Shown here in pieces: positions 1 through 64,000 of a stretch of 64,000 nt of DNA. The notes under the pieces were generated by a model. The model saw only the letters and a program-made list of their open reading frames with translations, made no database searches and had not been told where the DNA came from. The translations under genes were made by a program, and so were the position numbers. Every line of letters begins with the position of its first letter. Positions within the stretch are counted from its first letter, which is position 1. The stretch covers positions 24,399,666-24,463,665 of the forward strand of contig OX485807.1 in NCBI GenBank assembly GCA_950295325.1. The letters run 5' to 3'. This DNA comes from Polytrichum commune (lineage: Eukaryota > Streptophyta > Polytrichopsida > Polytrichales > Polytrichaceae).

Positions 1-660
1 TCAAGTTGCTTTGATATTCAAATGCATTATACTTGTTGTTGTTAGCTTTCTAGAAAATATAAGTTTGTCACAATCAAATTTAAGAATTGAATTATCAATA
101 TTTGAATGAAGGTATCCCAGCTGCCTTTAAAAATATAAGAGCTGATTTTGTAAGCTTATACCCGCAAGAGCAAACATGTAGTTGTTTTGATATTTGGGGT
201 AGTTGTAGATCTGATTTTAAGGTTTCTAGAAATGCTAAGCTTGGTAGAATCTAAGTTAATAAGCAAAAGTCATGGATGTTTGAATGAAGGTATCCCAGCT
301 GCCTCTTAAAATATGAGAGCTGACTTTGTAAGTTTATACTCGCAAGAGAAAGCATGCAGTTGTTTTGATATTTGAGGTAGTTGTAGATATGATTTTAAGG
401 TTTCTAGAATGTCTAAGTTTGCTGTAATATAAGTTACTAAGCAAAAATTATAGATGTTTGAATGAAGATATTCCAATTGCCTCTTGAATTCTAAGAGCTG
501 ACTTTGTAAGCTCATATCTTTAAGAAGATCCATGCAGTTTCTTTGATAAGTGAATGATTTATAGTTCTTGTTGTTAGCTTTCCAGATTACTAACAATTAT
601 TCCAATTGAAGCTTGTGAACAAAAGTTGTGGCCGTTTAAGCGAAGGGGTGTCTGCTGCCT
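1..660. repeat. Diverged tandem repeat, 178-bp period
   Basis: The marker TTTGAATGAA recurs at 101, 279 and 457, and a decayed form (TTTAAGCGAA) at 635, so the spacing is exactly 178 bp each time. The first 100 bases match the second half of a unit, which means the array enters from outside the window. Units differ by many substitutions but few indels. The last unit breaks off after about 25-50 bp, near 660. No open frame spans the units. The length equals that of several plant centromeric satellites, but only about 3.6 copies are visible, so no centromere role is claimed. Confidence 0.8.
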
Positions 661-1281
661 TACGAGAAGAGGTTCGTCCATCCAAGGTTGGCGGGTATGA
701 ATTGGTGTTATGGGCGTCCTAGTGTTGGAGTAGGGGTTCCGCACCAACCCTCGTCAAGTCAAGATGGGAGTCAATCGGTAAGCGTTTTAATCCTATACCC
801 TTCAATTTTGGAATGGAGGGAACGCGGCAAAGGTAAATTCTCATGCCAACCCAACTATTCATGTAAGGCTAGGGGGGGCATCACCCACCTAGCCGTCGAG
901 GGGGATTCCAACCTCCATGTGTACGGAGCCTCTCGGTTAAATGTTGTGGTAGTAGCTTTCCATTCATAGCTCGTTCGTGTGTGGTGAAGCCGGGTTGATC
1001 ACCGACATGACCACTCTGTATATTTGTAGGTGGTAAGGTGGAAGTAATGACCCACAAAACTACCATCATGTTGTTGGCCCGAACTTTTGAAGATTGTATA
1101 ACAGGTTGAACACACATGTTGTCTTATTCCCCGGTCCCATCAAGTTGAATTTTTGTGGTCAAACCGTGTTAAACCAATTAATTACCAACAAAATTCGTAC
1201 GACCCCCCGTGAGCAAAAACCAACCAGAAACTTAACTCGGAGGATTGAGACTACCCCTCCAATGGCAAAGATCAGAGGGTG
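661..1281. other. No recognised feature
   Basis: The stretch lies between the 178-bp array and the first LTR. Short open frames are present, but none has recognisable domain content or codon structure. It is probably relic transposon DNA. Confidence 0.4.
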
Positions 1282-1683
1282 TGTGAGGCCAAACCACCCA
1301 CCCTTATGCGTCGTAGTCCAAGTGAGGGCATGGGTATTACATTCATGCTAACCTAGTTAGATCTTCCCACATCATCAACCTTCATTGCATCTTACATCAA
1401 TTTTGGCACTCCAATTTATTCCATGGCGAGGATACAAGCGTTGAAGAACGCTATTCTCTAATCTCATCACCATAATACATTCCATTGCAAGGCCCACACA
1501 TCTAATGAATACTTAATGTCACCACCTAGCATGTTGTGGTTTTCCTACTTATTGATTAACTAATTACTTAGACTAAACCTGTATGTTAATCCTAATTAAC
1601 TAGATTATGTTGGGTCACAAAGTGGGCACCACTACCACCCTACCTTAATTCAACCTGGGTAATTATTATGGAACCCTTGTGCC

Positions 1684-2048
1684 TTCGAACTCAAACTTTG
1701 GCTGCTGGCCGAATCACAGTTCGAACTGAAACTCTGGCTGCTGCCGAATCCCACTTCGAACTCAACCTCTGGCTACTGCTGAATCCCAGCTTCGAACTCA
1801 ACCTCTGGCTACTGCCGAATCCCAGCTTCGAACTCAAACTTCTAGCTGTTGCCGAATCCTAGCTTCGAACTCAAATTTCTAGCTGTTGCCGAATTCCACT
1901 TCGAACTCAAACTCTGGCTGCTGGCCGAATCCCAGCTTCGAATTCAAACTTCTAGCTGCTGCCGAATCCCACTTCAAACTCAAACTCTCGCTGCTGCCGA
2001 TTCCCAGCTTCGAACTCAAACTTCTAGCTGCTGGCCTAATTCCACTCT
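1684..2048. repeat. 36-bp minisatellite, about 10 copies, inside LTR G
   Basis: The motif TTCGAACTCAAAC repeats every 36 bp (1684, 1720 and onwards), followed in each unit by a GGCTGCTGCCGAATCCCA-like segment. Because 36 is a multiple of three the array stays open in one frame, but the peptide is only a translation of the repeat. It lies between the promoter side and the poly(A) hairpin of LTR G, the same relative place as the minisatellites in LTRs A, B, C and D. Confidence 0.85.
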
Positions 2049-2220
2049 ACCTACTAACTTAACACCAAGCTCCTCCTCCTTCCTAGAGAGCTGGGCATTT
2101 CTTGGTAAGAACTAAGCTTATATTCAAGCATAGTCATATTCAGAAAAACATCCTCCATACAGAGGCCATTCCATTCATATACATATCTTTGTACTTTTAA
2201 CAAAAAACCGGGTGGGTGGG

Positions 2221-3801
2221 TGTGAGCCCAAAATGGTGCCCGCATATGGTGATTAACTCTTCGAAACCAATTTTAGTTTGACTTTGATGTGTTATGATTA
2301 TTCACAAAACATAAAAAGAGTGAAGTGTGGTGTGGATTTAACTTTAGGCATTAGGTGGTGTTGTGTGATTATTTCAAGGTTTGATTTCAATAAGAGTATG
2401 CCTTGATAATGTGAGTAGGGGGTAAGGTGAAGCAAGGTGAGCTCCGCGGGTTAAATGCCCACTTTTGGATCCACCTTGTTAGTTTAGGAAGGAGGAAGCT
2501 TGGTGGATGGGGATTAGTCCCTACTTTGGAGGAGAAGGTTAAGGGATTGTGATTGGAGGTGCTAATCCTCTCACCCTATCCTCACCTCTCTCTCCCTCTC
2601 TCCCTCTTTGCTACTTAAGGTGTTTTTTCTCTCATTTACCTCTCTCTCCATCAAGCGCTCTCAAGGGAGCAAGCTCTTAAGAGCTTGAGCCACGTGGGTG
2701 GGTTATTAGTTTTTAGTGAAGGTAGTTAGTTAAGCTCTCTCTTTCAATGCCTCCCAAGTGAGTGAGCTCTTAGAGTTTAAGATTGCACGTGGTGATTAGT
2801 TAGTGAAATTAGTGTGTTAGATTAGTTCATTACTTAGGAGCAAGGAAAAGGAAAGAAAAAGAAAAACTTAGAAAACATTTGATTAGTGAATGGGAGGGTT
2901 TGTGTTAAGGTGCAACTAGTAGTTGGGTTACCCATTCGGGAATTGGAACTCCGTGGGCTAGACTGCAGCTGGCTGCTGGGTGGCTAACAGCACCGAGACC
3001 GTGGACTTAGACTGCAGCTAGCTGCTGGGTGGCTAGACAGCACCGAGACCGTGGGCTAGACTGCAGCTGGGCTGCTGGGTGGCTAAACAACACCGAGACC
3101 GTGGACTTAGACTGCAGCTGGCTGCTGGGTGGCTAAACAACACCGAGACCGTGGGCTAGACTGCAGTTGGGCTGCTGGGCGGCTAAACAACATCGAGACC
3201 GTGGCTAGACTGTAGCTGGGCTGATGGGTGGCTAAACAGCACCGAGACCGTGGGCTAGATTGCAGCCGCGAGGCTTAGTAACAAATCATAATTAGGCCAT
3301 CTAGGGGTTAGCAAGGCTAGCTCAATTAGTGGGTGTTAGCACATTAAAAACTAAATCACATTAGGCCATTTTAGTGGTGGCTAAATAGTTAGATTCATTG
3401 GGCTAGTTGGTACCACGTGTGGGTTTGTATGAGTGTGTTTAACCATTGATAAAAGTGTTTTTCAACACTTGCACCTATCGGTCAAAATAACTCACTTGCA
3501 TTATTAATGGAGAATGTGGAGGACTCTTGCAATGGCAAGAGAAAGGAGGTGAAGATCAAAAGAGTGAGGGGAATGTCCGTAAGGGCATGTGCGGCTAAAG
3601 CCGCGGGTTGGACTCTTGAGAAAGCCAACTCTAGCACAAGCCAAGAGGCCAACATTAATAAAGCACAATGAGTGAGACAATATGTGTTCATTTGAACATG
3701 AAAATTACCTTGCACATGGTTCAATGTTGTAATAGATACATGTGATTCTCAAAGTCATCACCCGGACTAGGACGCTAAAAGGTGGTGGATTTGGCCTCAC
3801 A
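2221..3801 (+). mobile_element. Solo LTR 'A' (TG...CA subtype)
   Basis: It runs from TGTGAGCCCAAAATGG to GGCCTCACA, 1,581 bp. GTGGG flanks both sides (2216-2220 and 3802-3806); the match extends to 9 bp because the site is GGGT-repetitive. The order inside is a 5' AT-rich segment, a CTCTCTCC pyrimidine tract near 2590-2650, a 49-bp minisatellite, the hairpin AAGTGTT/AACACTT at 3453-3470, and CCCGGACTAGGACGC at about 3760. It is closely related to LTR D at 39636-41071. Having its own duplication and no internal domain, it is a solo LTR left by recombination. It inserted into LTR G. Confidence 0.9.
2951..3264. repeat. About 49-bp minisatellite, 6 copies, inside LTR A
   Basis: Units begin CCGTGGGCTAGACTGCAG and end with CAGCACCGAGA-like sequence. 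Units alternate between GGGCTAGAC and GGACTTAGAC starts, suggesting duplication of dimers. It lies upstream of the LTR's hairpin and poly(A) region. Confidence 0.85.
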
Positions 3802-4132
3802 GTGGGTGGGATCCCTCCTCATTCCAATACCATGCATGTCTTAGTAACTCTACTATATGGTGTAGTCATGTGTTAGCACCATCTATTGTATGCATTCCAT
3901 ACTCCCCTAACTCTTTACCCTTTTCATTGTTTGAAATAACCTTGTATGTACTAAACAAGTTATAGTCAAAAACTTGAAAGAACCTTTGTCACCAAGTGCA
4001 CTTCAAAATATAACCCAATAATCAATATATGTGTAAGTATTCACTTTCTTCATCATGGAATACATACAATATACAAGCACTAAGTGTATGAACCCAAAAA
4101 GATAAGCAAAACCTAGGGATGTCGTTCAAAAT

Positions 4133-5227
4133 TGTGAAGGGTCTGCCTCACTTGTGCCCATGCAACCAACCAACAAAAAATGAGGATTAGTCACGTACAC
4201 GAGGTGAATAACAGCAGAACCCAATTGTTATCTATGTCACACAATCATACAACAATACTTCTATTGATTTTGCATTACCACATACTCCAAAAAAGAGTAT
4301 TTTACCTATTCCTTTGCCATTGAGGTTTCTTGTGGGGCCGGATAGAAGCACTTAGCTTGAACCACCCACTAGTTAACTTCCTCTAACCTAATCACAGAGT
4401 GTACCAAAGATAAACGCCTAGTGCGGTTTAACCTTTGAGTGAAAGGGTATTTTCTCAAGCCCTTGCTCTTATTATACGATTAGGTTTCAACCTTGTCTGT
4501 AGATGCAATGATCAAAATCTATGGTGGACAGTAGTTAGGTAGAGCTCATTTAACTTTAGGGTACTTACCCTTTAAAGATTATATTTACTGAGCTCGGTAA
4601 TTTATGTATGACAAAGTAAAGAGAGAGAGAGAGCTGACTTTTCAAAACTTTCACAAAGTTTGAACTTCCTCTTTTCAGAGGCCAAATCCTTCAAGTTCTT
4701 CTTCATTGTAATGCAAGGGTGGGTGGGTGGGAATGTTTGCAAGACTCTTTCTAAGTCACTTACCTTGCCCTATTTCACCATTACATAATGCTTTGCATAA
4801 GAGAGTCCTTTGCAGTCATATATTGATGGGTGTATTGTATTACCTAAGTATTCTATGCCATATCCTAACTTGCCTTGCAATGATGAGTGCCTCATTTACA
4901 TGCTTTGTGAACAAATGGTTTTCATTACCCATTTGTATGGTTTCACTTATCCCATGCTTTGGAGTCTGATCCCCAACCTTCATGTTCTAATGCAAAAATG
5001 TATCTTTCTAGTCCACTACATGTATGAGGTACTTACAAAGAGGAAATAATCCTATTAGCCTCAACCAATGGAAATGCATAAAATGTCATAATCACAAAGC
5101 ATTACTGCATTGAATGTGTGAAGGGCCTGCCTCACCTGTGCCCATGCAACCAACCAACAAAAAATGAGGATTAGTTACGTACACGAGGTAAATAACAGCA
5201 GGACCCAGTTGTTATCCATGTCGCACA
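4133..5227. mobile_element. Possible TRIM: two 111-bp direct repeats around 873 bp
   Basis: Two 111-bp segments, 4133-4243 and 5117-5227, are nearly identical. They begin TGTGAAGGG and end CACACA or CGCACA, so they carry TG...CA ends. The 873 bp between them has no protein-coding signal and includes a short GA tract near 4620. This is the shape of a terminal-repeat retrotransposon in miniature. No matching target duplication was found (AAAAT on the left, CTTAG on the right), so a rearrangement or a local duplication remains possible. Confidence 0.5.
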
Positions 5228-5760
5228 CTTAGACTCCATTTCAAAAACATCAAAGTATTTCAAGAAAGTTACACTCATTGTCAAGCCACATATGAGTGTT
5301 CAAACCTGTTCTTTTGCCATGATGGGGTAACTCCAAGTAGAATACTCTTCTTGGTGGTGACTCCTACTCCTTCACGCTTAGCACTTAACTAATACCCTAA
5401 TTCACACTAAGTTGGCCGCACCTTCCACTACCGTGAATAGTAGAAAAGAAGCTCCGTTTTAGGGTTAAGGGTTTATATTGGAGTTCTTACCTATGGTAAG
5501 TTCTCTCAACCCTAATTTTGGCTTTAGGTTTGAGACGTGGGCCCGTTTGTCACTAAGCTCGTGTCATATTTTTCATCCATTCCTCCATAGTGTTTGCTTC
5601 ATGGTAAGTACAAATTCTTGCCATGTGCTTGGGTCTTAGTATTTTTTGGCTTATTGGTCATTTATGATATTAGTAAATACCTTTGCCACGTGCTCATTTA
5701 TAAAGGTAGTTTATGAATTTCAGAAAATTGCATGGTAAGGCATTAAACAAGAGCTAGAAA

Positions 5761-5763
<3 letters not shown>

Positions 5764-5795
<32 letters not shown>
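5764..5795. repeat. (GA)n microsatellite
   Basis: An uninterrupted GA run of about 30 bp. On the LTR G coding strand it is a CT tract at the position where related LTRs have CTCTCTCCCTCTCT. Confidence 0.9.
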
Positions 5796-5796
<1 letters not shown>

Positions 5797-6142
5797 ACCC
5801 CTCAAAATTCAAGGTCATAAACCCGTTGTAGAGAGGAGCACTCAAGCTTATCCACTAAACCCCCAACCTTAAACCAACATGGACATGTCCTATTTCAAAC
5901 ACTTAAACCCAAGGACCTTTCCCTTGCTTCATCAAACACCACTCATTTAACCAAAACAACTCCTAATGCCACTAAGCATCTAATTAACCACACTAAATAA
6001 GCCTAAGGCCTAAAACATAACTCCACACCAAGCCTCACTATTTTTAATGTTTTTTGTTGTTTCAATAACGACGTCAATTACAACTTCAAGTAAATTTTAA
6101 ACATAAAACAAATATGAGCAACCATTTTGGGCTCATAGGGTG

Positions 6143-6739
6143 TAAGTATCAATCAACCTTCAAGAGACCAGCACAGGGCCTTGAGGGGTTCGGGTTAGGG
6201 CGTGCACCAAACAGGTAGATGGTGATGTCATATATTATGAACTTAGTAACATAGACTTTGTTTAATCAACCATAAACTAAGAATGAAAGTTGAGAGGGTG
6301 GGACTTAATTAAGGTCCCTCTGTTTAGAGAATTCAATATATAAGAAGTAAAGAATCAAAGGTGGCCCAAGGTAAAAGATAAGGTTATTTCATTTATTAGG
6401 GTTAGGTTGCTTTGATCCCAAGGCTGGTGCGTCTGCGCGTAAATTATAATATATTAGGCATTAAATTAGGGAACTTGATAATTACCTTAGGCATTTAAAA
6501 GCTATGCACAACCTATTGGAAGAATACAACACGATTATCAAATCCCTTCACAAACACAAAACACCCATTAAATATCATAACACCCGGGTTCGGCTTGGGC
6601 ACCTGCCAAGGCAGGCCACCCTCACCGAAGGGCTTGTGCGGTACTTTTAGGCTCCCTCAAAGGGGGGTGCCCAAGAGCACCACATCATGGGGTTTTGGGA
6701 CCTCATTTTGGGATGCCCCTCAATCCTTCGTCATTTTTA
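6143..6739. other. No gene recognised; short hairpin-prone segment
   Basis: The stretch lies right of LTR G. Around 6590-6720 it becomes GC-rich, with small inverted repeats (CTGCC near CAGGC), possibly the remains of a MITE. No coding feature could be supported. Confidence 0.4.
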
Positions 6740-7369
6740 TTATATTTAGTCATATCTATATAATTATATTTAATCATGTATAGTTCTGTCTTTTTACTAG
6801 AATTAATCATGTTTTGTATTTATATGACAACATAATCTTCACTATGTGTAATCATATGACAAGTACATTTGTTCATTAACAACTACTATTAGTCATATTA
6901 TGACTAAAAATAATCATATGATACATGAATGTTTGTTAAAATTAGTCATCTTTGGCGCTTTGCATTCTAAGGGGCTAGTCATTATTTTTGGTCTAGTAAT
7001 AAGCATTTCAATTTTAATGACTAAATGTAGTCATTTTATATGACTATAAATAATATATTTAAAAAATTAAAAAATTATATTCATGACAATTATGCTATTC
7101 GTATGAACAAGATAACTAAGCATAGTCATCATATTCAGATAATGAACTACCAAAAATGAATCCTTATAGTCAATATATTAAAATATTTACTACAATAGAT
7201 GACAAAACATAGTCAATGTCTACATATACTTTACTATGAGACATCTCACGTACATATGTCATATACTAAACATATTTAAACTATTCATTACATATGCTAT
7301 ACACTACTACCCATCCTCTGCCCAAAACATGTTTATTACATTCACCTACGACTCTATACATGCATGACG

Positions 7370-7720
7370 TAGAAATTTGGTAGACTACATTATAAAGTTC
7401 CTTACAACTTCTCTAATTTTCTTAATATGAGGGTTATCCAATTCTACAATCCTAAAGATGTTATATTCATCGTCGTTGCTTCTCTGCACCTCTAGAGACA
7501 CAAAACCTTCGTATATTATAAGTTCATGCAATGTATCCCCTTCTACATTTGTTGTTCTTCAGTGTGCAAACATCTTTTCATCGTCTCCATTTTCATAACC
7601 CATCATTTGCATAACATTCCATGTTGAAAATGTGGAGAATGGTGGAGATTCTTCATCCACTCCGACTACTTGTAGTTCCAATGATTACGTACATCAAAAC
7701 CTCATGAAAAAATCATGTAA
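7370..7720 (-). pseudogene. Degenerate reading frame inside CACTA-like region
   Basis: Read on the minus strand, about 40 codons are open and protein-like, rich in Glu, Asp, Asn and Arg, before stops appear. No family was recognised. It could be the remnant of a coding exon of the surrounding element. Confidence 0.25.
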
Positions 7721-9768
7721 ATAAACATACGATCACCGACATCATCTAGGGTCATCTTCTTATTGCTTAAATTGAAGGCTCCATATTTAGCGTTTTTATT
7801 ATACACATAGATGATTCATAAGTGAGTACACAATTACTAATGATGACAAAATACATAACTAGCCGTATTAATATTTTCTAGACTAATGACTATAATTAAT
7901 CATAGCTATGACTTAGATGACTATTCTTAGTCACATTTTCTATAGAAATTACTAGTCTTAGTTATGTTTTCTAAAGTAATAATTAGTCTTAGTCATATTA
8001 TTTAAACCAATGACTAATCTTAGTCATTTTTTCTTAAAAAATTGGGTTTAGGGTTACGCACCTTTGTTGCATGTCGTTGATTCGGCGGAGATGTGCGCTC
8101 TTCGTCCCATTTTGTCATCTCGTTGTTGTGGTTGTCCCCACTCCCTCTGATGCAAAGGTCTTTTTTCCTTGGTCTAGTACTAGATCAAACATGGAATATC
8201 AAGTAAAAGTAGGTCCACAACTTGGTTTGGAACGGCCACTATGAAGAGTTCACCTTCTCTTACCTAGAATAGGGACGTTTTTGGAATCCTCAAACATGTC
8301 AAACAACAACATTGGCATTTAATCCAAAACAACACTCAATATCTATGGCATTCTAGCAATTCATTGGAATACCTCTTCTACATGCTCACCCAATATATTG
8401 GCTACGGACCTCAGTATCACATGTACAAAGGAAGACGGCGAGAGTGGAGGTATTTGAGCCATTTTCCTTGCAATGGAAGGCCGATGTTGAGACAATAATT
8501 GATTCAAAGGTTAGAGACACCTTGAAGTAAGCTTCACACCTCAATGTAGCAACAAAACTTCAACTAAGGAGATGAAGGAGATGACCAAGCATGCTAAACC
8601 AAAAGAAAGAACGCCGAAGAACAAATGAAGGTCAAAGAACAACACACTAGAGCAAAGAGGGAAGCGGACACAAAAATAGGTACTCGGCCACGGAATTACA
8701 ATGAAATCACGCGGTAATAGGGTAGGTAACCCACGGGGATAGGGTAGGCAGTGGTTTTAATGAAAAAAATCTCCAATGTGCAAGGAAGATTATAAATATT
8801 ATTGTCAACAATTAAAGGGACAATTTGTAAGGACATTATAGGAGAATATAGGACTAGTAATTAGCATCCAATGTGAAATTTTCTTTGCCAACTAAATCAT
8901 TTTGATTTTGTCATGTGTGCCCAATCTTCACAAGTCACTATATTCGTTAATTTGAGACTTTCTCTTGTCTCAAATTAATATATGGACCACAACAACATGG
9001 TCTAATGTTTGGGTCGTCCTACCTAAACCATCTTGATATGAGTTCTTAATTGGGTTCTTGATATGAACACCCGCTTCAAAGTATTTGCATCTTACAACAT
9101 TCTCCGATATCTGTGTGATTTTATCCATGTTCTTATATTTGTAACTGTCTCAAAATGCCGAAAAATTCCCAAATTAACGAATATAGTGATAAGAGTAGAT
9201 TAGATACAACCCTCCAATTGTAAGCAATTAAGATATGAACTTGCGGACAAGCCAATGTTGTAATGACTGGCAATGACAACTATAATGGCGGTTTTGGATT
9301 TACAGTTTAGGTGTTCAATAAGTGGCATATGTATTAGGGTTTAGGGTTTCTCTTGCATGTCATCCACGTTGCATGTAGGTTTTAAGTTGTTTATTCTTGA
9401 TGACTACATGTAGTCATCGGTTTATAAAGAGAATGACTACATTTAGACATGATTGTCCTACATGTATGACTATTATTAGTCACAAATCCTCGGTTAGGTT
9501 TAGGTGTTTCTCTATTGCTTATTACATTGATTATTATTGATAGTCATCTATTTGCTTACTAAACACTATAACTAGTTATAAGCTAACTAGGCATAGACGT
9601 GATCAAATTCATTTATAGTAAAATTCTAAATAATCCAACCGTCATCGCTAGACTTGTATATGTCCTTTGCAAGACTGTCGTGTACAAAAAAGAAATTGGA
9701 CCCTTTTCAATTACATGGAAACATTTGGAAATGGATCTGAGATCACAAGAAGATCTTCTGCAGTTTAA

Positions 9769-10020
9769 TTGTGGGACATAGATGAGAGGAAAGCAACTAG
9801 AGAACAACTCACAAGTTACGCATGCCCATATAAAAAATGCATAGGTGCAAAAATGTTGTCAAAGAAAACCATCCGCAAGCATCTTCGAGAGTACAAACAA
9901 GATCTTGAATTCAAGAAATCAGCCATAAAATGTTTGCTAGACATTGTTGATGTTTTTCTTCTAAGGAGTATCTACGTGGGATGGTGCGTAGTTTGTTATG
10001 CTGCATTCAAACATGTATGA
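9769..10020 (+). pseudogene. Cys-containing fragment, possibly CACTA transposase N-terminal part
   Basis: The open frame has no ATG at its left edge, so it is a fragment. It contains ACPYKKCIGAKMLSKKTIR followed by HLREY. This CP-x-K-KC...HL layout resembles the transposase-associated region at the N terminus of plant TNP2/CACTA transposases. An acidic segment further right (about 10920-11000, EDDEDATAMEEEEFEE-like) may be a later part. Stops and frame changes separate the pieces. The location between TAGTCAT clusters fits a CACTA origin; the family call rests on one motif only. Confidence 0.35.
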
Positions 10021-10250
10021 AATGCAAAGACCTTATGTGCATGCTGCAACAATTGTTGCTTTACATTTTATAGTTTCAGCTGCTCTACTACTTCAAAGAA
10101 ATGAAGAGCCTAATTCATTTAGCAACCAAAAAACTTGAAAAAAGGTTGGCGCATAATTTTGGGATGGATATTTTTCATACGCAATGGGGCTCAGGAGCAA
10201 TTTTGAAGCTCACTCTCTTTACACATTGGAATAAGAAGTAGGAGGTTAGA

Positions 10251-10559
10251 GTGTCAGCGCATTCATACATGAAATGGGTGTATTTGTATTGCAAGCAGCA
10301 ATGGTCAAGGATGAATTATTGTCATTTGAAGGGTAATTATTTTTCTAAACGGAATGCAAAAGTATGTAAAAAAAACCCATGGTTTATAAAATATATGCTA
10401 CAATTAAAGAAAATTGTCTACCAAAATGAGGATGTTTTGAATGTAAACATCACATGTTTGATTTATAACTCTATTGGGAGGGAGGAGATTGGCAATGTGC
10501 AATGGAACTGTATGTCATTGCCTACACCATGGAACCCAAAGCCTGGGAATATGCTATGA
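10251..10559 (+). pseudogene. Unrecognised 102-codon frame inside CACTA-like region
   Basis: A Lys-, Tyr- and Trp-rich frame with several Cys residues (YCKQQW, CHLKGNYF, KVCKKNPW). No domain was recognised. Similar base composition and orientation to the fragment at 9769 suggest the same element. Confidence 0.25.
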
Positions 10560-11919
10560 TGTAACAACAAGAGAGCTAAAAATGATATGAACTATTCATA
10601 TATTACCCAATAAATTAAACCACTATAATGGCATTGAGTTAGTAATTCCAGATTTTAGATATCCTCTTTAAAACGAACTGTTATAGCCGACTTCCATACA
10701 GATTACAAAATGTAGTCATTATTTTGGACTCTAGGACTAAAAACTTTGAAACCATGTATTAAATGTAGACCTTGTATTTGAGTCTATGACTACAAAATTT
10801 GAACATAGTTACTGGAATCTCCAAATACTGAAAGCAAACATGAAGAATTCAAAATTGTACAAACGATAATGTAGTGCCTAGGCAGGTACAACAACAACCC
10901 TACCGCAATTAATGATGGACTCGAGGATGACGAAGATGCCACTGCCATGGAAGAAGAAGAGTTCGAGGAGGTAGAGTTATTGAAGGTCCTTGAGGAATAA
11001 ATTAATCCATTATACGAGGGTTATCGAACAACACATTTAATTGCAGTGCTTCTTCTCTTAAATTTCTTTACGATTTGTTGAATATCAACTGCATGTGCAT
11101 ATGATTCACACTCTTCAAATTTGATCGATTGATCCCTTATTCAGCACATTCATTTGCATTTCCCCTTCATATGCAACAATTGTTTTTTTATAGATGACAA
11201 AAAAAGGTGGAAGATTATTTAACACAGAGATCCACGAAGCTCAAGAATATCATCAAAGGTAGATAGAACACCTGAAATGCATAGTCTGTATTAAGGCAAA
11301 TTGAAAGAACATCATTGCCTAAGGCCCATATCTACTTTCATTGACACGGCACATGGTACCCATGTATTGAGGGGATGTAGGGTTCTAACTATGGAAGATG
11401 TTAAACCAAGCGTTGGACGTTGTGGAAAAACATCCAGATTTGGAAGATGATGTTCTGTGACATTAGGAATAAAACTCAAAAGCATTGCAAATAAGTAAAA
11501 AATGATTGTATTGTCAAAATACAGTATACAACCCACAAAAATGCCATTGTCATAAAACGTTTGCTGAAATGATCAAAGACCCCAAACTCACAACATGAAT
11601 AAGTACAAAGGAAGTCCAAATGCAATATAAAAACCATTCACTATTAGGACCTGAAAATTGTAGTTAACCAAGTACTAATCTTAGTGATGTGGTCCGTTAT
11701 GACTATCATGAAAATAAACAAATTCTGAGAGAACATGTTCCCAACACGTTCTCTACACGGTTCACATCTTGGTCATGTCCAATATGACTAAAAACCTAGT
11801 CACATGATGACTACAGTCACTTCTAGTCATCACTTTGGTTCAACATGACTGCCCTAAAACCGATAGTCATATCCGGCCATATGGTCATAGTCATTTTTTC
11901 ATGTTTTCCTTGTAGTGTA

Positions 11920-14309
11920 TCTTCACATGCCATGTGTTGGGTACTACAAGCTTGTCTAGTACGCACTTCTTTTTGTTGTCACTTACACAACGTTTGATGT
12001 CATCTAGGTAAAACCAAAACTTGTACTCCACATTGTTCGTGGAGCGGTACTCCTTCTTCAATCCCTTGTACGTAGAAGCAGGGATGCCATGTTTGCCAAT
12101 TCCGACTTTGGCATTGCACAAAAACCATGTATTGGCTTGCATCGCACAACGTCTTTTGGCAGAGTTGGGTGGCAATCTTGCAATATGCCAATGGGAAGAA
12201 GGGCAATTAGTCTCTAATACTGATGTGTTATGTGCCACACCTTGTTCTACAAAATTCAAGGATTCCTTATGCATGCCGTTTTAACCCTAGTGTTAGGGTG
12301 AGGAATCAAATAATTCACTTTATCAAGCCGATGTGAGTCGCAATCCGCACATGATGGCACATCAAGATTTCGTTTGGTGGATCCAAACATCTCAGACCCC
12401 TCCAAAGCACAATCCCTAGTATTGAAATCTTCCGGCCCTAAATATGGCTTCATGGCATTTGCTAGTAGCTTCAGATCTCCACACCTGGTAGCAACCTTCA
12501 ATTTCAAAGACGTGGAATCAAGACCTTTACCAGTAAAACCACCTCTCAACCACGATCTATAATTTGCAATCTGCATGAATGTGCAAATCAAATCATCCAC
12601 TATCGCTTCATATAGACAAGTCATCTTGTTTCCAGAGTGTTGGAGTCATTTGTTGTGCATTGTTTTTGCAAGGTTACACGTTGGCATTTCTACGTGTTCA
12701 TCCATAGTCATATCCTACAAACATTACACAAATTATAATAGATTATGTATATATATATATCATGAATACTCAAAATTTAAGAACATTGAAAAATACATAG
12801 TGGCAATGCACTGACAAGAATTATATGACCACCCCATTGCTTATAATGGAAATGCCAGGATCCCAACCACTCAGAGAGTCTGAGAATGCCTTATTCTGTG
12901 GCAACTCCGGATGACAACAACCGTGAACGAATGACATGATATTTAGTTTCAGCTTCATCCATTGTCTCCGCGTCTTTGTAATCTTTGCATAGTTGCTTAT
13001 GCTAAAACTACAAAGATGCCTTGATATACTTCTGCATCACCTTATCCAAGTTTTGCGACCAATGAAAAAGACAAGGGTGCTCACAACCCACCATTGGTAG
13101 ACTTGGGTCACCTCCACCATATATCTTCCCAACCGCATTCAAATTTGTCTAAGCATTGTCCGCCATAAACCCTTGAAATTCATGATTGACATTCAATTCT
13201 CCACCATGATGAAATTCAAGTATTCCTAAAAGAGACTTTAAGTTGGGCCATCTTCAGATTGCATGTCACAACAATGATCAACACCTTATAGTACTTGCTA
13301 TCGTACACATGACACGCAAGGGTGGTCCAGTCTTTCAGGCGTTTGACATGGTCAAAAATTATTCATGAATTCTCCATATCTCCTCCCACATGCATATACT
13401 TAATAAGATTCACACCACTCCCCGAAAGATCTACTAACATTTTGAAGACAAATACTTTGTCCTTGGACTGCCCCGGGAATCTACTTGCATGGACGTACTT
13501 AAAACCCGAATGGTCTTTGAGTGCCATGATACTATCCATCGTATCCATTCCGCTACGAACAAAATGCTTTGAGCCCAATACAAAGTTACGACAATTTGGA
13601 GATACAAGAGTATTGAATTTATCCATAACGATCTTCAGGGACAAACTTGCCAAGTGATGTTCTTCACCGTTTGATGGAGATTTTAGGAGGTAATCTACTA
13701 GGAATTGTTTGTTCGTTGTCATTATTATAGCAGAGTTTTGGCAATGGGTGTATTAATGACCTCATTGGCAACGCATTGGTGTGCAATGTCCAAATATTCA
13801 TGGCATGTCCCATTGGATAGAAAGTGGTCATGCATGTCTAGATAAATACAAGTCCTAGACATTTCAAAAGATGTGGAGTGCACATATATTATGCGAACAT
13901 GGCACAAAGCTATGCATACAGGTGTTAAACAACAAACCTTACATTCCAATCTGGACTTCTCAAGGGCAACAACATCCACAAAGAATGGGATACGAGTTGA
14001 AATGGCACATTCAGTGTTGTTACGTTTGCTTGCATTGCGATGCATGTAATCATAAAATTCATTAGAGCTTTGGAGATGACCTGCACAAGTAGAACGCCTA
14101 AAGGAAAATCCAAAATCGTTTTGAATATATATGGTTTGGTGGTGCACCAAGAGTGTCCATCGCACATCTTGTCCATACCATTCATCGAACAACCATAGGC
14201 ACTTGGACCTCCAAGTGCCTATGGTCAATCCAAACAAAACGTCACCATCAAAAAAGAATGACAAGTATTTGACATCTTGCACCTCTATGTTGTCAAAATC
14301 GAAGGACAT
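11920..14309 (-). pseudogene. Transposase-like gene relic (MULE-type candidate), cut by CACTA end
   Basis: Consecutive minus-strand frames read in order: 14309-13725 (194 codons, ATG start), 13722-13363 (119 codons), further broken segments, 12624-12256 and 12274-11925. Recognisable stretches include HDHFLSNGTCHEYLD, KHFVRSGMDTMDSIMALKD, a frame reading ...FMADNA, and FHWSQNLDKV. These look like the D-containing core and later helical region of a MULE-like transposase family, but this is judgement by eye. At least one frameshift (between 13725 and 13722) and many stops show it is dead. Its 3' part runs directly into the CACTA terminus at 11919, so the insertion truncated it. Confidence 0.45.
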
Positions 14310-14680
14310 AAGAACTAATTTGGATTTTTTTCCTAAACTTTGTTTGTTTCAATGCGTTGACAATATTCATACCCACTAATGAAGAAAAATGGTGTAGCGG
14401 AGGACTTTGTGATGGTGAATCATGGTGTGCCACACTCATGTACAAAAGACTGCAAGAGGATTTTAGGAAATCCATAAGGGGTTTTGAAGGGGTGGAATCT
14501 CTACTTCCAAATGGAAATGGTGATGTATCAAAAGAGGTCAACAACAACACAAATGTCATCTTCAAAATCCGAGAAATCTAATACAATACATCAATGGGTT
14601 TCAATTTAACAGTGGCGACACTTCGAATTTGAACAGTGGATGTGTCAGATTTATTTGTCAAAATTAGTTGTAGTTGGAAT

Positions 14681-15800
14681 GTTCACTTCATGATTGTTGT
14701 GTGCTTCAAAATGTGAATCAATAAGTTTCAAGGTTGAGGCTTAAAGCTTGGAGCTTCAAGCTTCAAAAATTTCTTGAAGGTTGAGGGGATGGATTTCATC
14801 ACCTCCCCCTTCCCTTTAGTCTTATAGGGTGAGGCAAAAAGGAGTATAATTCCCACAAAAATTATGAAAGAAAAAGCAAGAAAAAATCCCAAATTTTCAA
14901 AAAAAAAAGTTTCGGTTCCAAAACAAGTTTTTTTAAAATTCAAGATTTTTTCTTGCTTCTTTTTACGCTCATTTGCTTTACCTCTTCTTGCATTTTTTGT
15001 GTATCTTGCTTGTCTTTTGGCTTGTTATGTGTGATTAGAAGTAATTGGTATGTTCACTTGATGGTTGTTGTGAGCTCCAAATTTTGAATCATGAAGCGTT
15101 AAATGTTTCTTGAAGATGGAGGGAATATATTTCATCACCTCTCCCCTCCCCTTAGTCTTATAGGATAAGACAAGACGGACAATAATGTCTACAAAAACTA
15201 CAAAGGAAAAAACAAGAAAAATTTCAAAAAATTTCAAAAAAAAAGAGTCTTGGTTTCAAAACAAGTTTTTTGAAATTTTAGGGTTTTTTCTTGCTTCTTT
15301 TTAAGCTCAATCTTTTATCTCTTCTTGCACTCGTTTGTGTACCTTGCTTGTTTCTTGTCTTGTTATGTGTGATTAGAAGTAATTGGCATGTTCACTTGAC
15401 GGTTGTTGTATGCTCCATAATTTGAATCAAGAAGCTTCAAAAGTTTTTTGAAGGTCAAGGGGATAAATTTCATGACCTCCCCCCTCCCCTTAGTCTTATA
15501 GGATGAAGCAAGACAAACAATATTTCCCACAAAAACTACAACAAAAAACAAAAAACAAAAAAATCCAAAATTTCCAAAAAGTGAGTCTTGGTTTCGAGAC
15601 AATTTTTTTTGAAATTTGTCTTGCTTATTTTTATTTTTATTTTTATTTTTACCTCTTCTTACATTTATTTGTGTGCCTTACTTAACTTTTGTCTTGTTAT
15701 GTGTGATTAAAAATAGTTGGCATGTTCACTTGATGGTTGTTATGTGCTTCAAAATTTGAATAAAAAAGCTACAAGGTTGAGATAATGAATTTGATAGTTG
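14681..15800. repeat. Large tandem repeat, units of 371, 338 and 334 bp
   Basis: The marker GTTCACTT occurs at 14681, 15052, 15390 and 15724, giving spacings of 371, 338 and 334 bp. Each unit has a TCACCTCCCC...CTTAGTCTTATAGG block, an A-rich tract, and a CTTGCTTNTTTT...TTACCTCTTCTTGCA block. Three units keep the same minus-strand open frame of 70-80 codons, with a hydrophobic stretch followed by YKTKG(R/K)GEVMK. Because the units are recent duplicates this shared frame is not by itself evidence of coding. Confidence 0.85.
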
Positions 15801-17183
15801 AGAAAATGAGCTTGAAGATTGTAGAGGATGGATTTGATGACCGCCATCTTGTACGAGAGGGGGTTTATTGCTAGATTGTTCAAGTTGCTTTTAAAAAAAA
15901 AAATCTTGAATGGTTGTTTGTTTAGGAATAATGGTTATTTAATTGGATTCAATTATGTTTGTGGTTTTAATAGTCATAAGTTGATTATTTTTCTTTGTGA
16001 TTTATATCTTAGGATAGTGGAAATGACTATAGCGGTCATCCACTACCCAATGGTTTGTTAAATGCGGAAGAAATTATGTCTCACATCCGAGATTTGTAAA
16101 ATACAAATGTCAATTTTATGATTGGAAGACTTTGTATGAAGCTGTTTTCAAAGTCAAGATTTTCAATCCCTCTTTGTCAGTTGATATTGTTGCTTGGTGT
16201 GACCAAATTTTGGAAATCAATGTCCAACTTTTGAAAAATAAATTTGTCAATGATTATAGGGAGGATTAAAGGGTGTTGTATGTGTCTTCATTTGACAAAT
16301 ATGGAAAAACTATAGATATTCAAGATGCAGACATTTAAGGAGAGCAGTGACAATCTTTCAATAAATCATTTGAAGAAATTCTTAAAAATGACAAAGATTA
16401 TGAAAGGTTTGTGGTAAAATGTTCTTTGTTTGGAAGAGTATCCATCGGGTCACAACTTGGCAACCCCATATTGATAGGCTCCATGAGAAAGATGCAGAGT
16501 GATATTACTCTGTTGATTGTATAGTGTTTGAATCAACTGGTTGAGGGACCCTTCTTCTAAATGTAATGCATGATGTAAATAAATATACTTCATGGTCCAT
16601 ACTTTTTTAATTCTTTTTTTTGTTTGTAATAATCAAATTGTAAATTCTTTTGATTTTTTTGTAATCTCTCTTAGGTGTACGAAATCAAATCATGTCAAGA
16701 CAAATTTGCTTCGTAAATTCCATCATATCCAGAGTTTTGGGATCAAGACATTGGAGGAATTTAAGGATCTTCATACCTTTGATCAATACTTCAAGTGTTT
16801 GAAAAAAGGTGGAAAGGGGATTTGGTATACCCTTACTTTGGAAATCTTCATTCAATTCCTATACAAGGTGGGTGTGGTACCATTTTTTGGACAGAATGTC
16901 TAAGTTTTAGTCTTGAAAAGTAAATGAATGATAAATTTCACTCAAGACTAGTAAAATAGTGAAGCATTAGGCACTTAGTTGCTTTGAAATGAAAACAGGC
17001 AAGTAAGTCAAAAATTTCCTTGCTACCCGTAGTACATAGGATATCATGAGACATTCAATTAACATGTGACAATTAGAAGAAGCCCTTGATATCCTAGCTA
17101 GGGTCAGTCACCACCTTTCGGAACAGGAAGATAAGAAGGAGGAGGAAGAGGACAGAAGGGGGAGAATCTGAGTTGGGACTTGC
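15801..17183 (+). other. Relic coding DNA, family not recognised
   Basis: Around 16080-16340 a plus-strand frame reads AVFKVKIFNPSLSVDIVAW and continues to FDKYGKTIDIQD with one stop, so it looks like decayed coding sequence. Another open stretch runs 16592-16903. Neither could be assigned. A gag-like or other retroelement origin is possible but unproven. Confidence 0.3.
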
Positions 17184-18620
17184 CTCTTGTGAAGAGAGTG
17201 ATTTTGTAGTCTCTCCCAATTACTGGGTGTGAAACCCTTAAGTTGCATTGTAAATCATACTTTTGAAATATATCAAATTGTAAATTCAGTTATATCATTT
17301 GTACCAGTTGTTGATGAAAGTGAAAATTGAACATCTTGTTGTTCGGGTGGAATTTGATTAAGGAGTGTGAAACTCTTGAACAAAGGAATGTGGATTTAGC
17401 TTATGAGTTGGAGACAGATTAGTCCATAATTTCTTGGACAGTCTCTTAAGATTCTGAATTCTAAAAATAAAGTTGATGTGTGGATAGTGAATGTCCCTAG
17501 TTCGGATAAGTCCAGAGAGAATCTATAATACCCTACTCTTGTGAAGGGAGTAAGGCTTAGTTGTGGGATTTTAAACTTTTGTGAAGAAACCCGTGACAGA
17601 TATTGAAATGGGAAACTGTCAATCGAGTGGGGAGCCTTTAAGAAATTATGACCCGTATCAATCAGTGTAATTTCAATTCCTTGGTGGTGTCTTACCGATG
17701 TAGGTGTGTGACAGAAGTGAAACTTTATGAAACAATTAAAAGGTCTCATATCCAATGTTAGTATTCATGACCATACCTCACAAGTGGAATGTGAAATTCC
17801 ACTGTGGGTAATTACATAATTCATTCTTGAGAATTTTGTAAGAGAAGTCTTAATGATCCTCTCGGGAAGAGAGAAAGAATCACTTACATGTTGGATAGGT
17901 CTCATAGCATTTCTCTGAGGGAACTTAAGGTGCAGGATGCGAACATTTGAGTGAAATTGAATGTGAGTGTAGAATTTAGGATTGAACTACTGTGAAAGGT
18001 TATGGCGATTTTACTTGTTAACATGAGATGTTCATGACTCATAGTGTTATTTCTCCTTGAGACAAAATGAGAATGTGTCAAGTTAGTGATGGGAATGAAT
18101 TTATGAAGTGAAATTTGAATTATGAAACAGACAAAAGAATAGAGATCTCCTTAAGGCCATGAGCAACTTAATTATTAGTATGTCTCTCAAGGTATTGTTT
18201 GATGGAATGATAAGAGGCCTATATACTGGATTTCTCCCGAGAGGGGAGTGAAATTGTTCTCATTAGTGCCTAAAAGTCCCGCGGGAAGCCGGCGAGAGAT
18301 TGGTGCGATCTTGTTGTGAACGGAAACTAGATAATCAACCCTATAGCAGATTCTGAAGTCGTCTTCTTTGCCTGACAGAGGTTACCTCAACCGAGTGAGA
18401 GAGAATAACTTTAGGATTTCATTTGAGGGTGAATCTCCTGAGAAAGGAGTGACCTCCATTAAATTAGATTTCATGTAAATCATGCTAAGTAAGTGCAAGA
18501 ACGGTGTATCCCTGCGAAAGGAATTCAGATACTTTATGAGCGTCGGGTTATCAGAGCATAGCTTTGCGCAATCTTAGGGAGAAAAGTTTCCTTTGTGTAC
18601 CCCATTCCTGTACAGAGAGT
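17184..18620 (+). repeat. Series of short CTC...GAG hairpins in noncoding DNA
   Basis: A 15-nt motif that folds on itself recurs with changed sequence: CTCTTGTGAAGAGAG (17184), CTCTTGTGAAGGGAG (17536), CTCTCGGGAAGAGAG (17859), CTCCCGAGAGGGGAG (18234) and CTCCTGAGAAAGGAG (18435). Weaker cousins occur near 17822, 18508 and 18605. Several are followed by TGA or TAA. The arms change together between copies (CTCCC with GGGAG, CTCTT with AAGAG). The surrounding DNA has no long open frame, and a TATA box follows at 18938, so this could be the U3 or leader of a retroelement. Confidence 0.55.
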
Positions 18621-18937
18621 GGAGTCCTTTCTTCGGAATTGGGAAGAGATGTTTAATGCGGACATTTCTGTTTTGTGACCCTTGTTTTACCTTATTGAAA
18701 GGAAGTGATTTTGAGTTCTCGATTGCCTATGAGATCTCATGGAAGGTGTAGCATGTGGGGATAGAGTCTGCGGGATTGTGTCACAGATTGTGAAGGTGAT
18801 CAAAGGAATTCGCTCCACAAGGCATCAGTGAGAAAGAGACGCACAACATCGGAGACGAAGCAGTCGCAAGGAAGGAGCTGCGAGCGGAAGCTAAGTCCAC
18901 TTATCCCATATCGATGGGGAGCTCCACCTAGTGCAGG

Positions 18938-18944
18938 TATAAAA
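18938..18944 (+). promoter_or_regulatory. Candidate TATA box
   Basis: TATAAAA sits in GCAGGTATAAAACC, with GC-richer DNA upstream and a CTGGTTACTGGTGACT-rich repeat downstream. No clear coding start follows before LTR E at 19731, so it may serve a noncoding or retroelement transcript. Confidence 0.4.
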
Positions 18945-20281
18945 CCTATCCCTCCACAGTGGCTAATGTGTCCAGACGCTTCCCATGACACAACAAGACT
19001 CGCTACTGGTTACTGGTGACTAGACTTGTTACTTGGAACTAAGACTGTCTACTGGTGACTCGGACTCTAGACTCTTGACGCGATACTTGCTACTAGACTC
19101 GAGTTACTGTTCTGGTCCGATTCGCTTAGGACGCTTCTCGCTTAGTTCTCGGTTCGTGGTTCTGTCACTTGTAACTAGACTTTTATCAAAATTTACTAAG
19201 TTCTAATTTTTGCAAGTATGGAAATATGCTAAGTAATATCACCATGTGTGTAATGACTAAATCTAGTTATGCTGAGGAAGTGAAAAGTTAATTCACATGA
19301 GAATAGAATTCTTATGATAATGAAGTGTTAAACCCATTTCATTACCCCTTTGAACTATCAATCGACCCTATCGTGACAAACTAAAGATACATCTGACACT
19401 CATTTAGTCTTCCCTGGGTGTTTTTCGAGTTGGAACCCTAGATGAAAAACCTGACTACAGTGGGTATTCTAATTCATGCTATGCCTTAGTATTTAAGATA
19501 TTTTTGCTAAAGATTTTTAGCTAATTTTTGTTTTTTTGTTAATGTAATGTGAGATGCCTTCTATAAACAAAAAGGTATCTCGTAAATATACTGAGAAAAA
19601 ACCTCTTCAATTAAGAACAATAAAAGGTGTTTAGGACATTATGCAGAATGCAACAAGAAAAACAGTATAATCAATTCATGAAAAAAAATTAAAAAATTCA
19701 TTGATGTTGCAAATCCATTCAATGGCCTCATGTGAGCCCAATATGGTGCCCACGAGTGTTCTTAGACCAAAGATACTACTAGGACTTAGACTTTGACGTT
19801 TGCTTTGTATTCAAAAACATAAAAAGAGTGAAGCTTGGTTTTTGGAGTGACAATTGAGTTTAAAGCTAGATAGGAATTAAGGTTACTGGTAATTCTTTGA
19901 GGTTGAATTAAGAGTTGGATAGCTAGTGGGGAAGATTAGAGTTAAGGGTGGGGTGATGATTAGTTGGTTAGTTGAGTAGTGTAGTTTAAATTAGTCCTTG
20001 GCTATTATGTAAGGCTCGTACTTGTTGGATTGGACCGGGTTAATCAAGTTTGGACCAGAGTATTGTCCATTGTGGGCACGGTGGTTAGTCGTTTTAGGGA
20101 AGAGGTCACTGTGACCTAATGAAATTCGGATCCAGGGAAACCGAAGTTCGGTGGCTGGTCCAGAAGTTCTTCTTCTTCAGGTTTTCGGGAATGCGAGAGG
20201 AGAAACTTGGTGTGTGTGTATGCTGGAGGGGAGGCATAAGGTGATGGAAGAAGAAGAGTATTTCGGCAGGTTAGGGGTTGA

Positions 20282-20368
20282 CAGGGTTGGCTATTGTGTC
20301 GTGACGGAGGGTAATCCCGGCATAATGTCGTGCCGTCACGACACGTATCCGTCACGACATTATGCCGG
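20282..20368. repeat. hAT left terminus with subterminal palindrome
   Basis: After the terminal CAGGGTTGGCTAT come GTCGTGACGG and a perfect 16-bp inverted repeat, CCGGCATAATGTCGTG at 20317-20332 with its complement at 20353-20368, with further CGTCACGAC sites between. Clustered short palindromes near the ends are expected as transposase-binding sites in hAT elements; binding itself is inferred. Confidence 0.85.
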
Positions 20369-20513
20369 ATGCTGTCTTTATCCTGACGGACTTGAATTTT
20401 TCCGATTTTTTTGTGTAATTACATTAACCCAATTCGGACACGTAGGATTTACAATGTCCACGTGTGATGACATGTCAGCAAAGTAAAGGTAAAGTGGGGA
20501 AAAATTTACTAGA

Positions 20514-20698
20514 GCCCGTCCGCCTCCCCGTCTGCCCCCGTTCCCAACCCACGTTCCCCCATCCGCTCCCGTTCCCCGCCCCGTCCCCGCCCCGTCCGCT
20601 CCCCCCCCCCTCCGTCCGCTTCCCCGTCCGCCCCCCCGTCCGTCCGTCCGTCCGCTCTCCCCCCCCCCCCCCCCCTCCCCCGTCCGCTCCCCCGTCCG
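20514..20698. repeat. C-rich CpG minisatellite 1
   Basis: Repeats of CCGTCCGC, CCCGTTCCC and long C runs with almost no A. It ends 11 bp before the transposase TATA box. Many CpG sites are kept although surrounding DNA looks CpG-poor. The complementary strand has runs of G that could form quadruplexes. Confidence 0.9.
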
Positions 20699-20708
20699 AT
20701 TCGAATAC

Positions 20709-20714
20709 TATAAA
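20709..20714 (+). promoter_or_regulatory. Candidate TATA box of the hAT transposase gene
   Basis: TATAAA in ATACTATAAATTGAGG lies directly after the C-rich array and about 230 bp before the transposase ATG. A polypyrimidine-CAG acceptor-like site (TTTGTATTTGCAG) ends 14 bp upstream of the ATG, suggesting a 5' leader intron. Confidence 0.55.
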
Positions 20715-20944
20715 TTGAGGGTTCAAGTGCCATTTTTGCCTCCACTGACATAGTGTGTCTCAAGTCTTTTGATTCTCCTTTGAGGAGTGAGGATTGAATG
20801 CGTGAGACCCGAATGCAGAGGATACTTTGTCCAATCTAGTGACTGTGAATTAGGGTTGCCCTTGTGGCACTCTTGAATAGGACCTAGTATGCGATCAAAG
20901 TTACTTGCTCTAACCTGTTTGTATTTGCAGGTTTTGTTGAAGTC

Positions 20945-23900
20945 ATGCCACGCCGAAATGATGCATGGGATCATTGGTACGAGGATAAGGGGATGGTTCC
21001 CGGTAAATCACAAAGGCAGGTTAAATGTAGGTTTTGCCCGTTCGTCATATCTTACCGAGGAAATAGAATGTTGGCCCACCTTGGTTATAGACCTCCTGTA
21101 GGGGGTGCTTGTGATGTTTCCACATGTAGGATGGTTCCCCCGCATATTAGGGTCTTGTTTGAACATTGCGGAGGCATTGTGCCCTTACATGTAGGCATTG
21201 TAAATGAGGACTCTCCAGTGCCAGATATTGTACCTCTGGAGCCTATTATAGCGGACTCCATAATTAGTGAAACAGAGCCTTTGCTTATGTCCCAATCCAC
21301 TCAACATTCTGATGTTGTGATATATGGCACACCTCCTCGTGAACTACGTCAACTCAACATAACGGAGGGATTCAATGTGTCAACAAAACAACTCCTTGAT
21401 AAAGCATGGGCAACGGCTTTTTATGAAGCTAACATTCCTTTCAACATTGTGAGACATCCTGCATTTGTTCATGCTGTGCGTGAAACTGCCCGTCATCGAA
21501 TGCCAGCCTACACACCACCATCGTACAATGCCATCCGTACGAAGTTGTTAACTAATAAAAAAGTTGACCTAGATAGGCAAGTGAAGGAGAAGCTGGGGAA
21601 TTCCGTTGACAAATATGGCGTTACACTATGTTGCGATGGATGGGACAACGTGCAAAACTGACCTCTCCTAAACGTTCTTCAATGTGGCACAAAGGGAGAC
21701 GTTTTCTTGGGTACCATTGACACCACGGGAAATCACAAGGATCATGTCTACGTTGTTGCTCAAATTCAACCATTTGTGGAAAAGGTTGGTCGACATAATG
21801 TGGTCCAAGTTTGCACCGACAATGCCCCAGTTATGGCCTCCGCTGCTCGCGACTTGATTCGAGCAAATCCCGATCTATATTTTCAAGGATGTGCTGCACA
21901 TTGCCTAGATCTCCTCTTAGAAGATTGGGGGAAGGAGGAATGGGTGAAAAAGTTGGTAAAAAAAGCGCGCCATATTTGTGTATTTGTTAAAAACCATCAT
22001 GCTTCTCAAGCTATATTCCGGAGGTTGTCACCAAATCTCTCACTCCGCCTACCTGTAGAGACCCGTTTTGCAACGAACTTCATCATGATAGAACGTCTTC
22101 TCCAAGTACGCAATGCTTTGGAAAGAATGGTGGTTGACGAGGATTGGCCTACTCTAATGCGTGATATGAGGAGGACATCTCGCACCTCTTACATGAAGGG
22201 CTCTGCTGTGCGAAGCTTTATACGTTCTGATGGATTCTGGAACACGTGCAAAAATTTCTTGTATATGGTGATCCCGGTTGTTAAAGCTCTTCGTGTATTT
22301 GATGGCAAGGCGCCTGCAATGGGAATGGCTTGGAGGGTCATGCATGATTTACAAACCCATATTCGTGGATTCAGTAAACCTCCATTTCGCTTAAGCCCTG
22401 AGCTTGCTGCAAATGCTATGCTAACGTTTCAAAATAGATGGAGGTTGATGTTGAATGATCTACATTGGGCTGGAGCGATGTTAAATCTGCTTCTACGTGG
22501 TTGGGCCCCACTCCATAAGGATGACAATTCGAGGACAATCCTAAATCGAGTTCTTCGCAGGCTTGCTCAAGATGAGGACACTTATGTCCAAATCCTCCAC
22601 CAGTACCAAGATTTCCTTGAAAATCGAGGGCCTTTTGCTGATTCTACTGACCCAAGCGTGCATGCCGCACCTCTCCATGAATGGTGGGATGCAATGGGAG
22701 GTGGAGCTAAAGCCCTCCAAACAATAGCAAGACGTATCCTTGCACAAGTATGTTCCGCATCCGCATGTGAACGCAATTGGAGCATGTACTCATATGTTCA
22801 CAACAAGAATCGCAATCGCTTGAAGCATAGTCGTGCCGAGGACCTCGTCTACATATATACCAATAGTAGGCTCATTTGCCATCGGAGGGGCCCAAGACCT
22901 GCGCAATGGTACAAATTGAATGAGGTCCATTCTGACGATGACCTTGACGAAGAAGATGACAACGAAGATGACGTGGATCCAAATGATAGGGCCGGAAATG
23001 ATGATGACAACAATGTTGATGACATCGACTTTGATTTGGATGACCTCGATTCCGAGAATCATGATTTAGAAGATGAGGATGGCCATGGTGGTGATGGAAA
23101 CCTTGGGGTGTTTGATTTTGATGAACCGGATGTCCCCCAACATAACGACGGAATGCATGACGATCATGAGGGGTCTATTGGAGGACCGCCTTTTGAAACT
23201 CTCCACACTGGACAAGGGTTTCGCCCTGACCATAATGTTGCTATGGGGGCAAGTGAGAATGTAGGAATTGAAGTAGATTCCTTGCAACCTCGGAGCGATT
23301 CTCTTTCTTTTGGTGAAGGTGACAATGTACTACCCGCAAATGAGCCAACGCACGTTCAACATGATCCACTTCCAGCCCGAGTACATTCTGAATCCATGGA
23401 CGCCTCCCTCATATCCAACCATCGTATAGAAGATCAAACGCCCAATGTTCTTGAAATACCTACAACTCGATTCCGTGTTCTTCAAAGAACTGCATCCACC
23501 TCTACGGTGCAAGTGCATGCACAAGGTCAACGTCGTCATCTCACTCGAAGTATTGCCAATACTTCTAGATTGGGTGTTTCACGTGCAACTGCGGTGGGTG
23601 CTACTTTGGTTGCTATACACAATGTTTTAAGAAATGTTACTACAGAGGTGTCACGTCGTCAATCTGTTCGTCGACATGTTGTTGAGAACATACCAATTGC
23701 AATTCCATCCGCATCAGTTTTACTTCCACACAGTCAATCCAATGGAACATGTGGACTTGGAGTTGGAGGCGGAAGTATAACGGGGGATGTTTTTATAGAT
23801 GGAAGTAGAGATGAAGTGCACTCAAGTCGTGGTACGGGTGGAGGGCGTCTGAGAACTACGAGAGGTGTCAAACGTACTAGGAAGAGGTATCAGGGAAGAT

Positions 23901-24142
23901 CGCTTCCGTTTACTGCTGAAGACTACAATGAAAATGAGGGTAGACCACATCTAGATGAAAATGGCATACAAGATGCAGAGGGCTCCCGGCCGACCAAGAA
24001 GATAATTTTCTCACAACGTGACCGAGAGTTGCATCTTCGGAGCGCGACTCCCCAAACGGATGATGATTGCAACACAGACGAGTCTGAAGAGGACCCAAGA
24101 TGTGTCGAAGCAAATGATCCCACAGTATGGATTCGAACGTAA
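20945..24142 (+). pseudogene. hAT transposase with BED finger, one premature stop
   Basis: One frame of 1,065 codons from ATG to TAA, broken only by TGA at 21659-21661 (codon 239). The N terminus has a BED-type zinc finger (VKCRFC and, later, a His). Next is a DUF659-like catalytic region with CCDGWDN (residue about 230), VCTDNAPVM (about 290) and the CAAHCLDLLLEDW segment (about 320), then the hAT C-terminal dimerisation motif SASACERNWS and NRNRLKHSRAEDL (about 600-640). The three acidic catalytic positions (two D, one E before RNW) are present. Beyond residue 655 a tail of about 400 residues follows, starting with long Asp/Glu runs, which is unusual because hAT proteins normally end soon after the dimerisation motif. 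The stop fits a CGA to TGA change at a CpG. The frame is otherwise intact, so inactivation looks recent, unless the stop is a sequencing error. Confidence 0.9.
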
Positions 24143-25227
24143 TGATTTTGCACAAATGCGGTATTTTGGTGCTCCCACGTACTCCCATAATTTATTACTT
24201 ACGTCAAAATTGATACAAGTTACAACCTTAGGGCCTTCGGTTTACATTTAGACCACAAAGCGAACGTTACCTTCAAAGTTGTATCATTTTATTATAGTAA
24301 TAAAATTATTTATTGCATGTCTTTCAAAATTTTAAAAATACAATATGATTGTCAACTTGGCATTGCAATTACTCTCCAACAACATGTTATGCCTTTATTA
24401 ATTATTATTTTGTATTATTCTTACTGTGAATGGAGTTTTATGTTTATTTATTGTGTTTCTTAAAGAAAATGATTTTATAAATATTGCAATCCCCTATTGC
24501 TCGATTGTACATGCTTCGTTAGTGACATCCTCTTTTTGAGGACCTTTCTATCCGTTTTATATAATTATATCTTTATGTGGTATTCAATATTGCTATGTAG
24601 TCAATAGTACTTTTGGTTAGACTATCATATGAATTACTAATATTCAAGTAAGTTTTTAAAAGTTTTGAATAACATTAAAACATGTGGCATCCATATGCTA
24701 TCTTTTACACGATCTTATAAATGACAACTTGTCGGTAAATCCTTTTTATATTACATATTATTTGAACATGAAATATGTTCATTATGTCCAAAGTCTTCCT
24801 CCGTTCCTATACAATTTTCTAAATATGGTACAAAAATGCCTAATCCGAATCTGAATCGAGGTCTATTCTAGCTGAAGTAGATCCTCATCGTGCTCGTGAT
24901 GATTCCCCCGCTTCCATGCTTCGCGTTGTTCTACGGGTGAGGTATGGACGACTACCAGGACACAATGGAACGGCATTACGTGGTCTAGGCCCACCATTTA
25001 GCCATCTCAATACCGCATCATCCGCAACTCTATGCAAGAGTGCATCAATTGCAGCCTGTTCTTGTGGTACCCCACCTCTAACTGCAATTCAAATCTCGGA
25101 TCCCGTTCCGTAGGCATGTCATCTGCATCTTCTTCCAAATTATGCTCCGATACTGATTCGAGACCTGCGCATTGTACCAAGGAGGATGAATGCCTCTCTT
25201 TAATTGTCTGCTGGTTGTATCCCAATG
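24143..25227. other. 3' flank of transposase and possible exon of minus-strand gene
   Basis: 24150-24880 is AT-rich with no supported gene and probably holds the transposase 3' end. From 25231 to 25007 a minus-strand frame (74 codons, acidic, LEEDADDMPTERDPRFELQ) is protein-like and lies directly after the stop of the coiled-coil gene in another frame. It could be a further exon or a frameshifted tail of that gene. Confidence 0.4.
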
Positions 25228-26670
25228 TCATTTAAGAGTTTGGTACAAAAATATTTTCAAATCATGATCGGGGGGCTTGTTGGGATACCTGCGGAATGGA
25301 TATTCAAGAACTTGGGTCACATCCCAATGGTGATCTGGGTCGGTCATTTGACGCCCATCGATGCTCCCGTTTGGCAATGTCCACTCATTAGTTATATCCC
25401 ACTTACTAGGGTACATATACTCATCTTTTGGCCATGACGTGAGCATCACGTTCCGCATTCTCTGATTGCGGTTCCATTCTTTCTAGATGCTCTCAAACTC
25501 AGCTTCAAATTGACGAGCCTTGACCATAGCAAGCAATGTGCTTGTCCTCATATTCTTGCGCTCCACAATCGCATCCAATAGGAATTTCTTCAACCTTGCA
25601 TTCTGCTCCTCCAGTCCGCCAATCTTGGCTTCGTGATCAACAACCACTTCATTGACCACTTGAAGTTGTTGTTGCATGTCCACCACCTCCTTTTGCAAAG
25701 CCTCTATCTTTCCTCGCATTACTTCATTCCTCATACATACTTCCAGAGCTTGTGACTTTGCAAGCTTGGCTTCCTGTACAGCTGTGTCCCTCTCTGCTTT
25801 CAAAGACTAAAGGTTAATTGGTGTACTATTTGAACTGCCAGCCTCCCCCATCGTAAGTGTTGCAACTTTATTTTCCAACTCGAAAACCCTTCCTTTATAT
25901 TCACGAATTTCCGCGGCATGTTGCTTACGCAATTCTTCCATTGTGTTCTCCATCGGGTCCGCTCCAAGTTCACCAAGGTTTACCTCGTCTAGGACCTCGT
26001 TAAGCACATCGTTGATCAGGTTGTTGACCTCGACATTTGCCTCCATGCCCTCATCCATATGCTCAAACGCCTTCTCGATGGCCATCTCCATGTCATTGGC
26101 TGGTCGTTTACGATTACGTGGCTTTTTTGGTTCCCGACCCTCTGGAATTGGGGCCCCAGGCTCATCCACTAGTCTAGGATTCCTTCTAAACCACTCCGGA
26201 ACTGGAGTGTATGGAATATCTGGTACTGTGTATTTAGTGAATGCAATTCCAATACCCCCAAATTTCTGACCATGCAGAGCAGCCAAACTTGACCAATCCA
26301 CCCTAACTCGCAACACGTGCTCCGCATACATCATACACGCCACCGACTTTGGAATTGCACTTTTGGGCCATCTATCCAAATTGGAGATACTTCTAAGTAT
26401 CGTTAGGAATCTCCATTTTGCATCCACGTCATCAAACTGCATATAACTTGCACTAATGGCCTTGCAATGTCGCTCGTGACAAGGTCTTGGCCACAACTGA
26501 TCAAAGTGAGGGAAACCCACGTACTGCATTGCAGTCTTCGCTGACCACGGTTGTGGTACATTCTCCCAACCTGCCCTAGCTTTTCGGGTGTTGTCATCAT
26601 AAACATCCCACTCCAACCCAGCGGCCTTGCGTACATGTGATCTGTGACAACCTGATCCTCCACTTGCCAT
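25228..26670 (-). pseudogene. Coiled-coil cargo protein of the hAT element, two TAG stops
   Basis: From ATG at 26670 (MASGGSGC...) one minus-strand frame continues to TGA at 25228-25230, 480 codons, interrupted by TAG at 25807-25809 and 25483-25485. The frame is also open upstream to about 26718, but without another ATG. The N-terminal 170 residues look globular with many Trp (LEWDVYD, PHFDQLWPRPCHERH, DAKWRFLTILRSI). A Pro/Arg/Lys-rich basic stretch (REPKKPRNRKRPAND) may be a nuclear signal. About 200 residues of predicted coiled coil follow (TMEELRKQHAAEI, EKLEEQN-like heptads), then a Trp- and Pro-rich end (WPKDEYMYPSKWDI). Family unknown. Both stops could come from CAG to TAG changes. Orientation is opposite to the transposase. 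It may be an accessory protein, but no function is shown. Confidence 0.65.
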
Positions 26671-27088
26671 GTCTGGAAATCCTTCACTTGCCGTATCCAC
26701 CCAAATTGTAGTTTCTAATTCTAATCTAGAACTCTAATTTTTAAATTACTAATTGCACTTCATAATAGTGGTACAAAACATCCAAGCATACACTTCAAAA
26801 TAGTGTTGCTGTGGAATTAGTTCAAAAATGTCGTTAAAAATTAAACTACAAAAATTCAGCACACCCTTCGAGCACCCCGCTACTAGCGCTCACGCAGAGG
26901 CCAGTTGACTAGGCGCGTCACAAGGAATATGCCAAAAAGGCAATATGCCACGTCACAAGGGAACGGGTCCACGTGGATCACACCCACAAACAGGTTAGTA
27001 AAAAAAGTATAAAAGGATCCCAGAAAATGGATCCTTAACTCCTCCGAGCACCTCGCTACCCCGCACTCTGTAGTAGAGGAGGGTCGTC
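26671..27088. other. Putative promoter/leader of the minus-strand coiled-coil gene
   Basis: This lies between the gene's ATG and C-rich array 2. It contains GTATAAAAGG at about 27008 on the plus strand and a GGATCC-containing short inverted repeat (GGATCC...GGATCC around 27016-27035). No other coding signal is seen. Confidence 0.35.
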
Positions 27089-27448
27089 TGGTCGTCCGCA
27101 CCCGTTCCCTCCCGTCCGCGCCCGGTCCCCCCCCAGTCCGCACCTGTTCCCGACCCCGTCCGCACCCGTTCCCGCCCCCGTCCGCACCCGTTCCCTTATG
27201 TCCGCCGCCACGTTTCCTACGTCCTCACCCGTTCCCTTACGTCCGCCCCCTCGTTCCCTACGTCCGCCCCATGTTCCACTCCATCCGCTCCCGCGTTCCC
27301 CCGTCCGCTCCCCTCCGTACGCTCCCATGTTCCCCTCCGTCCGCCCTATTTCCCTTACGTCCGCTCCAATATTCCCATAAGTCCGCTCCATGTTCCCCTA
27401 CGTCCGCTTTAGAGTTCCCATCCGTCCGCTCCCGCGTTCCCCTTGAAT
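27089..27448. repeat. C-rich CpG minisatellite 2
   Basis: Imperfect units of GTCCGC(C/A)CC and CGTTCCC, spaced 20-25 bp, C-rich on the plus strand like the other three arrays. It lies upstream of the minus-strand coiled-coil gene, so relative to that gene it reads G-rich. Confidence 0.9.
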
Positions 27449-27460
27449 CTGCACTTTTTA

Positions 27461-27598
27461 TTTTTTTTTGGAAGTTTGGACATAGTCTCGGTTTTTTGGC
27501 TCTCAAAACTTCATATGAAGTCCAAAAAATGAGTTCTTGGTATCCATGGATAGGTAATGAAGTCCTCTACATGAATATGCAATAATATTTCTACTGCA
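27461..27598 (+). repeat. Shared hAT module, copy 1
   Basis: About 138 bp beginning TTTTTTTTGGAAGTTTGG and ending ATTTCTACTGC, nearly identical to 31754-31913 and 36250-36412 and in the same orientation. It includes TTCATATGAAGT, TATCCATGGATAGG and CTCTACATGAATATGC. Here it follows a C-rich array, whereas the other two copies precede one. It has no coding potential. Confidence 0.9.
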
Positions 27599-28001
27599 GA
27601 TTCCCGCGTCCCCCCATCTAACTTAGGCCCTTTGCAAATAATATATGTGACATTAAATATCATAACCAGTGTACTTATCCACACAAAACTAATGAAGGAT
27701 CCCTCAAGCAACAAAGTAACCAATGTAGTATGATGACCAACAAATTATCACCCCTATGGAGATTTTTTATCTATACAACAATTTGTCGTAAGGACAAATA
27801 CACTAAAATACACATATTTTCTATTCTATATATAATATTAAAATTTCAAAATTTGTAAGACAACGATGAACATGCATAGAAGTATGCAATAATAAGCGGT
27901 TGCAATATCATAGAAGTGGTACAACATATTGTACAAGTAATAACTTTATTATTGTGACGACGGTACAAACCATGCACGATTTAATATTCCACTTCATTCC
28001 G

Positions 28002-28556
28002 TCATGGCAACCTCGTAGATGCTTGTGGCTTCCGTCGAGGGTCCATTTTTGGAAGAGGATTCCGTCGAAGTAAATCAACATAGCTAATCGTTCGGTCTTT
28101 CATCCGTTCCTTCAATGGTAGCCGATGAGGCGATAATCCTCTCCTCTTCCTACGAAAAGACAAAGTCCTTGAAGATTCTTTCACTACCTTGACATCTTCA
28201 ATGTCGATTGAATTGTCATCCACATGCCCGGGCTTCACCCAAATATCCACGCTCAAATCAACCACATCATTTGGATCTCCTCCCACGCTTTTTGTTAGGT
28301 CCTTCTCCACTGCATTGATCTCGAATTTCGCCGCATATCGTCGTTGGTCCTCCTCCACCCTCAACTTCCATGCTTGTGTAGATTGTGAGAAGGGGGTCAT
28401 AACATAGTCATCACGAAATCGATCTCTACCACTTCTCTCATCTCTTTCACGCTCGGATGATGGATTGAATGGAATATCGGGTTCACCTAAATTTACTATC
28501 TCCTCATCACATCCTAGACCCTCAAACATGTCTCTCTTCTTTCCCATCCTATCCAT
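28002..28556 (-). CDS. Charged 184-residue protein of the hAT element, unknown
   Basis: An intact ATG-to-TGA frame. The protein is highly charged: MDRMGKKRDMFEGLG at the start, an Arg/Asp/Glu-rich stretch at about residues 35-50 (SERERDERSGRDRFRDD), an acidic middle (DDNSIDIEDVKVV) and a basic end (RRKRRGLSPHRLPLKERMK, then RRNPLPKMDPRRKP) that could bind nucleic acid or be a nuclear signal. No family was recognised. It is on the same strand as the coiled-coil gene, 1.3 kb upstream of it, with C-rich array 2 and module copy 1 between. It could be an exon of a larger gene or an independent cargo gene. Confidence 0.5.
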   Translation of the reverse strand: MDRMGKKRDMFEGLGCDEEIVNLGEPDIPFNPSSERERDERSGRDRFRDDYVMTPFSQSTQAWKLRVEEDQRRYAAKFEINAVEKDLTKSVGGDPNDVVDLSVDIWVKPGHVDDNSIDIEDVKVVKESSRTLSFRRKRRGLSPHRLPLKERMKDRTISYVDLLRRNPLPKMDPRRKPQASTRLP

Positions 28557-28826
28557 GATACTCTATTCTCGTTATATGTATGAGTCTAAATGCTCTACTT
28601 ATATACTGAGCTCAAAGGACTTTATGAAATTTAAAATATTTGATGTAATCCAAGATGTAGAGGATCCAATTCTCGTTGGTAAGATAAAGACAACACAATA
28701 GGAATAAAAAGAAAGTTGGTAAAGTCAAAAAGTTAGTTGCATTTTTTGAAAAAATCCCCCGACACCCGCATTGGAGACCTCTTTGATACCTCTTTGAAGC
28801 TTCTATATTTGATGGGTTTTCTTTTC

Positions 28827-29359
28827 ATTCAACAAATCACATGTTTATGCTTCAACCTTAGTGGTTCGTATGGTTTCACAACCCACACGCATTCGAATAT
28901 CATTTTAATTCAACAAAGTACATATTTGTGCTTCAACCTTTCTGGTTCAAATGGTTTCACAACGCATTTCAGGCATCCGAATGCCATTTTCATTCAACAA
29001 ATCACATATTTGTACTTCAACCTTAGTGGTTCGTATGGTTTCACAACCCACATGCATTCGAATGTCATTTTAATTCAACAAATTACATATTTGTGCTTCA
29101 ACCTTTCTTGTTCATATGGTTTCACAACGCATTTCAGGCATCCGAATGTCATTTTCATTCAACAAATCATATATTTGTGCTTCAATCTTAGTGGTTCGTA
29201 TGGTTTCACAACCCACACGCATTCGAATGTCATTTTAATTCAACATAGTACATATTTGTGCTTCAACCTTTCTGGTTCATATGGTTTCACAACGCATATC
29301 AGGCATCCGAATGCCATCTTCATTCAACAATTCACATATTTGAGCTTCAACCTTAGTGG
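28827..29359. repeat. 165-bp dimeric tandem repeat
   Basis: ATTCAAC starts subunits at 28827, 28908, 28992, 29073, 29157, 29238 and 29322, alternating spacings of 81 and 84 bp, so the true unit is a 165-bp dimer in about 3.2 copies. Both subunit types contain TGCTTCAACCTT and TATGGTTTCACAAC. As 165 is divisible by three the array is open in one frame, which explains its long artificial frame. It is interrupted at 29360 by a transposon and resumes at 30083-30165. Confidence 0.9.
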
Positions 29360-30074
29360 CTCGGGGGGTGCACTGTACTAAACATGTACGAGTATACGTG
29401 AATGCACAGGAGGGGTATTGATTTGGACCTTGCCGTATTACGTATACATATGGCATACATGTTATAATTTATAGTTACGTACATATATGGAAGGCCTTTA
29501 AAAATTATACAATAATTGTACTTGTATGGTATTGTTACTATACTACATATCATAAGTTTTCATATTGGATGCGGAGGAAGTTTTGTAATCGTTGGGTGGA
29601 GTATAGGGATCCAATTGACTTGATGGACCGTCCATCAAACGTGGACATTGGTTTATATTGGTATCAAAAAGGGGCTAACAACAAGTGGACATGTGATCTT
29701 ACTGATCATTTGATGGTAGACTTAGAGACAATAATTGCATTGGCTATAATGACATATATTGGTGAATCAAATGTTTATGAGTTACATCCGGGAGATGAAA
29801 AAGTTTTCAACGACTTTGCTGATGAAAGCTAGGATATTTTGTTATACATATTATAGGGGTTGATTATTGTTCAAAATTATATTTGTATACTTATGTTGAT
29901 GACTATATATGAATGGATGTTTTTTGTGTATACATATTGTCACTTGTATATTTATTATTGCAATTGTATGTGTATTACTTCATTTCACAAAAAATAACTT
30001 GTATATAGGGGGTTTTTAGAATATGCAGTGAACGCACGTGATTCTAGGTTTTAATGAAAGGTGCACCCCCCGAG
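29360..30074 (+). mobile_element. 715-bp inverted-repeat transposon with 8-bp duplication
   Basis: The ends CTCGGGGGGTGCAC (29360-29373) and its exact complement (30061-30074) form a perfect 14-bp inverted repeat. The flanks are both CTTAGTGG (29352-29359 and 30075-30082). The tandem repeat on the two sides joins seamlessly if the element and one CTTAGTGG are removed, confirming the insertion. The 8-bp duplication suggests hAT-type transposition, but the ends do not match the enclosing hAT element. It carries an 87-codon frame. Confidence 0.85.
29569..29832 (+). CDS. 87-residue protein of the 715-bp element, unknown
   Basis: An ATG-to-TAG frame. Features are a basic Trp-containing start (MRRKFCNRWVEYRDP), a central YWYQKGANNKWTCDLTDH and an acidic end (HPGDEKVFNDFADES). 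A degenerate relative sits in the second copy of the element at about 30840-30975 (same order: YW.., T/KW.C/., HLMVDL). It may be a captured host exon fragment or the residue of a transposase; neither can be shown here. Confidence 0.4.
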   Translation: MRRKFCNRWVEYRDPIDLMDRPSNVDIGLYWYQKGANNKWTCDLTDHLMVDLETIIALAIMTYIGESNVYELHPGDEKVFNDFADES

Positions 30075-30082
30075 CTTAGTGG

Positions 30083-30165
30083 TTCGTATGGTTTCACAAC
30101 CCACACGCATCCCCTTGCCCTTTCATTCAACAATTCACATATTTGTGCTTCAACCTTCGTGGTTC
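30083..30165. repeat. Continuation of the 165-bp dimeric repeat
   Basis: Matches the TATGGTTTCACAACCCACACGCAT and ATTCAACAATTCACATATTTGTGC parts of the array left of the inserted transposon, then ends in a telomere-like tract (AAACCCTAAATCCTAAACCC, 30167-30198). Confidence 0.85.
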
Positions 30166-30166
30166 A

Positions 30167-30198
30167 TAAACCCTAAATCCTAAACCCTAAACCCTACG
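30167..30198. repeat. Telomere-like CCCTAAA tract
   Basis: About four degenerate units of the plant telomere repeat (AAACCCTAAATCC, TAAACCCTAAACCC). It stands at the edge of the tandem repeat, so it may mark a repaired break and not a chromosome end. Confidence 0.7.
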
Positions 30199-30394
30199 TC
30201 ATTCCAAATTGCTATCACATACGTGCTATTATTTTGTTCTCACACTCATGTAGAAGTGTTTCCATACATGGTTTGAAGGTTTAGGTTTCCAGCTTTCCAA
30301 CGAACCCACCCGCTTTTTTTTACGATGCCTACAGCGAAAGTTAAACATTCGCAAATCGCGAGGACTACTTCAAGTTGGCACAATCTCTACTTAG

Positions 30395-30483
30395 ACATAT
30401 AACTTATGGTATACATTGGGGTTTTTAGAAGGGGTCATGAACGCACGTGATTCTCAAACATAATGTAGAGTGCATCCCCCGAG
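30395..30483 (+). mobile_element. Right-end fragment of a second copy of the 715-bp element
   Basis: GGGTTTTTAGAAG, ATGAACGCACGTGATTCT and GTGCATCCCCCGAG match the last 90 bp of the element at 29360-30074. The left part of this copy is absent. Confidence 0.7.
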
Positions 30484-30631
30484 TTCCCATAGGCTTTATA
30501 AAGATATCTTACCAACACCTTACACAAATTATAACATTCTAGAAAAGCACATTAATCTGGTCCACATTGATATTAAACTAGGGAATTGGTGTGGGCTTAA
30601 ATTTAATGTGGCCCACATTAGTGATCATTTA

Positions 30632-30975
30632 GGAGGGGTGCACTATACTAATTCCGTATGAATATATGTGAGTGCACAAAAGAGGTATTGATTTGAACTT
30701 TGTTGTATTATGTATACATATTCTTTACAAAATTATAAGTTGTAGTTATGTAAATATATAGAATAATTTAAAAAAATATACAGCATCTCTACTAACTTGT
30801 ATGGTAGTGTCACTAGATTTTATAGAATAAGGTTTATTTTATTTTAGTATTGGCTTAAACTGGTACATAAAAAGAACCAACCACAAGTGAACATACGATC
30901 TTACATATCATTTGATGGTAGACTTCAAAACAATAATTGCATTAGCTTTTATGACATGTATTACAAATCAGATTA
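30632..30975 (+). mobile_element. Left-half fragment of a copy of the 715-bp element
   Basis: From GAGGGGTGCACTATACTA onward it matches the left half of the 29360 element, including GAGGTATTGATTTG and a decayed version of its 87-codon frame, and stops near 30975. It lies 148 bp right of the right-end fragment, so the two ends face each other in inside-out order. Confidence 0.7.
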
Positions 30976-31239
30976 TGGGAGGATTGAATGGAAACATATG
31001 CTTAGGGACTTGGAAAAAGGGTCGGACGTGGCCTACCATGACATTCTTAACAAATTTGATTTTATTTGGGGGGTCAAAGGTCTTATTGTGACCCGTAGCA
31101 ACTTAGTCCCTACTTGGAAGGATAGGCCTCAAATGAGCATTATTTATAGATTTCCACTTAGGCTACGCTGTTTCGGCTGGGTTGGTTGTATTTTCAATTT
31201 GTGCCAAAAAAAAGAATAAGACATGTATTGCAAATCTAA
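30976..31239. other. No recognised feature
   Basis: Short open frames only. The DNA joins a truncated transposon copy to a fold-back element. Confidence 0.4.
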
Positions 31240-31745
31240 GGGCCGGTTCACAATATGGCCAAACTTTGAGAGGTTCAACATTTGGACCAATGAAAATGTT
31301 GAAATGCCCAAAGTCCGTCCTCTCGGCCTTCACACTAGAGGCCGAAGTCCAAAGGACGTCGTCTCCAAAAGAGCCTAGGTGGCAACACTTTTAGGAAGTT
31401 ATGGCGCCAAGAGTTCGGCCTCTCGAGCAAAGTTTGGGTATAGCAAAATGCTCAACCCAAACTTCCGTCGAGAGGCCGAACTTTTTTTTCATCAAAATAA
31501 TCAATCATTGACAAGATCTTGGCCGTTAGATTGGAGGGGTTATTTTGAGCAAGGAATAAAGTGGCATGCTCCTTTGAGTTTGGACTTTGCGCTTGGCCTT
31601 TGGAGGCTTCACACTATGCCCAACTAAGGCTACCCTTACTATATTTTATTGGTTATTTTCAGTTCATTTCTTTGGACTCTCAACAAAGTTGGGCCACTCA
31701 ATCGCACGGCCTCTCAACTTGGACGGCCATAGTGTGAACTCGGTC
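31240..31745. mobile_element. Fold-back/MITE-like element
   Basis: The left end GGGCCGGTTCACAATATGG and the right end, read inward, GACCGAGTTCACACTATGG match over about 35 bp with a few changes, both continuing to TTGAGAGG or TTTGAGAGG. A strong internal hairpin occupies 31412-31482. The ends are GC-rich and near-palindromic. No clear target duplication was found. Confidence 0.65.
31412..31482. repeat. Internal hairpin of the fold-back element
   Basis: The 28-base arm 31412-31439 (AGTTCGGCCTCTCGA...) pairs with 31455-31482 (...TCGAGAGGCCGAACT), with two or three mismatches in the middle and a 15-nt loop. Confidence 0.85.
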
Positions 31746-31753
31746 ATTTACAC

Positions 31754-31913
31754 TTTTTTTTTTAAAGTTTAGACATAGTATCCGTTTTTTGGCTCTAAAA
31801 AATTCATATGAAGTCCAAAAAATGAGTTCTTGGTATCCATGGATAGGTAATGAAGTCCTCTACATGAATATGCAATAATATTTCTACTGCCAGAAAATAT
31901 ATGGCCGCAATTC
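31754..31913 (+). repeat. Shared hAT module, copy 2
   Basis: Same sequence as 27461-27598 and 36250-36412, extended by AGAAAATATATGGCCGCAATT, and leading straight into C-rich array 3. It lies upstream of the kinase gene. Confidence 0.9.
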
Positions 31914-31914
31914 C

Positions 31915-32352
31915 ACGTTGTTCCCCTGCCCCCTTCAACCCCGTTCCCTCCCGTCCGCCTCACGTTCCCCACCCATCCGCCCCACGTTCCCCTCCGTGCG
32001 TTCACGTTCCCTCTCGTCCGCTCACCGTTCCCTTCCGTCCGCCCGCGTTCCCTCTCGTCTGCTCCCCGTTCCCTTCCGTCCGCCCTCGTTCCCTACCGCG
32101 TTCTCCTCCCGTCCGCCCCACGTTCCCTACCGTCCGCCCCATGTTCCCTCCCGTTCCCTCCCGTCCGCGCTCCGTTCCCTTCCGTCCGCGCTCCGTTCCC
32201 TTCCGTCCGCCCGCGTTCCCTCCCGAGTTCCCCTACGTCCGCCCACTCGTTCCCTCAGTCCGCCCCCTCGTTCCCTCCGTCCGCCCACTCGTTCCCTCAG
32301 TCCGCCCCCTCGTTCCCTCCGTCCGCCCCCGCGTTCCCACGTTCCCCACATG
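31915..32352. repeat. C-rich CpG minisatellite 3
   Basis: About 20 units, most regular at 32225-32340, where 21-bp units alternate (CGTTCCCTCCGTCCGCCC and CGTTCCCTCAGTCCGCCC forms). It lies between module copy 2 and the kinase promoter. Long reading frames across it, rich in Ser, Arg and Pro, are a composition artefact. Confidence 0.92.
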
Positions 32353-32414
32353 TCCTTTTTGTGCCCCATGTCAAATCCGACCGGGATCCCATAATGATTG
32401 TGCACCCCTTTGCC

Positions 32415-32423
32415 TATATAAAG
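32415..32423 (+). promoter_or_regulatory. Candidate TATA box of the kinase gene
   Basis: TATATAAAG in TGCCTATATAAAGCCGTGG, 63 bp after the C-rich array and 205 bp before the kinase ATG. This repeats the array-TATA-gene order of the transposase gene. Confidence 0.65.
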
Positions 32424-32627
32424 CCGTGGGGCTTTAGTTCCCCTCATTTTCCTCTCCTCCCACCACAAAGGGACCCGAGACCTTATTGCCGTCCCAAGGA
32501 CAGCGGCACCGCGCGGGTCTCAGGGGGTTTGGGAGGGCAGGGCAAATTGTGGGGGAACCCTCGCAATTTTTTTTCCAGATTCACTTGCTGATTTCTACAT
32601 TCACTCACTCACGCGGTTTTTTTCACG

Positions 32628-35521
32628 ATGGAGGGGGAGGACATTGCTCCTTACCAACACGAGGATACGAGGGTGCACCGTGCTTGGCTCCAAAGCACTC
32701 CATCTGCACATACTGGAGAGGGTACGGGAAGCGATGCCGAAAGTGGAAGTACTGCAGCACGTCCCCCACGTCCAGATCCTTTTCGGTTTGGCGAAGAGTT
32801 CTTTGTTGTTGGTCATTCAGGAGGCAACCAAACACGTGGAAGCCGTGGAACACGTGGGAGTCGGGGAAACAGTGGCCATAGAGGGAGAACAGGAAGGGGA
32901 CCAAGCTCAGGCAGTTCCACAGATATAAATGCAGCCACTCGTGGTGAGTCCGTGCCACCACGATCTCCGACACGGCAGACATCAAGACCGGAGAGCCCTG
33001 CACGTGATGTACCTCAGGGTTCGGAGCATGGTGAAAGATGGGGACAGAAACGCCCAGCAGTTTCGGAAGGGACGGAGGAGGGGTCCGCGGTATCAGGTTC
33101 GCAATCGAGGAAAAAGAAAAATAGAGGCAAACGCGACCCGCGGATCGATGAGGCTCGAAACCATTGTAGGGTCGTGCTGTTGGAGTGGTTTAGAAATAAC
33201 AGCATGGTTTATTTGGAAAAAAATACCTCAATGATGGTACAAAGGGTTTAGAGTTGGTGAGGAACGGTTTGATGCTTATTCTCACGGAAGCCACGGCTAG
33301 AGCGGAGTTTGAAGAAGCTAGGGGCATGAGCGATTGGGACACTTGGATTGAACAACAAGCCAGGGAAGCAATCTACAATCCAACAATGGCATATGATGCT
33401 CTGCATCCTGGCGAGGGAAATAGTAGTGGCAGGAAGTCCGAGCTGTACATGAAGCTAGAGAATTGGAAAAGAGGCGTAATAGCAGCAAAAGGAACATCCG
33501 CCCGCAACCTTCCCATTTTTATTGACAGGCAGATGGCAGACAACATTGCCACTCAGGGCCGGCAGGGTGTCATATGGTTGCCTAGGAATGCAGAGATCAA
33601 AGCCTTGGATAAGGAATTCTTCCAAGGGACCTTCGGAGTGGTGAGGAGAGTCACAATTCATGGAGCATCATTCATCCCTAGCTGGATAGAGTGGGCTGGG
33701 AAGACCATGAAGGCCACGAATAGTTTGGAGAACCGAAAGGAGCGTTCAGTTGAAGCATTGGCGTGTCCAGTAGATCATCCTGGGGTAATCAAGCTACAAT
33801 ACCTCAATATGAAAACATACGAATCCTATTCGATGTGGTGGAATAGAGGCTCCTTGAAGAACATGAGGATCTATGACTTCAGCGTTCCGGAAACCCACGA
33901 GCATACAATCCTTCAAATGCCTAGGCCAGACTTTGAAGCACGGAAACGGTTGGTAGTATATCGAAGGCATCGAGCTTATTTGGCATGGGCTCTAATGTGC
34001 ATTGTGGATGTAGTGCACAAGCATGACGTGTTGCACAATGACCTTAATCCCAACAATGTCATGCTGCATTTCCCACAAGATCGTGATAACACGGTTTACA
34101 TTGGTGTGTGTGATTGGGGCATGGCATCCTGGGGAGATGAAGACGCACCCTCCAACTATGGAAGAGATTCAGTGGATGAGATGAACAAGCACAAAGCAAA
34201 ATACAACTGTTGTCGCGCACCTCTCCATGAGGAATGCCCGAAACACCATGGGCACAAGGGGGACCCCGGAGTGACACCCGGGACTTGTGGCGCCGTTGGT
34301 GAGAGGGCCCAAGTGATCCTAGTGTGGGTGAGGGCCCCGGGCGTTGGGAACGCCTCCCACCCACGAAGACTAGGAGGCACAAGGGTAAGGCCATGAGTTA
34401 TGCGTAGCTCATGGCGTGGTGATTCTAGAAAGCTCAAGAACACCTCAATCGGAGGTGTGAGCTAGGAGTTATGGCCATTTGAGTGGGGCGCTGTCCCGGG
34501 ACAGCGCCCTGGTACAGCAGTGCATGGGAGTGATTCCAGGGACTGCCAAGGTTCAAACAGGCATAACTTCCTCAATACTTGCCCGAATGGGGCAAGTGAG
34601 GAGTCCATCGGCATCTACGTGAAGCGTAGATGAAGATGGAGTGGTTGGTTGTTATGATCAGACATCATACAAGGAAGTTATGATGGTCTGAAGCTGCTGG
34701 GGGGTTCTAGGCCCAGCAGCTAAAGGAAAATGTCCACTTGGCCCCAACTCTTGGTAGAGAGACAAGAGGTTGGTTGACGGTGGGGTAGGGGCCCCGCGTG
34801 AAGTCCTAGAGGCTTATATGGGTGAGGTGGTGTGGCCTCACCCACCCGAGGCCGAACGGCACGGCCTCCATGGGCATTGGCCCAATGTGAGGCCATAGTT
34901 GCCTAGTATGCTTCGGGTTGTTGTAGTGTTGCTCTGGCAACGCGATGATCAACATGGGATTGGACTTCCATGGAGGGAAGTCCGCATCTAGGAATGGGTT
35001 ACCGATTAAGGGGTGAGTCCCGATAGTAAAGTAGGAGGGTTGGTTCCCTCTTATGAACTAAAAGGTCCGGGGTAGGAGGAGCTAACCATTAGCATGGCGG
35101 AATGCGAATGGTTAGCGCTCGTAACCTTTGCTAGAAATGAAAATTGGCAAGATTGTCAAGGGGGGCTAGCAAGGGTTGCGACAACTGTGCTAGTCCAGAA
35201 TTATTCCATGTACGAGGACAACGTGGAACATCCACCTCTCCGGTGAGGATGGCTCGGAAACATAGGCACACATTTCTCTCGGAGTCCTTCTCAGTGGGTG
35301 CTTTGGCAAGGAAGATTTATGCCAAGGATTCGACTTCCCCCTTGTTTCAGCTAAATAGTGATCCAAATGGCTTGAAGATGCGGTTTGAGTTAGCATTGGA
35401 TTCATTGACGAAGACCAATCCAGCGGAAAGGTCAACCATCACACACGTAGTGAACATGTTGAAGTCCCCTCCATACAACATGGTTAACCCGACAATGTGC
35501 TTCCGTGACACTGCAAAATAG
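32628..35521 (+). pseudogene. Atypical protein kinase carried by the hAT element
   Basis: From ATG at 32628, about 190 residues are Ser-, Gly- and Arg-rich and probably disordered, with a basic patch (SRKKKNRGKRDPR). After an A run at 33217-33223 the frame shifts by one base and continues at about 33224. The kinase domain follows: glycine loop FFQGTFGVVRRV (about 33619-33654), AGKTMK as the likely ATP-lysine segment, catalytic loop LHNDLNPNNVML (HRD changed to HND, with catalytic Asp and following Asn kept; about 34032-34067) and CDWGMAS in place of DFG. At 34210 a 973-bp solo LTR interrupts it. Beyond it, from 35189, the frame resumes exactly with ASPELF (the APE-like motif), then C-lobe helices (FSVGALARKIY, NPAERSTITHVVNML) and TAG at 35519-35521. 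Catalytic residues look retained, so the gene may have been active before the frameshift and insertion. Substrate unknown. Confidence 0.85.
34211..35183 (+). mobile_element. Solo LTR, TGTCGC...GCGACA family, copy 1
   Basis: 973 bp from TGTCGCGCACC to AGGGTTGCGACA, flanked by ACTGT on both sides (34206-34210 and 35184-35188). It is nearly identical to the inverted copy at 37322-38300. It contains no coding region. It split the kinase gene between Cys and Ala codons ahead of SPELF. Confidence 0.93.
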
Positions 35522-36249
35522 ATTTTTTTTGTTTTTTTTGCAGCAATTTTGAATCATACCAATTTTGTAACCGTTGGAGATGTAAATAAAGCCATCATTT
35601 TTTCATACAAAACTTGTATATTGTATGAGGTTTATGGATCTTAGTGCAATGTTCATACTTCATGAGGCTTTTGCTCCATAATCGAGAAGAAGTCTATAGG
35701 AGGCTAACCAAGGTTCTCGCCTCTCGTGAGGCCACATCGTTCTTTCACATCGTTGTTATCACATCCATGTGCTAAGTTCAAGTTAACTATAGTTTTTTGT
35801 GATATGTCTTGCCAAAATGCAGTTACCTATATTTATTCTAATTTTGGTATGCCACAAAATGTAGTCAACTATAGTTATATCTAGTTAACTAAAGTTGAGC
35901 ACAATATTGCAATAGTTATATCAGTTGTACACGTGATCCTAAACATCTCTAAATGTTAACTTTCTTCTACTCCCCACATATTGCACACTATAAATGTTAA
36001 ACGTGTTAACTGTTAACAAAATGGTACTCCCTTCTTTGTAAATCTGACTCTATAAACGTTAACGGATGAAATACAACCATAATATGGATGATAAAAACTA
36101 CACATCCAGTTACATTGATTCATATTCACTCGTGATTTGTAAACTTGATATTGAATAAAGTTTTGATTGGGTGTGCAATTTTATGAATGGTATTCTCTCA
36201 CAAGGACTCTTCACAATTGCTTATATTTATATTTATATAATTCAGAAAC
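35522..36249. other. Kinase 3' flank, no further gene
   Basis: AT-rich DNA with repeated AGTTAACTATAG-like words (about 35780-35910) and GTTAACTG/TGTTAAC words (about 35955-36065), possibly a weak subterminal repeat. A poly(A)-like AATAAA occurs at about 35586. No coding feature is supported. Confidence 0.4.
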
Positions 36250-36412
36250 ATTTTTTTTTGGAAGTTTGGACATAATCTCGGTTTTTTGGCTCTCAAAAAT
36301 TCATATGAAGTTCAAAAAATGAACTTCTTGGTATCCATGGATAGGTAATGAAGTCCTCTACATGAATATGCAATATTATTTCTACTGCCAGAAAATATAT
36401 GGCCGCAATTGC
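36250..36412 (+). repeat. Shared hAT module, copy 3
   Basis: Nearly identical to copies at 27461 and 31754, same orientation, followed by C-rich array 4. With copy 2 it brackets the kinase gene as a direct repeat about 4.5 kb apart. Confidence 0.9.
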
Positions 36413-36415
36413 ACG

Positions 36416-36620
36416 CTATTCCCCTCCCCCCCGCTCCCCTCCGCGTTCCCCCGTCCGCTCCAGCGTTCCCCCCCATTCCCAACCCCCGTCCGCTCCAACC
36501 CCCTCCGTCCGCCCCACGCCCCACCTCCGTCCGCTCCACCCCCTCCCCCGTCCGCTCCACACCCCCCCCCCCCCCCGTCCGTCCGCTCCACCCCCCTCCC
36601 CCGTCCGCCCCACACCCTCC
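36416..36620. repeat. C-rich CpG minisatellite 4
   Basis: CCGTCCGCTCC-type units and C runs up to about 14, ending about 190 bp from the palindromic right end of the hAT element. Confidence 0.9.
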
Positions 36621-36809
36621 TTAGTCATATTTTTCTACTTTGATTTTAACAGAATGATAAACACAATGGCAAAATGGTTTACTTGGCAAGGGAAATATGC
36701 ACACCCACGTCGGCGTTTTCTGCCACATAGGACGCCACCTTGGCAAGAAGGTAAGTATTTTACCCACCCTAGTCCATTCACCCTATGTTGACCCTATATG
36801 GACCCTATT

Positions 36810-36890
36810 GTGTCGTGACGGAGGGGTCCGTCACGACACGACACGACATGACGGCACGACACCGTCATGACGTCGCGATAGACAACCCTG
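36810..36890. repeat. hAT right terminus with subterminal palindromes
   Basis: GTGTCGTGACGGA at 36810-36822 pairs with TCCGTCACGACAC at 36827-36839. Further ACGACACGAC, CGGCACGAC and CGTCATGACG words run to the terminal ATAGACAACCCTG at 36878-36890. The same core word, CGTCACGAC, is found at the left end. Confidence 0.88.
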
Positions 36891-37321
36891 GGGGTTGAGG
36901 AGCGATGGCCACTCCACTAAATTAGACTACAGCTTGGAAGGATGTCCACTGGGTCTCACAAGCTACAGAGTGCGGTGAAGTTGGGCAGCAGCTCACGAAT
37001 AATCCACGTGAGCAATGCAGAAGTGGTAGCTGGGAAATTGAGCGCAAAAGAAGACAATGAGCTGAAATCAGAAAGGAGTAAGGGGCAATGATGGAATGCC
37101 CTACCTCTGCCGCAACACATCATTTTTGAGCGTTGGTTCAACTGCGGAATTCCTACTTCATTCTGAATTAATCTCTTGGCTACTGCCGCGGCATTCGCTC
37201 CTAGAGGCAAGCTGAGATGCATGCGCCTTGGACTGAATCTTGGGAAAGCTCATCACCTCAACTGGAAGGGACTGGTGGATAGCAGGAAAGGGGATCAGAA
37301 CCCATTTCACCACAGGCTGAG

Positions 37322-38300
37322 TGTCGCAACCCTTGCTAGGTCCCTTAACAATCTTGCCAATTTTCGTTTCTAGCAAAGGTTACGAGCGCTAACCCTTCGC
37401 ATTCCGCCATGCTAATGGATAGCTCCTCTTACCCCGGACCAATAGTTCATAAGAGGGAACCAACCCTCCTACTTTGCTTTCGGGACTCAACCCTTAATCG
37501 GTAACCCATTTCCCCAATGTGGACTTCCATCCATGGAAGTCCAATCCTATGTTGATCATTGCATTGCCGGAGCAACACTACAACAACCCGAAGCATACTA
37601 GGCAACTATGGCCTCACAATAGGCCAAAGCCCATGGAGGCCTTGCCGTTCGGCCTCGGGTGGGTGAGGCCACACCACCTCACCCACATAAGCCTCTAGGA
37701 CTTCACGCGGGGCCCCTACCCCACCGTCAACCAACCTCTTGTCTCTCTACCAAGAGTTGGGGCCAAGTGGACATTTTCCTTTAGCTGCTGGGCCTAGAAC
37801 CCCCCAGCAGCTTCAGACCATCATAACTTCCTTGTATGATGTCTGATCATAACAAACTACCACTCCATCCTCATCTACGCTTCACGTAGATGCTGATGGA
37901 CTCCTCACTTGCCCCATTTGAGCAAGTCTTGAGGAAGTTATGCCTGTTTGAACCTTGGCAGTCCCGGGAATCACTCCTAGGCACTGCTGTACCAGGGCGC
38001 TGTCCCGGGACAGCGCCCCACTCAAATGGCCATAACTCCTAGCTCACACCTCCAATAGAGGTGTTCTTGAGCTTTCTAGAATCACCACGCCATGACTCAT
38101 GAGCTACGCATAACTCATGGCCTTACCCTTGTGCCTCCTAGTCTCCGTGGGTGGGAGGCGTTCCCAACGCCCGGGGCCCTCACCCACACTAGGATCACTT
38201 GGGCCCTCTCACCAACGGCGCCACAAGTCCCGGGTGTCACTCCGGGGTCCCCCTTGTGCCCATGGTGTTTCGGGCACTCCTCATGGAGAGGTGCGCGACA
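37322..38300 (-). mobile_element. Solo LTR, TGTCGC...GCGACA family, copy 2
   Basis: 979 bp, near-identical to 34211-35183 in opposite orientation. CTGAG flanks both sides (37317-37321 and 38301-38305). It sits in the right part of LTR E, outside the hAT element. Confidence 0.93.
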
Positions 38301-38864
38301 CTGAGTGTTAGGGTGCCGCAACCTACCGACCTGCTGAGTGAGTGACAATTGCCACCGATGAAGCACGGTCTGCAGTCGGGAAGGAGGTCCCGAAGCCCCC
38401 ATGACGGGCAATGACGGGTGGGCGTCAGAGGTGAACAACGTAGAATTTCGGGAAGCCGGTTGGCTTTTGGATCGACTATGGGGGGTTGTCACGGATTGAT
38501 TACCAGTGGGCATAGGCTGGACTAATTAGTGTAGTAATGGGGATAGTATGGGATGAGTAAGGGGAGAAAGGGGGTGGTACTTGATCCACAACTTGCCTTG
38601 CTCATGGCATTAGGATTTGGGAAGTTAAGGGTGGGTTGAAAAAGCAATGATCTTGGGTGTTAGGAATAAAGAGAATGATGAGAAAGAGCATTCATCAATG
38701 CTTGTACCTCATATCTTGAAATAAAATATCACTTGTTGATGTTGCAATTGGAAGTGGAATTATTACGGTGCTACAATGCTCACGACACTAAATAGGTTAT
38801 GTAAGCCAACGGCTCTCACCCGGACTACGACGCACAAGGGTGGGGGTTTATGGCTGACACCTTG

Positions 38865-39635
38865 ACTTCTTGGATGAGGTAAGTTGTTATGTTTCTCTAT
38901 CTAATATTTATTTGAGCATCATATATGGAAGTCATTCATTATTTTCACCTTCATTTTATAGATCAATAAACATTTTGCAAATCACTCCGAGCCTGCCATG
39001 ACCCTAGAAAAACTACAAATCAGTGGAATCAATCTTCAAAATTAAATGATCGAGGTGGTGAAATTCTAGTGACATGTCCCGCGAAACTCTACGTGAATCG
39101 TATTGGGAGGTATCAAGGAAAAATGAACTTGAAAAATGGTTGATCAAAGCGTCCTTTTAGGCACATGTTTTCCCTTGTCCTTAAATGTCTACGAGTTTTT
39201 ATTTTAAAGTTTGAATGTTTTATGATTTATTTAATGGTCGTGATGTGCATATGTCATTTTGTTGTTAAAAGATGGTTTTATGAAACAATTTGAGGATATG
39301 GAAGAAGAAATGAAGATCAAGATTCTTTGGAATGTACATGTACTTAGGTCTGCTGAGTACATTGAAAAATGACACATTATGTTTTGGACAAAAGCATTTC
39401 GGCATTTTTTTGTGGCATAAATGCATTTACAAAATCTAGTCTACTCGATAAAGTTTTTGGAGGAGGCATTGCTATCAAACGGGTGGTATTCACGTAATCT
39501 ATTTCTTTTCTTTTTCATGGCTTCAATTCTTTCATCACATGCTTGAAATTTGTCCTTAAGTGATCAATTCACTAACTTCAAACACCATCTCCCTTGGCTC
39601 CATTTTGAATTGATTTTCTTCATGAGTTGACAAAT
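38865..39635. other. No recognised gene
   Basis: AT-rich spacer between LTR E and LTR D. Short, broken open frames only. Confidence 0.4.
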
Positions 39636-41071
39636 TGTGAGCCCAAAATGGTGCCCACATGTGGTCATTAACTCTTTGAAACCAATTTTAGTTTGACTTT
39701 GATGTGTTATGATTATTCACAAAACATAAAAAGAGTGAAGTGTGGTGTGGATTTAACTTTAGGCATTAGGTGGTGTTGTGTGATTATTTCAAGGTTTGAT
39801 TTCAATAAGAATATGCCTTGATAATGTGAGTAGGGGGTAAGGTGAAGCAGGGTGAGCTCCGCGGGTTAAATGCCCACTTTTGGATCCACCTTGTTAGTTT
39901 AGGAAGAAGGAAGCTTGGTGGATGGGGATTAGTCCCTACTTTAGAGGTGAAGGTTAAGGGATTGTGATTGGAGGTGCTAATCCTCTCACCCTATCCTCAC
40001 CTCTCTCTCCCTCTCTCCCTCTCTCCCTCTTTGCTACTTAAGGTGTTTTCTCTCTCATTTACCACTCTCTCCATCAAGCGCTCTCAAGGGAGCAAGTCCT
40101 TAAGAGCTTGAGCCACGTGTGTAGGTTATTAGTTTTAGTGAAGTTAATTAGTTAAGCTCTCTCTCTCACTCTCACACTTGGGGTAAGCTCTTAGGATTAG
40201 ACATAATGTTAGGGATTAGGTAGTTAAACATTTAGAATTAGGAGGTTGGGATTGGTTGGTTAGTTGAAAGATTATCTTGAGTTTAGTGGAAGTCTTAATT
40301 AGTGGTGTGGGGTGGCTAGTTTAATAGTTAGACAAGCAGTTGAGAGCTGGTTTACCCAGATTGGGCTACATTCGGCAGCAGAGCTGCAAGCAGCTGGGAG
40401 TTGGTTTACCCCATACTGGGCTACATTCGGCAGCAGAGCTGCAAGCAGCTGGGAGCTGGTTACCTAGACTGGTTACTTTCGGCAGCAGAGCTGCAAGCAG
40501 CCGGGAGGGCTTGGTTATTAACACATACACATGAAGCTACAGTGGGTAGCTAATTAGTGGAAGTAAGCAAGGTGGCATTTACTCATTAACTAATGGGTAC
40601 CAGTTGTAAGTAAGATAGCCTAGTAGGTAGACAACTTAATTAGCTCATAGATAAGTAGCTAGTCACATTAGGCTTGCTTGGCATGTGTGGCCTTCACTAG
40701 CAAAGTGTACTTACTATTGGTTATAGAGAATAGCGTTTTTCAATGCTTGCATCCTCTATATTAAATAAATCAAGTGCACAAGTGATGGAGAATGTTAACA
40801 ACTCTAGCGATGGCCAGACAAAGGAAGTCAAGACTAAGGGTGCAAGGGGAATTTCCTTGAGGGCATGTGTGGCCAAAGCCGCGGGTTGGACTCTTGAGAA
40901 ATCAAACTCTACCATAAGCCAAGAGGCTAACATTAATAAAGCACGGTGAATTAAGATGACATGAATGCCTTGGGATGTGAAGGGAGCATTTTCAATACAC
41001 AAACAATACATGTGATTCTCAAAACCATCACCCGGACTAGGACGCTTAAGGGTGGTGGGTTTGACCTCACA
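39636..41071 (+). mobile_element. Solo LTR 'D' (TG...CA subtype)
   Basis: 1,436 bp from TGTGAGCCCAAAATGG to GACCTCACA, flanked by CAAAT on both sides (39631-39635 and 41072-41076). It is the closest relative of LTR A, sharing the 5' 400 bp almost word for word. Internal parts are the pyrimidine tract (about 39990-40070), a 54-bp minisatellite, the hairpin AGCGTT/AATGCT (40732-40747), AAATAAATC at about 40764 and CCCGGACTAGGACGC (about 41031). Confidence 0.93.
40336..40510. repeat. About 54-bp minisatellite, 3 copies, inside LTR D
   Basis: Units contain GGGCTACATTCGGCAGCAGA and GCTGCAAGCAGCTGGGAG. LTR A carries a different repeat at this place. Confidence 0.85.
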
Positions 41072-41076
41072 CAAAT

Positions 41077-42599
41077 CTAGTGACCTTTGCATTTTTACCG
41101 CAACCCAAATAAGAATATGGAATTATGCCATATTGAAGTCTTGTCCATGGTTTATTGAGTGTCCTCTTATATTTTGTTCAAGTGAGGAGGAGGAGCTCAC
41201 TACCAACTCCTAGTGTAGGTGGATCTATGCCACATAATGCCTCCATCAATTCTGATGAAGGGCATGTTAAGAAGGTTGCGAGAAAAAATTGATTGAGTAC
41301 GTAGGTTTTCAATTTCTTCATATTCTTTGCCAACTTGGCCTCCAATGTCTAGTATGTGCATACTAGAAGTCTAATACTTATGATTTTATTTTGCAGAAAA
41401 AAATGAAACAAGATTTCTCTTCCGAATATGAGTTTGCCAATATATGCAAAAATAAGCTGCTCATATCATGGCAGGGTCAACGATGCACGAATTGCTCGTA
41501 ACCTGTATGTAGATGATGAGGCGGTTCAATGTGATGATCTGAATGATTTAGCTAAATTAGTTTAGGAACATTTAGATAGTTGTCAATACCATCCACTATA
41601 TGTTTGATTGGATTGGATATGATTAGATTGGATATTATTTGGTTGGATGTGTGACAAAGTTTGGATTCTTCCTTTTAAATTACCACAATTAGTGGACATT
41701 GAATTGTGTGAGCAACTTTCTTCTATATCTAAACCCTATACCCTAAAACTTAATTACCTCCATCAATTCATTTCTCAAACTTACATGAATTTTAGAAATA
41801 CAATCTAGAGCAATACGTGGAAGGTGTTTGCATTGTTATTAAAATTGGATGTTGAATCCAACAACAATATTAAAATTATCTTCCAAATCCTCATGCCAAC
41901 CTTGTGGTTGTTGAATTTAAAAATAGAGTTAGGCATTCATTAGGATAATTGCATTTTTAAACTTTTTATTAATTTTATTATAGAACAAAAATGTTATTAT
42001 TTATGCCAAAATACCACGGATATAGGGTACTAGTGCGCGTATTTCCAAATATGTTTCCTCACTCATCGCTCACAAGTTATTGCTCATCGCTCACATGATA
42101 GCACTCCCCGCCAACGAGCATAGGAATAACTTGATAAAATCACAACAAGGTTTTAAAGTTAGGTACATGTGATGCACCATCCTTAGTCGCCTTCGACAAT
42201 TTTTGTTGTCAAATCTTCTCGCGATCCACCTATCAAATTATACCTTATCGTGTATCTGATGCATAGTTACCAGAAATGGCAATGTTGTTGTCATAACAAT
42301 AGTGAATTTCCTCCTAGAAACAATCAACGTTTGTTCAAAGATGTAGTGTGTCCCAAGGATCTCTGACATGGAGGGCAAATCCAATCAATTGAAGGTAGTG
42401 AAGTCAAAGGCATAATCAAGGATGCCATATGCTAGCCTCATTGGCATGTGTCACACAACAACATGGTTTCCGTACATTTATTTCCAACACAACTAAATCT
42501 TGAAAGACCTTCAGGCATCACCGCCAATTCGGGATGCAAGGTCCCTTCAATGGAAAGGTGGCAAGGAGCGCAATTCTTAGAATGCTCTTGACATTCATA
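41077..42599. other. No intact gene; possible gypsy 3' flank
   Basis: A short plus-strand frame near 41470-41570 reads RVNDARIARNLYVDDEAVQCDD and stops; its family is unknown. From about 42000 the sequence probably belongs to the untranslated 3' side of the minus-strand gypsy relic. A telomere-like word (ACCCTATACCCTAAAAC) occurs near 41732. Confidence 0.35.
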
Positions 42600-42793
42600 T
42601 TAATCCTTCCCCTCAAGTAATAGAATGCCACTTGGAAGGAGATCCTTCACAGGAAGGATTATACGCCCTGCTTCAACGTCCAAAGTTGTGGGCGCCTCAC
42701 ATTGCAGGTAGACATAATTTCCTTTGAAGATTCTTCGCATTTGAGGTCAATAAGCACCGCTACAAATATGAACATATCGCAAAGTATTGCGGT
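42600..42793 (-). pseudogene. Gypsy polyprotein, C-terminal end
   Basis: Reading on the minus strand away from LTR B, the frames contain QHRNTLRY (across the insertion point), then KGNYVYLQCEAPTTLDVEAG and LPSGILLLEG before TAA at 42600. This is the typical region after the integrase core of plant Ty3/gypsy polyproteins. One frameshift separates the two segments. Confidence 0.7.
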
Positions 42794-42798
42794 GTTGG

Positions 42799-44141
42799 TA
42801 TGAGCCCAAAATGAGTGCTCATATTTGTTTTATGTTTAGGATCTACTTAGAATTGCATTTGGAGTGTTATTGATACAATTAAAAGTATAAAAAGAGTGAG
42901 GCTTGGTGTGGATTTACGTTTAGGCCTTAAGCCATTTTGTGTGGTTAAGTAGAGGATTAGTGGCATTAGGGAGTGTTTTGATTAAAGTAGTAGTGTTTGA
43001 TGAGGCAAGGGGAAGGGCCTTGGGTTTAAATGTTTGAATTAGAACGTGTTCTTGTTGGTTTAGGGGGTAAGGAGTTAGTGGATAGGATAAGGTCCTACTA
43101 AGTAGGAAAAGGTTAGAGAGGTCGTGGTTGTGGGATGCCCTCTATCATTCCTCCCTCCTCTCTCTCATTCTCTCTCTCTCTCTCGTGTGGTGTGGGGGTG
43201 CACGTGTGTGTGTTTTTTTTGGTAGCGTGATAGAAAATGTAGTTGATTAGAGGGGACTTATATAATATAGTTAATTAGAGGGAACTTATCGAATGTAGTT
43301 GATTAGAGGGACCTATAGAATATAGTTAATTAGAGGTGTTTTTAGAGAATTAGTTGATTGAGACCAGCTACTAGGACTGGGGCAGCAACTGATTAGTGGC
43401 CGAGACTAGCTACGGGGGACTGAGGCAGCAGTTGATTAGTGGCCGAGACCAGCTGATTAGCGACTGGGGCAGTAGCTGATTAGTGGCCGAGACCAGCTAA
43501 TTAACAACTAAGGCAGCAGCTGATTAGTGGCCGAGACCAGCTACTAGGACTGGGGCAGCAGCTGATTAGCGACTGGGGCGGCGGCTGATTAATGGTCGAG
43601 ACCAGCTACTAGGACTGAGGCAACAATTGATTAGCGACTGGGCAGCAACTGATTAGTGGCTGAGACCAGCTGATTAGCGACTGGGGAGGCAACTGATTAG
43701 TGGTCGAGACCAACTACTAGGACTGGAGCAACAACTGATTAGCGACTGGGGCAGTAGCTGATTAGTGGCCGAGACCAAGCTTTACTAAGGAGCAGTTGGT
43801 GGCATTCGTGGGAGCAATTAGTTAAACTAAACTAAATTGTAGCTTAGTCAATTAGGATTAGTACATAGTGTTGGTTTCCAACAAAAAGGGAGAAGAATTA
43901 GTTCATTAGAGTTGTGATTGAGTTGTGTGGGATTGTACTTGAGCACGCGACTAGTGCCATGATAGAGAAGAGTGTTTCTTAACACTTGTAATCTTGTTAT
44001 GGAATAAATTGGTATGTGCGGATTAATGAGAAATGTAATGACTTCTAATGAAGTTGGTAAGGGGGAGCTATGCGAAACGAATGTGATATCCATTCCCTCA
44101 CCCGGACTAGGACGCTTAAGGGTGGGTGGTTTGGCCTCACA
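42799..44141 (+). mobile_element. Solo LTR 'B' (TA...CA subtype)
   Basis: 1,343 bp from TATGAGCCCAAAATGAG to GGCCTCACA, with GTTGG flanking both sides (42794-42798 and 44142-44146). The first dinucleotide is TA, not TG, and the matching duplication fixes that boundary. The hairpin AGTGTT/AACACT is at 43971-43986, GGAATAAATTGG at about 44004 and CCCGGACTAGGACGC at 44101. It is inserted in the integrase part of the gypsy relic. Confidence 0.93.
43363..43785. repeat. GATTAGTGGCCGAGACCAGCT-type minisatellite inside LTR B
   Basis: About ten irregular units of roughly 40 bp mixing CTGATTAGTGGCCGAGACC, AGCTACTAGGACTGGGGCAG and CTGATTAGCGACTGGGGCAG blocks in variable order, which suggests repeated slippage and recombination. 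Confidence 0.85.
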
Positions 44142-44146
44142 GTTGG

Positions 44147-44664
44147 GTGATAGACATATTTTCCATGGCCATAGGCATGGCGCGTTTGAAGAATTTAGCC
44201 CATTCATGTAGACATTGAGCCCAAACCTTTGGGTCATCTAAGTCCACAACTAGATTCAATTTTTCTTGAATAGAATTTGGCAACACAAGTTCCCTCCTAT
44301 ACAACAATTGGTAAGGACTATACGAAGCCAATGATGTTTGCATACTGAATTGGTAACCCATGGCTATCTATGAGAGCATAAGGTTCCAATCACGATGGTT
44401 GCCTCGCAGCAAACCACATTTACGTAAACCTTGTTTCACCGTCTGAACAATATGTTCGGCCAAACCATTTGCCTCTAGATGATCTCGTGATGTAGAGCGA
44501 TGATCTACAAGGGCGTTGGTACACAACTCCTCATAGGAACGAGGAAACTCCCTTCCTTGATCAATTAACACCTCAACAAATTTTCCAGAACGTACTAAAA
44601 CATGATCCAGAAATGCAGCGGCTACCAACTCGGATGAATTTTTAAGGGAAAGCAACAAGCTCAA
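44147..44664 (-). pseudogene. Gypsy integrase fragment
   Basis: Minus-strand frames read LVDQGREF-like text (VEVLIDQGREFPRSYEELC), then an ETNGLAE-like NGLAEHIVQTVKQGLRK, and in another frame SPYQLLYRRELVLP. These correspond to the second catalytic Asp region (D-Q-G-x-E), the catalytic Glu region (expected E replaced or shifted: EANGLAE) and the GPY/F-proximal part of Ty3/gypsy integrases. Frameshifts split it. It is continued at 42793 beyond LTR B. Confidence 0.8.
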
Positions 44665-44713
44665 TCCACTTGCTAAAATGCTCTACCATCACCAAAACAT
44701 ATTTTGGGCCATG

Positions 44714-44751
44714 GTTTAGGGTAACCCTAAACCTAAACCCTAAACCCTAAA
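44714..44751. repeat. Telomere-like CCCTAAA tract inside gypsy relic
   Basis: GGTTTAGGGTAACCCTAAAC followed by further CCCTAAA units, with head-to-head polarity at its left edge. A second short tract is at 45121-45138. They bracket the place where reverse transcriptase and RNase H should be. Confidence 0.8.
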
Positions 44752-45143
44752 TTGAGCCATCAACTGGTTGATGTGATGTTTTGCCGATCTACAAGGCACC
44801 TATGCATTGTCCACATGGATGTACCTTCACAGTGTAAGCCCCACCTCTATGATTGTTGCTAATCATGTTCCTATACCGGCAAATAACTCCACGAGGGTGA
44901 TCCCCGTGTTAGGAGGTTGCCACCAAATCAATCAAAAAATGGTCCCCAAATCCCAATAAGGATCCACGGAGGTGGAAGTTTGGCCACTCACAATTTCTAG
45001 ACATTGTCAAAATAACAACTTAGGGAAACTACAAGGTGGAACCGGCTCTTTTGGGTGTCGAATCGGTAAATGTAGAGGAGTTGGATTTGTTTAACTTTGT
45101 TGCCAATTTTCCAACCAATGCAAACCCTAAACCCTAAACAAAG

Positions 45144-45443
45144 TTACACCGTAAGGTAGATAAATGGGCATGGTTCCAAGTTTGAAGCCGTCAATCCCAA
45201 CACATTGGCAAATAGATTGCTAATTATGATAGGTTGAGCCCCTATGTCCATCAAAACTCGTCTTGGTGCAACACGAATAGCAAAACTACATGTCCACAAA
45301 ACGACAAACACCTCAAAATTGTTGGTGAGTTGCACAACCCTTAGAGTGAGGTTTTTTCGTTCACACGCTAGCATGGCGGCAACTTTGAAAAGCATAGCTA
45401 CTCCCGACCTAAAGTGTACCCTTAGAGTAAGAAATGTATGCAT
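45144..45443 (-). pseudogene. Gypsy aspartic protease fragment
   Basis: The frame contains VLMDIGAQPIIISNLFANVLGL, the D-(S/T/I)-G-A active-site segment of retroelement proteases with its downstream ALGL-like helix. It lies about 480 bp from the integrase fragment, leaving no room for reverse transcriptase and RNase H, which are deleted. Confidence 0.75.
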
Positions 45444-46013
45444 CTCATCAAATTCTCATTCTGCAAAGATTTTAATAGCCTTGTTGGCTAGCTTGGATCG
45501 CAATGCTATCAATTCAAGAGAATCTTTATAAACGGCCACCTCTGCCACATTTGAGCCATGCGGAGCAAAGGCAACGACTCTATGCCTTCTAAAATTCCCC
45601 TAGTAATACGGAAAATTCTAGCAAGTTGGAAACATGGGGCCATTAGGTCAAGGCCTGAAAAGATAGGCACTTGGAATACCTTCTAGGCTAAGGTTTGAAC
45701 CTTTCAAGTTGGAATTCCCAATGTGTGAGGAAAAATGAAGAATCCTCCCTAATGAGGATGAAGCCTCAATCATACCAATTGACATAGAAAATCACACTTG
45801 GCCTATAGAGTCAGCTAGCCCCATGTAACGTAGTTGAGGGAGTCGAACCATAACCTTAATTGGGGAAACACCAACATTCCCCGCAATTTATGAACATGTG
45901 GCTACTGCTCCCACCAATTATCTCGAGGCTCCATAGAGGAATGGGTCATAAATGGGTATTGTGAAACAATAACTACTTGCCCCTTCACCTGAAGAAGCAC
46001 GGTGTCCAACAAC

Positions 46014-46205
46014 TTAGGCTAAAAAAACTACGAGTTTCTTCATTTGCTTATGAACCTTAGCCATTTGAGCTTGGAGCAAGTTATTTTTCCTTGAAGAATC
46101 ACTCGAAGATGACGACGCCTTCAACTTTAGGTAAAACTCAAAGCAATGATCAACATCATGGTTGATTCGATTGCAGTGGGTGCACCCCAATCTTTTCGCT
46201 TTCAT
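46014..46205 (-). pseudogene. Gypsy gag fragment with zinc knuckle
   Basis: GCTHCNRINHDVDHC fits a CX2CX4HX4C knuckle of retroelement nucleocapsid. A Ser-rich linker and a coiled, Lys-rich helix follow. The upstream gag is cut off by LTR C. Confidence 0.75.
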
Positions 46206-46298
46206 TTCTCTTGGGAATTTTTTTTATTATGAGAAGGGTTTTTTGCCTTCTCTTTGCCGTTCTTTGGTTTGGAATTATGACAATTTTTCTTATCGTGG

Positions 46299-47651
46299 TA
46301 TGAGCCCAAAATGAGTGCTCATATTTGTTTTATGTTTAGAATTTATTTAGAATTGCAATTGGAGTGTTATTAAAACAATCAAAAGTATGAAAAGAGTGAG
46401 GCTTGGTGTGGTTTATGTTTTAGGCCTTAAGCCTATTTTGTGTGGTTAATTAGAAGCTTAGTGATATTAGGGAGTGTTTTGGTTAAGTGAGTAGTGTTTG
46501 ATGAAGCAAGAGGAGGGGTCTTGGATTTAAATGTTTGAATTAGAACATGTCCTTGTTGGTTTAGGGGGTGAAGATTTAGTGGATAGGATAAGGTCCTACT
46601 AAGTAGGAGAAGGTTAAGGGGTTGTGGTCTTGGGTGCCCTCTCCTCCTCTTCCTCTCCTCTCATCATTTCTTCTTCCTCTTCTCTCTCTCTCTTCTCAAG
46701 GAGTTGAGCTCTTAGAGCTTGGAAGAAGCGGAAATTAGGGGAAGACTTATTAGGATTAGTGGAATTAGGTAGGTGCATTAGGGGAAGACTTATTAGGATT
46801 AGTGGAATTAGGAAGATGCATTAGGGGAAGACTTATTAGACTTAGCGGAATTAGGTAGGGGACTGAATTGTTGCTAGTAAGGCTAACTGGCTGGACTGAA
46901 TTGTTGGTGGTGAGGCTAACCTCGGTTGGACTGAATTGTTGCTGGTAAGGCTAACCGATTGGACTGAACTACTGTTGGAGTAAGGCTAACCAGCTGGACT
47001 GAACTACTGCTGGAGTAAGGCTAACCGGCTGGACTAAATTGTTGCTGGTGAGGCTAACCTCGGTTGGACTGAACTACTGCTGGAGTAAGGCTAACCAGCT
47101 GGACTGAATTGTTGCTGGTGAGGCTAACCTCGGCTGGACCGAATTGTTGTGGATGAGGCTAACCTCGACTGGACTGAACTACTGCTGGAGTAAGGCCAAC
47201 CTCGGCTGGACTGAATTGTTGTTGGTTGAGGCTAACATCGGAGGGACTGGTCGAAGGTTACGGGACCGGTTATGAGTTATCCCCGGTTAGGGGAAGAGGC
47301 CATGGATAATAAGGCCACTTATTATGGTGGGTTTAGTTAAGTAGGGAGGAGGGGAAGAAATTAGACTAGGAGTGCAACTCATTAGTAAATTAGCGGGCGA
47401 CATAGGGGGATGAGCTTTTAGTAGGGAGTTGAGAGTTGGTGTGTAGATTAGGGTAGGAAGAAGGGAATAAATGGAGAATAGCATTTTTCAATGCTTGTAC
47501 TCGTATTATGGAATAAATTGGTGTGCAAGAGTTGATGGGAAATGTGATGGAATTTAGCGACGTGGGGAAGAAGGAGTTAATTGAACATGAATGTGATCCC
47601 CATTCCCTCACCCGGACTAGGACGCTTAAGGGTGGGTGGTTTGGCCTCACA
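46299..47651 (+). mobile_element. Solo LTR 'C' (TA...CA subtype)
   Basis: 1,353 bp from TATGAGCCCAAAATGAG to GGCCTCACA, flanked by CGTGG (46294-46298 and 47652-47656). It is closely similar to LTR B over the first 350 bp. The hairpin AGCATT/AATGCT is at 47480-47495, GGAATAAATTGG at about 47509 and CCCGGACTAGGACGC at 47611. It is inserted in the gag part of the gypsy relic. Confidence 0.93.
46860..47250. repeat. About 33-bp minisatellite inside LTR C
   Basis: Roughly a dozen units of GGACTGAATTGTTGCTGG...AAGGCTAACC, alternating with GGACTGAACTACTGCTGGAG forms. It lies at the same relative place as the arrays of LTRs A, B, D and G. Confidence 0.85.
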
Positions 47652-47656
47652 CGTGG

Positions 47657-47973
47657 CCATCCTTCCAATATTTCCAACAATGAATAGTAAAACCAACCTC
47701 TGGCTCAACCAAACTTCCTTGCACATGTGTATATTTTGGCTCGCGTTTTAATTTTGGCTTGGAGTAATATACATCCATTGTTATAACAAGTTTGTTTGTT
47801 TTTTTAACGCAAACAACAATATCAATATGTTCCACAAGTGTAAATGTTTGTAGTATCGTGGGTCTTCGTCCATACTTTGTCAAAATTTTGAGATTGACCA
47901 AATTGTATACTCTCTTCTCATGTTTTGATACAAAGAGGTGGATGAGTTGTTGTTGCATGAATGTGTTTTCCAT
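47657..47973 (-). pseudogene. Gypsy gag fragment, upstream of LTR C
   Basis: The frame ends GFTIHCWKYWKDGHV, a zinc-knuckle start in which the second Cys is Tyr (C-x2-Y-x4-H). It joins, across LTR C, the gag fragment with the second knuckle at 46205-46014. More gag-like but broken sequence may reach about 48540. Confidence 0.65.
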
Positions 47974-47999
47974 CTCTCGTGCAAACCATGCAAGCGTTG

Positions 48000-48882
48000 T
48001 ACATATGGTTCCAGGGGTATTATCATTTTCTTTTCAAAAAATTTGGATTTTCTACATCATGTTCCGACAAATGCCTTGTATTCCAATTCGAGATACTAGA
48101 AGAACTCATGTGAAGAATCAAAAGGAAGAGAGGACCCAAGAGCGTCTATTGCAGCTTGTGTGGCTTGGGCCAACTTTGATAAATATACCAATAATATATT
48201 AGGCGATGATGGAATACCATCCAATTTTCTATCAGTTGAACATTAGTCCAATTTTATATCGGGTTTAGTATCCAAGCTATCATCAGCTTGGATAAAAGAT
48301 ATATACTTGATGATACATTCCTTCAATATTTTGACCAATTTGATTCTATGAACCCAATAATCTTCTACTCCAAAAAACTCAATCATATGACGCGCAATCC
48401 ATTCCCCATAATTTTAAAGCATTATATACTCCAAATATTTAGGGAGAAGTTCGCAAGCATACGAATTGTTGAAATTTGGAACCTTTTATTTTCTCTTACG
48501 AGTCCACATCTTAAAGCAAAGTTTTCACTCATTGAATAAAATGTTCATCACCCATATAAAGAACCGATCCCAAACTCCATTCCAGTGATCGTCATTCATA
48601 TCCTCCTAGTTCTAGGCAGTTGAGAAATAGGTCACTTGAGTTGCCCCCAACGATAAGATAAACTAAAAAACCTCATTGGAATCCGCCAAAGGCTCCTCGT
48701 TCTCAACTTCATTGTTGTCGGATTCAACAGGTGAGGGGGAGCGATAATATCACCTTCTTATCATTACCATGTATTAATTTTATCATCTACGCATGTATTT
48801 GCAGATCTCTATCCAAGGTAAAAAGACAACATGTACGAAAACAAGCTCTTGTGGTCTATTGGTGATCAACTCAATTTCACCA
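48000..48882. other. Possible gag upstream remains
   Basis: No intact frame. Short stretches may belong to the gypsy gag on the minus strand, but none was recognised. Confidence 0.3.
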
Positions 48883-50847
48883 TGTGAGCCCAAATTGGTG
48901 CCCACATTCTTATTTCAAGTAAAATGACATTCAAACTTTTGAAATTACAAGTAGTCGTATTAACATAGAAGTTGGATAGTACTTAAGTTGTTTGATGTGG
49001 TTATTGTGTTGCTCAAGTTATGGGTTTGCTCTTGAAGAAGAAAAAAAATGGGAAAAAGACCAAAAAGAAGTAGGCATTTTGATTAGATTAGGGATGATGG
49101 TAGGAGAAAGTGAGTTGAGTGAGAGTTAAGTGTTTGATTTAAGTATGAGGGTGTTCGTTTTGGGTAGTCATTAGGTCCTTATAAGGGGGGATACCGTTGT
49201 TCTGAACGGTGGGTAAGGTCCCAGAATTCCGGATCCAGGAAGCAAGGATCCTCGTATGCTCGGGTGATGCTCTCGGGTTCTCTCTCTTCCTTGCTTCTCT
49301 CTGCTAAAGGAGGCCCTGGCCGCATGAAGTGCCGAAACATGCCTCTACACACCAGCAGATGCTGGCCAAATTTCCATGTTTCGGCCGACTGAATTGTTGG
49401 TACACGCCCTCAACCAAGAACAACAGGGTGTAGTTATGAAGAGAATCAGTGCTCGGGAAGCATAGATTCAGTGGAATTGCCGCGGGGTAAGAAGGGGTAA
49501 GCAATGCGAGACTCCCTGGACAGGGGCATATCTTTGTAATGTTGGCCGCAAGGGAATTTTGAATCTTGTGGGTGCGTCTCCCATTGACAGGCGAGTTGAA
49601 CGTGGCACGAAGGGCCTTGGCCACACATTCCTCACACTGAGAGGAAGAGTTGATGTACAGCGGCAACCCTGCTGGGAAGGTGAAAACAAATTTCTGATGT
49701 TGCATTGAGGCCGGGAAGCTGGCGGCTTCCCTCTCATATGCCAAGGTGATTTTGCATCTTGAATGCCGACTGTCTCTCACATTCGGCTTGTTTTAAGCCT
49801 CGTCAATCGTGTGCATTCCATCGCTTCCAGGGTCAGCAGCCCACTCGAAGAAACCTTGAAGCAAAGTGAGAAGGTTGGGATTCAGCAAGCTCCTTGGGCA
49901 CCGAGGTAATGCTCGGGAGCTGAATCACCAGCTCATTGCGTGAATACGGGGGAATGCGGAGAATGCCACAAGTTGTGGCACTCTGTGATTGAGGCAACAT
50001 TGGAGGAAGGGGGCACGAGTGTGGCCAACGGTTGGGGAATCGGTGAGTGAATTCACCAATCTTGGGGTAGGCTCAAGACCGCAATTTGACTGACTGTGAG
50101 ATTGTTCTGTTCAGCAGCATTGACAAAGGACTGTTGGGACTTTGTAGTCGGAGGCCCTGGGCTCCTTGGCCGACTGATCTTGCACACATATGGTGAAAGG
50201 GCAAGGTTAAGCAGGGGATGGCATTCAGTTATGGATGGGACTTGAACACAAAAACTCAACAACAGTCTCAACTGGTCTTCAAACAAACTGGTGATGGGTA
50301 ACTGTGGCCTCGGTTCTGGGCATTGAGCTTGGTTAGGAACCATACCTAGGTCCTAGGTGATCACCTTGGAAACTAAATTAGGAGTGGATTGATGGGGGTT
50401 ACTTAGGGTAGAGTCTACTAGGGACTGATACGGGGAAGGTGTTGGGAGCGTGAACGGAGCATTAATTAGGGATTTGGTGTGTGATTTAGCAAGTAAATGT
50501 TTGAGAGGATTAGGAGCATGGCAAGCCAAATGTATAATTGGTGTTGCCTTAATGCCATTAGGGAATGGTTTGGGTTAGTTAAGCAGCTCATTGTTGTAGT
50601 ATGGAGAATTGCAAGTGGATGTGAGTTCTCAATGGGTGATTGTGCGTGATGATGAATACTAGGAGATAGAGTATTTTTAAATACTCGTCACCTTGTGTTG
50701 TTGGAATAAATGTTAGGTGTTTGAGATTTATATTATTGGGGTGGTGGGTGCCGCGTGCGAATGATTAAGTGAGGTTACTTGAGTATATGTGAGCCATGGG
50801 TTTTCACCCGGACTACGACGCATAAGGGTGGGGGTTTATGGCTGACA
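48883..50847 (+). mobile_element. Solo LTR 'H' (TG...CA, GGCTGACA end)
   Basis: 1,965 bp from TGTGAGCCCAAATTGGTGCC to TTATGGCTGACA with CACCA on both sides (48878-48882 and 50848-50852). The hairpin AGTATT/AATACT is at 50670-50685, GGAATAAATG at about 50703 and CCCGGACTACGACGC at about 50807. It shares its 3' end type with LTR E. No minisatellite was seen in the middle. The several open frames across it are not supported as genes. Confidence 0.93.
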
Positions 50848-50852
50848 CACCA

Positions 50853-52249
50853 TAATATTTTACAAACATCATACACGGTACAAATGGTTATCGCCTTAAA
50901 TATATGTCAATGGATGAACAAAATGATTTTGCATGTGATTAATCCGAACTCACCGTCACAAAATGTCTAAGTAAATAAATGAGCCTATAATAGACACAAA
51001 TATGAGCAAAATGCCCAAACAGGAGTGTGAGAGGATACCTCACAAAAAACAATTTCAAATCGGATCCCTCTCCCACAAACAAACTTTGTTTATTTTGAAC
51101 AATACACAATAAAGCGGCAATGCCACTAGTTATGTGAAAACGGCAAGTACATATTACATATGTTGCTTAAACAAACATTTCTCCCCACTCACATCTTTCA
51201 ATGAATACCCAAAACTAATCAAACATGTTTTTATAACTCCTAGGACTCCCATGTGAAGCTAAAACACCTCAACCGGATACTTTAGAAGACATTCATTTTA
51301 AACTAGGTCTATATAGAAGAAATACACATAACTCAACAAATTCAGGACCTAACTCTATTCAAATGAAAAATCTAACATCCTCATTACGTTTTTTTCATTA
51401 TTTTACTCCAAAAAACACGTAAAGACCACCTAAATCGGAGACCAGAATCTCCAAAATTTTAAAATATTCCATATGTGCAAAGAATATTCTCTGTATTCTG
51501 CAATTCCACGGAATTTTCCAAAGTTTTTATTTTTGAGGATTATCGTAATAAAATCATAACTAATTGTCACAAGCTCGGAATTGAGCATGATAAGCGGTAA
51601 TATTAGATCTTGAAGTCTTTTGCATTAATAAGAAAATAATTTTAAAAAGGAAAAAAAAGTTGAATCAACTAGATTCAACATATATTTTGAAATGACTAGT
51701 TTTGTATTCAAAATCATGATTTTTGCTCAAGATTTGTAAGGCTTGCAAAACCCAATATACTGCAAATGGAACTCTCCTACATACTAATATGTAGAAGTAT
51801 ACCACAAAATATGAAATCAAATAGGGAAAAAACAAAAAACCCGGAAAACAAAAATATGTTTCTTTTAGAAGTCACTCAATTCTGCTTCAAGGTTGAAACC
51901 TATTCCAAAACAAATCACGTACAATTCTCACTTGCCATACACCTCAAAATTCCTTCAAAATATCTCCCATTATGAAATGATAAGATTCTTATCAAATGAA
52001 TGTGTAATGAGTCTAAGATAAGGTAATGAAGGAGGCATGCCCTCTCTTAATATTCATACACAACTCTATATTCATTCTTATTAGGCGAGCTATTTCTTAC
52101 CCCACACAAGGAGAATTCAAGAGTGTAGCAGTAAATGAAATATGACTTATAAACTTACTCAATGCCAATCCATCATATTTCAAGCAACATTACAACACAA
52201 GTTCTCTTTCTCACACATATAACTACAATATTCGACTTGGCAAGAATGC
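50853..52249. other. AT-rich, no gene recognised
   Basis: Low-complexity AT-rich DNA. Possible transposon relic without identifiable ends. Confidence 0.4.
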
Positions 52250-55218
52250 TAAGTTGAGAGAGCCATTGTGCTTTGAACCCTCCAAGCCCAACCTTAAATG
52301 AGTCCCACGGCAAGGGGGTGGAAACCTTCCAAAAGGTGGCAAGGTCCCAAAAGGAAAAAGTGACTCCGAAACAACCATCTTAACCCACATAACTACCATG
52401 AGGGTTAAACTAACATAAAATTAAACTTAGCCTATAAACTAAGCAACATAACTAATTAGCCTAAAGACGTGGCTCAATACTCAACACCACGCCACACGAC
52501 ACCCTGGAACTACATTCTCGAATAGTGATGGAAATCTATTTTAATAAAGTTATATAAAGAACATTCCAACACGAAATGAGCCTCAATTTCAACTACATTA
52601 TATGAGCAAAAATGACATAGTTTAGTATCTCTAAAGTTGGGGATGGTCGTTCATTGTCCAATTTCAATAGCAAGTTTATAATTCAAGGAGCGGTAAGCAA
52701 CAATAATCTTGCATTGTGGTGGAGTCAATTGTTGCTTCAATTACAATTTACATTCATATTTGAGAAAATCCTTAAGCTGAAGGTAATCTACTTTCTTCCT
52801 TAAGAAATGGAAAGAGTTCCACTCTTCAGCAGGATAAATCTCCTTGATATCATCATATGATATTTTTGAAGTGGTTGGGTTGTCATGGGTTTCCCAACGA
52901 GATAGATCCCATGACGTCTTCCAAATGGTTATCAATTTATTCTAGGTGTTAGAACCTTGTTTGGCCAAGTGACAAGAGAGTGAGATTGCTTAATTGACTA
53001 ACCGAGGGGGGATAGGCAGGCAAACCTTTGTTGAAAGCGTATAATTCTACAGAAAGCTCTTCAAATTCGGCCACAAAATATGATGGGTAGTTGAAAAACG
53101 CACTTTGACATGAGACATTATATGCATCTTCATGCCTTTCTCAAAAACCTTCCAATGAGATTTTTCCAAATCGCCTTCCCAAATTTTAGTGTCATGTGTG
53201 AATGTAGGAAGCACTAAAGTCTTGAATAGATGGGATATGAGTTCCTAACATGTGACTCCAACTACTTGTTTTTTTCCCTAAAATGGCCATCAAGGCTTTC
53301 ATAGCTACAATTATTCACCTTTTACTAGATGGCTCAAAATAACCATGTAACTAAAATTCAATCCCAAGGTACGTGTATGCATGGGTGATCTCAATTTGGT
53401 CTTTGTCTAGGTAAAATGCCTCTTGGTTTAATTTCCTTTTGTTGCAGCCAAACATCATGATTTCAGTCTTAGATAAATGACTTAAAGGCTAGAAAAAGTG
53501 CAAAACTCAAATACCTTGTTCAAAAATCTACATAGGCATGCTCATGATTTAGAGAGTAATACATCATCGTCAATAGAAAGAAGAATGGCAACCACTATGT
53601 TAAATAAACATAGAGAAACCCTTTGATTTTGTCCAAATATTTTCGAGTTCATCAATGTACAAGAAAAATAGTGTGGGGTAGAGGTGGCATCCTTGTTTAA
53701 CACCAATGTCAAACATTCTTCAACATGTGTGTCATCATTTATGCAAACTTTTGTAAAGACTATGATGTAAATGGCTTTTACAACATGTTTTACATCACCT
53801 CATTTACCCCTAATCGTTGGAGGCGTTCCCAAAGCTTGTCATGCATGACTTTGTTTTGATATCAACAATTAGAACAAAAATAGAGACATTGACCTGTAAA
53901 CGTTTCTTGTTGAATTAAAGTACGTATTGTCCTCTCACTCTCACTCTCACTCACTTCCGCCCATCAACTACCGTACATTAAGGGCAGCTTCGGCACATGT
54001 TAGCCGAATAATTAATTAAAGTTCAAAAAGTAGGTTCGGCACCTAAAAGTAGTATATTCATATTTTCAGCAATTTTCTCTTATAATTTTTAAAATTCAGC
54101 CTAAATTCATTTTTAATTTTCCATTTAAGCTTATATCTTGTACATCTCTCTTGCATTGAATGACAAGTAAGATGTGAGTGAAGAGTTGAGAATGCTCTGT
54201 GCTTTATGCAAGTAGAGTGGAGTTGTGTTTAACAATGCATATGGGATATGTAAACTTTGAGGTGAAGCACCAAGTTAGACTTCATTTTTATAACACGCAT
54301 AACTTTTGCATAGAGTCTTCAAATGACATAAAATTTCTTGGAGGTGAAAGATTACTTGATTTCTAAACTTTTCTTAGACCAACAAAATTCCAAAAAAGTT
54401 GATCTTCTATGCACAAATGAGCTCCGAAAAACTGTTATGAACGCATTTTAATTTTTTGATCTTTACACGGCTGCAATGTTTTGTCCATATCTTTTGCATA
54501 AAGACTTATTTTGACACAAAACTTGTTGGAGGTGGAAGAAGGATTGATTTCTCAACTTTTGTTAGTTGGACAAAATTCTATAAAACTTCATCTTCTATGC
54601 TCAATTGGACTCCAAAAATTTGTGTACAACACATTTGAAAAGCCTCACCTAGAGTCTTGCTACTTCTTAACCCATATTCTTTGTGGACTAATGTAAGTGA
54701 GCTTGATTACAAAAGGAGCACCTTCTCTCTTTCAAAATTCACATATGCTTCCACTGTAAGTAAAACTCTAGTGAGAAGTAAAAATTTCTTACTTTTCGGC
54801 AATTTTGAAAATTAATTAATTTTCTATTCGGCAAAAAAATGCCAATAAATTTCCAAAATTTTCGGCATCTATTTTTAGAATTATTTTGTGCCGAACCTGC
54901 CCTTAACGTACGGTAAATTATCTTTTCCAAAACAGACCATAAAGCTTGCCAAAGGATTTTTCTAGCTTTATGGTCTTGTAGTTCCCCAGGGAGTGTCTTT
55001 CACCAGATTCGAAGATCATTTGAACGATGTTGATAGTCCTTGAAACCGGGAAACCTTTGTAGCCACCAAATCAAACAACGATGTGATTGGTTTGGAGCAA
55101 AATGATCATTGAGGCTTTGTTGTGAGATTACGCAATAATCTAGTGTTTCTTGTGGCATAAATGGGAGGCTTGAATCGTCGTTTTCTTCAAAAGGGCTTCC
55201 AATATAACATTGGGTCAC
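52250..55218 (-). pseudogene. LINE (non-LTR retrotransposon) relic
   Basis: On the minus strand, in order: 55218-55000 (FEENDDSSLPFMPQETLD, compatible with the endonuclease region), then about 53890-53820 (KLWERLQRLGVN-like reverse-transcriptase segment), 53703-53650 (GVKQG, TLFFLYIDELE; the motif before the catalytic YADD), about 53500-53300 (FCTF, MMFG, AYTYLGIEF), 52935-52741 (WETHDNPTTSKISYDDIKEI) and about 52600 (a CHFC...H...C knuckle-like end). Many stops and frameshifts. A 943-bp inverted-repeat element (53971-54913) separates the endonuclease and reverse-transcriptase parts. Domain assignment is by motif recognition only. Confidence 0.7.
53971..54913. mobile_element. 943-bp inverted-repeat element, TA target duplication
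   Basis: The left end CCGTACATTAAGGGCAG, continuing to TTCGGCACA, and the right end read inward, CCGTACGTTAAGGGCAG, continuing likewise, agree at 25 of 27 positions. TA lies on both sides (53969-53970 and 54914-54915). AATTAATTAA-type words occur just inside both ends. No coding region. The TA duplication suggests a Tc1/mariner-related element, but the end sequence is not the classic Stowaway one. Confidence 0.8.
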
Positions 55219-55635
55219 TTTTGAGTAGAAGATGTGGATCCATTCATTTGCGCTCCATATAAGAGCACTTCCTATGTTGGATCATAATATGGTACTTTTT
55301 GAAAGCCATTATGGAAGTATTGTCCAAGTGACTAGAGTTTAACACCGTATGTAAGTTTCGCCGGGCCTCTCGACAATCGCTATCCGACCATGTGTTGGAC
55401 GACCCACTGTGTTTTTTGCCACCTAGTTTTTTTTTAAGAGAAGACGGGTTGAGCTACGCATAGTATCAAGTGTAACTACGCTTCAATGTGGTCGTCTCAT
55501 GAGGTGTAGGTTGCGCCTTGCACATAGGTGAGCTCATGTTTGATATTTAGAACATATTGGTTTGCACTCTTAAACTCGGGACGGGAAACTTGACCTTGAC
55601 TACACAGGGCTGGAAGCCTCAATCCTACACTATTA

Positions 55636-55877
55636 CTCCCTCCATTTTAGAATAAAACCGCGTTGATGTGCGTCGACGCCGTCAAGTCCAAATATCAATT
55701 GTTAAACATGTGTTAACTGTTATTTGACTTAGTAGTTCATCAAAAACAACTTTTACATTGTTTCTAGCAACATTCCAGTTCGTTTGGCCAAGTTTGAGAG
55801 AAACTTCACCAAATGTAACTTTTATTTCATAACGCAATATATATCCAAATGTAACTTTTATTCTGAAACGGAGGGAG
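55636..55877. mobile_element. Stowaway-like MITE
   Basis: 242 bp with ends CTCCCTCCATTTTAGAATAA and, inward from the right, CTCCCTCCGTTTCAGAATAA, flanked by TA on both sides (55634-55635 and 55878-55879). CTCCCTCC ends with TA duplication are diagnostic of Stowaway/Tc1-mariner MITEs of plants. Internal CAAATGTAACTTTTATT words repeat near the right end. Confidence 0.93.
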
Positions 55878-56075
55878 TACTTGTCTTGAAGAAGAGAAGG
55901 CATCGATCAATCTAGATTGGAAATTGAAATGAAGACCCATAGAGGACCCATCTCTACCTTCCAATGCGACAACCAGTTGTTGGCCACACATCATCGATAA
56001 CTTAAAAGCAATTCCATGACGCCCACATCGTCCATTTGTTGGAACGAAGACCCGGGTAGAGTCTAAGGGCAAGGC

Positions 56076-56146
56076 CAGTGGCCCTGCATCTGCATCCGCA
56101 TCCCCGCTTTATCATCCGGGATGCGGATGCAGATGCAGGGCCACTG
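56076..56146. repeat. Perfect 29-bp hairpin, 13-nt loop
   Basis: Arm 56076-56104 (CAGTGGCCCTGCATCTGCAT...) pairs without mismatch with 56118-56146. The repeated (G/C)CATC(T/C)GCATC words suggest growth by repeat expansion in a palindrome. Confidence 0.95.
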
Positions 56147-56340
56147 CCCAGTCTTCCCTGTAAACACTATTCTTGGATGAATTTTTTTGCAGCATCTAGA
56201 GCAGACCCTGCATAACGGCAAGTTATGCAGGGACTCTGCTATAGTTATATAAAGCATGCAGACCCTGTCTTTATCCTACAAGACAATAAGTACCTGCCGG
56301 TACATGGGTAAAATATGACGCACCTGCTGGCACATGGGTA

Positions 56341-56776
56341 ACCGCATGAGAAATAACCACATGAGAGTTGGGGTAAATCTGGGGGAATTGTTGAGCTGGG
56401 TTACTTACTTGAAAATTAGTTTGAGAAATAACCGCATGAGAAATAACCACATGAGAGTTGGGGTAAATCTGGGGGAATTGTTGAGCTGGGTTACTTACTT
56501 GAAAATTAGTTCAAGAAATAACCACATGAGAAATAACCACATGAGAGTTGGGGTAAATTTGGGGGAATTGTTGAGCTGGGCTACTTACTTGAAAATTAGT
56601 TCGAGCAATAACCACATGAGAGTTAGGGTAAATCTGGGGGAATTCTTGAGCTGGGTTACTTACTTGAGAATGAGTTTGAGAAATAACCACATGAGAAATA
56701 ACCACATGACAATTAGGGTAAATCTGGGGAAATTCGTCAGCTCACTTACTTACTTGCAAATGAGTTCGAGAAATAA
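56341..56776. repeat. 90-bp minisatellite inside the PIF-like element
   Basis: Unit starts at 56341, 56431, 56521 and 56611 (exactly 90 bp apart), then one 75-bp unit and a decayed unit. Each has AATAACCACATGAG, TTGGGGTAAATCTGGGGGAA and TTACTTACTTG. Ninety is divisible by three, so the array reads as a 161-codon plus-strand frame with the repeated peptide NLGELLSWVTYLKIS. Coding use is possible but unsupported. Confidence 0.9.
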
Positions 56777-56960
56777 CGGGTTGGAGTTCATGACTTCAGA
56801 AACCTACCGATCATTATAGAGGAACTTCTGAAGTTAGTGAAAAAAAAGCGATGCAGGATGAGTGGCACGTATGCCTGGGTCTGCATCTGCATTCTGGACG
56901 GAGGCCACTTTTCATTGCCGGATGCAGGTGCAGATCCAGGAACGAGTGGGCTTGCTCTAA

Positions 56961-58379
56961 GTCCATAACGGTTAAACGGGACCAACAGCGGAAGTATTTT
57001 GTAAAATGTATAGAAAGCGAAGTGTGTCCACGAGAGCTTGACCCGGCCGGAAAACCGACGAGATGGGAGGGTGGTAATTAAGTGACAGCGGATCCTGTAG
57101 GGCCGACACGGGCTTTGTCCGCTTTCTCCACAATAGATGAGATATTTTGTAAACAGACAAGGGAAGTGGGCACTTGGCCAACAAAACAGACCGAATTCTT
57201 TTTCATCAAAGCCGACGGGAATGATTTTATGGCAATCATTACATAAATCACCAAAGTTATTATCAGCTCTACCCGACGTCTTTTAATAACCAACACAAGA
57301 TTCGTGGGTCCTAGCTCCCTTGCCTCGCCTCCTCTCCTCTCCTGCTCGTTAGTAAACATTCGGTTCCTGTTGGATGCCATTTTCAAGCAAGTTCAGATGC
57401 TTCCAATGTCCGCATTTCCTTCCGTACTCGGGAGGCGCGTATTAACTGAACATGTTACACATGCACACTATAAATATCAGCCTAGTCTTGGATGGAGGAT
57501 AGGGAGGGAGGGAGGGAGGGAGGGAGGGAACACGCGAGCCTTCTATGCAAGCAGCAGTTCTGCAGTACTTGTACCAGCTCCCTCCTTTTCCTCCCTAGCT
57601 CGTTGTGCTTCAAAATACATACAGTCGTGTCACTTTTTATGCCAACACCGTGGCCATGTGTCGGGAGAGCGAGGCAACTATCGCATGCGAGCATATTATC
57701 TCTTGTTCTGTCCAATATAAAACAAACCCATCACAGCAGTATGCACTCCCGAGCTCATTATTCATGTTTTATTTGGCATTGACATTCGTTTTGAAGACCT
57801 GGAAGTAGTCTAGTTCACTGTCCACGTCATTTAAGCATATAGTATAGTCAGTGTCTAGTATAGGTTAACAGCTTATAGGGACTCGGGTTGGATGGATGAG
57901 AACGTTAAAATTCTTACATAATTAAAAAATCAAGGGCCTAAATGACACGGTCGAAAATAACCAAAAGGAGTTGGAGTCATTTGGATTGGTTCGCAAGGGA
58001 CACATTGGTGTCAAAATAACCCTAATTTGTCCCTTGTGAGCCGGTCCAAATGACTTCAACTCGTTTTGGCCATTTTTTTACTATATCATTTACACCCATG
58101 TTTCTTGTGATGGAGGTACGTTGTAGTTAGTTTTTTGCTATGGCTGAACAATAAAACCCAGGGTATAGACTCTCAGGGAAGGCTTTACTAGTGTCTATTA
58201 CATGCATTTGTCACATTATAGTTCATTAATCAGACAATAGGGATGCTATCTTCACTCTAAAACATGATTGGTATGTCTTTTACTCTCCTTTTCTCTCTTG
58301 GTTTCCCTCTCAATCTTTCTCAGTCAGTAGGGTATGTGTGTCAGTAAGTTGTAGTTTCCATCTCGCCATGAGATTGTAT
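56961..58379. other. No gene recognised
   Basis: Contains a (GGGA)n tract at 57501-57530, a TATAAATATC word near 57469 and a near-palindrome around 57960-58075 (TGACACGGTCG...; GGACCAATTTG versus CAAATGACTTC arms). Short open frames lack domain signals. Confidence 0.4.
57501..57530. repeat. (GGGA)n microsatellite
   Basis: Seven tandem AGGG units, able to form a G-quadruplex. Confidence 0.95.
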
Positions 58380-60215
58380 AACAATAGTCTTTCGAGAACA
58401 ATAGTCTTTGAGTATCACAATTGTCTTTGGTAACCATTGGCCAATGCATCTTCAATTCAAAACAACTCCTTCATTATTTGGTCAATGTTAATTCCAATAC
58501 AAGACAATTGTTTATTTACTAATTCCAGATTTAATCATTACTCACAACTTATGCAACTAACAAGGTCAACAATCAACTATAGTTTCGGTCGCCCTGCACA
58601 ACCTGCAACAACAACAACCAAGGTAACACACAAGACAATAGTTGATCGGGTTAGCTTGTCCTTTTATACTCAAAGATCGGGTCTCTAGACTAAATTCCAA
58701 TTCACCACTTAATTAAGATTAGAATAACTTATGCCTAGGTATCATTTATAATCCAAAGTCATTCTATCTTATGTTCGTTTAATCCCTCTCACAATCCTCA
58801 CTTCTTACTCTAATCAACTGATCAAAAGCGATTTCTCATCACTTCAGTTGGTTGAGATCATCTCTTAAATTCCATTCTTCCTAATTACAAACCTATCAGC
58901 CTAAATTCAAGATTCAACTATGAACTCGGTTGGCTGGACTATCAGCTCCTCTATGCTCTGCCTCTCACAGGCTTCAACAATAATCATGCCAATTAATGGT
59001 CTGGCCTCTGGCTTTACAATTCCCTCTCAGTGCCCGTCTCAGGCCTTAACAATTGTCCATAGTTTAACTCTCGGGCTGACAATTGGCCTTCTGCCTTACT
59101 CTCTCAGCCTATAGTAGGTAGCACTATAGCCCATGGTTTCACTCTCACCTAACTCTCGGCCTTACTGATTCCCCCCTCTCTTAGGGTTGGTTATGTTGTC
59201 GCTCAACAATGTTCTTCATTCAATAATTATCTCACCAGACAATGGTTCTATTCTCTCCCTCTCTGTTGCTCATGATAACTCCCCTTAAGGCGCTGACATG
59301 AGAGAATTCCACTACAATCCTTTCCTACGTGGAGGTTGTTATATTACTTGTTGCGTCAATGACTTTTATCTCTCTGTATGTACTTCTCTCAGACTCGGAA
59401 CTTGGAGAGGTTCCTATTCCATAGACGATAGTTTCACCAAACTCAATCTCCTTCTGACTATAGTCTATGTCCTTCCAATTAACTCTCAGATTCTTTATAC
59501 ATTCTTGATCGCTCGACTCTCATACATTTCCACATCTCTTACTCCTCTTTTGGGCTCACAACTCTCTCAATTTGAGGTAAATCGACTCACTCTCTCTCTG
59601 AGTATCACATTACTCTCCGCACGTAGAACTTACTTGATTCCATTCACAGTTTAGGTCTCAACCAGTTGCAATTACAATACTAACAATAGTCTTTCACTTC
59701 TCATTCAATCGACCTCTTCAGATACACACTCTGACTCGCTCGACTACACTCCCGATCTCTCGCACAATCAATAACGACTTCAACAATAGTCAATAGTTCA
59801 CAATCCACATCAATTCTTTGAAACCAAACAATAGTTCGACCCACTCCGGTCATACGATAACTCAAAATCCAAATAACAATAAGCTTCAATAGAAAGCAGT
59901 GTCCCGCAATCACTGCGGCGATCACTAAGTTTACTTAGAAGATAGTTTAACAATTTCCTCTCACAATCTTTGTGATGAGGGAGACAAGCCTATGGTTTAA
60001 CGTTTCGCTCAACTATAATCAGAGAATGCTTGGCTTCCTCCTCCTTGCCAGCCCTCTTAGCTCGGCAGTGAAGAAGACGATAGTTACAATAACTACCTAA
60101 GGGCACCTAAGCCCGTGCCTATGGTTATAACTAACTTCCTAGCCTATGGTTCAACTACTTTCATCCATTTGGATGCTCTTTCATCCTTATATTAACTATT
60201 TGTCCATAGTTTCAC
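58380..60215. repeat. Noncoding stretch rich in ACAATAGT/CTATAGT words
   Basis: Words such as AACAATAGTC, GACAATTGT, GACAATAGTTG, ACTATAGTTTC, GACGATAGTT and CCATAGTTT recur at least 15 times over 1.8 kb, between CTCTCAG-rich segments. No long frame fits a known protein. It could be a retroelement leader or U3 region. It resembles 17184-18620 in being made of many short variants of one word. Confidence 0.5.
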
Positions 60216-63200
60216 TAATTGACCAAAAATTTGGCTCACATACGCTCATATGCAAAATTGTTTACTCTCTTCATGTGGAGTTGGGGTGGGGGGGGGGCAA
60301 AAACAAACCAATTTGTTATAAATAATTATAGTTATCTAGATACTATTGTTAACTTTTTTATCTTTCAACATTAGATATCATTGTAAGTTTGATGAAAAGT
60401 AACACATCTTGAATATTAAATGTGCTAGTTCAACATGTCCAATCTACTGAACCTCATATATATTATAAAAAAATTACATGTAACATCTTGACCAAGAGAG
60501 ATACAATAAAAGCACGCCCCTCCCGATTCCTTTCAATTGGGTTTCACTACATTGATTATCCCGATTAGTGCGTGTTAGTATTTGAAGCTATGTAATGCTA
60601 TAACTAGTTAACAAGAATGTAATATTTTATCAAGCTCAAAGTCAATCATGTTCTATAATGTGCGAACAACCTATTGAACTTTCATTAGTAAAAATTAAAC
60701 TCGAGAGTAAGACATCATTGCACTGCATAACTCTGAATAGTAGCACGTACTAATTGGGATGATCAATGTAGACGAATTGAAGTAAACTAACCCGGACTTC
60801 AGGTCGATGTGTCTTACAATATGAATATCCGATCTATACAACAGTTCTATGCGTTTTCACCCTCCCACACGAAAGAGGACAAGCCGGACTTTCGACACAT
60901 GCTCGCAAGTAAGTAGGTTTAAACGAATGTATGGCAAGTATTGAAATTGGCACCAAATCCTTGTCGGTTATTGTTCTGGTTCTTTAAATTTGTAAATGTG
61001 GTTTTCAAAATGCAGTCAAATAACCTTTTTTTAAACCATTGGTTCTTTCATGGAAACCACCGGATCTTTGAATTTTTTTAAAAATAACCATGACAATAGG
61101 TTCTTTGTAAGAACTCTCATACCTTGAAACTATAGATTCTTTGCTTCTAATTTGTCTTTGAAAACCGGGACTGGAGGTTACTAACAAAATCAATTACTTG
61201 CCTAACAATGGTTTGAAGTTGGGAGATCATGAAAGTGGACATTGAACTGCACCATCAGACCATCCCCTTTGGACATTGATAACAAGTTATTTCAACCCCC
61301 TTAATTACCTTGTATTCTCTGATTATAATTAGTATTACTTAATATGGTCATTACATCATAGTATACTGACTTACCTAAGTTGTTGTGTACACTAAAAGGA
61401 TTAATTTATGTAGGTTGAAAATTAGTGTTAGACATCTATTTTAGATAAAAGTAAAGAAGAAATATTATTTGACTACATTGTTTATGGTATCTAGTGTCAC
61501 ATGCGTAATAGTGTTACTCAACCTATTTCTAGGCATATGCTAAGCTACAATACTGATCAACAACTTCATCATTAGTGTCACTGCTTGACACTTGGCGTTC
61601 AAGTGCACTTGTTGATATCTTCGCATGTATTCAAGAGTGTATCCCCATGTTACACAATTGGCTACAAGTTGACTAAAAGCATACACAAAAATAACACTTG
61701 GCATTAGTAAGGTCAAGAATATCTTCCTCTTACATATTAAAATGTAAATACACAACACTTGCCATTGGTATGCTCAAGAATATCTTCTTCTTGCATACTA
61801 AAATGCAAAACTATCACATCAAGTATCCCAGTGTACCAAGCTAAATGTCATGATGTAAATAATAATTTCAAATAAAAAATTCACTTATGTGATTGAATAG
61901 TATCAGGTTGGCCTTTAGTGCATGTGATACTTTGAAACCTTAGGCATCTAATTTAGGCCTTCAAAAGGTCATACTGTGAGAAATAACAATCCTATTTTAC
62001 AATATGTGGGCCCTCAAGTCTAGTGTAAAGTGAAAACAAACCATGTTGAGGGACCGCAACGTAGTTTATGAAGTCATCGACACCCCATTACGTTAGTCCT
62101 AATATTTATGTAACTTCTTGTCGTGTTGTACTTGTAATCTAGGGCTTTTCAAATATCTTTCCTTTCAGCTTCTATCTTCCTCTTCGTAGTGAGCAATGAA
62201 GACCACCATGGATCAATATAAGAGCAGAGGAAGGATTCTTATTTTGGTTATTGTGAGTTTAGTTCGTAGAATAAATTTGTTTTGCAAAGTTCAAATACAC
62301 ATACAATTTTTAAAACCTCCTATAGTTTACCACCAAAAGGGCATGCGTTTGAAAAGGATCAGAATATATGCTCATAATTTGTTAATTAATCTAAGTGCAA
62401 TAATCAACACAAGTGAGGGGTAGCTACATGATCATTTCACAAGAACGTAATCTTCACTTTGAAAATGTATGAGATATGCACAAGAGCTTCAAAAAATCAT
62501 GAGGGAAATTCTGATGGCTTTGATTGGGGGTTTGCAAATCATCTTACAATAAGTATGTATGTTATAGCCTAAGACAAGTGAGTGCAAAGAAGATAGTTGA
62601 AGTGTTTATCCATTGTAGGCCCATTTACCTCATAAGGAGTGGTAATAGAAGTCGGTTGAAAGAATATAAAGTGACACTAAACACCATGAACAGTGTAGTG
62701 GTGTGGGCAATACTCCAAAGTAAACATCTTTTCAAAATGGCATTGAAGCTCGTTGTGACTCGTCGTAACACACTCATCATCCAATCCATGAAATTTGACC
62801 ACCTCTAAAATAGGCATATAAACTCCAACTCCGGTGATTCAACTTGACCTCAACCTGACCTATCATACTCAACTTGACCCACTCTTTAAAAAAGTGGAGG
62901 ATGGGCGACCATGCACCCTCATATGTGAACACCTACTTTCCTAGCCTAGCAAGTCAAATGTTTTTAACTCTAAAAAAATCATAATTTGGATAATGCTCAA
63001 AAATGACAAAGTGATTAGTGGAAATGATTACATAATAAGTGGCCACATTCAATTTGAATGTGGAAGATACTTGGGCTGGCATGGTCACATGGCAAGCCAT
63101 CTACATAATGTTATGAAAACCTTTGAACAAAGTAAAAGAATTGAAGTGTGCATATATTGTCTTGATTGAATTCTTAATCATTCAAACTCACTTTAGACTC

Positions 63201-63350
63201 TCCCACATTGGTGGTGAGAGTGTGTGAAGCACAAGACCACTTAATGAGGGCGGCTATTATAAAAGAGAGTTGGTAACCGGGCCACTCTTAGTTCAAGGTC
63301 ATGGGAATATTATGGTAACCCTCACTTAGAATGAGGGGCGGTTTACACCA
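60216..63350. other. AT-rich, no gene recognised
   Basis: Short frames at 62196-62423 and 62524-62808 start with ATG or a near-start but show no domain. A TATTATAAAAGAG word lies at about 63254, after a GACTCTCCCACATTGGTGG stretch that resembles retroelement LTR text. Confidence 0.35.
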
Positions 63351-63409
63351 TAGACCATGAACTCGTCCCACGGAAGATGCCTTATTCCGCGGTACGAGTT
63401 CATGGTCTA
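63351..63409. repeat. Fold-back hairpin
   Basis: TAGACCATGAACTCGT (63351-63366) pairs perfectly with 63394-63409. An inner CGGAA/TTCCG stem extends it. Flanking GGCGGTTTACACC and GGTGTAAACCG form outer arms about 140 bp apart, which suggests a MITE of about 150-190 bp. Confidence 0.85.
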
Positions 63410-64000
63410 CATTTCATGGTCCGAGTTCTTAAAAAATTGATTTACAAAGCCGTTGGGCCCCTCACTAGGTGTAAACCGAATGTGGACCAAGAGGAATGAC
63501 CATGCGGCAAGAAGTGGATGCGCTGATTTTTTTAATATAAGCCCAAAAAGGGCAGTTTTGGGAAAAAATGAAGTTTGACCATTTTGTTGACTTCAATTTG
63601 CCTTCATTTGCCTACACATGCCTTCACTTATCTTGTCACTTAGTTTTTTCTTCTTTTCGCCTTAAAATTTGATCATTCTCTTGTCATCTCTTGGGCTTCA
63701 ACTGTCTTCACTTCTTGTTAAATGTGTTGAAGATGTGGCTTGCAAATCTTCTCACAACAATTTTTACAAAAAAAAAATGAGCAATTCAATTTGTACATGT
63801 TCAATGTAATGTACATGTGACATGTACCTTGTGTTGTCACTACACTAAATAGGATATTTAGTGTTTGATTATATCTAATGTTGTTACCACCCAACCTTGC
63901 TCAACACTAAATTTCAATTCTTTGATAATTAATGTTAGAAGATTTCCCATTGTGCTTATTTTGACCACCCTGATCTACAGTCACTAAACAACTACGTATT
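63410..64000. other. No gene recognised
   Basis: AT-rich. It includes a CACTAAATA...TATTTAGTG palindrome at about 63843-63863. Nothing else could be supported. Confidence 0.4.

Follow-up and report, generated by a model that had tools for sequence, protein, structure and literature searches.

In most descriptions, hAT elements are transposons with a single gene; the known autonomous members are approximately 2–5 kb long and carry a single transposase gene, and short terminal repeats of the CAGGG type are the consensus for these elements. Among other plant DNA transposons, the VANDAL MULEs carry VANC anti-silencing proteins, whose targets often form tandem repeats (Hosaka et al., 2017, PMC5735166). 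A large gene-carrying hAT was once seen in ToxhAT, or ToxTA, of fungal wheat pathogens; this single-copy 14-kb element has since been reclassified as probably a non-autonomous Tc1/mariner transposon with a TA duplication, so that it offers no precedent for hATs of large size (PMC12506042). Helitrons, Mavericks, and Teratorn also are large DNA elements with accessory genes, and use different enzymes; in the main text of the giant transposon review that covers them (PMC6431247), a word search finds neither hAT nor kinase. We found no description of a kinase-bearing hAT in the literature searched by title and abstract start, with mostly open-access coverage.

The window, a 64,000-nucleotide stretch of Polytrichum commune DNA, contains one 16,609-bp hAT element at positions 20282–36890 (Table 1). 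Like other members of the superfamily (Ac, hobo, Tam3, and the DUF659-type plant hATs), it is flanked by a duplication of 8 bp of target, ends in short repeats of the CAGGG type, encodes a transposase with DUF659, hATC, and the catalytic blocks, has motifs repeated near its termini, and shares its ends with small derivatives; unlike them, its family measures 13.7–16.6 kb and carries three more genes including a kinase, and its transposase extends by a tail of about 425 amino acids beyond hATC. The likeness to VANDAL and VANC, in which a plant DNA element also encodes more than its transposase and the targets are often tandem repeats, is a functional analogy only; VANDALs have a MULE transposase, whereas here we see hAT domains, a kinase, and two unnamed genes.

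An earlier note, made from the letters of the window, had described a 16.6-kb hAT with matched ends, a perfect 8-bp duplication, palindromes at both ends, and at least four gene-like regions inside, and all these features could be located. The perfect 8-bp terminal repeats CAGGGTTG (20282–20289) and CAACCCTG (36883–36890) are flanked by perfect copies of GGGGTTGA, the CGTCACGAC palindromes are legible at the left and right ends, and four genes were found, each with homologs or copies elsewhere. By itself, CAGGGTTG is not rare in the window (three occurrences vs. 2.39 expected); the 20-nt end sequence has two matches in the window, both at the element ends, and none in 100 shuffles. Neither the exact duplication adjoining the paired ends nor the 20-nt sequence confined to both of them is due to chance; together with the other copies, the duplications rule out that the ends of two different elements have been combined.

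Table 1. Features of the hAT element in the window (positions in the 64,000-nucleotide stretch).
Feature	Position	Strand	Remarks
Target-site duplication GGGGTTGA, left copy	20274..20281	.	
Left terminal inverted repeat	20282..20298	+	8 bp perfect; 14/17 vs. right end, by eye
21-bp sequence, left copy	20291..20311	+	direct repeat of 36805-36825; within end palindromes
Left subterminal GC-rich array, CGTCCG-type	20517..20700	+	10 sites, all + strand
hAT transposase gene	20945..24142	+	DUF659, hATC, catalytic blocks kept; in-frame stop 21659-21661; long acidic C-terminal tail
Coiled-coil gene	25228..26670	-	conserved N-terminal domain of unknown function; in-frame stops 25483-25485, 25807-25809
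Internal GC-rich array, upstream of coiled-coil gene	27093..27444	+	11 CGTCCG sites
186-codon gene	28002..28562	-	frame open in window copy
165-bp tandem repeat block	28822..29363	+	common to other copies
137-bp module	31754..31890	+	direct copies at 27461-27597 and 36252-36388
Internal GC-rich array, upstream of kinase gene	31942..32350	+	12 CGTCCG sites
Protein kinase gene	32628..35521	+	frameshifted near 33220; split by solo LTR
Solo LTR (TG...CA)	34211..35183	+	973 bp; 5-bp duplication ACTGT; inserted at kinase APE motif
Right subterminal GC-rich array	36424..36620	+	8 CGTCCG sites
21-bp end sequence, right copy	36805..36825	+	
Right terminal inverted repeat	36874..36890	-	
Target-site duplication GGGGTTGA, right copy	36891..36898	.	

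According to the domain search, the transposase contains DUF659 (9.9e-24) and the C-terminal hAT dimerisation domain hATC (PF05699, 2.2e-10, above the cut-off), while an N-terminal BED zinc finger (PF02892, E 0.11) falls below the cut-off. The DGW, TDN, and CERNW blocks align with those of relatives, and we take them to carry the DDE catalytic residues of hATs. KDZ, Starship, MULE, and piggyBac identities were excluded, as the domains are those of hAT. Among the transposase matches listed in the genome, 35 have uninterrupted frames. The sequence P0002 combines the transposase tail (84% over 119 amino acids vs. the window copy) with the kinase.

All genes of the window copy except the 186-codon gene are broken; the latter had been noted earlier as a 184-residue gene, and its size is corrected here to 186 codons, stop to stop. 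The structure model of the coiled-coil protein is poor (mean pLDDT 63.5). Searches of Rfam (at gathering thresholds) and for tRNAs (with the bacterial code) found nothing, and NCBIfam gave no useful name. An intact kinase in the window copy is ruled out by a one-base frameshift in an A-run near 33220 and by the solo LTR; thus, of the kinase with retained catalytic residues proposed earlier, the residues are present, 5' of the LTR, but the gene is disrupted.

The window kinase piece scores 26.3 with PF00069, below the Pfam cut-off of 31.7, and 24.1 with the APH family PF01636, slightly over the cut-off of 23.2. Of the 128 kinase homologs found, 55 were aligned; among these, the Lys is present in 55, the catalytic Asp in 50, the Asn in 51, and the DxG Asp in 51. 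The AlphaFold model of the kinase has a mean pLDDT of 85, and its 50 best PDB structure matches are protein-kinase entries at 12–18% identity, with modest TM-scores (0.35–0.43 by query) and rmsd of 7–12 Å; the kinase profile matched 45 PDB sequences (best E 2.3e-05), all of them kinases, mostly over short stretches. This divergent kinase is predicted to have the bilobal fold of eukaryotic protein kinases with the Lys, HxD Asp, Asn, and DxG Asp. A scan of viral contigs with the kinase profile yielded ten pattern stretches and no relative. In moss genomes, such kinases may be annotated as host genes, or masked as repeats.

Target duplications and an empty site demonstrate that the whole unit, comprising the transposase, coiled-coil, 186-codon, and kinase genes, inserted as one piece of approximately 14–17 kb. 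Among seven elements of 13.7–16.6 kb examined with both ends, six (the window copy, E1, E7, E3b, E4, and EB) are flanked by perfect 8-bp duplications; E6 has both ends and no duplication (four of eight positions matching), and for E3 no right end was found in the stretch examined. The short derivative D1, with the same ends, has an 8-bp duplication as well, and E3b is nested inside a derivative of about 1.07 kb. When joined, the flanks of EB give a continuous alignment to an LTR that is uninterrupted and has the 8 bp a single time, so that the empty site suggested as a check was found, in paralogous form, for EB and not for the window insertion. Six loci were chosen for nearby kinase and coiled-coil matches, and EB for a kinase near a left end, and thus the loci are a non-random sample; in these loci, picked for having the genes, the same set of genes persists even where gene order differs and the kinase is inverted.

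Searched with exact patterns that leave a single base free or ambiguous, the 408-Mb genome yields 393 left and 308 right ends (one of the searches scored 40 of 596 left-end candidates). We observed at least 81 transposase, at least 111 kinase, and at least 118 strong 186-codon gene places; these counts are lower bounds, since not all candidates in the gene tables were scored (117 of 211, 129 of 158, 81 of 255, and 150 of 498). The places derive from 81 of 82 transposase matches, 120 kinase matches (111 places, nine second fragments being dropped), 172 coiled-coil matches (108 places used, from the matches listed, with short fragments dropped), and 148 of 151 matches of the 186-codon gene. All three other genes lie near the transposase at 59 of 81 places. 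At 71 of these places a kinase lies within 26 kb of the transposase, against a random mean of 1.18 and a maximum of 5, and at 75 a coiled-coil match lies within 14 kb. Of the 111 kinase places, 84 have a coiled-coil match no more than 12 kb away, against a random mean of 0.68 and a maximum of 4. In the incomplete tables, at least one of the three genes is absent near 22 of the 81 transposase places and no listed kinase is near ten of them; the place C4:42334541 has neither a listed kinase nor a coiled-coil gene nearby. Many copies in the family have uninterrupted frames.

The largest chromosome, C1, contains 38 exact end pairs, 20 of them short (0.74–2.7 kb, with no cargo match) and 18 long (>13 kb). 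Sixteen of the long pairs enclose both the kinase and the coiled-coil gene; in the other two, neither gene is listed. Among the 38 pairs, the range from 2.7 to 13.7 kb is empty. Of the 77 exact left ends on C1, 39 lack an exact right partner and 56 lack listed cargo, and an exact left end is missing upstream of ten of the 26 kinase places there; in one region of about 90 kb, three near-identical places resemble a local duplication. Taken together, the expectations of other copies with the same ends, of co-occurrence of the kinase, coiled-coil, and small genes with the transposase, and of a family of large cargo-bearing hAT elements agree with these counts, and the opposite pattern, ends 3–5 kb apart with the cargo elsewhere, is absent among the 38 exact C1 pairs.

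Compared with the older copy E4, mean dN/dS is 0.55 for the kinase core, 0.75 for the kinase N-terminus, 0.50 for the C part of the transposase, 0.50 and 0.41 for two sections of the coiled-coil gene, and 0.58 for the 186-codon gene, which within the main family is near neutral (0.87); values of 0.4–0.75 are only moderately below 1 and blurred by post-insertion decay. In the protein database, kinase and transposase matches have six equal contig sizes of at least 5 kb (in 5000 jitter trials, 123 gave at least one by chance), kinase and coiled-coil matches have two, and transposase and coiled-coil matches none; the comparison used 120 of 128 kinase, 56 coiled-coil, and 92 of 106 transposase rows, leaving out those with chromosome-size or missing contig size. 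Across the size-matched contigs, kinase and transposase divergence are correlated (Spearman 0.81; 62 of 5040 permutations as high), with one discordant contig, of length 239112, whose transposase is nearest to that of length 85863 (81%) and whose kinase is nearest to that of length 559682 (80%). With contigs equated by equal size, this suggests that the two genes lie together on database contigs at 35–69% identity; contigs of 15.6 kb and 6.5 kb seem to carry both. The proposal that the element had acquired or evolved its cargo is to be modified: the genes are carried, but they look long-standing in the lineage, not newly acquired.

CGTCCG occurs 41 times in the window element, on the plus strand, and not once in 47 kb of flank. 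In the reading that we consider fairly probable, the window holds a decayed copy of a high-copy four-gene hAT family in which element-level selection maintains the kinase and its partners as accessory proteins; most likely, they would raise the element's transposition or expression. The hAT transposase would cut and paste the unit, presumably through binding to its terminal repeats and to the CGTCCG arrays, and the kinase and its partners, as conserved accessory genes, would probably regulate transposition or silencing. The kinase may phosphorylate the transposase, for example in its long acidic tail, or host silencing may be countered at the arrays; two of the genes have such an array upstream as well. 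The chances seem about even that this is a long-lived multigene hAT lineage in which the kinase, the coiled-coil, and the third protein are obligatory, the element's own signalling enzyme controlling the transposase or blocking silencing at the end and promoter arrays.

The kinase and its partners could also be passengers, captured once from the host by an ancestral hAT and hitch-hiking via its amplification without helping it. The loosely evolving kinase N-terminus, the near-neutral small gene, and the broken kinase of the window copy fit this reading; we nevertheless consider it rather unlikely, as neutral cargo should vanish from some full-size copies, and the C1 pairs contain no intermediate class. 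Moreover, the catalytic residues are conserved, and gene content is kept despite rearranged gene order and an inverted kinase (in loci picked for these genes) and, apparently, at 35–69% protein identity on other contigs. It is improbable that the genes are cargo in the Starship sense, retained by host selection for a benefit to the plant: uninterrupted frames in many copies would agree with it, but about a hundred similar copies, divergence correlated with that of the transposase, and arrays upstream of genes fit selection on the element better, and no host effect is known. Least probable is the spread of the block by nested insertions or segmental duplication and not as one transposon; the repeated 137-bp modules and GC-rich arrays inside the element, the nested E3b, and the three neighboring C1 places are features of this kind, whereas six insertions with the same ends and different perfect 8-bp duplications contradict it, and the empty site of EB also argues against it.

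Returning to selection on the element as the favored reading, the kinase may be a functional component of its transposon and not a one-off passenger, since the genes seem to have travelled with it for long. About a hundred large copies keep the kinase and two further genes, and the end pairs examined show nothing of intermediate size; this suggests a capacity of eukaryotic cut-and-paste elements to evolve systems of several proteins. The family gives a direct way to test whether a transposon controls its own movement or host silencing by phosphorylation.

The element has the ends CAGGGTTG...CAACCCTG in the window sequence, with the 8-base duplication GGGGTTGA immediately outside both. The outer bases of the two ends are identical at 14 of 17 positions (by eye), and both ends share, in direct orientation, a 21-bp palindromic sequence whose 20-nt core occurs twice in the window, both times at the ends, and never in 100 shuffles. 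The matched ends, perfect duplication and end palindromes described in the earlier note were all found in this sequence. CpG observed/expected is 0.79 inside the element vs 0.46 and 0.51 in the flanks, GC-rich arrays adding to the higher value. Direct repeats at 2221-2713 and 39636-40136 (300 bp at 98%, 126 bp at 95%), approximately 37.4 kb apart, flank the region with the element inside.

Features of the window and of the copies found elsewhere in the genome
Feature	Position in window	Strand	Length	Duplication	Remark
Window element	20282-36890		16,609 bp	GGGGTTGA, perfect	
Transposase frame	20888-24142				ATG at 20945
Coiled-coil gene	25228-26670	-			downstream of transposase
186-codon gene	28002-28562	-			frame open in window copy
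Kinase gene	start 32628				frameshift in A-run near 33220
Solo LTR inside kinase	34211-35183			ACTGT	
Second LTR copy	37322-38300			CTGAG	opposite orientation, just beyond element
Copy E1			15,702 bp	CACCAAGT, perfect	
Copy E7			16,266 bp	AAACGGGG, perfect	
Copy E3b			15,956 bp	GATGGGTC, perfect	
Copy E4			15,260 bp	GTTGTGGA, perfect	
Copy EB			13,737 bp	TGCCTCAT, perfect	
Copy E6			16,020 bp	matches only 4/8	both ends present

The transposase frame contains DUF659 and hATC domains, and all three catalytic blocks can be aligned with the sequences of relatives; the window copy has a single stop (21659-21661). Two in-frame stops interrupt the window coiled-coil gene, whose conserved N-terminal domain has no Pfam name, and a 973-bp solo LTR, flanked by a 5-bp duplication, splits the kinase gene at its APE motif. 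The kinase catalytic residues noted earlier are indeed present in the window, and the gene holding them is broken by the frameshift and the LTR. With the transposase, coiled-coil and kinase genes thus interrupted, the window copy is unlikely to be autonomous. The LTR family (about 975 bp, TG...CA) is represented in the window by two oppositely oriented copies about 2.1 kb apart, one on either side of the element's right end and both with 5-bp duplications; it also occurs in the genomic stretches L038/L039 and L036, in the EB flanks (L034/L035) and in copy E3 (L020).

Pieces of all four genes are recognisable in eight out of eight elements, i.e., the window and seven other copies, some of them interrupted, in agreement with the gene regions initially proposed between the ends. 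E3 has all genes, its right end not being found within the stretch examined. E1, E7, and E3b carry the kinase in inverted orientation, and the minus-strand array sites of these copies adjoin it, which suggests that the promoter array of the kinase turned together with the gene; in EB, the order is left end, kinase, small gene, transposase, coiled-coil gene, right end. Hence, gene content is constant and gene order variable among the loci read, which were picked for a kinase near the coiled-coil gene or left end. EB interrupts a member of the LTR family seen in the window, and its flanks, joined with one 8-bp copy, align continuously to uninterrupted LTRs. This provides an empty site for EB, of the kind that the earlier note had proposed to seek for the window insertion. 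Short derivatives comprise D1 (1,384 bp, ends and GC-rich repeats, duplication TGGTCAAC), D2, whose right end is alignable and whose duplication was not scored since the tip was not matched by the pattern, and a derivative of about 1.07 kb that contains E3b and has an outer duplication matching at 7/8. These observations show that the whole four-gene unit inserted repeatedly with hAT signatures, and that short derivatives inserted too.

The source assembly, probably of a moss (407.8 Mb; seven large chromosomes, a base number that would suit Polytrichaceae; window at G000:C5:24399666-24463665), contains 393 matches to the left end (26 nt with one free base) and 308 to the right end (20 nt with one ambiguous base), the reversed controls yielding none, so that further copies with the same ends are present. 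There are at least 111 kinase places, 17 of which combine a 708-codon frame with a match free of stops, at least 118 small-gene places at ≥65%, and at least 81 transposase places scored, 35 without a stop in the match and with a frame of ≥1079 codons. A kinase lies within 26 kb of the transposase at 71 of 81 places, against 1.18 on average and 5 at most for random positions; at 75 of the places there is a coiled-coil match within 14 kb, in 74 cases downstream on the opposite strand. All three other genes are nearby at 59 of the 81 transposase places, bearing out the proposed co-occurrence of the cargo with the transposase; the small gene is within 12 kb of the kinase at 93 of 111 kinase places.

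On chromosome C1, the kinase or the coiled-coil gene lies downstream of 21 of the 77 exact left ends (both in 18), with neither among the matches listed for the other 56; an exact left end is located within 20 kb upstream of 16 out of the 26 kinase places (random mean 0.55, maximum 4). Pairing exact ends on this one chromosome (77 left, 56 right) yielded 38 pairs and left 39 left ends unpaired. Twenty pairs are short (740-2,726 bp, no cargo match), 15 span 13.7-19.7 kb (kinase and coiled-coil gene in 13, neither listed in two), and three of about 23 kb each contain both genes and fall in a locally repeated stretch, so that their ends possibly come from different copies. None of the 38 lies between 2,726 bp and 13.7 kb; ends only 3-5 kb apart with the cargo elsewhere, named earlier as the refuting case, are therefore absent among these pairs. 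A stretch of about 110 kb (G000:C1:21863788-21971964) contains the kinase/coiled-coil/transposase set three times in nearly identical form, probably through local segmental duplication of one element.

A second group of relatives of the small gene (49-54% identity) occupies at least 30 places apart from the kinase elements, 17 of the 30 on C4 and one of the 30 near a kinase. The one that was read, G000:C7:7653533-7654054 (L038/L039), adjoins a 596-aa ORF, and a weak, below cut-off match (E 0.005) nearby is to PF13963, a transposase-associated domain of CACTA type. The small gene may thus be common to unrelated transposon families. A 207-aa open frame at window 13725-14348 (minus strand) resembles the 596-aa ORF by eye.

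The protein database contains 106 homologs of the transposase (best 92%, uninterrupted over 1020 aa), 128 of the kinase (best 88% identity over 83% of the query), and 56 of the coiled-coil protein. Close relatives with a source name include a transposase from Ceratodon purpureus, a moss, at 63% across half of the query; those of gymnosperms, Klebsormidium, and apple are more remote (about 26-35%). Two other close relatives, a transposase (46%) in a MAG labelled as bacterial and a kinase (53% over 76%) on a 1.6-kb contig of a MAG bearing the lichen-fungus name Gyalolechia, we infer to be plant DNA in mixed samples. Counting gaps as misses, 55 aligned kinase homologs chosen from the 128 retain the ATP-binding Lys (55 sequences), the catalytic Asp (50), the Asn (51), and both the Asp (51) and the Gly (48) of DxG. 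The best 50 PDB matches of the kinase structure model (mean pLDDT 85) are all protein-kinase entries. Their identity is 12-18%, their TM-scores are modest (0.35-0.43 by query), and their rmsd is high. Beyond hATC, the transposase continues for about 425 aa (window 22862-24142; residues ~400-826 in the 21662 frame). This acidic tail, with a TDESxEDPRC-type motif at its end, is found in the closest relatives and missing from the one shorter gymnosperm protein aligned; it is a candidate substrate of the element's kinase.

Database entry P0002 fuses the tail of the element's transposase (84% over 119 aa) to the kinase. Kinase and transposase matches (62 and 43 contig sizes compared) share six equal sizes of ≥5 kb, two of these contigs being short (6,480 and 15,563 bp) and the other four able to hold several elements; in a jitter control, at least one equal size arose in 123 of 5000 trials, with a maximum of two. 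From these equal sizes, we infer that both matches lie on the same contigs. Kinase and coiled-coil matches share two sizes, and transposase and coiled-coil matches share no contig size. Over the 21 pairs formed by the window and the six kinase/transposase contigs, kinase and transposase divergence is correlated (Spearman 0.81, a value reached in 62 of 5040 permutations). Contig 239112 is an exception, as its transposase is nearest to the one on 85863, but its kinase is nearest to the one on 559682.

Comparison with the older copy E4 gives mean dN/dS values of 0.46-0.50 (transposase), 0.41-0.50 (coiled-coil gene), 0.55 (kinase core), 0.75 (kinase N-terminus), and 0.58 (small gene); among copies of the main family, the range is 0.37-0.57, the small gene standing apart at 0.87. 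These values suggest constraint on the element's genes, short of proof, as post-insertion decay shifts them towards 1. CGTCCG occurs 41 times on the plus strand of the element, once on the minus strand, and not at all in the 47 kb of flanks, forming four clusters: one in each subterminal region, one upstream of the coiled-coil gene, and one upstream of the kinase gene. Since the motif is present only 12 times in E4 and 13 times in EB, the arrays may have expanded within the main family. Subterminal repeats are also a feature of other hATs. By analogy with these, and with the target repeats of VANC proteins (PMC5735166), the arrays may be bound by the transposase or by an accessory protein.

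Taking into account contig 239112 and the lack of a contig size common to transposase and coiled-coil matches, we consider it probable that the four-gene hAT unit is moved by its own transposase, with the kinase and its partners as accessory genes. That the kinase and the two other genes are passengers of the element is possible, at a distinctly lower probability. A benefit of the kinase and its partners to the host seems very improbable, since the divergence of these genes tracks that of the transposase and the pairs examined gave no intermediate full-coding size class. Under the accessory-gene reading, the hAT transposase would move the entire unit, and the kinase and partner genes would assist transposition, by regulating the transposase or by conferring resistance to silencing.
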